From: Lentisphaeria bacterium
GTDB taxonomy: Bacteria; Verrucomicrobiota; Lentisphaeria; Victivallales; Victivallaceae
Direction of reading: 5' to 3'
NCBI GenBank assembly: GCA_017456285.1
Contig: JAFTJQ010000051.1
Coordinates: 1 to 59,794, forward strand
Length of the DNA stretch: 59,794 nucleotides
Both the position numbers and the translations under genes were made by a program. The number at the start of each line of letters is the position of its first letter. The first letter of the stretch is position 1. The notes beneath the pieces are model-generated. The model ran no database searches, had not been told where the DNA came from, and saw nothing but the letters and a program-made list of their open reading frames with translations. Below, in pieces: positions 1 through 59,794 of the stretch.

Positions 1-88
1 GTGTTTGCATTTCGCTGTCGCTTCAATGCTCTGCTTCGCAGTGTCGAATGTTCGATTCCCCCCCGGGGTACCATTTTTTTTGCTTTGA
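1..88 (+). other. tRNA-like 3' end fragment, probably decayed
   Basis: The stretch contains GTTCGATTC, a good T-loop (B-box) match, followed by a C/G run and ACCA at 70-73. It then continues as TTTTTTTTGCTTTGA, the same trailer that follows tRNA-Asn (minus strand) and tRNA-Thr in this window. The T-stem does not pair canonically and no acceptor, D-arm or anticodon arm can be folded, so I do not call a functional tRNA. It could be a tRNA remnant at the edge of an old integration, or the 3' end of a longer RNA whose 5' part lies outside the window. Confidence 0.3.
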
Positions 89-117
89 TAATAATTGAGG
101 AATACGGTTATATTGTA

Positions 118-345
118 TCAAAGATTTGTCGCGGGGGGGGGAGAATTGGTTTGTTCTTTTGGGCGGTATTGATTTGGGTAAAGTGATTTGTAGTTTTGTT
201 CTTCTTTGGATTTTGTACCGTTTTTTTCAATGATAAGTTTCCATGCTTCATTTTCATCAGCATTGCCGAAAAGGTCATAAACCGTATCCATTCCCAAATC
301 AAAATCATTCAACTGCTGCCGCAGAAATTCAATACCTAAATCAGA
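118..345 (-). pseudogene. Short coding-like fragment, unknown
   Basis: On the minus strand a reading frame without a good start translates with protein-like composition: SDLGIEFLRQQLNDFDLG, then a region ending in KLIIEKNGT, and then a low-complexity tail. A stop lies just upstream of an A-rich run and no ribosome site is visible. It may be the C-terminal remnant of a protein of the decayed element around higBA, or chance. I do not recognise a family. Confidence 0.2.
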
Positions 346-375
346 TTTTTTTTTGATTTTTTTTCTTTTTTACTC

Positions 376-403
376 TTGACAAGTCCCAAAATGGGACTAT
401 ATT
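376..403 (+). promoter_or_regulatory. higBA promoter with palindromic operator
   Basis: TTGACA (376-381) and TATATT (398-403) are separated by 16 bp. The spacer is almost entirely a perfect inverted repeat, AGTCCCA-AAA-TGGGACT (382-398). A dimeric repressor bound there would block polymerase. HigA-type antitoxins typically autoregulate this way, so this is the likely HigA site; the binding itself is inference. Confidence 0.75.
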
Positions 404-421
404 ATAATGAAAGGAAAAATA

Positions 422-706
422 ATGGAGCTTTTAAATAAAAATTTACTTGCAGATTATATGCAAAAACACGCTGATAGCGTTAAGCCGTTGACAAGTTGGA
501 TAAAATTAATACAACTGGCTCAATGGAAAACTCCGCAAGATATTAAAAATGCTATTCGCAGTGCAGATTTTTTGTCCGGGAATAGAGTAATTTTCAATAT
601 TGGCGGCAATAAACACCGTCTTGTTGCTGTGGTGGTATATGTATCAGGCAATGTGTATGTGCAATGGATAGGCACACACGCAGAATACAGTAAAATTAAA
701 TTTTGA
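422..706 (+). CDS. higB: HigB-family toxin (RelE-like mRNA interferase)
   Basis: This 94-residue protein matches the HigB_toxin family, whose members cleave mRNA on the ribosome. Visible hallmarks are a helical N-terminus (LLADYMQKHAD, PLTSWIKLIQLAQW), the central block SADFLSGNRVIFNIGGNKHRL, and the C-terminal THAEYSK. I chose the ATG at 422 because AAAGGAAA sits seven bases upstream; the in-frame ATG at 407 overlaps the -10 region. The toxin precedes the antitoxin, the usual order in higBA. The pair lies in a decayed mobile region, where such modules commonly persist by addiction. Confidence 0.85.
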   Translation: MELLNKNLLADYMQKHADSVKPLTSWIKLIQLAQWKTPQDIKNAIRSADFLSGNRVIFNIGGNKHRLVAVVVYVSGNVYVQWIGTHAEYSKIKF

Positions 707-717
707 AAGGAGTAATT

Positions 718-1089
718 ATGGATATTAAAATAATTAAAAATGATGAAGAAATGTACGAAATGAGCAATAGAATCAATAAATTCCTTGCTGATCATGCTAA
801 TGAATTAGATAATCTTGCCCAAGAGTTGCAGGACGAACTTGATTTAATGAGTTTAGTTTTACGTGAATACGAAAATAAACGTTATCACTTTGCTCCTCCC
901 GATCCGATTGATTTTATAAAATTCATGATGGAACAAAAAGGCTTAAAGGTAAAGGATATTGCTGATTGTTTCGGTTCTGCAAATCGTGCGTATGAAGTTT
1001 TGAATGGCAAAAGGAATTTAAGCTTAAGTATGATCAAAAAACTTCGTCATGTTCTTGGTTGCAGCACAGATGCACTCATCGGAGCATAA
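718..1089 (+). CDS. higA: HigA-family antitoxin, XRE-type HTH
   Basis: A 123-residue antitoxin expected to neutralise HigB and repress the operon. The N-terminal half is acidic and helical. Residues about 60-123 carry an XRE/Cro helix-turn-helix (FIKFMMEQKGLKVKDIADCFGS, then YEVLNGKRNLSLSMIKKL). The ATG at 718 is chosen over 703 because AAAGGAG sits just upstream of it. The stop at 1089 abuts the minus-strand debris of a toxin pseudogene. The palindrome inside the higBA promoter is its probable target. Confidence 0.85.
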   Translation: MDIKIIKNDEEMYEMSNRINKFLADHANELDNLAQELQDELDLMSLVLREYENKRYHFAPPDPIDFIKFMMEQKGLKVKDIADCFGSANRAYEVLNGKRNLSLSMIKKLRHVLGCSTDALIGA

Positions 1090-1094
1090 AAAAC

Positions 1095-2890
1095 GTTGTG
1101 CTATATTATGTACAAAGCCGGTGGGTATGCTCCCCTTCTTTTTGCTAAGGGCACCATATTTACTGGCTTTTTCTTCATCAAAATATAAAATTCCTATTCC
1201 TTTTTTCTCTGCCTCTATTGCAGGAGTTAAAAATGTTTCAATCCAGTTATTTGAATCATAAACAGTTAAAATCAGCATTCGTCCCATGATAAACAATCAG
1301 CGGTTCACCGTTTTCATCTAAAACAATAGAACTTTTGGGCTTGACATTATTAACTAATTGTGCTATATTAATATAGATAGGTGCAGACCCTTTTGGGGGC
1401 TCCCGCAGGGTGGTCATAGAGCCACTGGCTGCATCTGCACCTTCAATCTTTATGTCCGCAATAGAATAGCCCTTAAAAACTTTTGCATAAGTATTTATTT
1501 CTAAATTTATTTTTTAAGAAATTAATTTGTCTTTGAACCTCATCCTCTGCACCGCAAACCTTGCAGCATTTTCGCCATTTTTCAAAGAAAATCGCAATTT
1601 TTTTTGATTTTCGCTTGCATTTTCCCAAACTTCACCTATAGTAGTAATGCCTTTACGGTAAAATGCGTCGGAGCCGTTTTTAGCAGAAGCCGACAGAATT
1701 TCTTCTGCAGAGGTTTTTGAAAAGGCAGTAATTACCCAATTTCTGCCTTTTTGATTTATAAACAGAATAACTTTTCCATCATCAGAAATTAATACTTTTT
1801 TCCCTTTTCCAGCATTTTCTATTTTGCCATTATTAATTGTATCAACAATTTTATCCCAATTAACATCTGGATGACGTTTTCTGATATGAGCCAGCCCATA
1901 TCCGCCATTTTTCAAAGAAAATCGCAATTTTTTTTGATTTTTTTCAATTTCTGGCTTGATATCTGCCTGTAATGGATTTATATTAATGTTGTTTTGGGCA
2001 GTTAACTCCTTTTGGAACTCCTGCAACATTTTATCGGGGGCAACATTCAAAGTAGACTGGTCATTTGTTGCGTGTGATTTCGCTGACTGAGGGCTGCGAA
2101 CCCAAACTTTTTTACCTTTTGGTTTTTCAAATTGCAATTTCCTTGTGTAAAAACTTACAATCGAATAGCAATCCATATCATTTCTCAATTCTAAAATTCC
2201 ATAATATCGAGATTTTACGGGAAAAATTTCAAGTTTTATTTTGCCGTTATCATTTCTTGCATATATTTTATTAATATCTCCAAAAATGACCTCCATTAAA
2301 TTTGATAAATTTTGATTCTGAAATTCTGACAAATGTTTATAAATATGAACTAAACCAAACCATTTATCTCCTTTAAAGAATTTTATTGGCAATGCCTCAA
2401 GATTAAATTCTTTCCCGGCTTTTGCCATATCTTCAGTTATTTTCCCCCAGATATTATTTCCTGAATCGGTCAAAATCTCTGCCTGTTTAGAAATATTTTT
2501 GTTGTTAATAATTTCAGAAATTGTCATTTGACCGTAACCGTTAACATTAAATAATTGGTTTCCATTGCCATCAACAGCAAACCTTGTTCCGTTCTCTCCG
2601 TTAGTTCCGCTTAACTGCTGCTGCATTCTCAAAGCGTTTCTGGATCTCCGAAAAAGTTCTCTTAATTCATCATCCGAGTAAGCAATATCAAGCCCCAATC
2701 TGCGGAGTAATAATCTGAAATTAGCACAAATTCTCTGCCAGACAGAGTTATCGAACCCCTTTTCCGCCGTTTCTGCGAGAAATTCATCCACCGCCTCTAA
2801 ATATTGCTGTTGATTATTCAGGTCAAAATTTCTTTTTTGAGCAATTTTTTGAATCTCTTCTGCATGCCAATAAGAGATTTTTGAGCGTGA
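1095..2890 (-). pseudogene. Decayed polyvalent phage/ICE toxin protein (PBECR nuclease-like and ADP-ribosyltransferase-like parts)
   Basis: The minus-strand frame 1514-2890 encodes about 450 residues without a credible start. It has helical linkers, a barnase/EndoU/RelE-like segment (GLVHIYKHLSEF ... RYYGILELRND), and a second one (YGLAHIRKRHPDVNWDKI ... ILFINQKGRNWVITAFSK). The linker KLRFSLKNG occurs twice, encoded by an exact 39-bp direct repeat (1573-1611 and 1903-1941). After the stop at 1514, another frame resumes with EGADAASGSMTTLREPPKGS and VLDENGEPLIVYHGTNADFN, typical of the ART/MuF-like polyvalent C-terminus. A further frame shift near 1275 then gives GIGILYFDEEKASKYGAL. Two shifts plus the missing 5' end make this a remnant. 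Such proteins belong to prophages and conjugative elements. Confidence 0.6.
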
Positions 2891-2936
2891 GCGAACAAAG
2901 AGAAAACGAATAAAAATAAAAAAACAAATCACGGTA

Positions 2937-3049
2937 TTTTTTTGCTTTGAAAAAATGCGAGAGGCGAAGTTATAAATTGACCGAAGTGTACTTGAGGTAC
3001 ACGAGATGTCAATTTTAACAAGCCTATCCTTTTTTTCAAAGCAAAAAAA
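2937..3049. repeat. Nested palindromic element abutting tRNA-Asn
   Basis: Outer arms TTTTTTTGCTTTGAAAAAA (2937-2955) and its inverse (about 3030-3049) enclose AAATTGAC (2974-2981)/GTCAATTT (3008-3015). These enclose GTGTAC (2986-2991)/GTACAC (2997-3002) around a five-base loop. The right end directly follows the tRNA-Asn CCA. It looks like a MITE- or REP-like element. Half-copies ending in AAAAAGGATAGG occur at 54264 and 54484. Confidence 0.6.
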
Positions 3050-3124
3050 TGGCTCCAGCACCTGGATTCGAACCAGGGACCAAGTGGTTAACAGCCACCT
3101 ACTCTACCGCTGAGCTATGCTGGA
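3050..3124 (-). tRNA. tRNA-Asn (GTT)
   Basis: The reverse complement folds as a canonical tRNA. The acceptor TCCAGCA pairs with TGCTGGA, with discriminator G and an encoded CCA. The D-arm is AGCTCAGCGGTAGAGT, the anticodon loop is CTGTTAA with anticodon GTT, and the T-arm is CCTGGTTCGAATCCAGG. The 3' end abuts the palindromic element and toxin debris, as expected for an old integration site. Confidence 0.95.
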
Positions 3125-3146
3125 ACATTTTTCGTTCATGTCTCTT

Positions 3147-3174
3147 AATATATATCGTTATTTTAATTTTGCAA
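3147..3174 (-). promoter_or_regulatory. Promoter of tRNA-Asn
   Basis: On the minus strand TTGCAA (3169-3174) and TATATT (3147-3152) are separated by 16 bp, followed by AAGAGAC, about 20 bases before the tRNA. The tRNA-Thr promoter has the same boxes and spacing. Confidence 0.7.
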
Positions 3175-3584
3175 GTTAATTTTGAAAGAATTTTGATTTT
3201 TTCTTCTCTTCTGCGTAGCTATCACTACTCTCTAATGACGTTGTTTTGTCTCTGCTTCGGGGAGGGGGGGGGAGAGGAGTCAAACTCGTTATTCAAAGCA
3301 AAGCGAAAAATCCAGGACTATGAGCCGCATTGAGGCTCGTAGTGCATCGCACAAAAAGAGTGACACCTTATTTCGGGTATGCACCTAAATTCAGACATAG
3401 TGTGGTTGCTTCAAAACATTTTTCAAGACAAATTATTATTTGTCAGCCCCAAAAAATAATGAAAATTAAAAAAATATTTATATCTGACTTGAAAAACTCT
3501 CAATTAGGGGTTAAATTATTTGAGGTGTAATTATATATCTGAAAAGAAATTGGATAATTAATATTATTAAGAAAGGATTAAAAA
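3175..3584. other. Intergenic region upstream of pfp
   Basis: No gene is supported here. There is a G-rich run at about 3258-3276. A short GAGCC/GGCTC hairpin near 3321-3337 resembles part of the repeat at 54676-54690. A probable pfp promoter, TTGAAA (3489-3494)-16 bp-TTAAAT (3511-3516), precedes the pfp ribosome site AAAGGA. Confidence 0.4.
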
Positions 3585-5246
3585 ATGAAAATTTCTCCGT
3601 TACAGAAAGCTCGTGCAGCTTACGCTCCCAAATTGCCAGTGGCATTGCGTAATACTGCGAAAGTCAAAGTCATTGCAGGCGAACCCACTACCGCTGTAAG
3701 TGATGTCGAAAAAATTAAGGAACTTTTCCCGACTACTTTCGGAAGTCCCGTTTTGACCTTTGAACAGAAAGCTGATGCTTGCACTTGTGCTTGCGGATGT
3801 GATGCTCCTGCTATCAATGTCGGCGTAATTCTTTCAGGCGGACAGGCTCCCGGCGGTCACAACGTGATTGCAGGTCTTTTTGACGGTATCAAATCTATTA
3901 ATAAAAACAGTAAACTTTACGGTTTCCTCAAAGGCCCCGATGGTTTGGTAAAAAATGAAGTAATGGAACTTACCTCTGATATTATTGATGCTTACCGCAA
4001 CACCGGCGGATTCGATATGATCGGTTCAGGACGTACCAAACTTGAAACTGAAGAGCAGTTCGAAAAAGGTTATCAGCATTGCAAAGCATTGGGTATCAGT
4101 GCTTTGGTAATTATCGGCGGTGATGATTCAAATACTAATGCCTGCTTGCTTGCAGAATATTACAAAGGCAAAAATATTCCGATTCAGGTTGTCGGTTGCC
4201 CGAAAACCATTGACGGCGATTTGAAAAATGAATGGATTGAAACCAGTTTCGGTTTCGATACCGCTTGCCGTGTTTACAGCGAACTTATCGGTAACATTGG
4301 TCGTGATGCCAACTCTGCTAAAAAGTATTGGCACTTTATCAAACTTATGGGTCGCAGTGCTTCACACATCGCTTTGGAGTGCGGTTTGCAGACTCAGGCA
4401 AATATCACTATTATCTCTGAAGAGGTCGAAGAGAAGAAAATGACCTTGGATGAAGTCGTTACCTACATGGCAAATATCGTTGCTGCCCGTTCAGCAGCTG
4501 GAAATAACTTCGGTGTTGCTTTGATTCCTGAAGGTTTGATTGAGTTCATCCCCGAAATCAAAGTTTTGATCGCTGAATTGAATGACTTGCTCGCCAAAGA
4601 GGCTGATGCATTCGGCAAACTTACTGATGCAGAGGCAAAAATTGAGTTTGTAAAAGCTCGTTTGGCAAGCGAAACCGGTAAAGTTTTTGCTTCATTGCCG
4701 ACTGGTATTCAAGCACAGCTTTGCAACGACCGTGACCCCCACGGTAACGTTCAGGTTTCTTTGATTGAAACTGAAAAAATGCTTGCTGAAATGGTTAAGT
4801 CTAAACTCAAAACCATTGACGGATACAAAGGTAAATTTGCTGCACAGGTTCACTTCTTCGGTTACGAGGGCCGTTGTGCTGCTCCGTCTAACTTCGATGC
4901 TGACTACTGCTACAGCTTGGGCTACAATGCGGCGGCTTTGATTGGTGCTGGTGTTACTGGTTACATGTCAAGCGTCCGCAATATGACCAAATCTTCAGAT
5001 GAGTGGATTGCAGGTGGTATTCCGATTACCATGATGATGAATATGGAACGTCGTCACGGTCATGACAAGCCGGTTATCAAAAAGGCTTTGGTCAGACTTG
5101 ATGGAGCTCCGTTCAAATACTTTGCAAGCGTCCGTGAAAAATGGGCTGTAGAGACCAGTTATGTATATCCGGGTCCGATTCAGTATTTCGGACCGTCTGA
5201 AGTTTGTGATCTTGTTACTGAAACTCTGACTTTGGAAAAGGCATAA
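3585..5246 (+). CDS. pfp: Pyrophosphate-fructose-6-phosphate 1-phosphotransferase
   Basis: PPi-dependent phosphofructokinase, reversibly phosphorylating fructose 6-phosphate in glycolysis. The 553 residues match the long PFP clade related to the plant beta subunit. Visible motifs are [11 protein letters not shown] (83-93, phosphate-donor loop), GGDDSN (178-183, where the second Asp marks PPi rather than ATP use), PKTIDGD (206-212, catalytic Asp) and MGRSASH (255-261, sugar phosphate). Strong AAAGGA ribosome site. It leads a run into gatCA with a four-base gap. An unusual CTCACGC segment (Cys66, 68, 70, 72) lies just before the first nucleotide-fold strand. Confidence 0.93.
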
Positions 5247-5250
5247 GATT

Positions 5251-5553
5251 ATGATCGGCAACACGATAGATGTTAAACACGTTGCTGAATTGGCACGTTT
5301 GCAGTTAAAGGAAGAATCAATTGAGCAGCTCCAGAAAGATATGGAGAATATCGTTGCTTACATCGAGGAACTTAATGAACTCGATGTGAGCGGTATTGAG
5401 CCGACGGCACATGCGGCACTTTTGACTAACGTCTATCGTGAAGATGTCGTCGCAGAGCCTTACGGCAGAGTTATGCTCAAAAATGCTCCGGAACTCATTA
5501 ATGATGAAGCAATTAAGTTGCCGAGAGTTTTACCCGGAGAGGGGAGTAACTAA
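5251..5553 (+). CDS. gatC: Asp-tRNA(Asn)/Glu-tRNA(Gln) amidotransferase subunit C
   Basis: A 100-residue GatC, the small subunit that wraps around and stabilises GatA-GatB. The family pattern is clear: VKHVAELARLQLKEESI at the N-terminus, MENIVAYIEELNELD in the middle, and REDVV plus a C-terminal LPRVLPGEG. It sits one base before gatA, so translation is probably coupled. gatB is not in this window and must be elsewhere if the complex works. Confidence 0.92.
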   Translation: MIGNTIDVKHVAELARLQLKEESIEQLQKDMENIVAYIEELNELDVSGIEPTAHAALLTNVYREDVVAEPYGRVMLKNAPELINDEAIKLPRVLPGEGSN

Positions 5554-5554
5554 G

Positions 5555-7033
5555 ATGATTGATTTTACCCAAATGACAATTCACGGATTGCGTGATTTAT
5601 TGAAAAATGGCGAGATTACTTCGGTCGAATTAGTAGAGTCTCTGCTGGCACGAGTCGATGCTTTGGATGACAAAATTAAGTCATTTATCCGCATTGACCG
5701 TGAAGCAGCACTTGCAATGGCAAAGGAATCTGATTGCCGTCGTGCAACTAATTCAGAATTAAGCCCTTATGACGGTATTCCTATCGGTATCAAAGATTGT
5801 ATTTGTGTCAAAGATGATTATGTTTCATGTGCTTCACAAATTCTTGAACCGGTAGTTTCTCCCTATGATTCAACTGCGGTAAGCCGTTTGAAAGCAAAAG
5901 GTTTCATCCCTTTCGGCAGATTGAATATGGATGAATTTGCAATGGGAAGTTCCTGCGAAAACAGTTCTTTCCAGAAAACTGCAAACCCATTTGATTTGGA
6001 ACGTGTCCCCGGTGGGTCATCAGGCGGTTCAGCGGCAAGTGTCGCCGCTCGTTTAGTTCCTGCCGCATTGGGCAGTGATACCGGTGGTTCAATCCGCCAG
6101 CCGGCTGCATTCTGCGGAATTGTCGGAGTCAAACCGACTTACGGTTTGGTTTCTCGTTACGGACTGGTGGCATTTGCTTCAAGTTTGGATCAGATCGGGC
6201 CGATGACTTTGGATGTGGAGGATAGTGCAATTATCCTTGAAACAATTGCAGGTAATGACAAAATGGATTCAACCTCATTGCCGATTGAGAATAACACACT
6301 TGATTACAGCAGTATTTTCAGCAAGTTGCCTGATAATTTGAATGGGGTCAAAGTAGGTATTCCGAAAGAATATTTTGAAGCCGACGGTTTAGCTCCTGCG
6401 GTCAAGCAGGCGGCTTTGGACGCAGTTGAAAAATTGAAAAAACTCGGAGCTGAAATTGTCAATATTGAACTTCCTCATACCAAATATGCGGTCGCAGTTT
6501 ATTACATTATTGCTACTGCTGAAGCAAGTGCGAACTTGGCTCGATTTGACGGTATTCGTTACGGCAGACGTGTGGAGGGCAAAGATCTGGTTGATACCTA
6601 TTTTGCCAGCCGCGGACAGGGCTTCGGGGAAGAGGTTCAGAGACGTATTCTTTTGGGAACTTATGTGCTTTCAAGCGGTTACTATGATGCGTATTATTTG
6701 AAGGCTCAAAAGGTCAGAACTTTGATTCGCCGAGACTTTGAGAAAGCAGCGGAGCTTTGCGATGTGATTTTCACTCCTGTAACTCCGGATGTTGCTTTTA
6801 AGTTCGGTGCGAAAAGCGATCCATTGAGCATGTATCTCTCTGATATTTTCACAATTGCTTTGAATTTATCAGGTAATTGCGGTTTGAGTTTGCCGGTGGC
6901 TTTGGACAGTGAGAGCGGCATGCCGATTGGCATGCAATTTATCGCACCTGCATTGCAGGAGAGAAAACTTTTTGAAGTCGCAGGTGTTTTTGAGAAATAC
7001 GGTGTCGGAGCGAAATTTGCTCCTGCTGAATAG
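5555..7033 (+). CDS. gatA: Asp-tRNA(Asn)/Glu-tRNA(Gln) amidotransferase subunit A
   Basis: The amidase subunit that releases ammonia from glutamine for transamidation of mischarged tRNA. At 492 residues it is full length. The amidase-signature triad is present: Lys80 in GIPIGIKD, cis-Ser155 in GGSSGGSA, nucleophile Ser179 in DTGGSIRQPA. The start at 5555 follows the gatC stop by one base and uses the GGAGAGGGGAG tract inside gatC as ribosome site. The frame is open upstream to 5438, but that part overlaps gatC and is not family-like. This enzyme is often the source of Asn-tRNA or Gln-tRNA in bacteria lacking the direct synthetase. Confidence 0.95.
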   Translation: MIDFTQMTIHGLRDLLKNGEITSVELVESLLARVDALDDKIKSFIRIDREAALAMAKESDCRRATNSELSPYDGIPIGIKDCICVKDDYVSCASQILEPVVSPYDSTAVSRLKAKGFIPFGRLNMDEFAMGSSCENSSFQKTANPFDLERVPGGSSGGSAASVAARLVPAALGSDTGGSIRQPAAFCGIVGVKPTYGLVSRYGLVAFASSLDQIGPMTLDVEDSAIILETIAGNDKMDSTSLPIENNTLDYSSIFSKLPDNLNGVKVGIPKEYFEADGLAPAVKQAALDAVEKLKKLGAEIVNIELPHTKYAVAVYYIIATAEASANLARFDGIRYGRRVEGKDLVDTYFASRGQGFGEEVQRRILLGTYVLSSGYYDAYYLKAQKVRTLIRRDFEKAAELCDVIFTPVTPDVAFKFGAKSDPLSMYLSDIFTIALNLSGNCGLSLPVALDSESGMPIGMQFIAPALQERKLFEVAGVFEKYGVGAKFAPAE

Positions 7034-7076
7034 GGATTTTGCAGAAATTTAATGCCAAAAATGGGTGATACAAATT

Positions 7077-7721
7077 ATGAGTATATCTGATTTGCTTTTC
7101 GGTAAAATCAAAGCGACATTTACACGGGTTATTCCCGATATGGGATCTCACCGTAGCGGTGAATTTCTGATTAAACAGAATTTAGCTCCGCTCATGGGCA
7201 GACGTGATGCGGCTTATGAATTTGCCTGTAAGTTGTCGCAAATTGATATTTTCAGTTGCGATAGTGAGCGTCAGGCAGAGATTTGTGTCGCCCTGAAAAA
7301 TTGTTTGGAATCATCTATTCGGGATACGGAGGATATTTTGAATATGCTCAGCAGTCCTGATACGGTGAAGCGGGAAAAAAATTATCTGATTTTGCTCGGA
7401 GCGATTAACCGTATGCTGTTGGTTTGGGTCGAATTGATTTTGACCAGAGAGCATTGGCGGGATAATGCGGAGAGTTTGTCTCATTGGAGTGATAGTGCAA
7501 CTTTGAGTGTATTGAGGCTGGATGAAGAGATGCTCGGCGATTGCGAGATTGCGGTTGTCGGCAGAATCAAAAATATTTTTGAAGGCTCACAGAAAGGCAT
7601 TTTACGCTATCGCTCATATATGACTAAAAGTTTCAGCGGAAACTATTTGGAGCGTTACACCAAGGCGTTTGAACATTATCAATCAAAGTACCGAAGCGAA
7701 TACGATTGGGTGGATAAATAA
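7077..7721 (+). CDS. Unknown cytosolic protein
   Basis: I do not recognise a family for this 214-residue protein. It is predicted largely alpha-helical, without signal peptide or transmembrane segment. It begins MSISDLLFGKIKATFTRVIP and has a hydrophobic helix around residues 105-122 (YLILLGAINRMLLVWVELIL). The ATG at 7077 has a weak GGGTG about nine bases upstream; a GTG at 7065 is the alternative. It lies between gatA and proC in the same direction with short gaps, so it is probably co-transcribed, which says little about function. Confidence 0.7.
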   Translation: MSISDLLFGKIKATFTRVIPDMGSHRSGEFLIKQNLAPLMGRRDAAYEFACKLSQIDIFSCDSERQAEICVALKNCLESSIRDTEDILNMLSSPDTVKREKNYLILLGAINRMLLVWVELILTREHWRDNAESLSHWSDSATLSVLRLDEEMLGDCEIAVVGRIKNIFEGSQKGILRYRSYMTKSFSGNYLERYTKAFEHYQSKYRSEYDWVDK

Positions 7722-7741
7722 ATTAACGGACTTGAATAAAA

Positions 7742-8545
7742 ATGAAAAAAATATTATTTATCTGTGCCGGCAGAATGGCAACAGCGATTGCCGGAGGAAT
7801 GGTTAAAAAAAATTATAATGCCAGTTCAATTGTTGCATTTGATATTAATGAGGTTGCTTGTTCGAATTTTTCGGAAGCGACAGGCGTTACGGCAGTTTCA
7901 AAGAATATTGAAAGTTATATCGAGCAGGCTGATGTGGTTTTTTTGGCAGTTAAACCGCAGTTTTTGGCGGGGGCTGTCGGTAATTTGGGAGAGTTATTGC
8001 AATCTAAATTGATTATCTCAATCGTTGCAGGAGTCTCAATTGAAAAATTGAGCAATCTCACCGGAAGCAATCGAATAATCAGAGTTATGCCCAATACTCC
8101 GGCTTTGGTCGGTAAGGGGTGTGCCGGATTTACCGTAAGCAGTGAAGTAACTTGCGAGGAAGAGGAATTCGGCAAATCAATTTTGGACTCCGTCGGGGTA
8201 TCTTATAAACTCCCCGAAAAACTTATGGATGCAGTAACTGCTCTGTCCGGAAGCGGGCCCGCTTACGTTTTTGAATTTGCCGAGTCATTGGCAGAGGGGG
8301 GAATAAGTTGCGGTTTAGGTGCTGAATTGTCTATGGAGATGGCGATTGCTACGCTTGAGGGAGCAGTTGCGATGCTCAAGGAGACAAAAATTCACCCAAG
8401 TATTCTCAAAGATCAGGTTACCTCTCCCGGCGGAACTACCATGAAAGCTTTGCAGTATTTGGAATCAAAAGATTTCAGACCTATTTTAATAAATGCAGTG
8501 GAAGCGGCATGTGAACGCTCCAAAGAACTTGGGAGAAATGCCTAA
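7742..8545 (+). CDS. proC: Pyrroline-5-carboxylate reductase
   Basis: Last step of proline synthesis: NAD(P)H reduction of 1-pyrroline-5-carboxylate. The 267 residues have an N-terminal Rossmann loop (FICAGRMATAIAGG, with Cys-Ala-Gly where Gly-x-Gly is usual), VFLAVKPQ, and RVMPNTPALVGKG. The dimerisation and substrate domain has ALSGSGPAYVFEF and QVTSPGGTT, all standard for ProC. Its stop overlaps the next start (TAATG), so the glycosyltransferase is translationally coupled. Confidence 0.95.
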   Translation: MKKILFICAGRMATAIAGGMVKKNYNASSIVAFDINEVACSNFSEATGVTAVSKNIESYIEQADVVFLAVKPQFLAGAVGNLGELLQSKLIISIVAGVSIEKLSNLTGSNRIIRVMPNTPALVGKGCAGFTVSSEVTCEEEEFGKSILDSVGVSYKLPEKLMDAVTALSGSGPAYVFEFAESLAEGGISCGLGAELSMEMAIATLEGAVAMLKETKIHPSILKDQVTSPGGTTMKALQYLESKDFRPILINAVEAACERSKELGRNA

Positions 8546-9300
8546 TGGATAATAATTCAGCAAGTTTCGGCAGATTGTCAGTGGTTATGCCGGTTTACAA
8601 TGAGGAAAAATCTATTCTGAAAATTATTGAACAGGTTTTAGCTCGTCCTGAAGTCGGTGAATTGATTGCAGTTAATGACGGTTCAACTGATAAAAGTTAT
8701 GAGGTCTTGCTGACATTAAAGGATAATCCTAAAATCAAAATTCTTAATCAGGAAAAAAATAAGGGCAAAGGTGCAGCAATTATTCGTGGCTTTGCCGAAG
8801 CAACTAAAGATTTTGTAATTATTCAAGATGCTGATTTTGAGTACAATCCCGAGGATTACGCTAAAGTTTTAGCCCCTTTGATTGCCGACAAAGCCGATGT
8901 GGTGTATGGTTCACGATTTATGGCAACTCCGGGAATCGTCAGATTTTTTGCCCATGAAATGGGGAATAAGGTTTTGACCTTTTGTTCGAATTTCTTTTCG
9001 GATATACATTTATCTGATATGGAAACTTGTTACAAGTGCTTCAAGCGTGAGGTTATTCAGAATTTGATTTTAACTTCAAACCGTTTCGGGATTGAGGTTG
9101 AACTTACTGCTAAACTGGCGAAATTCCGTGAGATAAGAATTTGGGAAGAGCCGATTTCCTATAACCCCAGAGGTTATTGTGACGGCAAAAAAATCACTTG
9201 GCGTGACGGAGTAGCGGCATTTTGGCACATATTGAATTTCAATGTATTTACCTCCAAAGAGGCGTCAATTAAAAAAGCTTGGAAAGATGTTCTTAAGTAA
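8545..9300 (+). CDS. Family 2 glycosyltransferase (dolichyl-phosphate-mannose-synthase-like)
   Basis: A 251-residue GT-A enzyme likely transferring a sugar from a nucleotide donor to a lipid phosphate or cell-surface glycan. Motifs in order are VVMPVYNEEKSI (donor fold), AVNDGSTD, NKGKGAAIIRGF, the metal-binding DAD in IIQDADFEYNPEDY, then VYGSRF and ETCYKCF. These are typical of the Dpm1/undecaprenyl-phosphate glycosyltransferase subgroup. No transmembrane helices are visible, so it probably works at the inner membrane face. The acceptor cannot be told from sequence. Confidence 0.85.
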   Translation: MDNNSASFGRLSVVMPVYNEEKSILKIIEQVLARPEVGELIAVNDGSTDKSYEVLLTLKDNPKIKILNQEKNKGKGAAIIRGFAEATKDFVIIQDADFEYNPEDYAKVLAPLIADKADVVYGSRFMATPGIVRFFAHEMGNKVLTFCSNFFSDIHLSDMETCYKCFKREVIQNLILTSNRFGIEVELTAKLAKFREIRIWEEPISYNPRGYCDGKKITWRDGVAAFWHILNFNVFTSKEASIKKAWKDVLK

Positions 9301-9330
9301 AGTTATTATATAAAATGAAAGGATAAAAAA

Positions 9331-9804
9331 ATGATTTTTGACAGTTTGAAAAATTTTGCGAAGTACAGTGTTTTTACTGATGATGCAACCAAAAAAATCA
9401 GCGAATTTATCGCTAAAGCAGATTTGAATTTGCCGATCGGTCGTAATGAGATTGACGGAGATAAACTTTTTGCGAGTGTTCAGTCCTATACAACTCGTGA
9501 TTTATCAGCAAGTGTGTATGAAGTTCACCATGAATATGTTGATATTCAGTTGATTTTGGCAGGCGAGGAGTCAATTTATTATACTACTGACGAAAAAGTC
9601 GAAGAGACAAAAGCTTATGCCGCAGAGGGTGATTGTGCTTTGTACGCATTCAAAAAAGAGACTGCGACCATGTTGAATTTGCAAGTCGGTGATTTCGCAG
9701 TATTTTTGCCGTATGAATTGCACATGCCCTGCGTTGATTCAGTAAACGGTAAAAAAGAGATTAGAAAAATTGTGGTAAAAATCCACAAATCACTTTTGAA
9801 ATAA
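9331..9804 (+). CDS. YhcH/YjgK/YiaL (DUF386) family protein
   Basis: A 157-residue cupin-like protein matching DUF386. Conserved features are YEVHHEYVDIQLILAGEE (His residues expected to bind metal), ALYAFK, and FAVFLPYELHMPC with its second His, ending IRKIVVKI. Family members YhcH/NanQ open sialic-acid rings or act on related free sugars. That would fit the sialidase-like enzymes 15 kb away, but there is no direct linkage. Ribosome site GAAAGGA. It stands between unrelated co-directional genes. Confidence 0.85.
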   Translation: MIFDSLKNFAKYSVFTDDATKKISEFIAKADLNLPIGRNEIDGDKLFASVQSYTTRDLSASVYEVHHEYVDIQLILAGEESIYYTTDEKVEETKAYAAEGDCALYAFKKETATMLNLQVGDFAVFLPYELHMPCVDSVNGKKEIRKIVVKIHKSLLK

Positions 9805-9821
9805 GATAAAATTAAAAATTT

Positions 9822-11159
9822 ATGAGTGCCGGAGCAATTCAAAATTTACGACTGCTTTTTATGCGGCCCGATGAGGGAAATAAGCAAATTCTGGTATCGG
9901 GAGATATTCTGCATAGGGAATTTATTGCACTTTTTTATAAAATGCTTACGGTTTTTCATCTCCGTAATTCAGGTGCATCATGCGGAATTGAGGGCGAAAA
10001 AAGTGAATTGTACAGTTATGATTATTGCAATTTATTGACGGATAAATTCTCCGGCGATGCGGATAAATTTCTGGACATGCTCTTTGAGTCTGCCTTTGAA
10101 TACATTGTCAAAACGAGTGGAATTGAGGGCGTTAACGGAGCAGAGGGAGATTTCGTCGCAGAAAAAGTTGAAGCGATTTTGCAAGGAGCTAAAGAGTTTG
10201 CAAACGGAGTTTTGAAAAATTACTCTGATTGCTTGACTTTGAGTTCATTAAAGTTGCTTAAATCATTGCAGAGTTATGAAATTAGAGAAGTTAAAGAAAA
10301 AATTTCTGAATGTGATCCCTTTTTGAATTGCCGTACTTTCCTCTATCGGGGAGGCAAATTTAATGCCATCAATTTGGAAGACCATGCGAAAGAGTTTTTC
10401 GGATTTGAGGGTGTCAGGACGATTTTTGAAGACCATTTTCAGAAATTTGCTGATTCTTCGGCAAATGGCAATGTTCCGCTTTTAATCTCAAGTTTGCCGG
10501 GACATGGCAAAACACAAATGACTATTTATCATGCACTTAAGCATGAAAAACTTACTTTGATTCTGGCGGAAGTTGAAACGATTGAGAAGCAGTTGCCTGC
10601 ACTAATTCAGCAATTAGGTAATCGTCAGGATCGCAAGTTTGTGATATTTTTCGATGATGTTGTTCCTGATGATATTGACTGGTATTACTTCAAAAATTAT
10701 GTCGGCGGTTCATTTGTGCTGCCCGAAAATATTTTGATTGTAATTGCTTCAAATTATCACTTCGGGGCAAGTTTATTATCACGAGGCCGCAGTGTAATTT
10801 TTCCGATTTTCGACGAGATTCGCTGTATGGAGATGGTTGAGGGGTTTTTAATCAGTTGTCACTTGAAAAATCCGGGACATAATTTGGTTTCTATAATCTC
10901 TGCCGATTATACGGAGTATTTCGGTCAGAAACGCTTTTCGGAATTAAGTCCCAGAACTTTGATGCGTTACTTGGACATCTATCGCACCAATATCAATAAA
11001 CGCAAAACCATGATGCATTTGGCAATGGGTGATTTAATAACCAAACCTGATTCATCGCTTTTCTATGATTTTAATATCAGTTTAATGCGAAAACTCTACG
11101 GAAATGAATATATTGAGAACTTATTGAAAGAGAAGTTGCGTAAGTTAGAAGAGGGATAA
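9822..11159 (+). CDS. DUF815-like AAA+ ATPase
   Basis: A 445-residue protein with an N-terminal helical region (1-170), the DUF815-type lead-in FLYRGGKFNAINLEDHAKEFF, and a nucleotide-binding core. Walker A is LPGHGKT (225-231) and Walker B is FVIFFDD (273-279). ILIVIASN resembles sensor 1, followed by RFSELSPRTLMRYLDIY. This matches uncharacterised AAA+ proteins annotated DUF815. The cellular role is unknown; the family is cytoplasmic. It follows the YhcH gene by 17 bases. Confidence 0.75.
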   Translation: MSAGAIQNLRLLFMRPDEGNKQILVSGDILHREFIALFYKMLTVFHLRNSGASCGIEGEKSELYSYDYCNLLTDKFSGDADKFLDMLFESAFEYIVKTSGIEGVNGAEGDFVAEKVEAILQGAKEFANGVLKNYSDCLTLSSLKLLKSLQSYEIREVKEKISECDPFLNCRTFLYRGGKFNAINLEDHAKEFFGFEGVRTIFEDHFQKFADSSANGNVPLLISSLPGHGKTQMTIYHALKHEKLTLILAEVETIEKQLPALIQQLGNRQDRKFVIFFDDVVPDDIDWYYFKNYVGGSFVLPENILIVIASNYHFGASLLSRGRSVIFPIFDEIRCMEMVEGFLISCHLKNPGHNLVSIISADYTEYFGQKRFSELSPRTLMRYLDIYRTNINKRKTMMHLAMGDLITKPDSSLFYDFNISLMRKLYGNEYIENLLKEKLRKLEEG

Positions 11160-11189
11160 TTTTTTGTTAAAGAAGAGGTAAATTAACTT

Positions 11190-11972
11190 ATGTGGAGTGA
11201 TTTCTGGAGAATACTTTTATTGTCAGGTGTCGCAGGATTAGCGACAGGTATCGGTGGACTTATTGCATTTTTTTCAAAAAAGGACGACCGTAATTTTCTG
11301 GCATTGACATTAGGCTTCTCAAGCGGAGTTATGATATACATCTCCTTTATGGAGTTGCTTCCTGAAGCACTCCGCAACTGGGGAGATAAAGGTAATTGTA
11401 TCGGCGGAGCGTGGTTTTTTGCAGGAATTTTTTTGAGTTTTCTGATAGATAAATTGATTCCCGAGAGTGAGAATCCGCATGAAATCCACGAAGTAAAAGA
11501 GTTTGACGACCATGAAAAAATGGCGAAATTCCGCAAGTCTGGAATTTTAGTAGCATTGGCAATAACTATTCACAATTTCCCGGAGGGTTTGGCGGTAGCA
11601 GGTGCATCGCTTGACTCGTGGAAATTGGGTTGGTCGATTGCTTTGGCGGTGGCAATTCACAATATTCCTGAGGGAATGGCGGTATCTTTGCCGATTTTTT
11701 ATGCGACGAAAAGCCGCAAAAAGGCTTTGCTCTATTCGGCATTATCGGGGTTAGCGGAGCCATTGGGGGCGATATTGGGATTTTGGATTTTGCGAAGTTT
11801 CTTGAGTGAATCATTTTTGAGTGCGATATTTGCATTGGTTTCCGGGATTATGGTATTTATCAGTTTTGATGAACTCATGCCATTGGCAGAGAAATACGGT
11901 GAGCATCACCGAGTGATTGCAGGGATTGTGTCCGGGATGTTTTTTATCTATCTGGTGCTTCATGTTTTTTAG
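11190..11972 (+). CDS. zupT: ZIP-family divalent metal transporter (ZupT-like)
   Basis: A 260-residue inner-membrane protein with about eight hydrophobic segments. The two metal-binding signatures of the ZIP family are explicit: HNFPEG in TM4 and HNIPEG in TM5. Between TM3 and TM4 is a histidine/acidic loop (ENPHEIHEVKEFDDHEK), the usual metal-sensing loop. ZupT-type members take up zinc and other divalent cations. Ribosome site AGAGGT upstream. Confidence 0.92.
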   Translation: MWSDFWRILLLSGVAGLATGIGGLIAFFSKKDDRNFLALTLGFSSGVMIYISFMELLPEALRNWGDKGNCIGGAWFFAGIFLSFLIDKLIPESENPHEIHEVKEFDDHEKMAKFRKSGILVALAITIHNFPEGLAVAGASLDSWKLGWSIALAVAIHNIPEGMAVSLPIFYATKSRKKALLYSALSGLAEPLGAILGFWILRSFLSESFLSAIFALVSGIMVFISFDELMPLAEKYGEHHRVIAGIVSGMFFIYLVLHVF

Positions 11973-11990
11973 AGTTACAGTTGAGGAAAA

Positions 11991-12785
11991 ATGGAATTTT
12001 TTGATGAAATAATTAGTGTTTTGAAGCAGGAAGCGGCAAAAAAAGAGCGAGTTTTTTTGGATGCGGAAGTGCTTGATAAATTGGGTGAAAATGCGTCTTT
12101 AATGGCGGCAAAGAAACCCGGTCAAGCGGATAATTGCCAAGTCAGACAATCTCCGGATAATGTTGTTGATGCCGCATTCAGTGAAAAATTAAGCAATGTT
12201 CTTCAGGGTAAAACAATCGCTGGATGTGCAAACTCAAATGATGAGATAAAAAATTTAGTTCTTAATTGCGGCGGCTGTGGATTAAGTAAATACCGTCAGC
12301 ATGCAATCTCCGGTTGCGGTAATATCAATAGTCGCTTGATGTTTATTGGCGAAGCTCCGAGTGCTTCAGATGATGCAGAAAATCGTCTGTTTTCAGGAGA
12401 TGTCGGAGAGTTGCTGGACAAAATGATTACGGCAATGGGCTTTACCGGCAGAGAAGAGGTCTATTTGACTACCATGCTTAAGTGCCGCCCGCCGGGGAAT
12501 AGAGTTGCCGAGAAGCAGGAAGTTGATAGTTGCATTGATTTCTTGAAAAAGGAGATAGAACTCGTTAAGCCTGAAGCAATTGTAGTTTTCGGTGCGAATA
12601 CGATTAAGTATTTAATCGGCAAGGAGGGGTCAATAAGTGAATTGCGTGGTAAGATGCTTTATTATGGCAATATCCCTGTAATGCCGACATTTAACCCTGC
12701 CTATTTATTACGAAAAGCCGCTGCGAAACGGGAGGTTTGGCAGGATTTACAGGAAGTTATGAAAGTATTGGGGATGAAAAAATGA
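11991..12785 (+). CDS. Family 4/5-type uracil-DNA glycosylase
   Basis: Removes uracil from DNA to start base-excision repair. The 264 residues have an N-terminal extension of about 80 residues (seen in SPO1-polymerase-like UDGs). Then come the Fe-S cysteines starting CGGC, the catalytic motif FIGEAPSASDDAENRLFSG, TTMLKCRPPGNR with a further Cys, and the C-terminal loop PTFNPAYLLR. The usual family-4 loop is HPxxLLR; here Asn replaces His (codon AAC). Stop and dgt start overlap as ATGA, so translation is coupled. Whether activity is reduced is unknown. Confidence 0.88.
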   Translation: MEFFDEIISVLKQEAAKKERVFLDAEVLDKLGENASLMAAKKPGQADNCQVRQSPDNVVDAAFSEKLSNVLQGKTIAGCANSNDEIKNLVLNCGGCGLSKYRQHAISGCGNINSRLMFIGEAPSASDDAENRLFSGDVGELLDKMITAMGFTGREEVYLTTMLKCRPPGNRVAEKQEVDSCIDFLKKEIELVKPEAIVVFGANTIKYLIGKEGSISELRGKMLYYGNIPVMPTFNPAYLLRKAAAKREVWQDLQEVMKVLGMKK

Positions 12786-14122
12786 AGTGGGATAGTTTAT
12801 TGTCAAGTAAAAGATTGGGATTTGATAGACAAGAGGATGTTTTTCCCAAACGGTCGCCTTTCCAGCAGGATTTTGACCGTATTATTTTTTCATCGGCATT
12901 TAGAAAATTGCAGGATAAAACTCAGATTTTCCCGTTGAGTGAGAGTGATTATGTGCGAACACGCTTAACCCACAGTTTGGAGACCTCGTCAGTTGCCCGT
13001 TCATTGGGGACGGGTGCAGGGGATTATGTCTGCAAAAAGTTTAAGCTTAATTCGATTCTTCCGAGTGACTTCGGAGCAATCACTGCCGCCGCGGCATTAG
13101 CTCATGACATCGGCAATCCGCCTTTGGGGCATGCAGGCGAAGAGGCGGTGCAGGAGTGGTTCAAAAAATCTGAAGTAGCCGCCGATTGCCGAAAGTTGAT
13201 GAGCGATAATGAGATTCAGGACATCAGTCGTTATGAGGGTAATGCACAAGGGTTCAGAATTTTGACCAAACTGCAATATCCGAGCAACCGTGGCGGCATG
13301 CAATTATGTTGTGCGACCTTGGGGGCTTTTATCAAATACCCGTGCCTGTCTAACTCCAAAAACAAGCCGATAGGCGTCAGCAGCAAAAAATACAATGTTT
13401 TTTGTACCGAAAAAGAGTTATTCAAAGAAGTTGCGGAGACACTGGAACTTGAATCAATAGGAGAGTACAGTTACGCTCGACATCCGCTGGCATTTCTGGT
13501 TGAGGCGGCGGATGATATTGCTTATAGAATTGTTGATTTTGAGGATGGTTTTATTGCCGGCAGAATTGAATACAATGAACTTGAGGAACTTTTCAGCGGT
13601 ATTATTAAAAAAGATAACTTGCTTGCCAGCTTAAAATTTTTGAACTCAAAACAGGAGAAAGTTGAGTATCTGCGTTCAAAAGCCATCGGTCGCTTGGTCG
13701 ATGAGGCGATTGATGTGTTTGTCGTAAATCATGATACAATTTTAGCAGGAAAAATGGAGCAATCGCTTGTTGATGTGATTGAGTCAAAACCGTATTTGTA
13801 TCAAGTTTATGCCAAAAGTGCGGATGTTATTTACAATACACCGAGAGTTTCGGAAGTCATGGTGGCAGGGTTTGAACTTATTTCTGACATGTTGGATATT
13901 TTTACCGCCAGCTGCAATGATGTGGCAATAAATGGGGATAATGCTTCTCCGCGAAGCAGGCGATTGATGTATTTATTACCGAATTCAAATGTTTATAAAG
14001 AGTCGGAAGAGTGGTTAAGAAGTCCCTATTTGCGGATTATGTACATTCTGGATTATATCTCAAGTTTGACCGACTCTGCGGCAGTGAAGTTGCACAAAAA
14101 ATTGAAAGGTATCAGTATCTAA
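12782..14122 (+). CDS. dgt: Deoxyguanosinetriphosphate triphosphohydrolase (dGTPase)
   Basis: HD-domain enzyme hydrolysing dGTP to deoxyguanosine and triphosphate, balancing dNTP pools. Length 446 residues. RSPFQQDFDRIIFSSAFRKL is the family N-terminus. Metal ligands are His64 (RLTHSLE), His108-Asp109 and His117 in HDIGNPPLGHAGE, with a later Asp in EAADDIAYRI. The start overlaps the uracil-DNA glycosylase stop. The neighbours (uracil-DNA glycosylase, mutM) form a DNA/nucleotide hygiene operon. Confidence 0.94.
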   Translation: MKWDSLLSSKRLGFDRQEDVFPKRSPFQQDFDRIIFSSAFRKLQDKTQIFPLSESDYVRTRLTHSLETSSVARSLGTGAGDYVCKKFKLNSILPSDFGAITAAAALAHDIGNPPLGHAGEEAVQEWFKKSEVAADCRKLMSDNEIQDISRYEGNAQGFRILTKLQYPSNRGGMQLCCATLGAFIKYPCLSNSKNKPIGVSSKKYNVFCTEKELFKEVAETLELESIGEYSYARHPLAFLVEAADDIAYRIVDFEDGFIAGRIEYNELEELFSGIIKKDNLLASLKFLNSKQEKVEYLRSKAIGRLVDEAIDVFVVNHDTILAGKMEQSLVDVIESKPYLYQVYAKSADVIYNTPRVSEVMVAGFELISDMLDIFTASCNDVAINGDNASPRSRRLMYLLPNSNVYKESEEWLRSPYLRIMYILDYISSLTDSAAVKLHKKLKGISI

Positions 14123-14123
14123 A

Positions 14124-14948
14124 ATGCCGGAACTTCCTGAAGTTGAAACAATTACCAATGCTTTGAAAAAATCTTTGGTGTCAAGAAAAATTATTAATCT
14201 TGAAATTTTCAGTCCGAAAATGCGAGAGCCGTTGACTCCGCTTGCCGATGCTGATATTGTCGGGAGATCAATTATTGACGTCAGACGTCGTGGTCGATAT
14301 ACGATTATCGAACTTGATAATTTGGGGGCGATTATTATGCATTACGGCATGTCAGGAGTAGTCCGAATTGAGGGTTCAGAAATCCCTAAACGTAAGCATG
14401 AACACCTCTTTTTTCATTTAGATGACGGAAAAATACTTAAGTTTGAGTGTACCAGACGCTTCAGTTTGGTTAAGTATTGCCGTTTGGAGCAATCGGGTGC
14501 TACGCCGACGGAATTGGCGTTTCTCGGAGCAGAACCCCTGAATGACGATTTTAACGGTGAATACCTCTACGCTAAAAGTCGCAAGACTTCGGGAAATGTT
14601 AAAAATTTTATCATGAATAATGAAGTTGTTGTAGGTGTCGGCAATATTTATGTTGCTGAATCGCTTTTTTCTGCAGGAGTAAGTCCGCTTCGGCAAGCAA
14701 AAAGTTTGAGTTTAAGTGAGTGCGATAAAATCGTTGAAAGTATCAAAGTTATTCTCAAAAAAGCAATCGCCGCAGGTGGAAGTACCATATCTGATTATCG
14801 CCATGTTGACGGCAGCGAGGGCAAGTTCGCTCGTGAATTGCAGATGTATGGTCGTGCAGGCGAGAAGTGCGTTAAGTGCGGTGCGGTAATTGCAAGTTGC
14901 CGTATCGGTGGCAGAAGTACATTTTATTGCCCGAAGTGCCAGAAGTAA
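14124..14948 (+). CDS. mutM: Formamidopyrimidine-DNA glycosylase
   Basis: Bifunctional glycosylase/AP lyase removing 8-oxoguanine. The 274 residues start PELPEVETI (catalytic Pro2, Glu3, Glu6). They contain the helix-two-turn-helix region (NNEVVVGVGNIYVAES) and end in a zinc finger with CVKCGA and YCPKC. At the position of the conserved DNA-contacting Lys (E. coli Lys57) this protein has Arg58 (VRRRGRYTII), a conservative but uncommon change. One base separates it from dgt. Confidence 0.94.
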   Translation: MPELPEVETITNALKKSLVSRKIINLEIFSPKMREPLTPLADADIVGRSIIDVRRRGRYTIIELDNLGAIIMHYGMSGVVRIEGSEIPKRKHEHLFFHLDDGKILKFECTRRFSLVKYCRLEQSGATPTELAFLGAEPLNDDFNGEYLYAKSRKTSGNVKNFIMNNEVVVGVGNIYVAESLFSAGVSPLRQAKSLSLSECDKIVESIKVILKKAIAAGGSTISDYRHVDGSEGKFARELQMYGRAGEKCVKCGAVIASCRIGGRSTFYCPKCQK

Positions 14949-14962
14949 TGACGCCGACAAAT

Positions 14963-15280
14963 TTATTTAACCAGTAATTTCAGACCGATAATTCCGCTGA
15001 CAATCAGAAGCAGGCAGATAATTCGTAAAATCGAAGTCGATTCGCCGAAAAGAATAATTCCTGCGATTGCAGTTCCGATAGTGCCGATTCCTGTCCAAAC
15101 TGCATAGGCAGTGCCCATTGGTAAGTTTTTAACGGCGAGAGCGAGAAAAAACACACTGGCACTCATGGTGACGAAAGTAAAAATTGTCGGTGTAAGTTTG
15201 GTAAAACCGTATGAATATTTCATTCCTACTGCCCAGCATATTTCAAAAAATCCGGCGACAAATAGATAAAACCAACTCAT
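14963..15280 (-). CDS. SMR-family exporter, Gdx/SugE (guanidinium) subtype
   Basis: A 105-residue four-helix dual-topology transporter. The membrane-embedded Glu lies in [14 protein letters not shown], and GFTKLTPT plus [14 protein letters not shown] are typical of the Gdx/SugE branch, which exports guanidinium by proton exchange. The start at 15280 is preceded by AAAGGAG; the longer frame to 15340 runs into the promoter. I see no guanidine riboswitch in the short leader. Convergent with mutM, 14 bases apart, with no obvious terminator between. Confidence 0.88.
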
Positions 15281-15312
15281 TTTTTTGAACTCCTTTTTTG
15301 TCAATTCGGCAT

Positions 15313-15340
15313 AATATAATACAGTTAAAATTTTTTGCAA
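15313..15340 (-). promoter_or_regulatory. Promoter of the SMR gene
   Basis: On the minus strand TTGCAA (15335-15340) and TATATT (15313-15318) are 16 bp apart, giving a leader of about 25 bases before the AAAGGAG ribosome site. Confidence 0.7.
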
Positions 15341-15459
15341 ATTAAATTATATCAAAATATGCTGATTTTTTTTCATTTTGTTAAGGTTTTATAGGAATTT
15401 TAGAGATATATTATGCTAATAAATTGTTTTTTTAACCTTTTTATATGGAGCAGAAGATT

Positions 15460-18400
15460 ATGAATATTAAAAATCCGGAGAATAAATACCGCCCGACGCC
15501 TTTTTGGAGTTGGAATGATAAATTAGACCCAGAGGAACTTCGTTATCAAGTTCGTGAAATGCACGCTGCGGGGCAGGGTGGTTTTTTTATGCATGCCAGA
15601 GGCGGATTGCAGACCAAATACATGTCAAAAGAGTGGATGGATTGTATCAATGCCAGTATCGATGAGGCAAGCAAATACGGCATGGAGGCTTATCTCTATG
15701 ATGAAAATGGCTGGCCGAGCGGTTTCGGCGACGGTTTAGTAAATGGGCTGGGCGAGGCGTATCAGCTTAAGTATCTTCGCTTCGAGAAAAAGCCTTTGTC
15801 AGAGTGCGGCAGTGAGCGAACGATTGCTTATTATGAGAGTGACGGAACATTTATCAGCCGTGAAAAACCTGAAAACTATCAAGGGGAAGTTTTACGTTTT
15901 TATTACGAGGTAAATCAGTTTTATGTCGATAATTTAGATGCAAAAGTGGTTAAAGAGTTTCTGGATAGAATTTATGAGCATTACTACAAAAATATCCCTG
16001 CTGAAATATTAAAGCATCTTCGCGGAGTTTTTACCGATGAACCTCAATTATCCCGTGACGGAATTGCTTGGTCATTTGTTTTGGAAGAAGAATATTTCAA
16101 GTTTTGCGGTCAAGAACTTATCTATGATTTGCCGAAGTTGTACTTCAATATGGCGGAGAGCAAAAAGGTGCGTGTACGTTTCTGGAAACTGGTTGCCCGA
16201 CTTTTCTCTGAAAATTTCTGCAAGCAGATTTATGATTGGTGCAGTGAGCATAATTGGTTGCTTACGGGACATGGGTTAATTGAGGAGTTGGGCAAAACTC
16301 ATATAACCAGCAATGGTGATATTATGCCGATTTACCGTTATTTCCATATTCCCGGAGTTGACCACTTGTGCCGCAAAGAACCGAGCAAAACTGCGGCGAT
16401 TCAGCTTTTAAGTGCGGCTCATCAGACGGGAAAAAAACAACTTATGAGTGAGAGTTTTGCTTTGTGCGGCTGGAATTTTAATTTTTCAGGCATGCACTGG
16501 CTTTTTAATCAACAGTTGTCATTAGGAATTAATTTCCTCTGTCCGCACCTGTCAAGTTACCGACTTCGAGGCTTGAGAAAGCGTGATTATCCTGCTTCGC
16601 TTTTTATTCATCAGCCGTGGTGGGGTGATTACAAAAAGGTCAATGATTACTTTTCAAGAGCAGGCATGCTGCTTGCAGAGGGCAGGGAAAAAGTTGATTT
16701 GCTGGTACTTCACCCGATTTCAACTTTGCATCTAATTTATAAGTGCGATAATGAGAATGATCTAAAATATTACATTGAAAAATATCAAGAGTTATCAGAG
16801 AGTTTAAGCCGTCGTCATATAACTTATCACTACGGCGATGAAATTTATTTTGATGATTACGGGACAGTTGATGGCGACACGATCGTTATCGGGGAGTGCC
16901 GTTACAATTATGTTTTGATTCCGCAATTGACTAATTTATCAGCTAAAGTTGTGGAAATTTTGCGGCAATTTGAGAAAAATGGCGGTAAAATTGTCAAAAT
17001 TAAAAACAATTCCGAATATTCTGATTTGACTATCGACGGAGATGAAGCAACTGCAGAAGTTCGTGACTGGTTTGATAATATCGAGGAAGTTGCTGACGAA
17101 AATCAAGCGGCAGAGGTCGTGGCAAATAATTTGCCGAAAATTGTTAAATCAACTGAAAACGGCAAAGTAACTGATTCGCTTTTGAGTATTCGCCGTTATT
17201 TTGATGACATCGGAGACGGTCGAAGCGGAGTATTTTATCTAATTACCAATAGCCGCTACACTGCTAAATGCGATGCAGTAATTTCACTTGCCCAAGACGG
17301 CAAGTATGTGGAATTAATTGACCGTGAGAGCGGAGAATTTGCCCGTATCAGCAATGTCGAAACAGTTGATAATCGCTTGACTTTCAACTACAATTTCGGT
17401 GCAGGTGAAGCGATTATGCTTTTTGTTACTGATTCAATGAATCCGAGTGGCAAGGCCATTGAAACAATAAATGTTGATAAATTGCAATGTCAGAAAAAAT
17501 TATCTGATGAGATGACCTTGAAGTCATTGGGCTTGGGTAATGTGATGACACTTGACCGTTGCCGTTATAGGGTTAACGGCGGGGAGTGGATTGATGATGA
17601 AATCAATGTTATCCATCCGAGATTGATTAAAAAGGGTGAAAATTGTGATTTGGAAATGGAGATAGATTTTGTAATTGAGGATGATTTTGATTTGTCTAAT
17701 AAGTTGACTTTCATCTCTGAAACTCCGGAAATTTTCAGTTACAGTTTGAATGGCGTGGCATTTGAGGCGAAAGATTCAGGTTATCTTTTTGATAAATCTT
17801 TCCGTAAAATCGAGCTGCCGAATATTTTACGCCACGGAGTAAATACGATTACCGCAAAGTGCCATTACTTCCAGAGCGAAGAGACCCATGCGAATTACCG
17901 CAAGGCGATGATTTTTGAGTCAGAATACAATAAGTTGTGCTACGATACCGAGATTGAGAATTTCTACCTTTTGGGTGATTTCAAAGTTAAGTATCAGGGC
18001 GATTGTGAAACTCTGGAGAGAAATGCAGAGCGATTGAATGGCAAGTTCTCTATCGGACGCTCTCAAGTCGGTGAAAAGTTGCCGATTAGCGATATTGTGC
18101 TTAACGGCATGCCGTTTTTCTCCGGCAAAGTTGTATTTGCAAGCGAATTTACCTTGAGTGCCGAGGAACTTGATAAAATCAACTACCTTCGATTTAAGGG
18201 AATTGGGGCAAATTCCTACCGTGTTTGGATCAATGGAGAAGAGGCTGGATTTGTCTATATGGAGAACTATTATTTGGCACTTAAGAAGTATTTGAAAGTT
18301 GGCGTAAATACGATTGAAATTGAGTTGACAACTTCATTGCGTAATACTTTGGGGCCGCATCACTTGGAGGAGGGGGAATCCTATGCTGTGCATACTCTCT

Positions 18401-18501
18401 CATTCAGCAGAGAAGCCTGTTCAAGTGCGTGGAATCCACCGCCGTATAATCCGGATTATGCTTTTGTCAAAGTCGGCTTGAGCGACATTGAATTAGTCTA
18501 A
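15460..18501 (+). CDS. Large glycosyl-hydrolase-like protein (GH106-like architecture)
   Basis: A 1013-residue protein without signal peptide. It opens RPTPFWSWNDKLDPEELRYQ, then GQGGFFMHARGG and AYLYDENGWPSGFG, the start of a TIM-barrel region found in uncharacterised rhamnosidase-like (GH106-related) glycosidases. Candidate catalytic acids lie in YDENGWPSG and FTDEPQLS. The C-terminal third looks like beta-sandwich sugar-binding domains (LRFKGIGANSYRVWINGEEAG). The ATG at 15460 has GGAG nine bases upstream; ATG 15445 is the alternative. Substrate unknown. It stands alone on the plus strand and ends at a strong terminator. Confidence 0.65.
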   Translation: MNIKNPENKYRPTPFWSWNDKLDPEELRYQVREMHAAGQGGFFMHARGGLQTKYMSKEWMDCINASIDEASKYGMEAYLYDENGWPSGFGDGLVNGLGEAYQLKYLRFEKKPLSECGSERTIAYYESDGTFISREKPENYQGEVLRFYYEVNQFYVDNLDAKVVKEFLDRIYEHYYKNIPAEILKHLRGVFTDEPQLSRDGIAWSFVLEEEYFKFCGQELIYDLPKLYFNMAESKKVRVRFWKLVARLFSENFCKQIYDWCSEHNWLLTGHGLIEELGKTHITSNGDIMPIYRYFHIPGVDHLCRKEPSKTAAIQLLSAAHQTGKKQLMSESFALCGWNFNFSGMHWLFNQQLSLGINFLCPHLSSYRLRGLRKRDYPASLFIHQPWWGDYKKVNDYFSRAGMLLAEGREKVDLLVLHPISTLHLIYKCDNENDLKYYIEKYQELSESLSRRHITYHYGDEIYFDDYGTVDGDTIVIGECRYNYVLIPQLTNLSAKVVEILRQFEKNGGKIVKIKNNSEYSDLTIDGDEATAEVRDWFDNIEEVADENQAAEVVANNLPKIVKSTENGKVTDSLLSIRRYFDDIGDGRSGVFYLITNSRYTAKCDAVISLAQDGKYVELIDRESGEFARISNVETVDNRLTFNYNFGAGEAIMLFVTDSMNPSGKAIETINVDKLQCQKKLSDEMTLKSLGLGNVMTLDRCRYRVNGGEWIDDEINVIHPRLIKKGENCDLEMEIDFVIEDDFDLSNKLTFISETPEIFSYSLNGVAFEAKDSGYLFDKSFRKIELPNILRHGVNTITAKCHYFQSEETHANYRKAMIFESEYNKLCYDTEIENFYLLGDFKVKYQGDCETLERNAERLNGKFSIGRSQVGEKLPISDIVLNGMPFFSGKVVFASEFTLSAEELDKINYLRFKGIGANSYRVWINGEEAGFVYMENYYLALKKYLKVGVNTIEIELTTSLRNTLGPHHLEEGESYAVHTLSFSREACSSAWNPPPYNPDYAFVKVGLSDIELV

Positions 18502-18623
18502 TTTCGTATTAAAAAAACGCAGTTTAGAAGCAATACCCTTTGGGATAAACTTGTTTCGGCTGCGGTTTTCCGAGCGGATGTACGCTTATCGCATCAGGAA
18601 TAGAGAATAGATTTGATGGAATA

Positions 18624-18660
18624 AAAAAAGCCCCATAAAAGTTTTTTTATGGGGCTTTTT
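18624..18660. terminator. Bidirectional intrinsic terminator
   Basis: AAAAAGCCCCATAAAA pairs with TTTTATGGGGCTTTTT around a short loop, with A/T tracts on both sides. It serves both the converging plus-strand glycosidase and the minus-strand lipoprotein gene. Confidence 0.9.
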
Positions 18661-18670
18661 CAGGAATTTT

Positions 18671-19540
18671 TTATAATTTTAATAATCCCCAGGCGGCACT
18701 CATACGAAGTTCGATGTCGCTTGACTTGAGGAATTTTGTAAGTTCTGCTTCCGCATATAATTTCGGAGCGTAAAAGGTTAAAATTCTACACCACTGACCT
18801 TTTGTGCCATTGTCTTTACTCATTTCATTATAAAGTTTCAGAGCATCATCGAAGGTCATTTTTTTGTCACGAAGCAGAATTTCCGCTGCGACGAGACGCA
18901 ATGAATTTGAATAGGACTCATTATTTGCGACCATTTGCAAAATAACGTAGGTCTGCTCAAGCGTAATCTGCTTCATAAATCTGATGCCGTGAACTCCTCT
19001 GATTGCATTGTAGTGCGGTTTTTTGCTGTCGATACAGCCTGAAGAGAGGAATAGTTCTCTTTCCATATCTTTGGTATCATCAATCCAAGCAGAGAAATAA
19101 CGAAGTCCGTCATCCGCAGTTCGGTCATTGCGAATTGCGATTAAAGTTTTTTCATCCTCTCCTGTGGCAGTCCAACCGAGTTTGCCGAGGGTTTCAACAG
19201 CGTGAATGCGGTCTTCACTGTCTGCATTAAAAGCGATTTCATGAAGTTGCTTCATGCGGTCATCGACATTATTTCCGAGGCGGATAAGCACTCGGTGGCG
19301 ACCGACACGGCAAAAGGTCTCTTCGGGGTTTGCCTTTTCATCAGCGAGGAAGAGTGCCTCAATCTCTTTTTTATCCAAGCCGACATCAATCATGTGTTCT
19401 GCGGCGTGAACTCGTGTCCAGAACCCCTCGCTTTTTAAGCCCTCGTGAAGAGCTTCTTGGGGAGTCGGCGGGCAAATCATGCAACAACCGCTTAAAAGTG
19501 CTGCCGCTACGACGGAAAAAATTGTAGCTGTCATTTTCAT
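18671..19540 (-). CDS. HEAT-repeat-like lipoprotein
   Basis: A 289-residue protein with a lipoprotein signal: a basic start, a hydrophobic core and the lipobox LLSGC with Cys19 as the lipidation site. Thereafter it is helical with HEAT/PBS-like units (FWTRVHAAEHMIDVG, DRIHAVETLGKLGW, LRLVAAEILLRD, ELRMSAAWGLLKL). No enzyme motif is visible. The ribosome site AAGGAGA overlaps the end of the upstream GH13-like gene, so the two form an operon. A protein-protein scaffold role on the periplasmic face is inferred. Confidence 0.7.
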   Translation of the reverse strand: MKMTATIFSVVAAALLSGCCMICPPTPQEALHEGLKSEGFWTRVHAAEHMIDVGLDKKEIEALFLADEKANPEETFCRVGRHRVLIRLGNNVDDRMKQLHEIAFNADSEDRIHAVETLGKLGWTATGEDEKTLIAIRNDRTADDGLRYFSAWIDDTKDMERELFLSSGCIDSKKPHYNAIRGVHGIRFMKQITLEQTYVILQMVANNESYSNSLRLVAAEILLRDKKMTFDDALKLYNEMSKDNGTKGQWCRILTFYAPKLYAEAELTKFLKSSDIELRMSAAWGLLKL

Positions 19541-19543
19541 AGA

Positions 19544-22500
19544 TTAAATCTCCTTTATATTAAGTTCAAATTCTTTACTGCATGAGCAGAAAACTACTTC
19601 GATATTATTAGCTTTTTTGAAAACCATTCCGATTGTGCCGGGTGTAAATGACTGGCAGAGAATGTTACCGATTTTGAGCGAGAAATTCTCATTGATTGAG
19701 AAAAATTCATCGCTTCGGAGAATCGGCATTATGGCTCCAGAGTAAGCATTTACCCGATAGACGGTATCGAGCGGATCTTGTGACAAAATTCGACCGTTTT
19801 CCCCGATAAGTGAACACTCAACGAGGCGGTCGAGGGTGATTTTCAAAGTTTTGAAACCACTTGCGTTGATCGCATTTGAGATTGTAAAATTCTCTCCGTT
19901 TTTGACTTTCGGCGGAGTTAATAAATCAAATCTGCTCGGCATGCTGACAAAATTGAGCGGAATAGATTTTTCGGCATTATCCAAATAAATTCCGCAGCAG
20001 CCGCCGCGACTGCCGAAACCGTTAGCCGCTGAAAAAGCGATTAAGTTTTTGCCTTTTTTGAGCAATTTGGTGTCAATCGGAGCAACATCATCCCAACTGC
20101 GTTCAGTTTCATCAAAAACTTTTACTCCATTGATAAAGGCTTGTACTTTGTTGCACTCTGCCATCATTTTTGCAACGTTGCCGAAGTTTGCGGCGGCGAT
20201 GTCAAAGTCGTAATGCGATGGCGAGAATAATCTCATACTTGCCACTTTCGGAACTTCGGCAAGTTCAAATTCCGCACGGAAAAATGATTTATCATAGAAC
20301 GCAAGGGATTTATCGCGAGACCAAAGCATCGTATGACCCCACTCCAGACGGCTCTCGACGTACGGAACATTCGGCACAAAATGCGAGAATGAGTAGGGAT
20401 GACGGGTAGCAGGACGGAAAACTTCCTCCCAATTTGAGTCATCATAATCGATTTTGTACCATGAATCTTTGTTGCAAACCGAATTTGATTGAGCGGCATT
20501 AGTAACGTCTTCAACTTCGGAGAAACTGCCCTCGTCAAAAGTTTTGCGTTTAGAGTCTCTGAAACTTGGTTCAGGGAATGCACTGTATTCAAAAGTTGAA
20601 GAGAAACTCAAATCGCTGAATTTGCAATTACTTGCAGTTGCTTTGGGAGAGGCGGTATAAATTTTTTCGCCTGCAATTTTGACAATAACTATGCCGTTTT
20701 CGGCAACTTCAAATTTTCCGTTGCCCAGAAATTTGCTTTGATTGCAATCCCCGGCATAGAGCAGTTGACCCTCAATATTTTGATTATTAATAGCGATAGT
20801 ATCGCAAATTTTTTCATTACTGAAGTTGATACAAACAAAACTTTTTTCGCCGTCTTTCTCTCTGGTAAAGCAGAATAAATTGCCATTACTTTTCTGAATG
20901 TCGAAGTAATTACTCTCACCGAATCCGAATTCAGGAAGTTCACGTCGGAGTGCCAGTAAAAATTTGATTTCATCAGTTACACCGAGTTCAATCATGTCGG
21001 TCAAAAACGGCACGCATTCAGCTGTAAGCGTCCAGCGAAGCAATGATAAGTCTCCCCCGATGATATTACGTCCGAATCTCTGCAGCAAAGCGGTATCGTG
21101 AATTTTCAAATGCAGCATGGTCTGCACATCGGGGCGGTCTTTCAAAAATCGGTAATGACTTAATTTCGCCAAGCGTTCAAGAATTGTCGGCAATAACTCC
21201 GTTTCGGGACTTTTGAGGAATCGCAAAAATGGGATGTAACCATGTGAAACGTAACGGATCCCTGCAACTCCCATGCCCTCCTCAAGGAAAATAATCGGCT
21301 TAATTTCGGAGAGTTCGGCGTATAACTGCTGTAGGAATTGAGTCTGTGCCGCCACTGTCATTCCCGGTCGAATGGCGGGATCGTCAAGTTTCCACCCCGG
21401 CAATTGAAATGCCGCCACGTCAAAACGGAAACCGTCCAGACCGCACTCCTTAATTAAAAATTTACACATCTCGCCATAGTAGGAACGGAAACTCTCGTTG
21501 GTCGTCTCCGTCATAACACTGCCGATAAAGCAGCTTGCAAAATTACCGACTTCATCACGGCGGATAAATTCGGGGTGTTCCTCAATTAATTTACTGCCTC
21601 TGAAAAGGTCATGAATAATCATGTCGCAAATAACTTTCATCCCGAGTTTGTGGGCTTCATCGGTATATCTGCGTAATTCTTCAGGAGTTCCGTAGCAAGG
21701 TGCAATCGGCACTCCCCAATCATTAACGTATGCTTCAGGCGGCGACAATGGCGGCAGATAGACAACAGAAATCCCCAAATTTTTCAGGTGTTGAAGTTCC
21801 TCAATCTCCTTTGCCAAACCGCCGCCGTCAGCGATAAAACCGTGTTTCTGATAGATACAGCCGTCGGTAATCATTTCAGTTGAAGCGCTTGACCAATTAA
21901 ATGAGCGTTTGATCTCATAGCACTTTTCTTTAAGTTCGCTATCTTCGGCACAGAACGGAGTAATGATAAATTCCCCGCAAGTCATTACTTTGTGAGGTCT
22001 GATTTTGTCAAAGCACCAGAATGTCGGAGCGAAACTCAAACCGTCCTCACTTTTAGCATAGGTGTATGACAGTGTTTCCCCCTTTTGCTCGCGTCCCCAG
22101 CCGAAAAGTCGATTGTTCATTGCGGAGATTAAAAAATCAATCTCGTGGTGGAAATCGCAATCCATTGCCCCCATGCGGTGCGGCATTTTGGGGATATAAT
22201 CAAATCCCTCAATCGCCTCAATCGGAGCAGAAAGCGGAGTGTCAAGTTCGCAGGTGTGACTTCTCAAGTCATAAAGCACCAGTCGCTGTTCTGCGGTCGG
22301 GATTTGTTCAAATTTAAGTGTCGGCAAAGCAAATGAAGCCTCATTGATATAGTAATTTTCTTCTTTGCCCAAATATTGTGCTAAATAGGTTATAACAATA
22401 GAAGCGTTTTTGAGTTGATACTTGAGAGTAAACTCCCAATCACCGACTTGAAATACCGCAATAATCTCTTTGTCAATATCGTTTTTTTGCATATTAATAA

Positions 22501-22747
22501 ATTTCACGGGCAAATCTTTAATGGGATTAATTCCGTCAAATCCGATACATCTTTTGCTGGTTTGTACCCCCGGTTCGCCGTAGGATGTGACATTTGACGC
22601 ATCAACATTTGTGCGAATATTGATATTGAATGGATTATCGATTTTTTTTGCTGTGACGGCAAATTTATTTGCTTTTGAGCGAATTTCAGAAATAAATCCG
22701 TCCTCTATAAGCACTTCCAAATATTTATTTTCCAGTTTCAGCTGCAT
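19544..22747 (-). CDS. GH13-like (alpha-amylase superfamily) multidomain enzyme
   Basis: A 1067-residue cytosolic protein. Residues 1-290 form a beta-rich N-terminal domain unlike common GH13 ones. Residues 295-640 are a TIM barrel with GISVVYLPPLSPPEAY, KLGMKVICDMIIHD, the nucleophile region DGFRFDVAAF (Asp443) and the acid/base region PIIFLEEG (Glu489 or 490). The C-terminal 350 residues are beta-sandwich and include a lectin-like part (FNGVKVFDE-type strands). No signal peptide is seen. Ribosome site AGGAAT upstream. It overlaps no neighbour but feeds the lipoprotein gene. Substrate unknown; an alpha-glucan or a host-derived glycoside is possible. Confidence 0.72.
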   Translation of the reverse strand: MQLKLENKYLEVLIEDGFISEIRSKANKFAVTAKKIDNPFNINIRTNVDASNVTSYGEPGVQTSKRCIGFDGINPIKDLPVKFINMQKNDIDKEIIAVFQVGDWEFTLKYQLKNASIVITYLAQYLGKEENYYINEASFALPTLKFEQIPTAEQRLVLYDLRSHTCELDTPLSAPIEAIEGFDYIPKMPHRMGAMDCDFHHEIDFLISAMNNRLFGWGREQKGETLSYTYAKSEDGLSFAPTFWCFDKIRPHKVMTCGEFIITPFCAEDSELKEKCYEIKRSFNWSSASTEMITDGCIYQKHGFIADGGGLAKEIEELQHLKNLGISVVYLPPLSPPEAYVNDWGVPIAPCYGTPEELRRYTDEAHKLGMKVICDMIIHDLFRGSKLIEEHPEFIRRDEVGNFASCFIGSVMTETTNESFRSYYGEMCKFLIKECGLDGFRFDVAAFQLPGWKLDDPAIRPGMTVAAQTQFLQQLYAELSEIKPIIFLEEGMGVAGIRYVSHGYIPFLRFLKSPETELLPTILERLAKLSHYRFLKDRPDVQTMLHLKIHDTALLQRFGRNIIGGDLSLLRWTLTAECVPFLTDMIELGVTDEIKFLLALRRELPEFGFGESNYFDIQKSNGNLFCFTREKDGEKSFVCINFSNEKICDTIAINNQNIEGQLLYAGDCNQSKFLGNGKFEVAENGIVIVKIAGEKIYTASPKATASNCKFSDLSFSSTFEYSAFPEPSFRDSKRKTFDEGSFSEVEDVTNAAQSNSVCNKDSWYKIDYDDSNWEEVFRPATRHPYSFSHFVPNVPYVESRLEWGHTMLWSRDKSLAFYDKSFFRAEFELAEVPKVASMRLFSPSHYDFDIAAANFGNVAKMMAECNKVQAFINGVKVFDETERSWDDVAPIDTKLLKKGKNLIAFSAANGFGSRGGCCGIYLDNAEKSIPLNFVSMPSRFDLLTPPKVKNGENFTISNAINASGFKTLKITLDRLVECSLIGENGRILSQDPLDTVYRVNAYSGAIMPILRSDEFFSINENFSLKIGNILCQSFTPGTIGMVFKKANNIEVVFCSCSKEFELNIKEI

Positions 22748-22855
22748 ATATGGTTAATTCCTAAAAAAATTTATTAATGTATTATATAGTCTATTTACAG
22801 TAGTGCTTTTTGTTAAAAAATCAAGTTTTTTATCTGTTTTTTATTAAAATATATT

Positions 22856-22884
22856 GATGTCGTGCGAAAAAATCGCACGACATC
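22856..22884. repeat. Perfect hairpin of a dispersed CGTGCGA repeat
   Basis: GATGTCGTGCGA and its exact complement flank a five-A loop, followed by AATTCTTAATTC copies. It lies just after the first sialidase-like gene. A related hairpin with the same CGTGCG/CGCACG stem lies at about 24638-24661 after the second one, and another at 54529-54552. Confidence 0.6.
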
Positions 22885-22933
22885 AACAATAATTCTTAAT
22901 TCTTAATTCTGCATTATGCATTCTTAATTTAAT

Positions 22934-24613
22934 TTACCATGTCCAGCCGATGTAAGATAAATCGGCAGTACCATTGATTTGATTTGAGCCGTCACCCCAC
23001 CAAACTCCGGTAACTGCATTTGCCCCGGTTGAAGCTGTGAGATTGCATGAACCTAATGGCTTGCTGTCGCCTTTGATAAACAAGGTTGCTTTTTTATTTA
23101 CGCCATCAACTTCGAGGACAAAGGTTGTGAATTTGGAGTTGAGAGATCCTTGATAGACAGTTCTGCCGTTAAGTTGGACTCGATTCATGCCGATTTGAAG
23201 TGACGCAGCATAGCAGCCCTCTGCTTGTCCGGGGATCGGGGCTTTGCCTGCAACCATGAATTGCGGAGTATCTATGCCGTGATCTTGAATGCGGACTGAA
23301 AATTCGACGGTAAGTTTCTTTGCATCGGCAGGGAGTTTGTGTGAACGGAAAGTCGGCCAGCGTTCACCGCCCTGTTCGCCTTTGGAAGTAATTCGCATAA
23401 TCGGGTAGGGCTGTTCAGGAACAGTCATAATTTCAAAATTTGCTAAAGCATTCGGAGATTTTGCCTTATCTTTGTACCCATAGAAGTGACCGATATTTTC
23501 TTCAAACGGGTTGCGTTTATTGAATGGAGAGTAGAATACTTTGAAGCCTTTTGCTCTCGGGTCACCTGAAGTTGCTTTGATTGAGTCGTCTTTGACAATA
23601 TCGTAGGTTTCGGCAACCAAGCGACTGAAGTGCGAAACATTTTTGTAGGCACTGAAGTGTGATTCATCGTGGATAATCATTATCCGATTCGGAGCAATTT
23701 CGAAAATTGTACCGTAACTTGAGCCGCTGCCATTGTAAATGTCAACTTTTTGAAACTCTTTGCCACTTCCTGTCCAGTCAACTAACAGGTGGAGGAAAGG
23801 ACGTCCAGTCAAAACAACCAATGCTCCGTTTGAAAGCACTTTTGCCTGCGGAGAAACTGCAAGCGGAAGTTCTTTGTATTCAAAAACTTCGCCCCAAGTT
23901 TTGCCGTTATCTTTGCTGAAACGGTATTTGAGAGTTCCGCCGTCACGCCAAGCACCGAAAATTGAGCCGTCAGCAAGTTGGGTGAGAGTTGATTCCCCAT
24001 TACCTTCAATTACATTCTGGTCGTCGCAGAGAGCAGAAAGGTATTCCCAAGTTTTGCCGTCATCGTATGAAGCAATAACGAAAGCGTAAGATTTTTTTGC
24101 TCCCTGCTGATAACCGTAAGCAGAAGCAAGAACAGTGCCGTCTTTAAGCACAATTGCTTCACGGTGAGTGCGGAAACTGCTCGGAATTTCAAACTTGACA
24201 GGAACTTTGGTGGTAGTAACTTTGCCGTCTTTGCTCTCGGTGTGGACAGTTAAAAGGTGTTCAGATTTAATTTCCCCTGACCAGCAGCCGATTTGGACTT
24301 TTTCGCCCTTGCTGTTTTCAAAAGAGTTGATACCGAAAATCTTTTTGCCTTTGCCTGATTTCCAGGTTTTGCCGTCATCAGGAGACCAATCCGTACACTG
24401 AAATTCAGTAATGGTGTGAACTCCTTTTGAGTGATTAAGGTGGATTTCTCCGTCAGAAAAGCGAGTAGCGAAGCAGAAGTTCATATCGTCTTTGTACATC
24501 TCAATAGTCTTTGCTTCAATCGGGACTAATTTGCCGCCGTCAAGGAGAATGTCTCCCGCATAAGCAGTTGCCCCAAGAACCATTGCGGTACTTAAAATTG
24601 CTTGTAATTTCAT
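22934..24613 (-). CDS. Secreted sialidase-fold (BNR/Asp-box) enzyme A
   Basis: A 559-residue exported protein; the signal peptide ends near residue 19 (ATAYAG). The propeller has Asp boxes SPDDGKTW, SYDDGKTW and SKDNGKTW. GNGESTLTQLADGSIFGAWRDGG and IMIIHDESHF are typical of exo-sialidase-like folds. A C-terminal jelly-roll domain of about 170 residues follows. No textbook FRIP motif is visible, so another exo-glycosidase specificity is possible. The ATG at 24613 follows AAAAAAGGAAAA; an upstream in-frame start at 24658 adds an implausible lysine-rich stretch. It is a tandem paralogue of gene B. Confidence 0.8.
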   Translation of the reverse strand: MKLQAILSTAMVLGATAYAGDILLDGGKLVPIEAKTIEMYKDDMNFCFATRFSDGEIHLNHSKGVHTITEFQCTDWSPDDGKTWKSGKGKKIFGINSFENSKGEKVQIGCWSGEIKSEHLLTVHTESKDGKVTTTKVPVKFEIPSSFRTHREAIVLKDGTVLASAYGYQQGAKKSYAFVIASYDDGKTWEYLSALCDDQNVIEGNGESTLTQLADGSIFGAWRDGGTLKYRFSKDNGKTWGEVFEYKELPLAVSPQAKVLSNGALVVLTGRPFLHLLVDWTGSGKEFQKVDIYNGSGSSYGTIFEIAPNRIMIIHDESHFSAYKNVSHFSRLVAETYDIVKDDSIKATSGDPRAKGFKVFYSPFNKRNPFEENIGHFYGYKDKAKSPNALANFEIMTVPEQPYPIMRITSKGEQGGERWPTFRSHKLPADAKKLTVEFSVRIQDHGIDTPQFMVAGKAPIPGQAEGCYAASLQIGMNRVQLNGRTVYQGSLNSKFTTFVLEVDGVNKKATLFIKGDSKPLGSCNLTASTGANAVTGVWWGDGSNQINGTADLSYIGWTW

Positions 24614-24708
24614 GTTTTTTTTCCTTTTTTTAGATAGTCGTGCGAAAAATTTCCGCACGATACCACTTATAATTCCTAATTCTTAATTCTGCATTTTTAA
24701 TTCTTAAT

Positions 24709-26409
24709 TTACCAAGTCCAGCCGATGTAAGCCAAGTCAGCAGTACCATAAACTTGCCCTGAACCATCGCCCCACCAAACTCCGCCGGCAGCTAAACTGT
24801 TGGTATCTGCATTGAGTTTTGTTTCAATGAGCGGAGTTGTTTCGCCGTGGCGGAAAAGTTGAGCTTTTTGAGTAAGTCCGTCAACTACTAAATCAAAGGT
24901 GGTGAATTTGCCCATAAAGTTGCCTTTTACGGCATTGCTATTGTGGAATTTTACAAAGTCCTTGCCGATTTGCACGGTTGCAGCGAACATTTTGTCCCCG
25001 ACAGCGACTTTGCCAATTACCATGAATTGCGGTTTATCGACATCATTATCCTGAATTCTGACGCAGAATGTGGTTTTGAGAGTAGTTGCATCTTTCGGCA
25101 AAGCGTGACTGCGGAAAGTCGGCCATTCTGAACGTGGAACGAGATTATTATTACCCTTTGAAGTAATTCGCATAATCGGGTAGGGGTGTTCAGGAACGGT
25201 CATAATTTCAAAGTTCGCAATAGCATCTGCCTTTTTCTTTTTGTTGAAATATTCATAGAATACGGCGACTTCAGCTTCTTTCGGGTCTTTGCCGTCAAAC
25301 GGTGAATAGAAACGCTTGAAATCAACCGCTCTCGGGTCGCCTGAACCGACTTTGATTGAGTCATCTTTGACAATATCGTAGGTTTCAGCAACGAGTTTGC
25401 TGAATTGAGAGTTGTTTCGCCAAGCGGAGAAGTGTGATTCATCGTGGATAATCATTACGCGGTTTGGTGCAATTTCGAAAATTGAACCGTAACTTGAACC
25501 ACTGCCGGTATAAATATCAACAACTTGGAAGTTTTTGCCGGTACCTGTCCAATCGACAAGCAAGTGGAAGTAGGGACGACCTGTAACCATTACCAATGCT
25601 CCATTTGCAAGCAGTTTTGCGTGCGGAGCAACTGCCATTTTTAAGCCCTTAAATTCATAGGTTTGTCCCCAAGTTTTGCCGTTATCGCTGCTGTAAGCGT
25701 ATTTCATAAAACCGCCGTCACGCCATGCTGCATAGAGCGTTCCGTCAGCAAGTTGTACAATGGTTGACTCATTCGGACCTTCCGGAGTTTTGCCATCGGG
25801 GTCGCTTGCGAGAGTTGAGAGATATTTCCAAGTTTTGCCCTTATCTTCAGAGCAAATTAAAAAGATGCGGTTGCCTTTCTCGCCTTTGACATGGCAGTAA
25901 GCAGGTGCAATTAAGTTGCCGTTTTTGAGGATAACGATTTCACGGTGAGTTAAGCAGTTTGCCTCAAATGGGATTTCAAAATTGCACTTGTAAGTAGTAA
26001 CTTCATTTTTCTTATTCTGTTCAGGAGTTTGAGTTGTAACGCTCAAAGTGTGAACTTTTTTAATTTCGCTTGTCCAGCAGCCAATCTGCATTCTGGTTCC
26101 GTCAGGAAATTCGCAGGAGTTGATACCGAAAATTTTCTTATTTTTTGAGTTATTGATCCAGGTTTTGCCGTTATCGGGTGACCAATCTGTACATTGAAAT
26201 TCGGTAATGGTGTGAACTCCCTTTGAGTGGTTGAGGTGAATTTCCCCGTCTGAATATCGACTTGCGAAACAGAAGTTCATATCGTCTTTGTAGGTTTCAA
26301 TAATTTTTGATTCTACGGGAACGACCTTGCCGCCATTGATTTTTAACTCCATTGCGGAGGCAGTTACCCCAATCAGAAATGATGTTGCCAAAATTGCTTG
26401 TAATTTCAT
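24709..26409 (-). CDS. Secreted sialidase-fold (BNR/Asp-box) enzyme B
   Basis: A 566-residue paralogue of enzyme A over its whole length. Shared stretches include HLNHSKGVHTITEF, the GSGSSYG loop, IMIIHDESHFSA and the final IGWTW. The signal peptide is MKLQAILATSFLIGVTASA. Asp boxes are SPDNGKTW, SEDKGKTW and SSDNGKTW. The same C-terminal jelly-roll domain ends the protein. Tandem duplication with divergence suggests different linkage or substrate preference. Probably transcribed with enzyme A downstream; a dispersed hairpin repeat lies in the 95-base gap. Confidence 0.8.
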   Translation of the reverse strand: MKLQAILATSFLIGVTASAMELKINGGKVVPVESKIIETYKDDMNFCFASRYSDGEIHLNHSKGVHTITEFQCTDWSPDNGKTWINNSKNKKIFGINSCEFPDGTRMQIGCWTSEIKKVHTLSVTTQTPEQNKKNEVTTYKCNFEIPFEANCLTHREIVILKNGNLIAPAYCHVKGEKGNRIFLICSEDKGKTWKYLSTLASDPDGKTPEGPNESTIVQLADGTLYAAWRDGGFMKYAYSSDNGKTWGQTYEFKGLKMAVAPHAKLLANGALVMVTGRPYFHLLVDWTGTGKNFQVVDIYTGSGSSYGSIFEIAPNRVMIIHDESHFSAWRNNSQFSKLVAETYDIVKDDSIKVGSGDPRAVDFKRFYSPFDGKDPKEAEVAVFYEYFNKKKKADAIANFEIMTVPEHPYPIMRITSKGNNNLVPRSEWPTFRSHALPKDATTLKTTFCVRIQDNDVDKPQFMVIGKVAVGDKMFAATVQIGKDFVKFHNSNAVKGNFMGKFTTFDLVVDGLTQKAQLFRHGETTPLIETKLNADTNSLAAGGVWWGDGSGQVYGTADLAYIGWTW

Positions 26410-26456
26410 AAATAAACTCTTTCTAATAATTTTTTTAATATTTTATAAGTCTTATA

Positions 26457-26491
26457 AGTCTTATAAATTTTTCCGTAGAACTTATAAGACT
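26457..26491. repeat. Inverted repeat between pseudopilin and sialidase-like genes
   Basis: AGTCTTATAA (26457-26466) and TTATAAGACT (26482-26491) are perfect 10-bp arms, with an extra direct copy of ATAAGTCTT upstream. It lies on the transcript between the pseudopilin and enzyme B and could be a processing or attenuation hairpin; it lacks a proper T-tract. Confidence 0.45.
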
Positions 26492-26503
26492 CTATAATCG
26501 ACA

Positions 26504-27190
26504 TTATTTTTTCAAATCATTAACACCGAAATCTTCTTTGATGTTATCAGCGGTGAATTTATCTTTGATAGATACATGACCATCTACCCAAAGATAATTT
26601 CTTCCGTTGCCGTGAGGATTGATACTTTTAGTTTCATCATTCAACTGACCTGCATCCGGGTGAGCAAACATTCCTACTCCGAAATCGGTATTATCTGCAA
26701 AATTATTTGTTGCAGCATCCCATGCAGAACGAGCTGAATCCCAAAGTAATACAGTCGCTGAAGCATTTTTTACCTGAGTAATCATAATCGGGCTCTTTCT
26801 TCCGTCATTCGGCCAACCGTCTGTCATGCGAACTAAAACATACGGATTAGCGCGATAATCACAATATGCTTTTAATGTCGCATGTGATAAATTTCTACCT
26901 GATGGACAGTGGTAAATATTGTTGTTATTCAAGTAACGTGACCACAAAGCATAATGCCACGGTTCGCAATAAGTTGACGGATTTGGCTGTGCCGGAGGTA
27001 AGAAACCGTCATGATCATCTGTATAGAAAGCGAAACCGGTTCCGATTTGCTTCATGTTATTTGTACATGAAATCGCACGAGCTTTTTCACGTGCCTTGTT
27101 AAGTGCCGGCAAAAGCATTCCTGCCAAAATTGCGATGATTGCGATTACAACCAATAACTCGATTAAGGTGAAGTTAAATTGTTTTTTCAT
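26504..27190 (-). CDS. Pseudopilin-like secreted protein, H-x9-DG type
   Basis: A 228-residue protein with a class III (type IV pilin/type II secretion) leader, [16 protein letters not shown], where the mature chain would begin at the Phe with Glu+5. It continues [15 protein letters not shown], then a globular domain with paired Cys (ISCTN, YHCPSG). It ends with the Lentisphaerae/Planctomycetes H-x9-DG motif [14 protein letters not shown]. Such proteins exist in very many paralogues in these phyla; the exact role is not known. Ribosome site GAAAGGAC. It precedes two secreted glycosidase genes, so a role at the cell surface with them is plausible. Confidence 0.88.
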
Positions 27191-27281
27191 TGTTTTGTCC
27201 TTTCTAATAGATTGTTTTTGTCTTTACTTTAATAGGAATACCGTCCTCATTGGTTATGCAGAACTTTGCATGACTACTATA

Positions 27282-27309
27282 AATATAGCAAGTTTTTTTT
27301 TAAAGTCAA
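27282..27309 (-). promoter_or_regulatory. Promoter of the first pseudopilin
   Basis: On the minus strand TTGACT (27304-27309) and TATATT (27282-27287) are separated by 16 bp, about 90 bases before the start codon. Confidence 0.7.
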
Positions 27310-27391
27310 TAGTTTAATGTGTGTAAAAAATCAAAAGAATTTGTGCATTTTTTGAAAAAATATAGTTTTTTGAACTTATTTTGAACGAGAA

Positions 27392-27458
27392 ATGCATGGA
27401 ATTACAACGGCATAAATAAGATTTATGTGGCTTATATGAGTTATAAAATTCCATGCAT
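27392..27458. repeat. Palindromic element with ATGCATGGAATT ends
   Basis: ATGCATGGAATT (27392-27403) and its exact inverse AATTCCATGCAT (27447-27458) bound a 43-bp AT-rich middle. The same end motif bounds the element at 28458-28549 and the repeats near 54785 and 59471. Confidence 0.55.
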
Positions 27459-27494
27459 AAAAAAAGACCGCCGCAAAATTTTGCAGCAGTCTTT
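27457..27494 (-). terminator. Intrinsic terminator of the second pseudopilin
   Basis: Read on the minus strand, AAAGACTGCTGCAAAA pairs with TTTTGCGGCGGTCTTT (two G-U pairs) and is followed by a run of Ts. It lies 28 bases after the stop of the second pseudopilin. Confidence 0.8.
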
Positions 27495-27521
27495 GAGGAA
27501 AACTTATTTTATGAATAAATT

Positions 27522-28244
27522 TTATTCAGGGTTGCTTGCACTTGAATCTTTGACGCCTTTCCACTGATTCTCGTCAAAGCTGTTCATTGCAGAAACGTGA
27601 CCGTCTACCCAGAGATAGTTACGGTTGTTGCTATTGTGCGGAGGACCTGAAACTGAACCGTCAGTAGCAGGTTTGAGTAAACCTTTGGTATCGCCATTAT
27701 CAGGTTTGCCACAGAGGATAAATGCTTTTTCTGAAGTCGCCCAGCCACCCTTTGCACCTGCAACACCGCTGTCAAGTGTATTCCAAGCAGTTCCGTACGG
27801 TTCCCAAAGGAGAATGGTATCAGAAGTATTTTCGACAGTCAGAACTTTTCTCTGTGCATGCGGTTTAGCCAACCAAGTCGGAGACCATTGAGTTCCGCCG
27901 GTATTAACGGTCATTGCCATATTTCCGCTGTAAGAAACGAAGCCCTTGTGAGTAGCATGTTTCGGATTCGGACCTGCGGGGCAGTGGAAAGAATTGTCGC
28001 TATTGACATATTCACGATAGAGGCAGTGCTGCCAAGTGTAACCATCATTTGCACCCGGCGAACCGACGGGAATGTAGTCCTCGTAATCATTCATGTACTG
28101 GAGAAAACCGGTTCCGAGTTGTTTCAAATTGTTTGTGCAGTTTGAAGCTCTTGCTGCGGAACGAGCTTTGTTGAGGGCAGGAAGTAACATCCCTGCGAGG
28201 ATTGCAATGATTGCAATGACCACTGTTACTTCAAAAAGCGTGAA
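27522..28244 (-). CDS. Second pseudopilin, H-x9-DG type, lacking its start codon in this orientation
   Basis: The minus-strand frame encodes [16 protein letters not shown] followed by [20 protein letters not shown] and a 200-residue globular part, ending [15 protein letters not shown]. It is a paralogue of the first pseudopilin. Upstream of the FTL codons there is no ATG, GTG or TTG in frame before a TGA. Yet a good minus-strand promoter lies at 28360-28387, and the missing ribosome site and first codons (MKNLFK) are present in inverted orientation at 28245-28306. Turning that 62-bp piece round would give M-K-N-L-F-K joined in frame to FTLFEV. A GTG at 28223 could start only a leaderless product. 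Confidence 0.7.
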
Positions 28245-28311
28245 AAAGCAAAAAAATAATAAAAAAATGAATAAATGAAAGGAAAATCATGAAAAATTTA
28301 TTCAAATTCAC
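28240..28311. other. Candidate invertible translation-start segment
   Basis: GTGAA (28240-28244) and TTCAC (28307-28311) are the cores of imperfect inverted repeats formed by two copies of pilin-leader coding sequence. The enclosed 62 bp carry GAAAGGAAAATC, ATG and five codons. In the present orientation they lead to a 25-codon dead end on the plus strand. In the other they would give the downstream pseudopilin a start. Confidence 0.55.
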
Positions 28312-28366
28312 CCTCATTGAGTTGTTGGTTATCACCTCAATTATTGTGAACCTGATTATATTATAG
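28289..28366 (+). pseudogene. Truncated pilin leader, 25 codons
   Basis: On the plus strand AAAGGAAAATC precedes ATG and a frame reading [19 protein letters not shown] and six more residues before TAG. It is a class III pilin leader without a mature domain. It overlaps the minus-strand promoter of the second pseudopilin. It is best explained as one half of an inverted-repeat arrangement rather than as a working gene. Confidence 0.6.
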
Positions 28367-28387
28367 CAGATGTTTTTAAAATGTCAA
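28360..28387 (-). promoter_or_regulatory. Promoter facing the second pseudopilin
   Basis: On the minus strand TTGACA (28382-28387) and TATAAT (28360-28365), both consensus, are separated by 16 bp. Transcription would run through the candidate invertible segment into the pseudopilin. Confidence 0.75.
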
Positions 28388-28457
28388 TAGTTTAAGGTGT
28401 ATAAAAAATCAAAAAAAATTGTGTAGTTTTTGAAAAAAAGAGTGCGGACGCATAGCT

Positions 28458-28549
28458 GCATGGCATTACCATTGACAGGTCATAACGAGTTATGTACACT
28501 TGTTCTTTGCACCCAACGCAGTTATGACCTGCCGACGGCAATTCCATGC
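28458..28549. repeat. Nested palindromic element
   Basis: GCATGGCATT (28458-28467)/AATTCCATGC (28540-28549) enclose perfect 11-bp arms CAGGTCATAAC (28476-28486)/GTTATGACCTG (28521-28531). The outer arms match the element at 27392-27458. Confidence 0.55.
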
Positions 28550-28608
28550 CTCCATGCCTCCAATTTTTCGTTTTTTCAAAAAATATACAGAAAAATTAGT
28601 TTTTATGA

Positions 28609-28636
28609 TTGATTTTTTCATTTTTTGCATTATATT
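28609..28636 (+). promoter_or_regulatory. Promoter of the AraC-type regulator
   Basis: TTGATT (28609-28614) and TATATT (28631-28636) are separated by 16 bp, about 48 bases before the regulator start. Confidence 0.6.
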
Positions 28637-28683
28637 TCAAATAAAGTCGGTCAGTTGAATACAGCATTAAGGAGTGAGCGATA

Positions 28684-29550
28684 ATGAAAAATGAGAATAC
28701 TTTTGAGCAGCAGCGTGAGAAATTGCTTGCGAGATTGGAGGAGTTCTATAATAACCCCAAATTGACGGTTTCAAGTTCCAGAAATTCTCCGCACGGCAAG
28801 AAAAATCGCTTGCATGCACACGGGTTTTATGAAATTTTTATTATGCGTGATGCCCATATCAGAATAAATCCTTTGGGTGAACTTCATTATAATATTTCAC
28901 CGCAGGAGCATTCAAAATTGAGTATTACTTTCTCGCTTAATCAAAATCAGTTTGACTGGGTGGTTATTCCCTACGGATTTTGTTATTACATCGACAGAGA
29001 GTTACCGCCGAAACTCAATGGGACACTCTCTTTCATTCAGGCAATCCCTGATTTGCTGGGGAAAAATCCCTCGGCGGAGTTAGCACACGATATTGCTAAA
29101 TTGCTGATCAAAATTTTAATTGAATTATCTTCAGATATTCGCCGCAGTCATTACGAAAAAACCAAGGTTGCTTTGAAAGCGTATTCTCTTATCAATAAGA
29201 GTTTCAATGATCACAATTTGAGTGCCCAGAGTATTGCTAAAGCCTGCGGTTATTCGCTTCAGGGACTTAATGCGGCATTTCAAAAGGAATTTAATTGCAG
29301 TATTCGACAATACATTATTAATCTCCGATTGAGCGATGCGGCTTACAAGCTTATCCACTCTGACGATTTTGATGTTATGACTATTGCCTATGCAACAGGT
29401 TGGAACAATCGGGCGTATTTCTCTAATTCATTCCGCAAGGCCTACGGACTTCCGCCGCATGCTTATCGCAAAAAAGTTTTGAGCGGTGAATTACCGATGC
29501 CGATTCCGCCGGCACCATTAAATAATCATGAGCCTAAAACGCAGAAGTGA
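28684..29550 (+). CDS. AraC-family transcriptional regulator
   Basis: A 288-residue regulator. The N-terminal part (HAHGFYEIFIMRD) resembles a cupin-type ligand domain. The C-terminal 100 residues hold two helix-turn-helices (LSAQSIAKACGYSLQGLNAAFQ and MTIAYATGWNNRAYFSNSFRKAYG) with the AraC signature before LPPHAYRKK. It probably senses a sugar. It is convergent with a GntR/LacI-type regulator and their 3' coding ends overlap by 25 bp. The target is unknown; the neighbouring dehydrogenase operon or the sialidase-like cluster are candidates. Confidence 0.88.
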   Translation: MKNENTFEQQREKLLARLEEFYNNPKLTVSSSRNSPHGKKNRLHAHGFYEIFIMRDAHIRINPLGELHYNISPQEHSKLSITFSLNQNQFDWVVIPYGFCYYIDRELPPKLNGTLSFIQAIPDLLGKNPSAELAHDIAKLLIKILIELSSDIRRSHYEKTKVALKAYSLINKSFNDHNLSAQSIAKACGYSLQGLNAAFQKEFNCSIRQYIINLRLSDAAYKLIHSDDFDVMTIAYATGWNNRAYFSNSFRKAYGLPPHAYRKKVLSGELPMPIPPAPLNNHEPKTQK

Positions 29551-30554
29551 GCAGATAATTTCTCGCTTTTGACCTTGTGACGAGAGGCAATCGCATTCAC
29601 GAGATTCTGGGCGGCAATCTCTCCGCATTGTTTCAAGGGAGCAATTACTTGCGGTCGTAACGGCGAAATTCCCGGCAATTCCAAACCATCACATCCGACA
29701 ATTTTGATATTGAGGTTATATTTTTTTATAAGTTCATGGATTGCAATTACTTGTGTATCATAAGCCGCAATGATCGCATCAGGAATGTGATTTGCTTGCA
29801 ATAACTTCTCCAAACCGATCGCCCCGCTATGCTCCAGTGGGTCAACATCAATAATCATATTGACATCCAGTTTTGAATATTCCCGCATTGCCGCACAGTA
29901 GGCATGAAATTTATTCAAAACACCGATGTCGGTAAAAGTTTTGGTCTCACCGATAAAGGCGATTGATTGGAAGTTATTGTCAATCAAATACTTAACTGCA
30001 TCGGTAATTCCTTTGGTGAAATCAAATGATACCTGCGGCACTTTTAATTCTGCCAACATATCTCCTGCGACGATAAATGGCGTGTTGTCGCTCTGTAACT
30101 CCTTGAATAGCAAGGGGTCAGATACTCCCAAGACAATTCTGCCTGCGGCTTTAATTGTTTTGAAGTTATGGAATTTAAGCAGTCCGTTTTTGCTGTCGGC
30201 ATCAAGTTTATGCAGGTAAATCTGATAATTTTCTTTGCTGATTGTTTCGAGAACTCCGCTCCAGATTTTGCTCCAAAAAGGATGGGCGAAAATTCCGGTG
30301 TAACTCTCGTAAATAATTTCTATAACTCCTTTAGTATGAGTAATTATTGCGTCTTCATTAACCTGAATTCCTGTTTTTCTTGAGACCGTCAGAATGCCGT
30401 CATTTTTCAATCGATTTACAGCTTTTTGTATTGTTTTGACATTCACATCAAATTCTTCTGCCATGGCGACGGCAGTCGGAAGTCGTTTAGAATAAACGCC
30501 TTGAGAGATTTTTTCTTTGATTTTATCCGCAATTTGCAGTTGTTTGTATTCCAT
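29526..30554 (-). CDS. GntR-HTH/LacI-type sensor regulator (AraR-like)
   Basis: A 342-residue repressor-type regulator. Residues 1-70 are a winged helix of the GntR family (KIKEKISQGVYSKRLPTAVAMA, VNVKTIQKAVNRLKNDGILTV). Residues 80-342 are a periplasmic-binding-protein-like sugar sensor (GRIVLGVSDPLL, FIVAGDML, IAFIGETKTF, AIIAAYDTQ, KIVGCDG). It is divergent from the dehydrogenase operon at 30738. Two 32-bp-spaced copies of TAAACCATAC lie at its promoter, so it probably represses itself and that operon. Confidence 0.88.
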   Translation of the reverse strand: MEYKQLQIADKIKEKISQGVYSKRLPTAVAMAEEFDVNVKTIQKAVNRLKNDGILTVSRKTGIQVNEDAIITHTKGVIEIIYESYTGIFAHPFWSKIWSGVLETISKENYQIYLHKLDADSKNGLLKFHNFKTIKAAGRIVLGVSDPLLFKELQSDNTPFIVAGDMLAELKVPQVSFDFTKGITDAVKYLIDNNFQSIAFIGETKTFTDIGVLNKFHAYCAAMREYSKLDVNMIIDVDPLEHSGAIGLEKLLQANHIPDAIIAAYDTQVIAIHELIKKYNLNIKIVGCDGLELPGISPLRPQVIAPLKQCGEIAAQNLVNAIASRHKVKSEKLSAHFCVLGS

Positions 30555-30594
30555 AAAAACTTTCCGCTAATTATTTTTTTGGGGTATTTTTATA

Positions 30595-30656
30595 TAAACC
30601 ATACACGATTTTTAAAAAAAATCAAATAAACCATACTGATTTTTTAAAAAAAATTA
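30595..30656. promoter_or_regulatory. Tandem operator repeats at the GntR promoter
   Basis: Two near-identical units start TAAACCATAC (30595 and 30627, period 32 bp) and continue with GATTTTT and A-runs. On the minus strand the first unit supplies TATGGT as -10, with TTGATT 16 bp upstream. Polymerase and a repressor dimer would therefore compete. Confidence 0.6.
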
Positions 30657-30737
30657 AAAAAAATGTTGTTTTTTCTTGAAAGTGATAGTAAATTCTAATA
30701 TCAAACATTTTTTAACAAACTATTTACGGAGGAAAAA

Positions 30738-31781
30738 ATGGCAAATGTAAAAACTTTAGCAACCGTTATCGAACGCCCCATGGAGGCAAACTTCAGAGAA
30801 ATTACTTTAACCCCGAAAAAAGCTGACACCGTCGTTTGCAAAACTCGTATGAGTGCAATTTCTACCGGTACTGATATGAAAACTTATCACGGTATGCAGC
30901 ACCCCGAACAATGTTATTTCCCGTTGGTGCCGGGTTATGAGAATATGGGTGTGATTTTGGAAGAGGGCGATTACGCTCCCGGTTTCAAAAAGGGCGACCG
31001 CGTGATGATTAATGAGTGCCGTAAATACATGGATGTCTGTTCTGCTTGGGGCGGCGGCACACTTATTTGCCACAAAGATATGGACAATGCCGGCGGTGCA
31101 GGCGATCCACTGTGCAAAGTGCCTGATAATGTTACTGATGAGCAGGCGGTTTTGGCATATTTGGCTTGCGTGCCGTTAAAGGGGATTGAGAAATTTACTT
31201 TTAAAGAAAAAGAGACGATTCTCGTTTTCGGAGCAGGTATGGTTGGTTTGAGCGGAGTTCAGATTTGCAAAATTATGAATCCTACAGCGACAGTTATCTG
31301 CGTTGAACCCCATCCGTACCGTCAGGAAATTGCTAAATTCTATGCTGATTATGTGATTACTCCTGATGAAAAAGGTATTGCTAAACTTCTGGAAATTACC
31401 AATGGCAAAAAGGCAGACAAAATTCTTGAGTGTTCAGGCAATCCCGAAGTCCCCGGAACTTTGTACAAATATATCAAGGACGGCGGCTGGCGTGATGATG
31501 ATGAAGTCGGACACATTCACTTGAATGGCGACTATCCCGAAAAATTGATTTTCGACCACTATCATCGCTGGTTTGTAAAAAATGTCAATATGTCAATGAC
31601 CTGTGCTATCAAGTGGAAAGGCAAGGGACAAATTCTTCAGTGGATGAGCGAGGGCAAATTTGATACATCTCATTTGCCGATTGAAATTTGGGAAGCAGGC
31701 AAGGCAAAAGAGGCTTTTGAATATCAGCACAAAAAAGGTATGGAATGTTTCAAAATTCTTTTTGACTGGAGGGATTTATAA
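30738..31781 (+). CDS. Zinc-type/MDR-superfamily sugar (polyol) dehydrogenase-like protein
   Basis: A 347-residue medium-chain dehydrogenase. It has a GroES-like N-terminal domain (SAISTGTDMKTYHG, PLVPGYENMGVILEEG, KGDRVMINE) and a Rossmann domain with VFGAGMVGLSGVQICK and VICVEPHPYR. The usual first zinc Cys is replaced in the STGTDMKTY region, so it may be a non-zinc member. Strong ribosome site GGAGG. First gene of an operon with an isomerase-like protein (one-base overlap), a phosphoesterase, a GH57-like enzyme and a radical SAM protein. It likely oxidises a sugar or polyol. Confidence 0.8.
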   Translation: MANVKTLATVIERPMEANFREITLTPKKADTVVCKTRMSAISTGTDMKTYHGMQHPEQCYFPLVPGYENMGVILEEGDYAPGFKKGDRVMINECRKYMDVCSAWGGGTLICHKDMDNAGGAGDPLCKVPDNVTDEQAVLAYLACVPLKGIEKFTFKEKETILVFGAGMVGLSGVQICKIMNPTATVICVEPHPYRQEIAKFYADYVITPDEKGIAKLLEITNGKKADKILECSGNPEVPGTLYKYIKDGGWRDDDEVGHIHLNGDYPEKLIFDHYHRWFVKNVNMSMTCAIKWKGKGQILQWMSEGKFDTSHLPIEIWEAGKAKEAFEYQHKKGMECFKILFDWRDL

Positions 31782-32590
31782 TGCAATTAGGCTTGGCAGC
31801 ATGGGGACTTCGCGAGGAGTCGCTTGAATCACAGTTGGCAATGGCGAAAAAATTGGGCGTGGATTTGCTCGAATTTTCGATTGCCAATTACAGCAAGGAT
31901 TTACAGTTGGATGCAACTTGTGCTGAACTCGATGCGGTCAAAGAGGCATTCAAAAAATATGGCATTCGCCTTGAATGCGGCTGTACCGGTAATGACTTCG
32001 GCGGAGATGACCCGACTGATCAGATTGAAAAGGTAAAAAAGGTTGTTGACATTGCCGCTTACTTGGGAATTAAATACTTAAGAATTTTTGCTTCTTTCTG
32101 TTCAGATAAACTTATTATCGGCGAAAAGTTTTTAAGTATGTGCAACGCCCTCAAAACGGTAAATGATTACGCGAAAACCAAGAATGTTACTCTCTGTGTT
32201 GAAACTCACGGCGGAGTTTCTGCTGTCGGCAATGGGGCAATTGTGCATACTTGCAGCCCCTCAACTCGTGTCGATTACATGAAAGAAATTGTTAAAACAG
32301 GTGTATCAATTAATTATGACCCTGCTAATTTGAGTGCAGTAGGTGTTGCTTCGGTAACGGCTTTCTATGAGATTTTTAAGGACTATATCCCCTATGTGCA
32401 TTTGAAAGATTTCTTTGATGTCGAGGGGGGAGTTGTACCGAGTTATTGCGGCAGAGGACGTTTAAACTACGATGAAGTCATGGCGGTTTTGAAAGATTAT
32501 GATGGCCCTGCTTTGATTGAGTATGAACTCCCCGGAGATGTCGAGGATGGTATGAGAAAAAGTTTGGACTTTTTGCGTAAGTACCTTTAA
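31781..32590 (+). CDS. Sugar phosphate isomerase/epimerase-like TIM-barrel protein
   Basis: A 269-residue AP-endonuclease-2 superfamily (xylose-isomerase-like) barrel. Sequential strands are LGLAAWGLREESLES, VDLLEFSIANY, YLRIFASF, VTLCVETHGG (Glu metal ligand), INYDPANLSAVG (Asp ligand), YVHLKDFFDVEGG (His/Asp), GPALIEYELPGD (Glu). This arrangement serves isomerases or epimerases of sugars, inosose or keto acids. Paired with the upstream dehydrogenase (TAATG overlap), it suggests oxidation followed by isomerisation. The substrate is not identifiable. Confidence 0.82.
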   Translation: MQLGLAAWGLREESLESQLAMAKKLGVDLLEFSIANYSKDLQLDATCAELDAVKEAFKKYGIRLECGCTGNDFGGDDPTDQIEKVKKVVDIAAYLGIKYLRIFASFCSDKLIIGEKFLSMCNALKTVNDYAKTKNVTLCVETHGGVSAVGNGAIVHTCSPSTRVDYMKEIVKTGVSINYDPANLSAVGVASVTAFYEIFKDYIPYVHLKDFFDVEGGVVPSYCGRGRLNYDEVMAVLKDYDGPALIEYELPGDVEDGMRKSLDFLRKYL

Positions 32591-32609
32591 TTAAAAAAGG
32601 AAATTAACT

Positions 32610-33716
32610 ATGAAATTCTATAAATTTTTATTTGTGTTTGTTTTGGCAGTGGCGGCTTTTTGCCTTTATGCTGAACAACAACAAGCAGAAATAAAAAAAC
32701 TTACTCCCCGTGATAATATGAATATTCCTTCAATTAATCGGGGCGGAGAAAGTTATAGAATTATTGTTTTGGGCGATGTTCACTATGACGGAGCTGAATA
32801 TCACCACCATTTAAGCGAAAAGTGGAAAAAAATCATTAAGGCAATTCCTCGCAATATCGAAATGTGGGAATCCCGCATGGGTAAACTTTTGAGTGCCGCA
32901 AAATCACAGGCGACCTCAAAAACCGAAATGGTTATTCAGATCGGTGATTTGGTTGAGGGTAATTGCGGTAATGGCGAAGCGCATGTAAAAATGGTTACAG
33001 ATGCAATAAATTTCATGGATAATTTTTTCGGAGAGATTCCATTTTATTTCTGTGCCGGCAATCACGATTACAATGGGGATGATGCACAAGCGGCTTTTGA
33101 CAAAGCGGCATTGCCGTATTACAGCAAAATGCTCGGCAAAAAAGTTGCGAGCAGAAGTTATTATTTTACGGTAAAAAATGACCTCTTTATTTTTACTGAT
33201 TATAATAATCCCGATTTGGCGATGATTGAAAAGGCTTTGCAGGAAAACTCCGAAGCACGTTATAAATTTCTGGTAACTCACGGAAGTGTAATTCCAAGTG
33301 ATTTGCCGACTTTGCATGGATATTTCCTCTCAAAAGATGTTGAAAAATACAACTGCATGCGGGATTTGTTGTTGAAAAACGAGGTGATTGTTCTTTCGGG
33401 TCACAGCCATGTTTGTGAATTAATTGACTGCGTGGCTCAGGAGGGGCGTTTAACTCAAATTACACTCGATAGCCGTTGGACTCCTGCATATGTGATTGAG
33501 AAATCTCCCGGAAGTACAACTCCGCAGCAATACGGCAGACGGCAGAAGACTCCTGAAAAAATTGCCGAATATGCGAAGTATCAGGGAGTAATCAAGGAGT
33601 TTTATCAAAATTTCACTGCCGCTTATGCAATTTTGGATATTAATAATGACGGGATAGTAGTTAATTTCTATGTCGGAGATAAACTTGAAAGTAAATATTG
33701 TTACAAATTACGTTAA
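32610..33716 (+). CDS. Exported calcineurin-like metallophosphoesterase
   Basis: A 368-residue protein with signal peptide (hydrophobic core FLFVFVLAVAAFCLYA) and all metallophosphoesterase motifs: GDVHYDG (about 53-59), GDLVEGN, GNHDYNGDD, VTHGSV and SGHSHVCE. It should hydrolyse a phosphomonoester or diester in the periplasm. Ribosome site AAAGGA. It is unusual to find an exported phosphatase inside an otherwise cytoplasmic sugar operon; it may release sugar from a phosphorylated glycan before uptake. Confidence 0.87.
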   Translation: MKFYKFLFVFVLAVAAFCLYAEQQQAEIKKLTPRDNMNIPSINRGGESYRIIVLGDVHYDGAEYHHHLSEKWKKIIKAIPRNIEMWESRMGKLLSAAKSQATSKTEMVIQIGDLVEGNCGNGEAHVKMVTDAINFMDNFFGEIPFYFCAGNHDYNGDDAQAAFDKAALPYYSKMLGKKVASRSYYFTVKNDLFIFTDYNNPDLAMIEKALQENSEARYKFLVTHGSVIPSDLPTLHGYFLSKDVEKYNCMRDLLLKNEVIVLSGHSHVCELIDCVAQEGRLTQITLDSRWTPAYVIEKSPGSTTPQQYGRRQKTPEKIAEYAKYQGVIKEFYQNFTAAYAILDINNDGIVVNFYVGDKLESKYCYKLR

Positions 33717-33745
33717 TCTATAAACACTAACAAAGGAAGAAAATT

Positions 33746-35122
33746 ATGTCAAGAAAAGTAATTTTTATGCCGCATGCGAATATTCAGTATTCGCAGCTCG
33801 ACCCGAAACGCAGACAGTGGGTTTGCGAAAATTGTTATCGTCCGCTTTTTGAGCTGGTTCGTGACAATGATTACAAAGTAGCCTTTGAGGCATCAGGCAG
33901 AACTCTGGAAGTTATGGCAGAGGAAGCACCTGAAGTTCTCGCTATGCTCCGTGATTTGATTCACGCAGGCAAAATTGAGCCGATCGGTTCACCATTTATC
34001 CATGTTATGTTGGCAAATATCCCTGCTGAAGTCGCTTTGCACTCACTCAAACGCGGACTTGATGCTTGGGAAAAATACACCGGTGTTCGCCCCGAAACAG
34101 GTTGGAATCCCGAATGCGGTTGGGCGGGACACTTGCTTGATTTGTACAAAGAAGCAGGTTTTAAATCAATCGTTATGGATGCGGATAGTTTCCTCCTTTC
34201 TTTCCCGGAAATCCGTCAGGCAACCGGTTTGGCTTATGACGTAAATGGTCACAGCAACAAAAATCACCTCTTCAAAATTGAAGATTACATTCAGGACAAG
34301 GTTGAATTTTTGCGTTATTTAACCAATCCGTCAGTTGCACCGAATGGTTTGAAGATGATTTTCCGCAGTGACTGCATGGCAAATCCGATGTTGTGGTATC
34401 TTATGGGTGCTACCGAGGGTATGCGTGAGAAGCCGGTTGATTTGGATGAACTTAAAGAGATGTTCCTAAAGTGGCAGCCGAGAATTGACAAGTCCGGAAG
34501 TTTCATCATGCCGTATGCTGAAGATGCTGAATACATCGGTTCATCTGCTTACTTCTATGTTAAGCAGTTCAATCAGGCTCGTTTCTTTGAATCTGAACCC
34601 GATTCAATCAAACGCTTCAAAGAACTCCTCGATATGGCAAAAGCGATCGGTTATGAACTCTCAACTCCGGCTGAAGTTATTGCAAGTGCAAATGAGATTA
34701 TCGAAAATAACCTCGTTGACAATATCGAAAACGGTGCGGCTTGGCACGGTGGTACTTACAAAGCATGGGCTAATACCTCATACTCTCGTATTCTCGACCC
34801 GGTTTGCCGTTCAATCTATGACGGCGTAGTCGAACTTCGCAAACGTTTAGGCAACATGCCCGAACTCGAAGAAGCAATGAATGCGATTGAAAGCGCTTAT
34901 GTGTCAGATTCACGTTGGCCCCCGTTGCCGACTACTCCGGGACGTTTCAATGTTCGTGAGACCTTGGACGATCTCTATGCTGCCAATGACGCTTTGGCAA
35001 GAGCAATGGAGAAAGGTGGAATTGCCGAAAAACGTGCAATCTATTCTGCTCCGTTGATGAAAACTCAAATTGCTTTCGTTGAAAAAACTCTTATGGAGCA
35101 GAAGTATTTCGGCGAAGAATAA
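33746..35122 (+). CDS. GH57/38-like glycosidase or polysaccharide-deacetylase-fold protein
   Basis: A 458-residue protein with the seven-stranded barrel pattern of GH57-like proteins: MPHANIQYSQL, FEASGRTLEVM, GKIEPIGSPFIHVML, GWNPECGWAGHLLDL (Glu123, candidate nucleophile), and FIMPYAEDAEYIG (Asp candidate). No signal peptide. GH57 members act on alpha-glucans or alpha-galactosides with retention. Length and motifs diverge from characterised ones, so specificity is open. It is the fourth gene of the operon, after the phosphoesterase. Confidence 0.65.
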   Translation: MSRKVIFMPHANIQYSQLDPKRRQWVCENCYRPLFELVRDNDYKVAFEASGRTLEVMAEEAPEVLAMLRDLIHAGKIEPIGSPFIHVMLANIPAEVALHSLKRGLDAWEKYTGVRPETGWNPECGWAGHLLDLYKEAGFKSIVMDADSFLLSFPEIRQATGLAYDVNGHSNKNHLFKIEDYIQDKVEFLRYLTNPSVAPNGLKMIFRSDCMANPMLWYLMGATEGMREKPVDLDELKEMFLKWQPRIDKSGSFIMPYAEDAEYIGSSAYFYVKQFNQARFFESEPDSIKRFKELLDMAKAIGYELSTPAEVIASANEIIENNLVDNIENGAAWHGGTYKAWANTSYSRILDPVCRSIYDGVVELRKRLGNMPELEEAMNAIESAYVSDSRWPPLPTTPGRFNVRETLDDLYAANDALARAMEKGGIAEKRAIYSAPLMKTQIAFVEKTLMEQKYFGEE

Positions 35123-35137
35123 TATATTGAGTTTACT

Positions 35138-36115
35138 ATGAAAAAAGCAATTCTCCATTCAGCACATTTTCAATTGACTCACCGCTGTAACCTTGAGTGT
35201 GTTTTCTGCGGTCAGAGCAAGGGGCTTTTGGCTTCAAAAGAGTTGGAAATGGGGGTCGCTGAATGGATAAAAATTGCCTCTCAACTTAAAAAAGAGGCAG
35301 AAAAAAACGCTCTCACTCCCCGAATTATGCTTTGGGGAGGAGAGCCGCTTCTCTATGAGGGATTTGATTTCCTCGCAAATACGCTGAAAAATGACGGTAT
35401 CCGCTTGTCAATGGTAAGTAATGGCACTCTCCTCAATGAGCATATTGAAACTGTCAGAAATTGTATTGATACAATAAATATCTCACTCGACGGCGATCAG
35501 GTTCTGCATGATTCTGTTCGAGGGGCAGGGGTCTATGCTAAAGTTAACGAGAATTTGAAACTTCTTAAAAATCGGCAGGGCCGACTGGTTTTTTTGTGTA
35601 CCATTTCCGATATAAATGTCGATGTTTTTCCTGATTTGCCCTATAAATTAATGGAACTTGAACCTGATGAAATTATTTTGCAGCCGTTAATGTATTTGGA
35701 TAGTAATGAGATTGCTGAATACCGCAAATTCAGCAGAGAATATTTTAATCGTGATTACCCTGAATTGCTGGCTTGGGAGCGTAATAATGGAGATGTTTAT
35801 CAACAGAAAATTCAAAAAGGTTTAGAAATTTTTAATAATCAAAATTATCCGATCCCTGTCAGATTTACGCCTCACGCATTGGATAATTACTTGAATGAAA
35901 AAAGTTGCGATGCCGCTTGGAATCGCGTCCATATCCGCCACGACGGAGAGGTCGGGTTCTGTACGGATTACTTCAGTTTTTCAGCAGGTAATGTCAAAGA
36001 AAAAAGCCTTGCCGATATTTTTTACTCTGTTGAAGCCGATAAATTCAGACAGGCAGTTTTAAGTGAAAAACTTCCGCTTTGCCGTCATTGTCCGTGGCGT
36101 CTGCAAAAATTCTGA
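35138..36115 (+). CDS. Radical SAM protein with SPASM-like C-terminus
   Basis: A 325-residue radical SAM enzyme: Cys17-x3-Cys21-x2-Cys24 (HRCNLECVFCG) for the SAM-binding 4Fe-4S cluster, then LWGGEPLL, SNGTLL, and ISLDG. A C-terminal Cys set (SCDAAW, GFCTDYF, CRHCPW) resembles a SPASM/twitch auxiliary cluster. Such proteins modify peptides or mature enzymes such as sulfatases, though no sulfatase is present here. It starts 15 bases after the GH57-like gene and converges with the glycyl-radical activase with 16 bases between stops. The target is unknown. Confidence 0.85.
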   Translation: MKKAILHSAHFQLTHRCNLECVFCGQSKGLLASKELEMGVAEWIKIASQLKKEAEKNALTPRIMLWGGEPLLYEGFDFLANTLKNDGIRLSMVSNGTLLNEHIETVRNCIDTINISLDGDQVLHDSVRGAGVYAKVNENLKLLKNRQGRLVFLCTISDINVDVFPDLPYKLMELEPDEIILQPLMYLDSNEIAEYRKFSREYFNRDYPELLAWERNNGDVYQQKIQKGLEIFNNQNYPIPVRFTPHALDNYLNEKSCDAAWNRVHIRHDGEVGFCTDYFSFSAGNVKEKSLADIFYSVEADKFRQAVLSEKLPLCRHCPWRLQKF

Positions 36116-36131
36116 TTATTTTACATTCAAT

Positions 36132-36881
36132 TTATGATAAAATTTCACAGGGGACTTTGAGTTTAAAAAAATCCGGTAATTTTCCGCTGGGGCAGTTTTG
36201 GCATAACGGGTCAATTTCTTTCTGCAACAAAGCATATTTGGCACTTGCCATGCTATTTGAAGGCAAAAATTCGACCTTTTGTACTCTATCAAGCGAATTT
36301 ATGAGATTCATCAAGTCTCTCATATTATTTTCATTATCGATAATTTTTGCCAGCAACGGCATTCTGATTATGTAGGGAGTTTGACTCTGTTTATCTAAAG
36401 CAATCAGGTTATCGATTGCAGTTTTGCTGTCACATCCTGTCCAGAATTCAGATTTTCGGCTGTCAATAATTTTTAAGCCGTAATGGATAAGTGATACTTT
36501 TTCGGCAACTTTCAGCAGAAGTTGAGAATCGCATACTCCGCAGGTTTCTACTATGGTGTGAATATCGGGAATTTCGTTTAGCAATTCAAGCAGAAATTCC
36601 CCCTGCATTAATGGCTCTCCCCCCGAAAAGGTGATTCCGCCATTGTCAATTAATTCAGCGGTTTCACGCAGGTATTTGCCAAGTTTTTTTGCTTCGTAAA
36701 ATTCGCCTGCCATGCGATAAGTGCCGTCAGGCAAAAAGAGTTTTTCTATCTTCATGCTTTGACCTTCGGGAGAGTGACACCAGCGGCAACGCAAGGGACA
36801 GCCTTTGAAAAAAACTGTAATCCTTAAGCCATTGCCGTCATGCAGTGAACTCTCGTGAATGTCAAAAATTACGCCCGTCAT
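36132..36881 (-). CDS. Glycyl-radical enzyme activase 1
   Basis: A 249-residue radical SAM activase of the PflA type. GCPLRCRWCHSPEG holds Cys28, Cys32 and Cys35. It lacks the cysteine-rich ferredoxin insert common in eliminase activases. ITFSGGEPLMQ binds SAM, and IVETCGV and IIRMPLL follow the family pattern. It begins six bases after the stop of glycyl-radical enzyme 1, so it surely activates that protein. It abstracts H from the Gly of the partner to store a radical, under strict anaerobiosis. Confidence 0.92.
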   Translation of the reverse strand: MTGVIFDIHESSLHDGNGLRITVFFKGCPLRCRWCHSPEGQSMKIEKLFLPDGTYRMAGEFYEAKKLGKYLRETAELIDNGGITFSGGEPLMQGEFLLELLNEIPDIHTIVETCGVCDSQLLLKVAEKVSLIHYGLKIIDSRKSEFWTGCDSKTAIDNLIALDKQSQTPYIIRMPLLAKIIDNENNMRDLMNLINSLDRVQKVEFLPSNSMASAKYALLQKEIDPLCQNCPSGKLPDFFKLKVPCEILS

Positions 36882-36887
36882 CTTATT

Positions 36888-38918
36888 TTATTCTCCGTAG
36901 GCAGAGCGTCCGATAATATGATCCTGAAATACTTTGTCAAGTTCAACGAAGTAACCGCTCCAGCCCCAGACTCTGACGATTAAATCACGATGTTTATCGG
37001 GGTGTTTTTGGGCATCAAGCAGGACGGCTTTATTGAGAATATTCATTTGAAGCTGCTGGCAATTTGACTTGACAAATGCCCGAAGCAACTGGACAGTTTT
37101 ATCCAAAGCCTCCTCATTTTGAAAGTAAGAGGATGATAATTCAATTGTAATCGGCCCCCCATTGCAGATTCGGCTGTAATCAATACTGCTGAAACTTTTG
37201 AAAATACTTAAAAGTCCTTTGGTTTTAATTCCGGGAGCAGGGGAGAGAGAGGCACTTAAATACTCACGGTCACGGCGTCCGTCAGATGTAGCATGAACTC
37301 GCAACATGTGTTGGTCATTCTGTGAATAGACTGCATACATTGAAGCGGAACCACTGCCGGGGCGGATTTTTAATTGGTATTTAGCAGAAATTTCATCGAC
37401 GGCATCAGCAAATTTGTCATAGATAGTTTTCAATAGGTAATTTGAAAACTCATCATTGTCGCCGAGGTGTGGAATATTTTTGAGTATCATTCGCAAATTT
37501 TCAGCATTTTCGTAGTTGTTATTTACCGCTTGTACGAGTTCTTCCGGTGCAACTGATTTTTCGTCATAGACATATTTTTTGACGGCAAAAAGTGAATCAA
37601 CTGCGGTGGACGCACCGCAACTTAACATGCCCCAAAAATTGTGGTCGCCGCCGCCATATTGAATATCACGCCCCCGCTCCAAGCATTTGCCCATAAAGGC
37701 GGAAAAAAGCGGATTGGGAATGTATTTCAGTCCCTTTTTGATTACCCACTCGAATTGCTCAATCAATTCGGATTTGATAATGTCAAAAATTTCCTCAAAC
37801 TCTTGATTTTCCGTTAATGCCTTATGAATTGATTTTTCTGTTGCCAGTGCCAAATTGACGCACCACGGATTTAAGAGGTCTCTACCGTTTTTTACCACAA
37901 ATTCCCAGCAGGCGGCAACGGTGTAATCTCTGGCATCTTCCAAATTATAACCGAATTTAACCAACGCAGGAATAACAATATCATCATTGCTGTATTGCGG
38001 AAATCCCAAACCTTTGGCAGTTAATTTAGTGCCGGCAATCAATAAATCATGAGGAGTTTCAGAGTTTATGCGGAGATTGATTTTGGGGTTAATCATCGAA
38101 AGTTCTTCAGCACATTCCAGCAATAAATAGGTCAATTCATTCACCGCATTTTTGCCGTTGCGATCGCATCCGCCGAGCATCAGAGATTCGCCGTCATCGC
38201 CCTGTTGAAGCATGCCGTAGAGGTCGTTATTGCGGTTTAAGGCAATGAAAAATTCTAAAAATAAGTCTTTGGCTTGTTCGGGAGTTAAAATACCTTTTTC
38301 GAGATCGGAGCGATAGAATTTAATTAAGTATTGATCCATTCTGCCAAGTCCCTGCAATGTTACCCCCGTCAGGTAAAAAATTGAGAACATGAAATAGATT
38401 GATTGCAATGCTTCATGCAGAGTTTCCGCCGGATTCAGCGGTACACGTCGAAGCAGTTTTGCCGCTTGTAAATTGCCGCACTTCTCGGCTTCTGCCGCAT
38501 AGCGTTCGGCGAAAGCTGCAACATCACGCAGCATGGAAATTGAACTATTTAAAAACTCTTTTTCATCAGCAGATAAATTAGGTTCAGTCAACTTTTTTTC
38601 GGCACATTTTATGCGGTTTATCAAACCGTTATTAAGTACCATTTCCCAGTCGCAAGTAATATTCTCCACTCGTCTGCCGTAACTCCAGTCGATATTTACC
38701 CGTTGTTTGAAACTTTCGATATAGAAGAAGTTTTCGTCCTCTGCAACAATCGGTTTGGCTGTATTCAAAAGTAAGTGCAATATTTCCGCAATTGCTGACG
38801 GGGAGATTGATTTTCTCAAAATATTATCAATTTTTTCTTGCGGCACATCGCAAGTACGGAATTTTTTATAGTACAAAGTTCTCGTTTTTTCCTTTAATTG
38901 CTGCAAATAATTTTTCAT
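36888..38918 (-). CDS. Glycyl-radical enzyme 1, substrate unknown
   Basis: A 676-residue member of the PFL/glycyl-radical superfamily, shorter than pyruvate formate-lyase (about 760) or glycerol dehydratase (about 790). The thiyl Cys is Cys337 in VAACWEFV, with Glu339 two on, the Cys-x-Glu arrangement of radical eliminases. The radical Gly is Gly652 in VRVWGWSGYF near the C-terminus, with Trp on both sides instead of Ser/Ala and Tyr/Phe. No CC motif, so it is not PFL. The operon holds only the activase. An MFS importer and an AraC regulator stand upstream, pointing to an imported sugar or polyol as substrate. Confidence 0.9.
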   Translation of the reverse strand: MKNYLQQLKEKTRTLYYKKFRTCDVPQEKIDNILRKSISPSAIAEILHLLLNTAKPIVAEDENFFYIESFKQRVNIDWSYGRRVENITCDWEMVLNNGLINRIKCAEKKLTEPNLSADEKEFLNSSISMLRDVAAFAERYAAEAEKCGNLQAAKLLRRVPLNPAETLHEALQSIYFMFSIFYLTGVTLQGLGRMDQYLIKFYRSDLEKGILTPEQAKDLFLEFFIALNRNNDLYGMLQQGDDGESLMLGGCDRNGKNAVNELTYLLLECAEELSMINPKINLRINSETPHDLLIAGTKLTAKGLGFPQYSNDDIVIPALVKFGYNLEDARDYTVAACWEFVVKNGRDLLNPWCVNLALATEKSIHKALTENQEFEEIFDIIKSELIEQFEWVIKKGLKYIPNPLFSAFMGKCLERGRDIQYGGGDHNFWGMLSCGASTAVDSLFAVKKYVYDEKSVAPEELVQAVNNNYENAENLRMILKNIPHLGDNDEFSNYLLKTIYDKFADAVDEISAKYQLKIRPGSGSASMYAVYSQNDQHMLRVHATSDGRRDREYLSASLSPAPGIKTKGLLSIFKSFSSIDYSRICNGGPITIELSSSYFQNEEALDKTVQLLRAFVKSNCQQLQMNILNKAVLLDAQKHPDKHRDLIVRVWGWSGYFVELDKVFQDHIIGRSAYGE

Positions 38919-38958
38919 AACTCAATCTCCGTTATTATTTTTTTTATTGCTTCGTAAT

Positions 38959-38987
38959 AATATATAGCAATTTTATAGAATTTGCAA
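38959..38987 (-). promoter_or_regulatory. Promoter of glycyl-radical enzyme 1
   Basis: On the minus strand TTGCAA (38982-38987) and TATATT (38959-38964) are 17 bp apart, followed by CGGAGA before the start. This is the exception to the 16-bp spacing seen in the other promoters. Confidence 0.6.
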
Positions 38988-39031
38988 CTGTAAATTATAG
39001 GATAATATGATGAAAAAATAGCACAAATTAA

Positions 39032-40399
39032 CTATTTTTGACTCGGTAACGGCGGATTGTAGTTCTGATCTCCGCCCAAAAGTTTGAATTTTTTCAGCAC
39101 TGCGAGCAAGGCGGATATGGCTCCGACGATAACCACAATGGCAAAAACAAAAACCAGTTTGTAATTACGATTGCTTGAGTCCAGAATAAAGCCGAAAAGC
39201 ATCCCAAAAAGTGTATTCCCAAGTGCCAAAATCATCCCGAATGCCGAATTGAATTGGGCAAAAAGAGCGCGCGGAAAAAGTCTTTGCGGCAAGGAGGCGG
39301 AGACGGTAAAATAACACCCTGACAAAAATGTATGCAAGGCAAGAATAATCAGAAAACTTTTCGCATCTCGGACAAAAATCAGACCTGCAATCATCGAAAA
39401 TAGATAAAATATTGCCCCGACAATACTGGTGCGAAGCGGATGAAATTTATCTGCCAGTATCCCCAATGGAAAACTTACGATGAAAGACAGCAGGTAAATT
39501 GAGGCACAAATTTTGCCGTAAATATCCATATCGACATTCAACTCTTTAGCATAAAGAATTGCATACATATTGTAGGGAACGGAGATAAAACAACTTAAAG
39601 TTAATGCCACCATTACCAGCAGATAATAGGGGTGTGAAAAACATTGTTTGAAATAGGTGAATATCGGCTTGAAAATATTTCCGGATTTATTTTGCCCAGC
39701 GAACTCTTCTTCCAAGGACGGATATTCGCCCTCTTTGACTTTGAGGCACAGCATGGTTAAGCCGATACCGTAAAGCACTCCGACTCCCGTGAATATGTAG
39801 AGGTAATATGACTCGATTAACCCCATTAAATACCAGTTGAAAATCATCCCTGCAAGCAGACTTACTGCACGGAAAAGTCCGTAGAACCTCCCCAGAAGTT
39901 CCTGCGGTACTACATCATTAATTAATGCTCCGGATAATGCCCCTGACAAAGTTGTGCCGAAGTCCATAAAAATCCAGAACAAGCCGAACCAAATCAATGC
40001 CCAGCTATTGTAACTTATTTGAGTGAAATTTTCGCTGAAAAATTTTGCCAGCATCGGCACAAATCCAAGACCGATTGAACCTGCGACAATGAATGGAGTA
40101 GTAAATGCCAGAAACGGTATGCGACGCCCGAATCTGCCCCGATGACGGTCGGAAATATAACTGATAATCGGGGTTAGAAAAATATTGGTGAAATTCGGAA
40201 AGGAGATAATTATAAGCGAATAAACTAAATCTGATACCCCGAATTGGCGGATAAGCAAAGTTGCAGCAGGCACGATTGCACGATCTTTCATCGCCCAGGC
40301 AAAATCTCCGCCTAAAAGCCAAACGAAAAGTACTACTAAACTACTAACTGTATAGACCAAAGTTCCGCAATAATATTTTTTTTGATTTTTGTTGTCCAT
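39032..40399 (-). CDS. MFS transporter (sugar importer-like)
   Basis: A 455-residue inner-membrane protein with twelve hydrophobic segments. The cytoplasmic loop ISDRHRGRFGRRIPFL between TM2 and TM3 matches MFS/GPH sugar:cation symporters, and the equivalent loop GILADKFHPLRTS occurs in the second half. It lies upstream of the glycyl-radical genes on the same strand with its own promoter, and divergent from an AraC regulator. It probably imports the substrate used by glycyl-radical enzyme 1. Specificity unknown. Confidence 0.85.
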   Translation of the reverse strand: MDNKNQKKYYCGTLVYTVSSLVVLFVWLLGGDFAWAMKDRAIVPAATLLIRQFGVSDLVYSLIIISFPNFTNIFLTPIISYISDRHRGRFGRRIPFLAFTTPFIVAGSIGLGFVPMLAKFFSENFTQISYNSWALIWFGLFWIFMDFGTTLSGALSGALINDVVPQELLGRFYGLFRAVSLLAGMIFNWYLMGLIESYYLYIFTGVGVLYGIGLTMLCLKVKEGEYPSLEEEFAGQNKSGNIFKPIFTYFKQCFSHPYYLLVMVALTLSCFISVPYNMYAILYAKELNVDMDIYGKICASIYLLSFIVSFPLGILADKFHPLRTSIVGAIFYLFSMIAGLIFVRDAKSFLIILALHTFLSGCYFTVSASLPQRLFPRALFAQFNSAFGMILALGNTLFGMLFGFILDSSNRNYKLVFVFAIVVIVGAISALLAVLKKFKLLGGDQNYNPPLPSQK

Positions 40400-40443
40400 A
40401 ATTTCGCAAATTCCTTATTTTTTTATCTGATGAAATATGCGAT

Positions 40444-40471
40444 AATATAGTTTAAAAAACATAAAAAACAA
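40444..40471 (-). promoter_or_regulatory. Promoter of the MFS transporter
   Basis: On the minus strand TTGTTT (40466-40471) and TATATT (40444-40449) are 16 bp apart. Confidence 0.6.
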
Positions 40472-40635
40472 GTTGTGTTTTGATCAAGAGTGTTCTCATT
40501 AAACGTCATACAATGCTCTTTTTTTCTCCGATTAAAAAAAAATCTCATTGATACAACAGAGAAGAATAAAAAAATTTTCTTTAACTATATACCGAAAAAA
40601 AATGAAAAATTTTTTATATTTTTAATTATAACTTA

Positions 40636-40663
40636 TTGAATTTAGAGATTCCTATTGTAAATT
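40636..40663 (+). promoter_or_regulatory. Promoter of the second AraC-type regulator
   Basis: TTGAAT (40636-40641) and TAAATT (40658-40663), 16 bp apart, lie 25 bases before the AraC start, with AGAAAGGGTG as ribosome site. The remaining AT-rich 40472-40635 holds nothing I can name but must contain the transporter/regulator operators. Confidence 0.5.
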
Positions 40664-40687
40664 AATAGCAGAAAGGGTGTTTTTTTA

Positions 40688-41485
40688 ATGAATGACAGCA
40701 TGTTAACAATAACTTATTCCGGGCATCATGATTCTTTTAATTACAAGCGGAAACTCTCATGGCATGCTCACTCCTGTCCTGAAATTATTTATGTAATTCG
40801 AGGCGAAAATATGACCCATTTTGAGAATGGAGAAGTTTTTTATTGTCAGCATGGCAGTTTATTGATTACTCCGCCTAATTTGCGGCACAAACAAATTGAT
40901 TTACCGAATTGTGAACTTTATTATATCGGTTTTGAAACTGCTGATAATGATTTCAACCTATCGCTCCGCCAATTGAATTTGAGCAAAGACCCTTATATTG
41001 CAATTTGGATGGAGCAAATTTATCAATTGTATCATTTACAGGAGGCATTTGCCGAGGCGACTATGTTGTTACAAGTGCTGCTGCATAGATTGAAAACTCT
41101 GGATAAAGAGAATAATATTGCCGAAACTTATCATTATGCAGTCAGCAAGGCACTGAAATTTATTAATCAAATAATTGTCCGGGGGGATAATGCTTCAATG
41201 CAGGAAATTGCTAAATTTGCCGGGGTGAGTGTGTCGCATTTAAATACGCTTTTCAAAAAAGAATTTCAATTGAGTGTCATGCAAATTGTTGCTCAAAAAA
41301 GAATGAGCCGTGCCAGAACTCTCCTTGCGGATTTTCAACTCTCAATCAGTGACATTGCTGAATTATGCGGATTTACGGATGTTAATTATTTTATTAGAAT
41401 TTTCCGTAAATACCACCGAATCAGCCCGAATAATTTTCGGAAAGATTTTCAGCATAATAAATCAAATTACCATTGGCAGCGTTAA
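40688..41485 (+). CDS. AraC-family regulator with cupin sensor
   Basis: A 265-residue regulator. The N-terminal cupin (SWHAHSCPEIIYVIRGE, LLITPPNLRHKQI) has the His pattern of sugar-responsive AraC proteins. The C-terminal HTH pair is SMQEIAKFAGVSVSHLNTLFKKEF and SISDIAELCGFTDVNYFIRIFRKYH. It is divergent from the MFS importer and so is the likely activator of the importer and glycyl-radical genes. Confidence 0.9.
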   Translation: MNDSMLTITYSGHHDSFNYKRKLSWHAHSCPEIIYVIRGENMTHFENGEVFYCQHGSLLITPPNLRHKQIDLPNCELYYIGFETADNDFNLSLRQLNLSKDPYIAIWMEQIYQLYHLQEAFAEATMLLQVLLHRLKTLDKENNIAETYHYAVSKALKFINQIIVRGDNASMQEIAKFAGVSVSHLNTLFKKEFQLSVMQIVAQKRMSRARTLLADFQLSISDIAELCGFTDVNYFIRIFRKYHRISPNNFRKDFQHNKSNYHWQR

Positions 41486-41595
41486 TAAAATATGTCGTAA
41501 TGTGTAATAAATTTGTCGATTTTGCTATTGATTTTTTGAGGAACAGGAGTTATCTTATTATAGAAATATGAGAAAAGTTTTTGGGGAATGTTGTT

Positions 41596-43035
41596 ATGGA
41601 TAAAATTGACTTGAAAATTAAAAAACATGATGAATTTCAGTTGGAGATGAAAATCACTTGTCCGATTCGCAAAAGTGAATCGCCAAATAGTTATTATGCT
41701 GATGTCTTTTTCTTTCTGCCCCGCAATTTGGCGGTGAATCCGCAAAGTTATTCCGCAAGGGAGTTTTATAATGATCTCTCTGAATATATCCGATTTCAGA
41801 CGCCGACGGCGGAATTAAATGATTTGGCGGATAGAAATAATTTGCTTTTAGTTAGACTTGCGTCTTTAATAGCAGCTGAGGATGAGAGTAAGTATCAACA
41901 AAATTTAAAAATGTTCTGCTCAATTGTCAGAAAAACTTTTAGAAACGAGGCGGCAAAAATCATTAAGTTGGAAGACAGCGAAATTTTTAATCAGGAGATA
42001 ATGAATTATCTATCAAAGTCCGCTCAAATCATGGATAATTTCCGTAATTTACAGAAAACCTTGCCGAGCGGGAGCGAAAAAGTTGAAGTTTTTAATTTGG
42101 TTGATGAATTTTTAAGCATAAACTTAAACGATTGTTTGTTCAAAATCTGGAAGATGCCGTTACTTGAAAATGGTTGTTGCAATCAGGTGAAAAAGGCAAT
42201 AATTGAGCGGACTTATCAGGAAATAGAGTATCGTAAAAATTGTAATTATATCTCAATAGTTGACGAAAAAAGCGATAATTCCGAATTTCTTTATCGTGAA
42301 AGCACTCTAAAAAAGGCAATGTCAAGTGTTTTGTTTTTGAATATCGCACTCAAAAAGGACGGAATTTTGCTTGAAAACTTATTTTTGGGATTGGCGGCGG
42401 CGATCGCGATGATTTTTGTAACTGCGATTGCTTTTATCTGGAAGGGGTTGTTTCTGGAAGAGTTTTCAGTATCATTTTTTGTGGTGTGGGTGATTGCTTA
42501 TATGTTCAAAGACCGAATCAAGTCGCAGTTGCAGCTGCTTTGCCTGAATAAGCGGAATCGTTATGCTTACGATTATCAGCAAAAAATTTATGATGATTCC
42601 GGCAATGCGGTCGGCTTGTGCCGTGAGGGATTTCAGCATTGCGATGTTAAAGATGTACCGAAAGAGATTGAGCATGTTAGAAATCGTAGTGCTTTAAGTA
42701 AGTTTGAGAATGGTTCATTAAGCGAAAATATTTTGGTTTACCGTAAAAAAATCGACTTAAAAGGGCGAAGCTGCAAAGATATTTTTGAAGCGTTTGAAAT
42801 CAATGGACTGACGGATATTTTCAGACTGAATGTCCGCCATTGGCTGGGCAAAATGGATAACCCACTTAAAACCGTTTACAGTTCGGACGGCGAAAAAATA
42901 GAATCGATTAAAGCGTATCGTAATTACCATGTGAATATGGTTCTCCGTTATGGTGAAAAGGGTGGCGAAGTTCATTACGCCCGCTACCGGTTGATCCTTA
43001 ACCGTAACGGCATCAAAAAAATCATCCACTTTTAG
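41596..43035 (+). CDS. Membrane protein of unknown function
   Basis: I do not recognise this 479-residue protein. Residues 1-255 are soluble and partly helical. Two adjacent transmembrane segments lie at about 265-305 (NLFLGLAAAIAMIFVTAIAFIW and SVSFFVVWVIAYMF). A soluble C-terminal 170 residues ends with GGEVHYARYRLILNRNGIKK. The ATG at 41596 is preceded by GGGGAA; a TTG five codons earlier is less likely. It sits between AraC and GntR regulators without clear operon partners. The overall plan (two soluble domains around a TM hairpin) suggests a membrane-anchored cytosolic protein. Confidence 0.75.
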   Translation: MDKIDLKIKKHDEFQLEMKITCPIRKSESPNSYYADVFFFLPRNLAVNPQSYSAREFYNDLSEYIRFQTPTAELNDLADRNNLLLVRLASLIAAEDESKYQQNLKMFCSIVRKTFRNEAAKIIKLEDSEIFNQEIMNYLSKSAQIMDNFRNLQKTLPSGSEKVEVFNLVDEFLSINLNDCLFKIWKMPLLENGCCNQVKKAIIERTYQEIEYRKNCNYISIVDEKSDNSEFLYRESTLKKAMSSVLFLNIALKKDGILLENLFLGLAAAIAMIFVTAIAFIWKGLFLEEFSVSFFVVWVIAYMFKDRIKSQLQLLCLNKRNRYAYDYQQKIYDDSGNAVGLCREGFQHCDVKDVPKEIEHVRNRSALSKFENGSLSENILVYRKKIDLKGRSCKDIFEAFEINGLTDIFRLNVRHWLGKMDNPLKTVYSSDGEKIESIKAYRNYHVNMVLRYGEKGGEVHYARYRLILNRNGIKKIIHF

Positions 43036-43073
43036 ATTATCTAAAGTTATTTGTAAAAAATTGGTTTCGGGAC

Positions 43074-43128
43074 TTGATATTTTGTTTTTGAGGGTTATAT
43101 TATTAGCAGTAAAACTGGTCGACTAATT
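43074..43128 (+). promoter_or_regulatory. Promoter and FadR-type operator of gntR
   Basis: TTGATA (43074-43079)-16 bp-TATATT (43096-43101). The sequence AACTGGTCGACTAATT follows at 43113-43128, at about +5 to +20. It shares AACTGGTCGAC with the palindrome at 45505-45520, read in inverse. TGGTCnnACCA-type sites are the FadR-subfamily operator class. Confidence 0.65.
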
Positions 43129-43165
43129 GACTTGCTTGATGAGTTATAACTTCTATGGAGCGTAA

Positions 43166-43750
43166 ATGGAAAAAATTAAAAATAACATCAAAAAACATAT
43201 TTATTCAAAATTATCAGCCCCCGATATGCTTTTCAGTGAACACCAATTAGCCGCCGACTTCGGTCTGAAGCGGGGAAATGTTCGCGAGATTTTACTCGGC
43301 TTGGAGGGCGAGGGCGTGGTCAAACGTATGCCGCAGCGGGGATACAGTTGCGTGAATTATCTCGAAACTGACATCGCCGTTGTCAAAAGCGTTCGCCGTG
43401 TGGTCGAATTTGAAGCCGTCAGACTGGCGATGGACAAAGCAAATATGGAGGATTATGTCCGCTTGGCTTTGCTCATTGAGGATATGGAAAAGGCTTACAA
43501 AAGTGATAATACTGTCGCTTTCGTCGAAGCTGATATGCAATTTCACACAACTTTGGTCAATGCCTCAAAGGATAATTTTTTAATTAAGATTTTTTCTTTC
43601 ATGACCTCTACTGTGTTTCATGTAAATAAAGAGGCAGATCACGACATTATGATGAAAGAATCTCTCGAAGACCACAAAACTATTTTTGCTTCGCTTCGCA
43701 ATAAAGATTGGCAGGCAATGGAAAAAATCCTGCAATACCATTTTAGATAA
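43166..43750 (+). CDS. GntR regulator, FadR subfamily (FCD sensor)
   Basis: A 194-residue regulator. It has a winged helix (MLFSEHQLAADFGLKRGNVREILLGLEGEGVV, then the wing MPQRGYSCVNY) and an FCD-type helical domain with VVEFEAVRLA, FVEADMQFHTTLV (Asp/His metal ligands) and a final EDHKTIFASL...QYHF. It ends a little short of most FCD proteins, just after the last helix His. It is first in a transcript with the GH13 enzyme. Two matching operators, here and before the lyase operon, indicate a local regulon with autoregulation. Confidence 0.88.
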   Translation: MEKIKNNIKKHIYSKLSAPDMLFSEHQLAADFGLKRGNVREILLGLEGEGVVKRMPQRGYSCVNYLETDIAVVKSVRRVVEFEAVRLAMDKANMEDYVRLALLIEDMEKAYKSDNTVAFVEADMQFHTTLVNASKDNFLIKIFSFMTSTVFHVNKEADHDIMMKESLEDHKTIFASLRNKDWQAMEKILQYHFR

Positions 43751-43786
43751 AATTTAGTTAAATTTCACAGGGAGGAAACAGAGTTT

Positions 43787-45400
43787 ATGTTAGCGCCGAA
43801 GTGGTTGGAAAATTCAGTAATTTACGAGATTTATCCGCAATCTTTTTATGATACCAATGGCGACGGAATCGGCGATTTGCAGGGAATTATTGCTAAACTT
43901 GATTACGTTAAATCACTTGGCTGTGATGTCCTCTGGCTTAATCCATGTTTCGAATCTCCTTTTCAAGACGGCGGTTATGACATTAGCGATTTTTACAAAG
44001 TTGCACCACGCTACGGAACTAATGAGGACTTGTGGGAACTTTTTGACAAAGCACATAAAAAAGGGATGAAAGTTGTTTTGGATTTAGTGGCAGGGCATAC
44101 CTCAATTGAACACCCTTTTTTCAAGGAATCCTGCAAAAGCACTCCAAATGAGTACAGTAACTATTATGTTTGGAGCGATGACTGGATTTTGAGAAATCCC
44201 GATCCGCGTTATCGTTACATTAATGGTTATGCTCCTCGTAACGGCAATTACTTGACCAACTTTTTTTATTGCCAGCCTGCTTTGAACTATGGTTTTTCCG
44301 AACCTGAATACCCGTGGGAGAAGCGTCCTGAACACCCTGACTGCTTAAAGGTGCGTGAAATGATGCTCGATGTCATGAAGTTTTATTTGAATCATGGCTG
44401 CGACGGATTCCGAGTTGACATGGCGTCATCGCTGATTAAGGGCAAAAATAATTACCCTGACATCAAAAAACTTTGGGAATATTACCGCAATGAAGTAAAA
44501 AAAATCAATCCTGATGCGGTTTTGATTTCCGAGTGGAGCAATCCGCCGCAAGCAATCGGTGCGGGATTTGATGTCGATTTTATGATTCACATCGGTCGTA
44601 CTGGATATGTCAGAACATTCAGAAATGAGCTTAAGCGAATTCCGGGAACTTATTTAGCAACTGATACGCCGAGTTTTTTTGATAAAAACAGTTCAGGTAA
44701 TTCAAAAAACTTGAATGATGATATTTTAGTAAATTTATCAGAGACAAAGGGCAAGGGGTATATCGCAATTCCGACCGGAAATCACGACATGGGCAGAATC
44801 CGGCAGTATCGTGATTTTGATGATATGAAAAATGTTTTTGCCTATATTTTTACTGTGCCGGGCGTGCCGGTAATCTATTACGGCGATGAGATCGGCATGG
44901 ATTATGTTTATGGTTTGGAGAGCAAGGAGGGCGGCTACTGGCGAACCGGGGCAAGAACTCCGATGCAGTGGTCGAATAGCCGAAACGGCGGTTTTTCAAG
45001 TGGTAATGAAGCAGACCTTTATCTACCGATAGACAAATTGAATTTGGCGGAAAACAATGTTGAAACGCAGGAGAAAGACGAAAATTCTCTGCTTAATTTC
45101 ACCCGCAAACTTATTGAAATTAGGAAAAGCAACAGTGCTTTGGGTAATTTGGGCGAATATCATGAAGTTTTTGCATCAGATAGCGAGTGTCCGCACCTAT
45201 TTTTGCGAAGCAGTGATACTCAAAAGGTGCTTTGCGGGTTTAATCCCTCTCTCCGAAATGTAGTGAAAGAACTGCCGAATAATTTTGAATTAAGAAGCGA
45301 TTTCAAAGAACTTTTGGTAAATAATGCCGAATTGGTTATTACTAAAGACAAAATTACTGTAACAATGAAGCCCAATTCATTTTTCATTATTGAGGTGTAA
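43787..45400 (+). CDS. GH13 alpha-glucosidase (oligo-1,6-glucosidase/trehalose-type)
   Basis: A 537-residue cytosolic GH13 enzyme. VIYEIYPQSFYDTNGDGIGDLQG, GYDISDFYKVAPRYGT and VVLDLVAGHTS (region II with AGH where VNH is usual) are seen. So are GFRVDMASS with nucleophile Asp211, ISEWSNP with acid/base Glu249, and GNHDMGRI with Asp334. The calcium-loop DTNGDGIGD and length fit the oligo-1,6-glucosidase/sucrose-isomerase clade. Ribosome site GGGAGGA. It follows gntR closely and shares its operator-controlled promoter. Confidence 0.88.
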   Translation: MLAPKWLENSVIYEIYPQSFYDTNGDGIGDLQGIIAKLDYVKSLGCDVLWLNPCFESPFQDGGYDISDFYKVAPRYGTNEDLWELFDKAHKKGMKVVLDLVAGHTSIEHPFFKESCKSTPNEYSNYYVWSDDWILRNPDPRYRYINGYAPRNGNYLTNFFYCQPALNYGFSEPEYPWEKRPEHPDCLKVREMMLDVMKFYLNHGCDGFRVDMASSLIKGKNNYPDIKKLWEYYRNEVKKINPDAVLISEWSNPPQAIGAGFDVDFMIHIGRTGYVRTFRNELKRIPGTYLATDTPSFFDKNSSGNSKNLNDDILVNLSETKGKGYIAIPTGNHDMGRIRQYRDFDDMKNVFAYIFTVPGVPVIYYGDEIGMDYVYGLESKEGGYWRTGARTPMQWSNSRNGGFSSGNEADLYLPIDKLNLAENNVETQEKDENSLLNFTRKLIEIRKSNSALGNLGEYHEVFASDSECPHLFLRSSDTQKVLCGFNPSLRNVVKELPNNFELRSDFKELLVNNAELVITKDKITVTMKPNSFFIIEV

Positions 45401-45429
45401 ATAGCGATTTGCGTTTTTCAAAATTGCAG

Positions 45430-45462
45430 TTTTTCAAAAAAAATTGAAAAATTTTTCTTTTT
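45430..45462 (+). terminator. Weak AT-rich terminator after GH13
   Basis: TTTTTCAA (45430-45437) and TTGAAAAA (45444-45451) pair around a short A loop and are followed by TTTTTCTTTTT. The stem is weak. Confidence 0.4.
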
Positions 45463-45466
45463 ACTA

Positions 45467-45520
45467 TTGACATTTAATTTTTCTGTGGTATAATATTATT
45501 GTATTGCTGGTCGACCAGTT
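45467..45520 (+). promoter_or_regulatory. Promoter with perfect FadR-type operator
   Basis: Consensus TTGACA (45467-45472)-16 bp-TATAAT (45489-45494). Then comes the perfect 12-bp palindrome CTGGTCGACCAG (45507-45518) at about +7. Same layout as the gntR promoter; predicted target of the GntR at 43166. It drives the lyase/transporter operon through a leader of about 340 bases. Confidence 0.75.
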
Positions 45521-45526
45521 TGAAAA

Positions 45527-45686
45527 GATGCTTGGGGTTGTTGATAAAGTCTTTTCAATAGAACTGACAACCAACAATTCAATTAAGGTGAATAAGGGTG
45601 ATTATATCCAGTATCGTTTGGCATTGGGTGCTAAAAATTCTCTCCGCACACCGAGAGTAAGTGCGGTTACAGTAAATTTTGAATAA
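45527..45686 (+). pseudogene. Remnant of a secreted glycosidase C-terminus
   Basis: The frame encodes about 52 residues ending GDYIQYRLALGAKN and TPRVSAVTVNFE. This is the characteristic last two strands of the beta-sandwich that closes many secreted glycosidases and sialidase-like proteins. No start signal of its own is visible. It lies between the operator-bearing promoter and the lyase gene, so a gene that once stood here has been mostly deleted, leaving its promoter to the lyase operon. Confidence 0.5.
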
Positions 45687-45841
45687 AAAGAAAAGTAAAA
45701 TCAGATATTGAGTTTAGGTTGATAATTATATACCGAAAGTCCGAAAATTATATAAAAATATTATTGCTTATTTCGATTTTGGGTGTATATTATCAGCAAA
45801 TTAATTTATTTTGCACAATATTAATCGAAAGGAAAAAGAAA

Positions 45842-46741
45842 ATGAGCAAAGTAATTTCAGCATCAATCACTCCGTTGAAAAATGACGGAAGTATTGACAA
45901 ACAAGGGGTTAAAAATGTTTTTGATCGCAACATCAAACACGGCTTGGACGGTGCATTTATCCTCGGAACTATGGGCGAATGGGGCGGCTTGAGCGACAAG
46001 GTCAAAGAAGAGTATGTCGAAACTGCCTGCGAAGCAACCAAAGGAAGCGGCTTCGAACTTTTGGTAGGTGTTAATGCTACTTGCTTGCCTTTGAGTTTGG
46101 AAACTATGAAAAATTACTCAAAATATGAGTTTGACAGTTATGTATTTATGCCGCCGGGAAAAACCTCTTGGTTAGACCCGATCAAAGCAATTTTGACTGT
46201 TTGCGACAAAGCTGACAGACCGGTTTACTATTACCACTGTCCGCCGAATAACGGAGTTAACTTGTCTTTGGCTGACTTTGAAAAAATTATGAGACATCCG
46301 AACTTGAAAGGTATCAAAAACTCTGCTTCAAATATGTGGCTTCGCCGTGAATTGATTTTCATGAAAAAAGAATTGGGTCTCAAAACTTTGATCCTCGAAG
46401 GTCAGGAATGGGCTGTCGATGAAGCAATGATGGCAGGTTATGACGGTATGGTTTGCGGCTGCGGTGCTTTGTGTTCAAAACCGATGGTCGGTATTGCTCG
46501 TGCGATTGAGCGTGTGGATTATGCTGAAGCGGTTCGTTTGCAGAATGTTTTAATTGAAATTTATCACAGCATCTATGGAATCGGACTTGATCACATCTGG
46601 ACAGGTACTAAATATGCTTTGGTCAAACTTGGTTTGATTGATAGTTACTACACCAGTGCGCAGGAAATGGATTCACTTAATGATGCACATAAAAAGCAAA
46701 TCGATGAGTGCTTAATTAAATTCAAAGCAGAATTGGATTAA
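45842..46741 (+). CDS. Dihydrodipicolinate synthase/N-acetylneuraminate lyase family protein
   Basis: A 299-residue class I aldolase of the DapA/NanA superfamily: the GTMGEWGGLS loop (GTTGE type), YYYHCPPNNGVNL with the catalytic Tyr, LKGIKNSASN with the Schiff-base Lys, and GYDGMVCGCGAL. It cleaves or condenses a 2-keto acid with pyruvate. The exact substrate (sialic acid, keto-deoxy sugar acid or other) cannot be read; context argues against lysine synthesis. The ATG at 45842 has AAAGGAAAAAG. It is followed after five bases by a transporter and controlled by the FadR-type operator upstream. Confidence 0.85.
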   Translation: MSKVISASITPLKNDGSIDKQGVKNVFDRNIKHGLDGAFILGTMGEWGGLSDKVKEEYVETACEATKGSGFELLVGVNATCLPLSLETMKNYSKYEFDSYVFMPPGKTSWLDPIKAILTVCDKADRPVYYYHCPPNNGVNLSLADFEKIMRHPNLKGIKNSASNMWLRRELIFMKKELGLKTLILEGQEWAVDEAMMAGYDGMVCGCGALCSKPMVGIARAIERVDYAEAVRLQNVLIEIYHSIYGIGLDHIWTGTKYALVKLGLIDSYYTSAQEMDSLNDAHKKQIDECLIKFKAELD

Positions 46742-46746
46742 TAAAG

Positions 46747-47628
46747 ATGATTACAGGCTTATTAAGTGCATTTGCAAGTGGGGTTTTGACCATATTTTTC
46801 GGTGTTGTTTTTAAGCATGCCGGCGATAAATATGACTTCAAAAATACCATGCTTGTTTATGCTTTATTTAATACTGTAGTATTTTTAGGAATAGCACAAT
46901 TTATGTCGGGGAGCTGGGTGAAGTTTGCCTGGCTTCCTGCAATTTTGAGTTTTGCTTCGGGTGCGGTGAATATTTCCGGACTTATGGCATTGCAGAAAGC
47001 GATGTCGCTTGGAAATTCGGGGGTGGCATGGGCATTTTGTCAAGCAGGGTTGCTCGGACCATTTTTTTTCAGTATCGGCTGTTTCGGAGAGAGACCGGAT
47101 TTTTTGCAATATGTCGGAGCAATAATGATTGTGCTCGGCATGATTTTTTTAAGCGGCGGTGATTCGTCAGCGGCCGATAAGACGGGGAAAAGTAATTTTG
47201 TCTATTTGATTTTTGCTTTTTCTTCATTTCTTTTAGCATGTATCAATGGGTCATTGGGAGTGTCGGTAAGTAAGATTGCTCCTGATTTTTCCATTGCGGT
47301 TCGCAGTTTTTGTATGTACAGCGGTACAGTGGTAATGCTGGCAGTATTTAAGTTAGTCTCTGATAGAGCCAAAATTGTGATAAATAAGCCTGTTTTAATT
47401 GCAGTTGTTCTGCTGGCATTTTTCGGTTTAAGCAGTACCGTAACAACTTTTGTTGCATTGAATGAACTTGCAAAAGTCGATATGGCAAGTATCACAGTGC
47501 CGGTTTTGCAGGGAACTGCAATCGGCGGATTTGCCTTGTACAGTACCTTTGTGCTTAAAGAAAAATGTTCACTCCTCAAATGGTGTGGGATAATTGCGAT
47601 TATTTTGGGCATAGTATTTTTGGTATAA
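46747..47628 (+). CDS. EamA/DMT-superfamily transporter
   Basis: A 293-residue ten-helix membrane protein. Two five-TM repeats are visible. Each ends with a typical EamA helix pattern (YVGAIMIVLGMIFLSGG and LLKWCGIIAIILGIVFLV), and AMSLGNSGVAWAFCQAGLLGP is in the first half. The family moves small metabolites or sugars across the inner membrane. Paired with the lyase, it probably imports the keto-acid sugar or exports a product. A strong terminator follows. Confidence 0.82.
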   Translation: MITGLLSAFASGVLTIFFGVVFKHAGDKYDFKNTMLVYALFNTVVFLGIAQFMSGSWVKFAWLPAILSFASGAVNISGLMALQKAMSLGNSGVAWAFCQAGLLGPFFFSIGCFGERPDFLQYVGAIMIVLGMIFLSGGDSSAADKTGKSNFVYLIFAFSSFLLACINGSLGVSVSKIAPDFSIAVRSFCMYSGTVVMLAVFKLVSDRAKIVINKPVLIAVVLLAFFGLSSTVTTFVALNELAKVDMASITVPVLQGTAIGGFALYSTFVLKEKCSLLKWCGIIAIILGIVFLV

Positions 47629-47633
47629 AAAAA

Positions 47634-47681
47634 CCGCAAGTAAAAAAATAGAAAAATTTTTACTTGCGGATTTGTTTTTTT
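47634..47681 (+). terminator. Intrinsic terminator after the lyase-transporter operon
   Basis: CCGCAAGTAAAAA (47634-47646) pairs with TTTTTACTTGCGG (47657-47669), followed by ATTTGTTTTTTT. It separates this operon from the kinase/glycyl-radical operon. Confidence 0.9.
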
Positions 47682-47709
47682 AAATAATGGTATTATATTA
47701 TGATACCAT
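47672..47709 (+). promoter_or_regulatory. Promoter and operator of the kinase/glycyl-radical operon
   Basis: TTGTTT (47672-47677)-16 bp-TATATT (47694-47699). A near-palindrome with arms ATGGTATTAT and ATGATACCAT (47687-47709, three-base centre, one mismatch) covers the -10 box. A bound repressor would exclude polymerase. The GntR/LacI-type regulator encoded in the same operon is the obvious candidate. Confidence 0.65.
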
Positions 47710-47738
47710 TTAAGAAAAAATAAACGGAGGTTTTGATA

Positions 47739-49016
47739 ATGATTTTATCACTCGGACTTGATATCGGAACTACTAAAAGTGCTTGTGTCGTCAGAGATAC
47801 GGCAGACGATAAATTACTTTTTTGCCGCAGCCTGATTCATAATGCATCGCTCGGCGACGGAGTTCAATCGGTGAAAAAGCATCGGGAAGTTTTACATGAA
47901 CTTATTTCGGCGATTCCCGAAAACTTACGCAAGGACATTGAAACAATCGGAGTAACGGGGCAAATGCACGGAGTGCTTTGCTGGAATGAAGTTGAGACGA
48001 CGGAACTTTTTACATGGCAAAGTCAGGTTGATGAATTAGCGGAGATTCAAAAAATTGATTCTACGCTGCAGAATGGATTCGGGATTACTACTTTAGCTTC
48101 ATTGTCGTTGAAAGGATTTGATTTTTCAAAATATCGATATTCGGGAACTATTCACGATTATGCGGTTTATCTTTTTTGCGGAAAAAGCGTAATTGATTAT
48201 ACCGATGCGGCGAGTTTCGGGGCGTATGATATAGAGAAAAATTGTTTCAAAGAAGATGTTATTAAAAAATTGAACATTCCTGAAAAAATTCTTCCGCATG
48301 TTGTTGCAGTCGGTTCTGTCGTCGGCGAAACTTGCAACTTTCAGAATCTAAAAGACGGAATTAAAGTTATGGCGGCAATCGGCGATAATCAAGCAAGTGT
48401 TTTTGCCTCCTGCTCTAATATGAGAGATGAATTATTTTTGACTATCGGTACCGGGATTCAGCTTTCAGGCGTGGTGGATAAAATTGTTGATGAAGTGGAA
48501 ATACGTCCCTTCGTTGACGGAAAATTTTTGGCGGTTGCTTCTCCCTTGTGCGGAGGAGCGGCATGGGCTTGGCTTGAGAAATTTATCAAAGGAACTATTA
48601 ACTTATTGGGAGTAAAAGAGCTTTCAGATGAAGAAATTTATAAGTTTATGGACGAAGTTGCTTTGAAAGAAATTTCAAGCACCGATCTCCCTCGAATCAT
48701 GCCGAATTTTTTGGGTGAACGGGGGGAGATTAATTTGCGTGGCAGTATTACTAATTTGACATTGGATAATTTTTCAATCGGCAAAATTGCGGCGGCATTG
48801 GCGTTGGGAATCATTAAAAATTTATTCAATATGATGCCTGAAGCAGTATGGCAAAGCAAAAAAAGTTTGATTGCATCAGGGAATGCAATTAGAAAAAGTA
48901 CCGCCTTGCAGCAAGCATGCAGAAAAATAAGCAGGATGAATCCGATTTTGATTGAAAGTTGTGAGGAAGCGGCTCAAGGTGCGGCAAAATTGAGTGAGAG
49001 ATTAGTTGATAGATAG
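47739..49016 (+). CDS. FGGY carbohydrate kinase (sedoheptulokinase-like)
   Basis: A 425-residue FGGY kinase phosphorylating a sugar or polyol with ATP. LGLDIGTTKSACVV is the phosphate-1 loop, GVTGQMHGVLCWN the sugar-binding region, IGDNQASVFASC the second phosphate motif (catalytic Asp), and TIGTGIQLSG the adenosine region. It is shorter than xylulokinase and resembles the SHPK branch. The ATG at 47739 has GGAGG eight bases upstream. First gene of the operon, so the substrate of the glycyl-radical enzyme, or its product, is probably a sugar phosphate. Confidence 0.85.
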   Translation: MILSLGLDIGTTKSACVVRDTADDKLLFCRSLIHNASLGDGVQSVKKHREVLHELISAIPENLRKDIETIGVTGQMHGVLCWNEVETTELFTWQSQVDELAEIQKIDSTLQNGFGITTLASLSLKGFDFSKYRYSGTIHDYAVYLFCGKSVIDYTDAASFGAYDIEKNCFKEDVIKKLNIPEKILPHVVAVGSVVGETCNFQNLKDGIKVMAAIGDNQASVFASCSNMRDELFLTIGTGIQLSGVVDKIVDEVEIRPFVDGKFLAVASPLCGGAAWAWLEKFIKGTINLLGVKELSDEEIYKFMDEVALKEISSTDLPRIMPNFLGERGEINLRGSITNLTLDNFSIGKIAAALALGIIKNLFNMMPEAVWQSKKSLIASGNAIRKSTALQQACRKISRMNPILIESCEEAAQGAAKLSERLVDR

Positions 49017-49025
49017 AGGCTTAAA

Positions 49026-49877
49026 ATGCGGATTTTTTCATCAGGGTGGAGTGATAATAAGGATGGACCGGGGTTGCGGTACATAATTTATTGCAAAGGA
49101 TGTAATTTGAATTGCTGTTATTGCGGAAATCCGGAAAGTATTAATTATGACATTGAAGTATTGCGTTACAAAGAGCGAGACAGCAAAGTCGATTTGGCAA
49201 AATGTTGTCAGCATAATTCGGACTGCAAAAATTGCCGAACTTTTGAGTGTGTCAATGTTTACCGCCATAGACAAATGGAACTTGTCGGCGAGGATTTGCC
49301 GATTGGCACAATCATTGAAAAAATACAAAGTATGCGGCACATGATTGACGGAGTTTCGATTGGCGGAGGCGAGCCGACTTTGCAGATTAACGAAGTGCTG
49401 GAACTTATAAAAGAGTTGAAAAATCTTGGTATCCATACGGCAATAGAAAGTAATGCTTCGACGGCGAATTATCAGAAAGTTTTGGGCGTGGTTGATTACT
49501 TAATCAGCGATCTCAAAGCAGGGACAGACGAAGGGTATAAAAAAATCACCGGGCAAAGTAATGCTGCTGTGAAAACAAATTTGCGGGCGGCAGCAAAACT
49601 GCAAAAAGATTTTTTAATTAGAATTCCGCTTATTACTGATTATAATACATCGGAAATTGAGTTAATGGCAATGAGGGAATTTTTATTGGAGTTAAAGAGT
49701 TTGCATGGCGGAGAATTGTCAGTTCAAACTCTGCGGCTTCATCATGCAGGATTGGTTAAGTATCAGGCACTGGATAGGGATTATCTGCTTCAAAATGCAG
49801 TGCCGCCAAGCGTGGAATTTCAGAAAAATTTTGAAGATTTATTACGCAAAGATGGTTTTGATATTTTGAGTTTTTAG
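49026..49877 (+). CDS. Glycyl-radical enzyme activase 2
   Basis: A 283-residue radical SAM activase. CKGCNLNCCYCGNPES gives Cys26-x3-Cys30-x2-Cys33. A second cysteine set (Cys60, 61, 67, 70, 75) replaces the ferredoxin insert of eliminase activases and should hold an extra Fe-S cluster. SIGGGEPTLQ binds SAM. It lies nine bases after the kinase and 36 before glycyl-radical enzyme 2, its evident partner. It differs clearly from activase 1, so the two systems are not duplicates. Confidence 0.9.
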   Translation: MRIFSSGWSDNKDGPGLRYIIYCKGCNLNCCYCGNPESINYDIEVLRYKERDSKVDLAKCCQHNSDCKNCRTFECVNVYRHRQMELVGEDLPIGTIIEKIQSMRHMIDGVSIGGGEPTLQINEVLELIKELKNLGIHTAIESNASTANYQKVLGVVDYLISDLKAGTDEGYKKITGQSNAAVKTNLRAAAKLQKDFLIRIPLITDYNTSEIELMAMREFLLELKSLHGGELSVQTLRLHHAGLVKYQALDRDYLLQNAVPPSVEFQKNFEDLLRKDGFDILSF

Positions 49878-49912
49878 GAAAAAAATAAATAAAATAATAA
49901 GGAGTTTTTATT

Positions 49913-52231
49913 ATGAATATTTACAGTGAAGGCGTAGAAATTTTGCGAAAAGGCAAAAAAGAGCAAGTGGTTGTTAATAATTGGTTCTATGTACAGGAAC
50001 AGAAAATGGAGATTATTCAGAATTTGACGAAAGATAAAAATTTTATAGTTAATTCTCCATTGGGACAAGCCCGAATATTAAAAGAACTTGCTGAAGTAAT
50101 TAAATTGGAATTGCCTGCCGGATCGGTTTTTGCAGGAACTCAGGATGTGGCTTTTTCTCCATCTTATGCCTTGATTAATCCTGCTTTCAAAGTGGAGAGT
50201 TTCGGCGGTTACTGTGACCCGTGTGCGATTTATGACGATGTGGTAATTGAGGGAGATATAACTGTTGAGCGGGTAGAAAAAGTGCGGAAATTTTATCGTG
50301 ATGATGAGTATGCGTCACAACTTTTTACGCACTATGATAATTATGAAAAAGCGATTTCTGAAGTGGTGTTTTTTATGGAGCCTGTAACCGGGCATACGAT
50401 TCCTGATGTGCGTCCGTTTTTAAGCAACGGTGTTTTGGCAATGCAGGCAAAATGCAGTGATTCTGATTTCGGCAAGGCGATGAAAACAGCACTTGATGCG
50501 GTTTTGATTTTGGGAGAAAGATATTGTAAATTGGCAATTACAGAAGCAGAAAAAGCAACTGATAAAAATGAAAAAATTCGATTAACTCAAATGGCAGAGC
50601 GTTTGGAGAGAGTGCCTGCACAAGGAGCAAAAAATTTAGCGGAAGCAATTCAAATGTTTATTCTGTTATGGGAAGTAATGGTGCTTGAACAAGCTCCTAA
50701 TCCTTATGCATTTTCAGTCGGAAATATGGATAGAATTTTTGCACCGTACATGGCTGGAACAACTTTTGAGGATGCAGTGGCTTATTTCCGTCATCTGCTG
50801 GCATTTTTTATCGTCGGCAGTCGGGGGTGGGCAATTTCTCAAAATATTATGGTCGGAGGTTCTGATGAGCATGGTAATGATTTAAGCAGTGATGCAACTT
50901 ATGCGGTTTTGGAGGCATTTTTTATCAGCAATGATCCGCAGCCGGCCTTGTCTGCTAAAATTCATAAGAATACTCCGGATAAATTTTATCAGGAACTGGG
51001 AAGATTTTTTGCAACGCCGGGTCATTCAACACCGTCACTTTTTAATGATGATTCGATGTTTGAGATGTTGCGTAAGCAAGGGATTGCGGAGAGTGATTTA
51101 GCTTTTTACTCCATTGCGGGGTGTCAGGAGCCTTTGATTATGGGCAAAAGTTCACTCAATACGACTAATACTTGGCTCAATTTGGGAAAAATTTTGGAAT
51201 TGACTTTGAATAATGGATATTCGCTTATAAGCGGTAAAAAACTTGCTCCTGATTTTATGGAACTCGGATATAATTCTCAAGCTGATGTTTGGAATAATTT
51301 AGAGGAAGCATTCTGGAAGATGTTGGATTTTTTCCTTCCGCAAATGGCGGCGGCAGGGAATGGATGTACTGCGATTTTGGGAAATAATAAAATGGTACCG
51401 ATGACTTCAATCATGCATGACGGCTTGAAGTTTGACCGTGACATGAGAGATCCGGAAAATCCCGGTATTACTTACAATGGGAGTGGTTGTTTGATTCATG
51501 GTTTAAGTGTGGTTGCAGACTCTTTTTATGCAGTGCAAAAGGCATTGCCGATTTTCGGTTATGAGAAAATTTCAGCGGCGTTAAAGGCTGATTATCAGGG
51601 TTTTGAAGAGATTCAGGAGTTTTTGCAGAATCAGGATAAGTATGGTAATAATATTGATGAAGTTGATGTAATTGCAGTAAGAGTGGCTGAAAAAACTGCC
51701 AAAAAAGTTGCGGCTTTGAAAAATAATGCAGGCAATAACTATTGTGCAGATTTTTCAACTCCGAGTACCCATTTGCTGTATGGTTATTGGGTAGGGGCAA
51801 CGCCCGACGGCAGAAATTCGCGAAAAATGCTTGGTTACGGAATTGACCCGCGTCCGGAAAGTTGCAGTGCTCCATTGCAGAGCCGCATTATAAGTGCCAG
51901 AAAACTGCCTTTTTATTTGATGAATGGCGGTTATGCTTCACATATCGGGATTCCGTGTCAGGGGAACAGTTTGGGTAATGCAGGCGAGTGGATGCGTGAC
52001 AGAGTGATTAAACCATTATTTGCAATTACCGATAATTCTGAAGTACCTTACTATGTTTACTTTAATTTGGACAGTACCGAATATTTGCGAAAAATTCTTA
52101 CCAATCCCAAACTTTATGTGCCAAGCGGAGTTTATATCATGCGAATTCATGGCACATTTGTAAATTTCCTTGACCTCTCAAGTGCGATTCAGGAGGATAT
52201 TATTCAACGTTTGGAGGCATCGGCAATATGA
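49913..52231 (+). CDS. Glycyl-radical enzyme 2, probable sugar-phosphate eliminase
   Basis: A 772-residue glycyl-radical enzyme. Thiyl Cys404 and Glu406 lie in IAGCQEPLIMG, the Cys-x-Glu of eliminases/dehydratases. The radical site is Gly747 in IMRIHGTFVNFLDL, 26 residues from the C-terminus. The usual RV(S/A)G(Y/F) is here R-I-H-G-T, a marked departure. No CC motif, so it is not PFL. AAGGAG ribosome site. Kinase and isomerase in the same operon point to a phosphorylated hexose or polyol substrate. E. coli PflD and YbiW are, to my knowledge, glycyl-radical enzymes acting on anhydrohexitol phosphates and give a precedent. Identity of substrate unknown. Confidence 0.88.
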   Translation: MNIYSEGVEILRKGKKEQVVVNNWFYVQEQKMEIIQNLTKDKNFIVNSPLGQARILKELAEVIKLELPAGSVFAGTQDVAFSPSYALINPAFKVESFGGYCDPCAIYDDVVIEGDITVERVEKVRKFYRDDEYASQLFTHYDNYEKAISEVVFFMEPVTGHTIPDVRPFLSNGVLAMQAKCSDSDFGKAMKTALDAVLILGERYCKLAITEAEKATDKNEKIRLTQMAERLERVPAQGAKNLAEAIQMFILLWEVMVLEQAPNPYAFSVGNMDRIFAPYMAGTTFEDAVAYFRHLLAFFIVGSRGWAISQNIMVGGSDEHGNDLSSDATYAVLEAFFISNDPQPALSAKIHKNTPDKFYQELGRFFATPGHSTPSLFNDDSMFEMLRKQGIAESDLAFYSIAGCQEPLIMGKSSLNTTNTWLNLGKILELTLNNGYSLISGKKLAPDFMELGYNSQADVWNNLEEAFWKMLDFFLPQMAAAGNGCTAILGNNKMVPMTSIMHDGLKFDRDMRDPENPGITYNGSGCLIHGLSVVADSFYAVQKALPIFGYEKISAALKADYQGFEEIQEFLQNQDKYGNNIDEVDVIAVRVAEKTAKKVAALKNNAGNNYCADFSTPSTHLLYGYWVGATPDGRNSRKMLGYGIDPRPESCSAPLQSRIISARKLPFYLMNGGYASHIGIPCQGNSLGNAGEWMRDRVIKPLFAITDNSEVPYYVYFNLDSTEYLRKILTNPKLYVPSGVYIMRIHGTFVNFLDLSSAIQEDIIQRLEASAI

Positions 52232-53211
52232 AAGGAAATGTAAATAATAAAACTGCAGAACTTCGCAATCTGATATTCAGAGAAATTTTAAGCGGAACTT
52301 ATCAGGTCGGAGAGAAATTACCTGCTGAACGGGAGATGGCGGAGCGATACAGCTTAAGCAGAGTAACCGTCCGCCGAGCCTATGAAAATTTGGAGCAAAG
52401 CGGCATTGTTATTCGTAAGCAGGGGCTCGGAACTTGTGTGGCGGATTTTTGTCGTGCCAATAGTTATTCAGGTAATATTATCGGACTTTTGATTAACGGA
52501 GCAGACCGTTTTGCCTGGGATTTCATTCGAGAGATTGAAACTCAAGTTCGGCTTTTGGGTGGCTTATTGGTTTTGAGGTTGACGGATGATGATGCACAAC
52601 TTGAGGAATCTGCTGCGATTGATTTGGTCGGTCAGGGTATTCAGAATTTGATAATTTGGGCTTCGGGCAAAGATTTTAAGTCTGAAACTTTCGAGAGGTT
52701 GCGGGTTTTGGGGACAAATATGGTCTTTTTTGATCGTATGATTCCCGGGGATTATGCGGATTATGTCGGTGTGGATAATAATGATATTATGGAGAAATTA
52801 TTTGATAAAGCACCTAAAAATATTGAAAAAGCGCTCTTTTTGAATCACCGTATCCCCTTTGATTCTGATAAGTTGCGTGAAAAATATTTTGTCCGGCAAT
52901 GCGGTAATCGAGGGATCGCCCCAACGGTTAAACGAATTGATTATGCGGAGTTGAAAAATATCAATTATCAGGAATTTGATGCCGTTTTTTGTGTTAATGA
53001 TGATATGGCAATGCAAGTCTATGAGCTTGATTCGGAGATTATGCTTTTCGGGATTGACGGATTGTGTCATAAATTTGTAAGTTACCGACAGCCGATGAAA
53101 ATGATGGCAGAGCGGATTATCGAGTTGCTTAATAGGCAACGATTGAGCGGAGATAAGTGGAAAAGTCGTAAAATTTTTGAAAAGGGAGAAATTTGTGAAA
53201 AAGTGCAGTGA
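52228..53211 (+). CDS. GntR-HTH/LacI-type sensor regulator of the operon
   Basis: A 327-residue regulator of the AraR plan. The winged helix is LRNLIFREILSGTYQVGEKL, LSRVTVRRAYENLEQSGIVI and KQGLGTCVAD. It is followed by a sugar-binding-protein-like domain (IIGLLINGADRF, LIIWASGKDFK, MVFFDRMIPGDY, DAVFCVNDDMAMQV, IMLFGIDG). It starts inside the stop of glycyl-radical enzyme 2 (ATGA overlap), so it is co-translated. It probably represses the operon at the palindrome over the -10 box and is relieved by the pathway sugar. Confidence 0.9.
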   Translation: MKGNVNNKTAELRNLIFREILSGTYQVGEKLPAEREMAERYSLSRVTVRRAYENLEQSGIVIRKQGLGTCVADFCRANSYSGNIIGLLINGADRFAWDFIREIETQVRLLGGLLVLRLTDDDAQLEESAAIDLVGQGIQNLIIWASGKDFKSETFERLRVLGTNMVFFDRMIPGDYADYVGVDNNDIMEKLFDKAPKNIEKALFLNHRIPFDSDKLREKYFVRQCGNRGIAPTVKRIDYAELKNINYQEFDAVFCVNDDMAMQVYELDSEIMLFGIDGLCHKFVSYRQPMKMMAERIIELLNRQRLSGDKWKSRKIFEKGEICEKVQ

Positions 53212-54247
53212 TTTGTTGTTTTTCCGCCCGAATCGGGTGTGGCGGTGTTATTTAGGTGGAGAGTTGCTGGATAAATTCATGGGGAGTGAGTCTGGCGGTG
53301 ATAACCTTTTCCCCGAAAATTGGCTGGGGTCGGTGACTGCGGCAGATAATGGTGAACATAGTACATCTGAAAATGAGGGTTTATCGCAAACGCTGCAAGG
53401 AGATTTTTTCTGTGATTTATTGCAGCAAAACAGCCTTGAATTGTTGGGAAATCAAGGTGGAAATTTAGGGGTATTGTGTAAATTTTTGGATTCTGCAATT
53501 CGTTTGCCGCTGCAATGCCACCCCGATAAAGAGTTTGCCCGTAAATATTGCAACAGCGATTACGGAAAAACTGAAAGCTGGTTTATTCTGGATACCAGAG
53601 AGATTAATGGGGAAAAGCCTTATATATTGTTGGGATTCAAAGAAAATGTAGATAAAAAGTTGTTCAAAAAAGCCGTTATGACGCAGGATATTGATAGCCT
53701 GCTTAATATGATGCACAAAATTGAGGTTAAAAAGGGCGATGCCTTTTTTATCCCCGGTCGAATCCCTCATGCAATCGGAAGCGGAGTTTTTATGTTGGAG
53801 GTACAGGAACCGACTGATTTGGTTGTCCAGCCTGAACGCAAAATCGGAAATATTCAGCTGTCCGACAAAGATATGTGGCAGAATTTAACTCCGGAATTGG
53901 GTTTGGAGTGTTTCAATTATCAGGGCGAGAGCCGTGAAAAAATCCTTGAAAAGTTACAGATTAAACCCCGGAAAATCAGCGAAAATATGCTTTCGTTGAT
54001 AGATGAAAAATTAACTGATTGTTTTCAGGTTAAACAACTTAATTTAGGGGTTAGAGATAAAATTGTATTGCCGCTTGATAGGTGGTATCTGGGAGTGGTT
54101 ACTTCGGGGAAAGGCGAAGTGAAAAGTTTCGGTAAAAATTATTCAATCCGCCGAAGCGATTGCTTTTTTGTCCCGGCAAGTGCCGAAGAGCTTGAGTTTG
54201 AAAATTCAGGAAGCGAAAATCTGCAAATTTTCCTTATAAATTCATAA
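53195..54247 (+). CDS. Class I mannose-6-phosphate isomerase-like protein
   Basis: A 350-residue cupin-type isomerase. The zinc site is visible as LPLQCHPDKEFARK (Gln and His), KTESWFIL (Glu) and GRIPHAIGSG (His). VQEPTDLVVQPER and a C-terminal cupin (FFVPASAEELEFEN) follow. These are features of Bacillus-type PMI. It starts at GTG 53195 with GGGAG, overlapping the regulator by 17 bases. Mannose-6-phosphate isomerase converts aldose and ketose 6-phosphates, so it should feed or drain the phosphorylated sugar handled by the operon. Confidence 0.88.
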   Translation: MKKCSDLLFFRPNRVWRCYLGGELLDKFMGSESGGDNLFPENWLGSVTAADNGEHSTSENEGLSQTLQGDFFCDLLQQNSLELLGNQGGNLGVLCKFLDSAIRLPLQCHPDKEFARKYCNSDYGKTESWFILDTREINGEKPYILLGFKENVDKKLFKKAVMTQDIDSLLNMMHKIEVKKGDAFFIPGRIPHAIGSGVFMLEVQEPTDLVVQPERKIGNIQLSDKDMWQNLTPELGLECFNYQGESREKILEKLQIKPRKISENMLSLIDEKLTDCFQVKQLNLGVRDKIVLPLDRWYLGVVTSGKGEVKSFGKNYSIRRSDCFFVPASAEELEFENSGSENLQIFLINS

Positions 54248-54263
54248 AAAATAAACTGTAGTA

Positions 54264-54288
54264 TTTTTTTGTTTTGAAAAAGGATAGG
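54264..54288 (+). repeat. Dispersed repeat, T7-GTTTTGAAAAAGGATAGG copy 1
   Basis: Direct copy of the 25-bp repeat that also follows tRNA-Thr at 54484. Its inverse lies at about 3023-3049 beside tRNA-Asn. It is followed by GGAGGATGCATTCTTAATT (about 54299-54317), a fragment of the long repeat at 54724. Confidence 0.6.
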
Positions 54289-54368
54289 CTTCGGCGGCGG
54301 AGGATGCATTCTTAATTCGTAATTTTTGAGGATCTACGACTTTTTTGCAATAAATTTTGAATTACAAC

Positions 54369-54396
54369 TTGCAATTTTTAGTTTGAGGTGTATATT
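54369..54396 (+). promoter_or_regulatory. Promoter of tRNA-Thr
   Basis: TTGCAA (54369-54374)-16 bp-TATATT (54391-54396), then AAGA, 13 bases before the tRNA. Same boxes as the tRNA-Asn promoter. Confidence 0.75.
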
Positions 54397-54408
54397 AAGA
54401 AATAACGA

Positions 54409-54483
<75 letters not shown>

Positions 54484-54509
54484 TTTTTTTTGTTTTGAAA
54501 AAGGATAGG
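54484..54509 (+). repeat. Dispersed repeat, copy 2, directly after tRNA-Thr
   Basis: TTTTTTTTGTTTTGAAAAAGGATAGG joins the CCA of tRNA-Thr with no gap, as its relatives do at tRNA-Asn (minus strand) and at the tRNA-like end at 71-88. Confidence 0.65.
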
Positions 54510-54526
54510 GGAATTAAGAATTAGGG

Positions 54527-54721
54527 CAGGTGTCGCACGACTTGCAATCGTGCGACTACAAATATACCGGATGCTTCGCTTCGCTCTGAATGACGAGTTT
54601 GGAATTGCTCTGCTACCGTAGTAAAATTTTTCCAACGTCATGCAGAGGAGCGAAAGCGACGAAGCATCCAGCCACGAGCCATTAGGCTCGCTTTTAGTCG
54701 TGCCGCAAGCACGACACCTAC
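54527..54721. repeat. MITE-like palindromic element
   Basis: Terminal inverted sequences AGGTGTCGCACGAC and GTCGTGC...GCACGACACCT bound about 195 bp. Inside are further inverted pairs: GGATGCTTCG (54568)/CGAAGCATCC (54661), and CGAGCC/GGCTCG. No reading frame of note. Part of it (GAGCGAAaGCGACGAAGCATCCAG) recurs inverted at 59605-59628. Confidence 0.6.
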
Positions 54722-54723
54722 CA

Positions 54724-54792
54724 TAATTCTTAATTCCCCTGTCCTCCATAACTTTGGGTGACGGAGGATGCATTCTTAATTTTTAATTCCAT
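54724..54792. repeat. Long dispersed repeat, left copy
   Basis: This stretch (starting AATTCTTAATTCCCCTGTCC and ending AATTCCATGC) is the near-exact reverse complement of about 59471-59540 at the other end of this gene cluster. It carries the GCATGGAATT motif that also bounds the palindromes at 27392 and 28458. Confidence 0.65.
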
Positions 54793-54857
54793 GCCTCAAT
54801 CTTCTCCCATTCATGCTGCTTTTTTAATAATTTTGCCAAATATTTATTGCTTTTTAC

Positions 54858-54885
54858 TTGCTTTTTATAAAATATATATTATATT
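54858..54885 (+). promoter_or_regulatory. Promoter of tRNA-Gly
   Basis: TTGCTT (54858-54863)-16 bp-TATATT (54880-54885), 19 bases before the tRNA. Confidence 0.6.
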
Positions 54886-54904
54886 TATAATATGGAGACT
54901 TTTT

Positions 54905-54978
54905 GCGAGTGTAGCAAAACGGTTATGCCCCGGCTTCCCAAGCCGGTCACGAGGGTTCGACTCCCTTCACTCGCTCCA
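54905..54978 (+). tRNA. tRNA-Gly (CCC)
   Basis: Acceptor GCGAGTG pairs with CACTCGC, discriminator T, encoded CCA. Anticodon stem CCGGC/GCCGG holds loop TTCCCAA with anticodon CCC. The T-arm is GAGGGTTCGACTCCCTT. Confidence 0.95.
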
Positions 54979-55033
54979 TTTTTTCAGCAGTTTAATACAC
55001 AATCAAATGCCGATGAGGGAATTAGTAAATAAA

Positions 55034-56251
55034 ATGAAATTTGCAAATTTAGAGTTATTTAAATTTATCTCCGTCTGCATAATAACTATTAGTATATCTT
55101 TTTTAGCAACTGCCGACTCTCCGCACGTTCAATTCCTCAAGCACAAACATCTTGCCAAAGTTGCCGACACCGGCATTCTAACTATTGTCAAAAATCCTGC
55201 CGCAAATAGAGTAAGCCGTTCAGGAACTTCCGCCGCACTCGCGGAAAATCCTTTTATTGATGTTACCTATCGTGCGGGGAGATCACAACTTGCAATGATT
55301 CCGGTACTGAATATAAGTGATGCAATTTTATCTGCGGACAAATCTTTATTGATTCTGCTTGAATCGACCCTGCAGCAAAGCGAGGAAGAAATAAATAGCA
55401 TAAACCGCATTATATTTTTCTCGCCCGAATATCAAAAAATAATTAACGCCTTTGAATTTAAAAATTCAAAAAAAGAATATTTGCGAGGCGAACTTGCTGC
55501 CGATAATACTCTTTTAATTGAGGAATTTTGCCGAAAAGAGAATACTCACTTCATCTCACTATACAAACTTAATGCTGAAAACTATCAAACCCCGATAACT
55601 TCAACTCCGATCTCTGCTCAAATCAGCGATGTAAAAAGTTCAGAGAATACCTTTTTGGTGAAACTCGAAAACAATGAACTTCTTGCATTCAGTAATGGAG
55701 AACTCCGCTCACGCTTCAATTGTCGCCGACAAGGTGGTAAAATTATCCTCACCGAAAATAATGACATTATCAACATCACCCCATCAGGAGTGGAGAAATT
55801 ACGCCTGTCAAGTTCGGGCAAACTCTATTCAGCGGACTTTGCCGACCTCAAACTTCCTAAAAAAATTGACTTCGCCGTAGCTCTCAAAAAAGATTTAAGC
55901 TTGATCGTCGCCGGTACGGACAGCGAAATCATGCAAATTGCTAATTTGAATACCGCACTTGAAAGCGATCTCGAAACTTCCAAAGGAATTATTGCTTTTA
56001 ACCAAGCTCAAAATTATCTGCTGACGGTATCAGAAAAAAAAGAAGAACTTAAACTTGAGGATCAAGCGACTTCGGATATTACTGAAATAAATTATAACAA
56101 AATTACCCCTCGTTCAAAAACTTTGATTGATAAACTATTCTTTGTCGGTGACCAAGATTGTGATATTATGATTTTATGTGAAAGCGGAGAACTTTTTCTG
56201 CTTCGCAAAGTTCGACGCACCTACAAGAAAAACTTACTTTTTAAATTTTAA
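55034..56251 (+). CDS. Exported protein of unknown function, propeller-like
   Basis: A 405-residue protein with a signal peptide (MKFANLELFKFISVCI, hydrophobic to about residue 24, then ATADS). The rest is beta-rich with repeated short strands (DKSLLILLES, TFLVKLENNELLAF, DLSLIVAGTDSEIMQIANL, YLLTVSEKKEE, CDIMILCESGELFLLRK) that look like WD/beta-propeller blades without a clear consensus. The start is uncertain; ATGs at 55007 and 55013 are in frame. It directly precedes uppS and ftsW, which allows a link to envelope synthesis, but no motif supports a specific role. Confidence 0.7.
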   Translation: MKFANLELFKFISVCIITISISFLATADSPHVQFLKHKHLAKVADTGILTIVKNPAANRVSRSGTSAALAENPFIDVTYRAGRSQLAMIPVLNISDAILSADKSLLILLESTLQQSEEEINSINRIIFFSPEYQKIINAFEFKNSKKEYLRGELAADNTLLIEEFCRKENTHFISLYKLNAENYQTPITSTPISAQISDVKSSENTFLVKLENNELLAFSNGELRSRFNCRRQGGKIILTENNDIINITPSGVEKLRLSSSGKLYSADFADLKLPKKIDFAVALKKDLSLIVAGTDSEIMQIANLNTALESDLETSKGIIAFNQAQNYLLTVSEKKEELKLEDQATSDITEINYNKITPRSKTLIDKLFFVGDQDCDIMILCESGELFLLRKVRRTYKKNLLFKF

Positions 56252-56270
56252 CTTGATGAGGTTTTTATAA

Positions 56271-56573
56271 ATGAATGAATTAATTTCAAGCGGCTTTTTT
56301 GAGTCAATCATGCTGATTTGTTTCGGGGCAAGCTGGCCGATGGCAATTTTGAAGACCATTAAAGCAAAAAATCCCGTAAGCAAAAGTTTTATTTTTTTGT
56401 GGCTGGTAATTATCGGCTATATCGCAGGGGCTATCAATCGCGGATACCACAAAATTGATTACGTTTTCTGCCTCTATATCATAAATTGTACCATGGTCGC
56501 AATCGATATGATTCTCTCTTATTACTATCGCTGCCAAATAAAAAAACAGGAAGGGGCGAAAGCAAATGGGTGA
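56271..56573 (+). CDS. Small PQ-loop/SemiSWEET-like membrane protein
   Basis: A 100-residue protein with three hydrophobic helices. GASWPMAILKTIKAKNPVSKS followed by FLWLVIIGYIAGAI resembles the PQ-loop half-transporters (SemiSWEET-like) annotated in anaerobes. A dimer could pass small sugars; this is inference. It overlaps uppS by eight bases, so translation is coupled. Confidence 0.7.
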   Translation: MNELISSGFFESIMLICFGASWPMAILKTIKAKNPVSKSFIFLWLVIIGYIAGAINRGYHKIDYVFCLYIINCTMVAIDMILSYYYRCQIKKQEGAKANG

Positions 56574-57267
56574 ACTTAACCACATAGCTATCATCATGGA
56601 CGGTAACGGCAGGTGGGCAAAAAATCGCAACTTGCCGAGAACTTACGGCCATGCAGAGGGCGCAAAAAAAGTTTCCGATGTGCTGCAATGGGCAAAAAAA
56701 TACGGCATAAAATATTTAACTTTGTACGCATTCAGCACTGAAAATTGGAAACGACCCGATGAAGAGGTTTCCGCCCTCATGAAACTGCTGAAAAAATTCC
56801 TTACCGAAAAAACTATTGAACTTATTGAAAATGATATTTGCTTGAAAATTGCCGGCAGAGTAGATGAACTCTCCTGCGAACTTCAAGCACTAATTCAAGA
56901 CAGCATAAAAAAAACTGCCGATAATAAATCCGGAACGCTCGTTATCGCCCTCAATTACGGCGGCAGAGCAGAACTTACTGACGCGGTGAAAAAAATTGCT
57001 GAAAAAGTGCAGGATAAAAAACTTAATATTCAAAGCATTACCGAGGAAACTCTCTCGCAAAATCTCTATAACCCGGAAATTCCTGACCCTGAACTTCTGA
57101 TTCGTACGGGGGGAGAACTTCGAATCAGCAACTTTTTATTATGGGAAATTGCGTACACCGAATTTTATATCACCGACACTCTGTGGCCGGATTTTGATGA
57201 AGCGACCTTTAGGGATGCCATTAATTCTTTCGGCAAGCGTGAACGCCGCAAAGGAGGTTTGTTATGA
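56566..57267 (+). CDS. uppS: Undecaprenyl diphosphate synthase
   Basis: cis-Prenyltransferase making the C55 lipid carrier for peptidoglycan and other glycans. The 233 residues start HIAIIMDGNGRWAKNRN (catalytic Asp), then TYGHAEGAKK, LTLYAFSTENWKRP, LNYGGRAEL, and the C-terminal RTGGELRISNFLLWEIAYTE. All are family hallmarks. It overlaps both neighbours by a few bases (upstream 8, ftsW 4). Confidence 0.96.
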   Translation: MGELNHIAIIMDGNGRWAKNRNLPRTYGHAEGAKKVSDVLQWAKKYGIKYLTLYAFSTENWKRPDEEVSALMKLLKKFLTEKTIELIENDICLKIAGRVDELSCELQALIQDSIKKTADNKSGTLVIALNYGGRAELTDAVKKIAEKVQDKKLNIQSITEETLSQNLYNPEIPDPELLIRTGGELRISNFLLWEIAYTEFYITDTLWPDFDEATFRDAINSFGKRERRKGGLL

Positions 57268-58556
57268 GTTTTTTTGCACCTCCTGAAAATAAAGACAACA
57301 ATCATCAAATAAATGACAAACATTTAAGTTCTAATATTTTGCATCAACGGAAACTTACTGCGAGTTTGATTCAAGATGTTGACGAGACTAAAATTGTAAG
57401 CTATGCGACTAAATTGGTGTTAGTTTCCGTATTTCTGATTTCCGCGGGCTTATTGGTTTTGTATTCTGCATCATTCGGAATTGCCGGACTAAAATATTTC
57501 CAAAACCAGCTTGTATGGGCTGTAATCAGTATCAGCGGAGCGATTTTGGCTTATTTTATCGGCTACAAAAAATTAACGGAATTAAGTCCCTATATTTTAA
57601 TTGTCGTTTTTATCCTGCTTTGCGGAGCTTTTTTCGGCCCTGAAATTAATGGAGCGAATCGCTGGATTAGAATTCCACTCCCCGGAATGGCATTAAGTTT
57701 GCAACCGTCTGAATTAACTAAAATTGCATTGTCGCTTTTTTTGGCAGGATACTGTGCCGCCAACTATCGAAATTTCCCGAAGTTATTTTCAAAGTACGGC
57801 ATGATTGTACCGGGACTGATTACAGCAATAATTTTAGCTGCCATTGCGGCAGGGAAAGATATGGGGACAACTATTTTGGTAGCGGCGATGTCGGGAGTGA
57901 TACTTTTTATAGCCGGGATGCGGCTTCGGTATTTACTCATCGGGGGAGCGCTTGCACTGCTTCTGTGTGTCATCGTCGTTTTGAACAACCCGACTCGAAT
58001 GAAACGCATAACCGATTTTACTAATCCCGAAAAAACTGCCGAAACTTCAGGGTATCAACTTTTTATGTCACAACTTGCTTTAGGTTCAGGCGGTTTGACC
58101 GGTCAAGGCTTCATGTGCAGCAGGATGAAAGCAAAATATCTCCCCGAAGCTCATACCGACTTCATTCTCTCAATCGTCGGCGAAGAATTTGGTTTTTTGG
58201 GAATTATGGTCATTCTGGGAGCCTACGCAACTTTTTGCTATCTCGCATTCAAAATAAGTTTTAATGCCAGAAATAAGCTGGGGATGTTTCTCGGGTGCGG
58301 ATTGAGTTCATTTATTGCCATGCAGGCACTTATCAATATGTCGGTCATCGGCGGACTTGCTCCGACTAAAGGGATGCCTGCCCCATTTATCAGTTACGGC
58401 GGAACAAACTTAGTCAGCTGTGTGGTGGCTGTCGGCATATTGCTCTCGATTGCTTCAGATGCAATCAATGAGGACTACAACAGTAAATTTTACAATATTT
58501 TATCGGCAATAACAGGAATTTTTAAGCGTAAAAATGGAAAAAAATCATTACAATAA
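57264..58556 (+). CDS. ftsW: SEDS peptidoglycan glycosyltransferase FtsW
   Basis: A 430-residue polytopic protein with an N-terminal cytoplasmic stretch of about 45 residues and about ten membrane helices. SEDS signatures are ANRWIRIPLPGMALSLQPSE, GKDMGTTILVAAM, YLPEAHTDFILSIVGEEFGF and PTKGMPAPFISYGGTNLV. The last two favour FtsW over RodA. It polymerises lipid II at the division site. Here it sits with uppS (lipid carrier) instead of in a classical mur/dcw cluster. Confidence 0.9.
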   Translation: MSFFAPPENKDNNHQINDKHLSSNILHQRKLTASLIQDVDETKIVSYATKLVLVSVFLISAGLLVLYSASFGIAGLKYFQNQLVWAVISISGAILAYFIGYKKLTELSPYILIVVFILLCGAFFGPEINGANRWIRIPLPGMALSLQPSELTKIALSLFLAGYCAANYRNFPKLFSKYGMIVPGLITAIILAAIAAGKDMGTTILVAAMSGVILFIAGMRLRYLLIGGALALLLCVIVVLNNPTRMKRITDFTNPEKTAETSGYQLFMSQLALGSGGLTGQGFMCSRMKAKYLPEAHTDFILSIVGEEFGFLGIMVILGAYATFCYLAFKISFNARNKLGMFLGCGLSSFIAMQALINMSVIGGLAPTKGMPAPFISYGGTNLVSCVVAVGILLSIASDAINEDYNSKFYNILSAITGIFKRKNGKKSLQ

Positions 58557-59433
58557 TATCATTACTCGGTCAAAAATCCTCAAATACACCAGAGAATTTT
58601 TTGATAATTTATCATTCATCGAGGTCAATACTAACACCGCAATTAAAAATCCAGCACCGGAGGAGTATATTGAATCGATTAACTGCTCAAATTCCCGCTT
58701 TTTGCGATGCAGTCCTGAAATCGCTATGAAAATTCTTTTGACGGAGGGGTTTCAAAAAATTTATCAGATCGGTCCTTGCTTCAGAGCCGATGAATTCGGA
58801 AGAAAGCACCGTGAAGAATTTACCATGCTCGAATTTTATCAAGTCGGTATTGATTATATGGAACTCCTGAAAATAAGTTGCGATTTAATTAAATATATTG
58901 CTGAAAAATTATACGGAAATTCTTTGATTACCTACAGCGGTAAAAAAATAGATCTTGCAAAAGTAGAAATTATCTCTGTCGAAGAGGCTTTTTTGAAATA
59001 TTGCAATATGAGTTATTCGGAAGCGGAAGAAAAAAATATTTTTGACGAACTTATGGTTACTGAAATTGAGCCGAATTTAGGAATTAATTGTATAACCGCT
59101 TTGGTTGATTATCCTGCAAATCGGGCATCACTTGCGAGATTGAAAAAATCTGACAGACGATTTGCCGAGCGTTATGAACTCTACATTGACGGGGTGGAAT
59201 TAGCAAATGCTTTCGGCGAACTGACCGATTTGACAATTCAAAAGCAAAGATTTGACGAAGCCAATAAATTCCGAGCCGCTAATAACATGCTTGCTTACCC
59301 CGAATGTACCGATTTTTTTGCGGCATTAACCAAAGGCTTACCCGATTCAAGCGGGTGTGCAATCGGATTTGATCGCTTAACAATGATTTTCTGTAATACT
59401 CAAAATATCGCCGATGTTTTAATCGAGTTTTAA
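58534..59433 (+). CDS. epmA: EF-P lysine-modifying ligase, class II LysRS paralogue
   Basis: A 299-residue class II synthetase core without the anticodon domain. It has motif 2 (CFRADEFGRKHREEFTMLEFY), ELANAFGELTD and motif 3 (GCAIGFDRLTMIF). This matches EpmA (PoxA/GenX), which attaches beta-lysine to elongation factor P to help with polyproline translation. EpmB and efp are not in the window. The start lies 23 bases inside ftsW and has only a weak ribosome site, so coupling is likely. Confidence 0.9.
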   Translation: MEKNHYNNIITRSKILKYTREFFDNLSFIEVNTNTAIKNPAPEEYIESINCSNSRFLRCSPEIAMKILLTEGFQKIYQIGPCFRADEFGRKHREEFTMLEFYQVGIDYMELLKISCDLIKYIAEKLYGNSLITYSGKKIDLAKVEIISVEEAFLKYCNMSYSEAEEKNIFDELMVTEIEPNLGINCITALVDYPANRASLARLKKSDRRFAERYELYIDGVELANAFGELTDLTIQKQRFDEANKFRAANNMLAYPECTDFFAALTKGLPDSSGCAIGFDRLTMIFCNTQNIADVLIEF

Positions 59434-59794
59434 TTTAGATATTTTGAGGGAATTAACGTCCTGCAGGCGATTATGCATGGAATTAAAAATTAAGAATGTA
59501 TCCTCCGTCACTCAAAGTTATGGAGGACAGGGGAATTATAAATTATTATAGGTGTTGCTCATTAAAGAACGATAAAGTGCAAGCCTGAAACGGCTCGTGG
59601 ACTGGATGCTTCGTCGCTTCGCTCCTCTTGTCCTGTCAACGGCAAGGAAGAGGGGGGATACAAAGGGGGAGAGTAGCTTGGAGTAATTTAGACAAGTGGC
59701 AATCTCCCCCGTTGTGTGGCAACTCGTGGCAAAAGATTTGAGGTGTCATTCCGCAAAAAAGCGGGAGGACAACTCGAAAATTTTGCCACATTGA
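59434..59794. repeat. Terminal repeat-rich region, inverted copy of the long repeat
   Basis: No gene is supported. About 59471-59540 is the reverse complement of 54724-54792, starting GCATGGAATTAAAAATTAAG. It continues with GGCTCGTGGACTGGATGCTTCG (59591-59612), the inverse of part of 54649-54690. The remainder is unique, with G-rich runs (59650-59672) and no reading frame I can support. Confidence 0.55.

Follow-up and report, generated by a model that had tools for sequence, protein, structure and literature searches.

What does a glycyl-radical enzyme (GRE) do in an operon that also encodes a sugar kinase and a sugar isomerase? The question is raised by a contig of 59,794 nucleotides from a Lentisphaeria bacterium (JAFTJQ010000051.1, analysed at its full length and hereafter referred to as the window), in which five same-strand genes, from an FGGY kinase to a phosphomannose-isomerase (PMI)-like protein, occupy positions 47739–54247 of the forward strand and a palindromic operator overlies the promoter (Table 1). 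Gaps of 9 and 35 bp separate the kinase from the radical SAM activase and the activase from the GRE, and the remaining junctions overlap. An earlier note on this DNA had listed this five-gene set and its close, overlapping arrangement, and all genes were found as it described them. Its interpretation, a sugar pathway combining a kinase, a radical C-O eliminase and an isomerase, is retained here, but not its hexose-type kinase, its order of steps or its entry into glycolysis through a PPi-dependent phosphofructokinase: the gene for the latter (3585–5246) is ∼42 kb distant and has no visible link to the operon. I also agree with the note that the substrate cannot be assigned.

Directly upstream of the operon (45842–47628, forward strand) are genes for a DHDPS/NanA-family aldolase and an EamA-type transporter. 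The hairpin that follows consists of a perfect 13-bp inverted repeat (CCGCAAGTAAAAA...TTTTTACTTGCGG) and then a T-run, the latter read directly, and is not flagged by an automatic terminator scan. I considered these two upstream genes as pathway members and rejected them, as the hairpin lies in between and they are absent at homologous loci. Elsewhere in the window, two tandem secreted BNR-repeat (sialidase-like) paralogues are found at 22934–26409 (reverse strand; the Pfam basis is for the first only), and an ORF at 1514–3061 (reverse strand) shows a weak match to PBECR1, a phage-type nuclease fold, and contains the internal repeat 'ENQKKLRFSLKNG'.

Table 1. Features of the GRE operon and its upstream boundary, in window coordinates.
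Feature	Position	Strand	Basis or remark
Terminator-like hairpin and T-run, end of upstream EamA-transporter gene	47634..47681	+	
Operator, 23-bp palindrome ATGGTATTATATTATGATACCAT over the promoter	47687..47709		Kept where homologous loci encode a GntR regulator
FGGY kinase, 425 aa, sedoheptulokinase (SHPK) type	47739..49016	+	Profile comparison
Radical SAM GRE activase, 283 aa, CxxxCxxC = CKGCNLNC	49026..49877	+	TIGR02494 family
Glycyl-radical enzyme (GRE), 772 aa, C404-Q-E406, G747 in RIHGT loop	49913..52231	+	
Transcriptional regulator, GntR winged helix and LacI-type sugar-binding domain, AraR-like architecture	52228..53211	+	
Class I PMI-like protein, Gln212 for the PMI active-site Arg	53195..54247	+	

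The GRE matches the PFL-like family PF02901 (317 bits), and in place of the canonical RV(S/A)G(Y/F/W) loop it possesses RIHGT (R744-I-H-G747-T748). Both this loop and the GCQE motif (C404-Q405-E406) are invariant in 34/34 rows of the clade, which marks the unusual loop as characteristic of the clade and speaks against a sequencing error in either motif; the eliminase-type Cys404-x-Glu406, the 772 residues and the R-I-H-G-T loop reported in the earlier note are thus correct. Pfam Gly_radical (PF01228) detects the window's second GRE and finds no match in the 772-aa enzyme, because the loop is too diverged. I nevertheless maintain the assignment to the GRE superfamily, since the glycine, the fold and the activase are all present: in alignments with solved GREs, G747 falls on their radical Gly and C404 on their Cys, an AF2 model (pLDDT 83.4, pTM 0.89) adopts the GRE fold with a TM-score of about 0.8 to solved GREs, and a dedicated radical SAM activase adjoins the gene (TIGR02494 match of 153 bits, under the family cut-off).

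Among solved GREs, the clade profile scores 272 bits against glycerol dehydratase (GDH), 247 against propanediol dehydratase, 233 against AfPFL2 and about 175–207 against PflD, HypD, YbiW and CutC, and glycerol dehydratase also ranks first among structural matches of the model. In GREs with a CxE motif, a hydrogen is abstracted at a C-OH carbon and a neighbouring group is then lost with the help of the Glu. The CxE motif and the dehydratase-like best matches point to a predicted C-O eliminase. With the glycerol/1,2-propanediol dehydratases (PDB 1r8w, 9rco) the enzyme shares the ten-strand GRE fold, the thiyl Cys, the CxE motif and a conserved His (H161 here, H164 in GDH). However, identity to these B12-independent enzymes is about 22–25%, the loop is RIHGT and not RVAGY, no microcompartment or diol genes are found here, and an HMM alignment places Y265, A266 and T418 at the positions of the glycerol-binding GDH residues His281, Ser282 and Asp447.

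In pairwise comparisons the enzyme shares about 24–28% identity with PflD, YbiW, HypD and further GREs. Subfamily matches in NCBIfam are below cut-off only, and its equivalogs (HypD, CutC, HpsG, HpfG and others) give at best 191.5 bits, for a cut-off of 1100. In a maximum-likelihood tree of 34 clade members and seven other GREs, the clade is set apart by a stem 4.0 changes per site long (support 100/100); as the program warns of long branches, the claim drawn from this is separateness only, with no sister group. The earlier note had held that clustering inside a characterised subfamily would speak against it, and I looked for such clustering and obtained a separate clade instead. On these sequence comparisons, the enzyme belongs to a separate deep clade that constitutes a new GRE subfamily. 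It is apparently undescribed so far: in the open literature, subscription papers aside, I found no description of this system, no paper joining a GRE with a sedoheptulokinase and none on anhydroglucitol and GREs, and the papers that mention glycyl radical enzymes together with mannose-6-phosphate isomerase are seemingly irrelevant, although a prior description is possible.

Only the second GRE of the window has a longer stem in this tree. It is an unrelated, short GRE (676 aa; 36132–38918, reverse strand, including its own activase at 36132–36881), with AACWEF at the Cys position and an RVWGW loop, on a very long branch, and an MFS sugar transporter is encoded at 39032–40399. Facing it, at 30738–36115 (forward strand), are genes for a dehydrogenase, a xylose-isomerase-like TIM barrel, a phosphoesterase, a GH57-like protein and a SPASM radical SAM protein.

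The clade of the 772-aa GRE was found in about 38 sampled genomes of anaerobic bacteria from two distant phyla. Close members are present in 21/388 genomes across the window's own phylum, in 18/137 of its order, and in 14/391 of a sample covering a class of Clostridia; across the phylum of the Clostridia seed (398 genomes), the seed genome alone carries the GRE. A genome scan with a single GRE protein as query reached only three Clostridia contigs. Synteny was assessed in 39 loci (the window, L028–L050, L069–L080 and L103–L105). An FGGY kinase adjoins the GRE in 36/37 assessable loci, L028 and L029 being left out of this count as their contigs end inside the GRE, and 28/32 assessable loci have an aldose-ketose isomerase, in most cases the PMI-like protein. 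The conserved synteny whose absence the earlier note had named as a second refutation therefore recurs, and these loci have a constant core made up of GRE, activase and kinase. The isomerase is missing beside the GRE in four Clostridia loci (L069, L071, L073, L074), and the kinase in L041 (genome G256), where GRE, activase, aldolase and a D-lyxose/D-mannose isomerase (LyxI) are found without an adjoining FGGY kinase; its close relative L039 differs.

This distribution bears on whether the operon might simply serve mannose or fructose, with the GRE as a passenger or in an unrelated function such as pyruvate formate-lyase. An isomerase and a ketokinase do suffice for mannose, and the GREs of the genome include a PFL-like protein (694 bits to PFL-like), but GRE and activase are constant, CxE replaces the Cys-Cys of PFL, and the core is kept across two phyla. 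Synteny and motif have already largely refuted this reading, which I consider hardly credible.

The neighbours outside the core are optional. They include a mutarotase (L050, L079), a class II aldolase (L039, L041), a fructokinase-like kinase (L079), an FSA-family aldolase between GRE and kinase (L070), Fe-alcohol dehydrogenases (near L071 and L077) and glycosidases of families GH38, GH32, GH172 and GH2 that differ between lineages. I looked for one glycosidase from which the sugar could be read off and rejected the idea, as GH38, GH2, GH32, GH172, GH43 and GH42 occur near the loci or near PMI-like paralogues and none is universal. Downstream of the PMI-like gene, L072 and L076 encode a 353-aa protein that matches nothing in Pfam or PDB, and L072, L076 and L078 each have genes for an EamA transporter and for a URO-D-like protein.

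For the kinase, the family profile gives 303 bits to SHPK, 115 to XylB, 100 to GlpK and 85 to FucK, with at most 115 for any of XylB, GlpK, FucK, AraB, RhaB and LyxK. The E. coli FGGY kinases were taken from NC_000913, and an unverified human sedoheptulokinase sequence served as the SHPK reference, so that the SHPK-type label presumes this reference to be correct. To SHPK (CARKL) the kinase shows 24–33% identity over the whole length against the same reference; the human enzyme has no GRE link. Subject to that reference, the kinase is predicted to be sedoheptulokinase-like rather than of the generic hexose type that had been proposed.

A sedoheptulokinase-like kinase would fit a heptose from LPS or plants, whereby L- or D-glycero-D-manno-heptose would be converted to a heptulose and its 7-phosphate, and the GRE would strip the C6/C5 oxygen, erasing the awkward C6 stereocentre. 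Manno-type isomerases can in principle give sedoheptulose from D-glycero-D-manno-heptose, and GH38 could serve as an alpha-manno-heptosidase. Against this, no heptose-specific gene was found, GH32 and GH172 suggest fructose-like sugars, and the SHPK label depends on the unverified reference; I regard this version as distinctly unlikely.

The PMI-like protein keeps the metal-site motifs QCHP, GKTESW and PHAIG, in common with class I ManA (1qwr; QxHP, GKTExW, PHAIG), and matches the class I PMI profile with 92 bits. It differs from ManA in scoring below the curated manA cut-off (59.5 bits, for a cut-off of 116) and in one active-site residue: where E. coli ManA and the separate housekeeping PMI of this genome carry the Arg of SDxxxR, 21/21 readable GRE-linked copies have Gln. 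This Arg is needed for PMI catalysis or phosphate handling, and its replacement therefore suggests that the substrate is probably different from that of PMI or unphosphorylated. In other genomes the protein is replaced by LyxI (L039, L041, L079) or an AraA-like enzyme (L036), and the assemblies of two LyxI users (G094, G256) lack a PMI-like gene of this type altogether. To me this looks like non-orthologous displacement and suggests that the PMI-like protein likewise works as an aldose-ketose isomerase, on a sugar of the manno/lyxo type. With the Arg lost and free-aldose enzymes as replacements, it probably acts before the kinase, and not after the radical step as had been supposed.

Paralogues of the PMI-like protein outside GRE loci (L144–L161) carry Val or Arg at the position of the SDxxxR Arg. 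I rejected them as a clue to function, their neighbours being mostly unannotated; seven adjoin a 630–660 aa protein, of which one was scanned and matched nothing in Pfam, and the paralogue in L154 adjoins yet another, unrelated GRE.

My best explanation, which I hold tentatively and at somewhat short of an even chance, is catabolism of a manno/lyxo-configured aldose (C5–C7, with a hexose or heptose favoured) by isomerisation, phosphorylation and radical C-O cleavage, in this order. The PMI-like protein, or LyxI or an AraA-like enzyme in other genomes, would convert the aldose to a ketose, and the sedoheptulokinase-type FGGY kinase would phosphorylate the latter. The activase would generate the glycyl radical on G747 and, from this, the thiyl radical on C404, which would abstract a hydrogen from a hydroxyl-bearing carbon of the sugar (phosphate) while E406 helps to expel the neighbouring C-O group. 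The deoxy-dicarbonyl sugar (phosphate) so formed would enter glycolysis through an aldolase. The gene set, the motifs, the clade, the synteny, the exchange of the isomerase and the operator are observed, whereas step order, substrate and product are inferred. In favour of this reading, the gene core is constant, the kinase profile is of SHPK type, the GRE resembles C-O eliminases, the regulators are of sugar type in all lineages and the operator sits at one locus; isomerase and ketokinase are naturally consecutive, the mutarotase, glycosidase and aldolase neighbours fit entry of an aldose or ketose, and the Arg to Gln change in every GRE-linked copy fits a free or different sugar, a case to which the genome's separate ordinary PMI adds. 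On the other side stand the isomerase-less loci L069, L071, L073 and L074, the kinase-less L041 and the lineage-variable glycosidases. Moreover, mannose, lyxose and D-glycero-D-manno-heptose reach central metabolism after isomerisation and phosphorylation alone; as the common manno/lyxo aldoses need no radical step, an unusual sugar is required. I also know of no GRE acting on a ketose phosphate. The narrower proposal, that the GRE acts on a C6 or C7 ketose phosphate delivered by the isomerase/heptulokinase pair and thus on a new substrate class, is conceivable, if doubtful.

The closest known sugar-phosphate chemistry is that of E. coli PflD and YbiW, solved with 1,5-anhydromannitol-6-P and 1,5-anhydroglucitol-6-P according to their PDB titles, and it suggests that E. 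coli radical glycolysis might run here in a variant form. From the kinase would then come an anhydrohexitol-6-phosphate, from ring opening by the GRE would come 1-deoxyfructose-6-phosphate, and an aldolase would split this into G3P and hydroxyacetone. C-O eliminase chemistry on a phosphorylated sugar would be common to both systems, E. coli fsaA adjoins ybiWY, and L070 likewise has its FSA-family aldolase. However, identity to PflD and YbiW is 24–26%, the GRE lies outside their clade (100/100 support, long branches) in a deep clade of its own, an FGGY kinase is found instead of a PTS, and the aldose isomerase is extra and would have no role. Furthermore, fructose-6-phosphate aldolase (FSA) is absent from 28/36 GRE-clade genomes, the window's own included, and its presence in 8/36 carriers compared with 6/44 non-carriers shows no enrichment. 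As most carriers lack this aldolase, I rejected a YbiW/PflD-type route as a general answer, and the anhydro-sugar substrate considered in the earlier note is disfavoured in the form of a copy of that route; the variant as such seems to me very improbable.

The operator bears on how much of the metabolism the cassette must cover. The regulator matches, by profile, GntR DNA-binding domains (AraR included) and LacI-type sugar-binding domains, confirming the GntR/LacI-type assignment, and the 23-bp palindrome over the promoter, also anticipated in the note, is kept at homologous loci. It is presumed to be the site of this repressor, which would sense the sugar and let go of the operator, making the cassette inducible. 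AraR-type repressors have the same domain pair and a palindromic operator; here the consensus is TGGTATTATANTATAATACCA, and it is located 5′ of the first gene or between a divergent PMI-like gene and the GRE. Its score exceeds all shuffles in most homologous loci with a GntR gene, and no convincing operator was found in the Clostridia loci, whose regulators are AraC or ROK; all these lineage-specific regulators are typical of sugar catabolism. A strict operator pattern matched in 9 of 48 genomes, 7 at the GRE locus and 2 at stray sites. A wider regulon was considered and rejected, as the search gave these two stray sites only. With the operator nearly unique per genome, the detectable regulon is one locus, and the pathway looks self-contained.

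A one-locus regulon also fits the main alternative, in which the GRE acts first, cleaving a glycoside or ether (glycosyl-glycerol- or glycosyl-polyol-like) so that the aldose leaves from a carbon adjacent to a C-OH, and the freed aldose is isomerised and phosphorylated to an ordinary ketose phosphate, F6P, Xu5P or S7P for instance. The three enzymes alone would then reach central metabolism. Glycerol dehydratase is the closest solved GRE in both sequence and fold, L079 has a mutarotase and a fructokinase-like kinase, and reduction of the second product could fall to the Fe-alcohol dehydrogenases encoded near L071 and L077. However, GH38 and GH172 inside some operons would make a radical cleavage redundant, and I know of no GRE that expels a sugar, so I consider this order of events unlikely, if still worth keeping in view.

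Solved GRE functions (choline, hydroxyproline, isethionate, anhydrohexitols and others) have each opened a metabolic route of anaerobes. The present clade matters for its long stem, its RIHGT loop, which violates the accepted motif, its fixed small set of partners and its own operator; this is a conserved, self-regulated sugar cassette, more than chance. The fixed partner enzymes and the operator make the search for the substrate practical, with three enzymes and one repressor, and the 23-bp operator is usable as a biosensor. If isomerisation and phosphorylation do precede the radical step, a GRE acting on a ketose phosphate would represent a new anaerobic route of sugar breakdown, common to two phyla.
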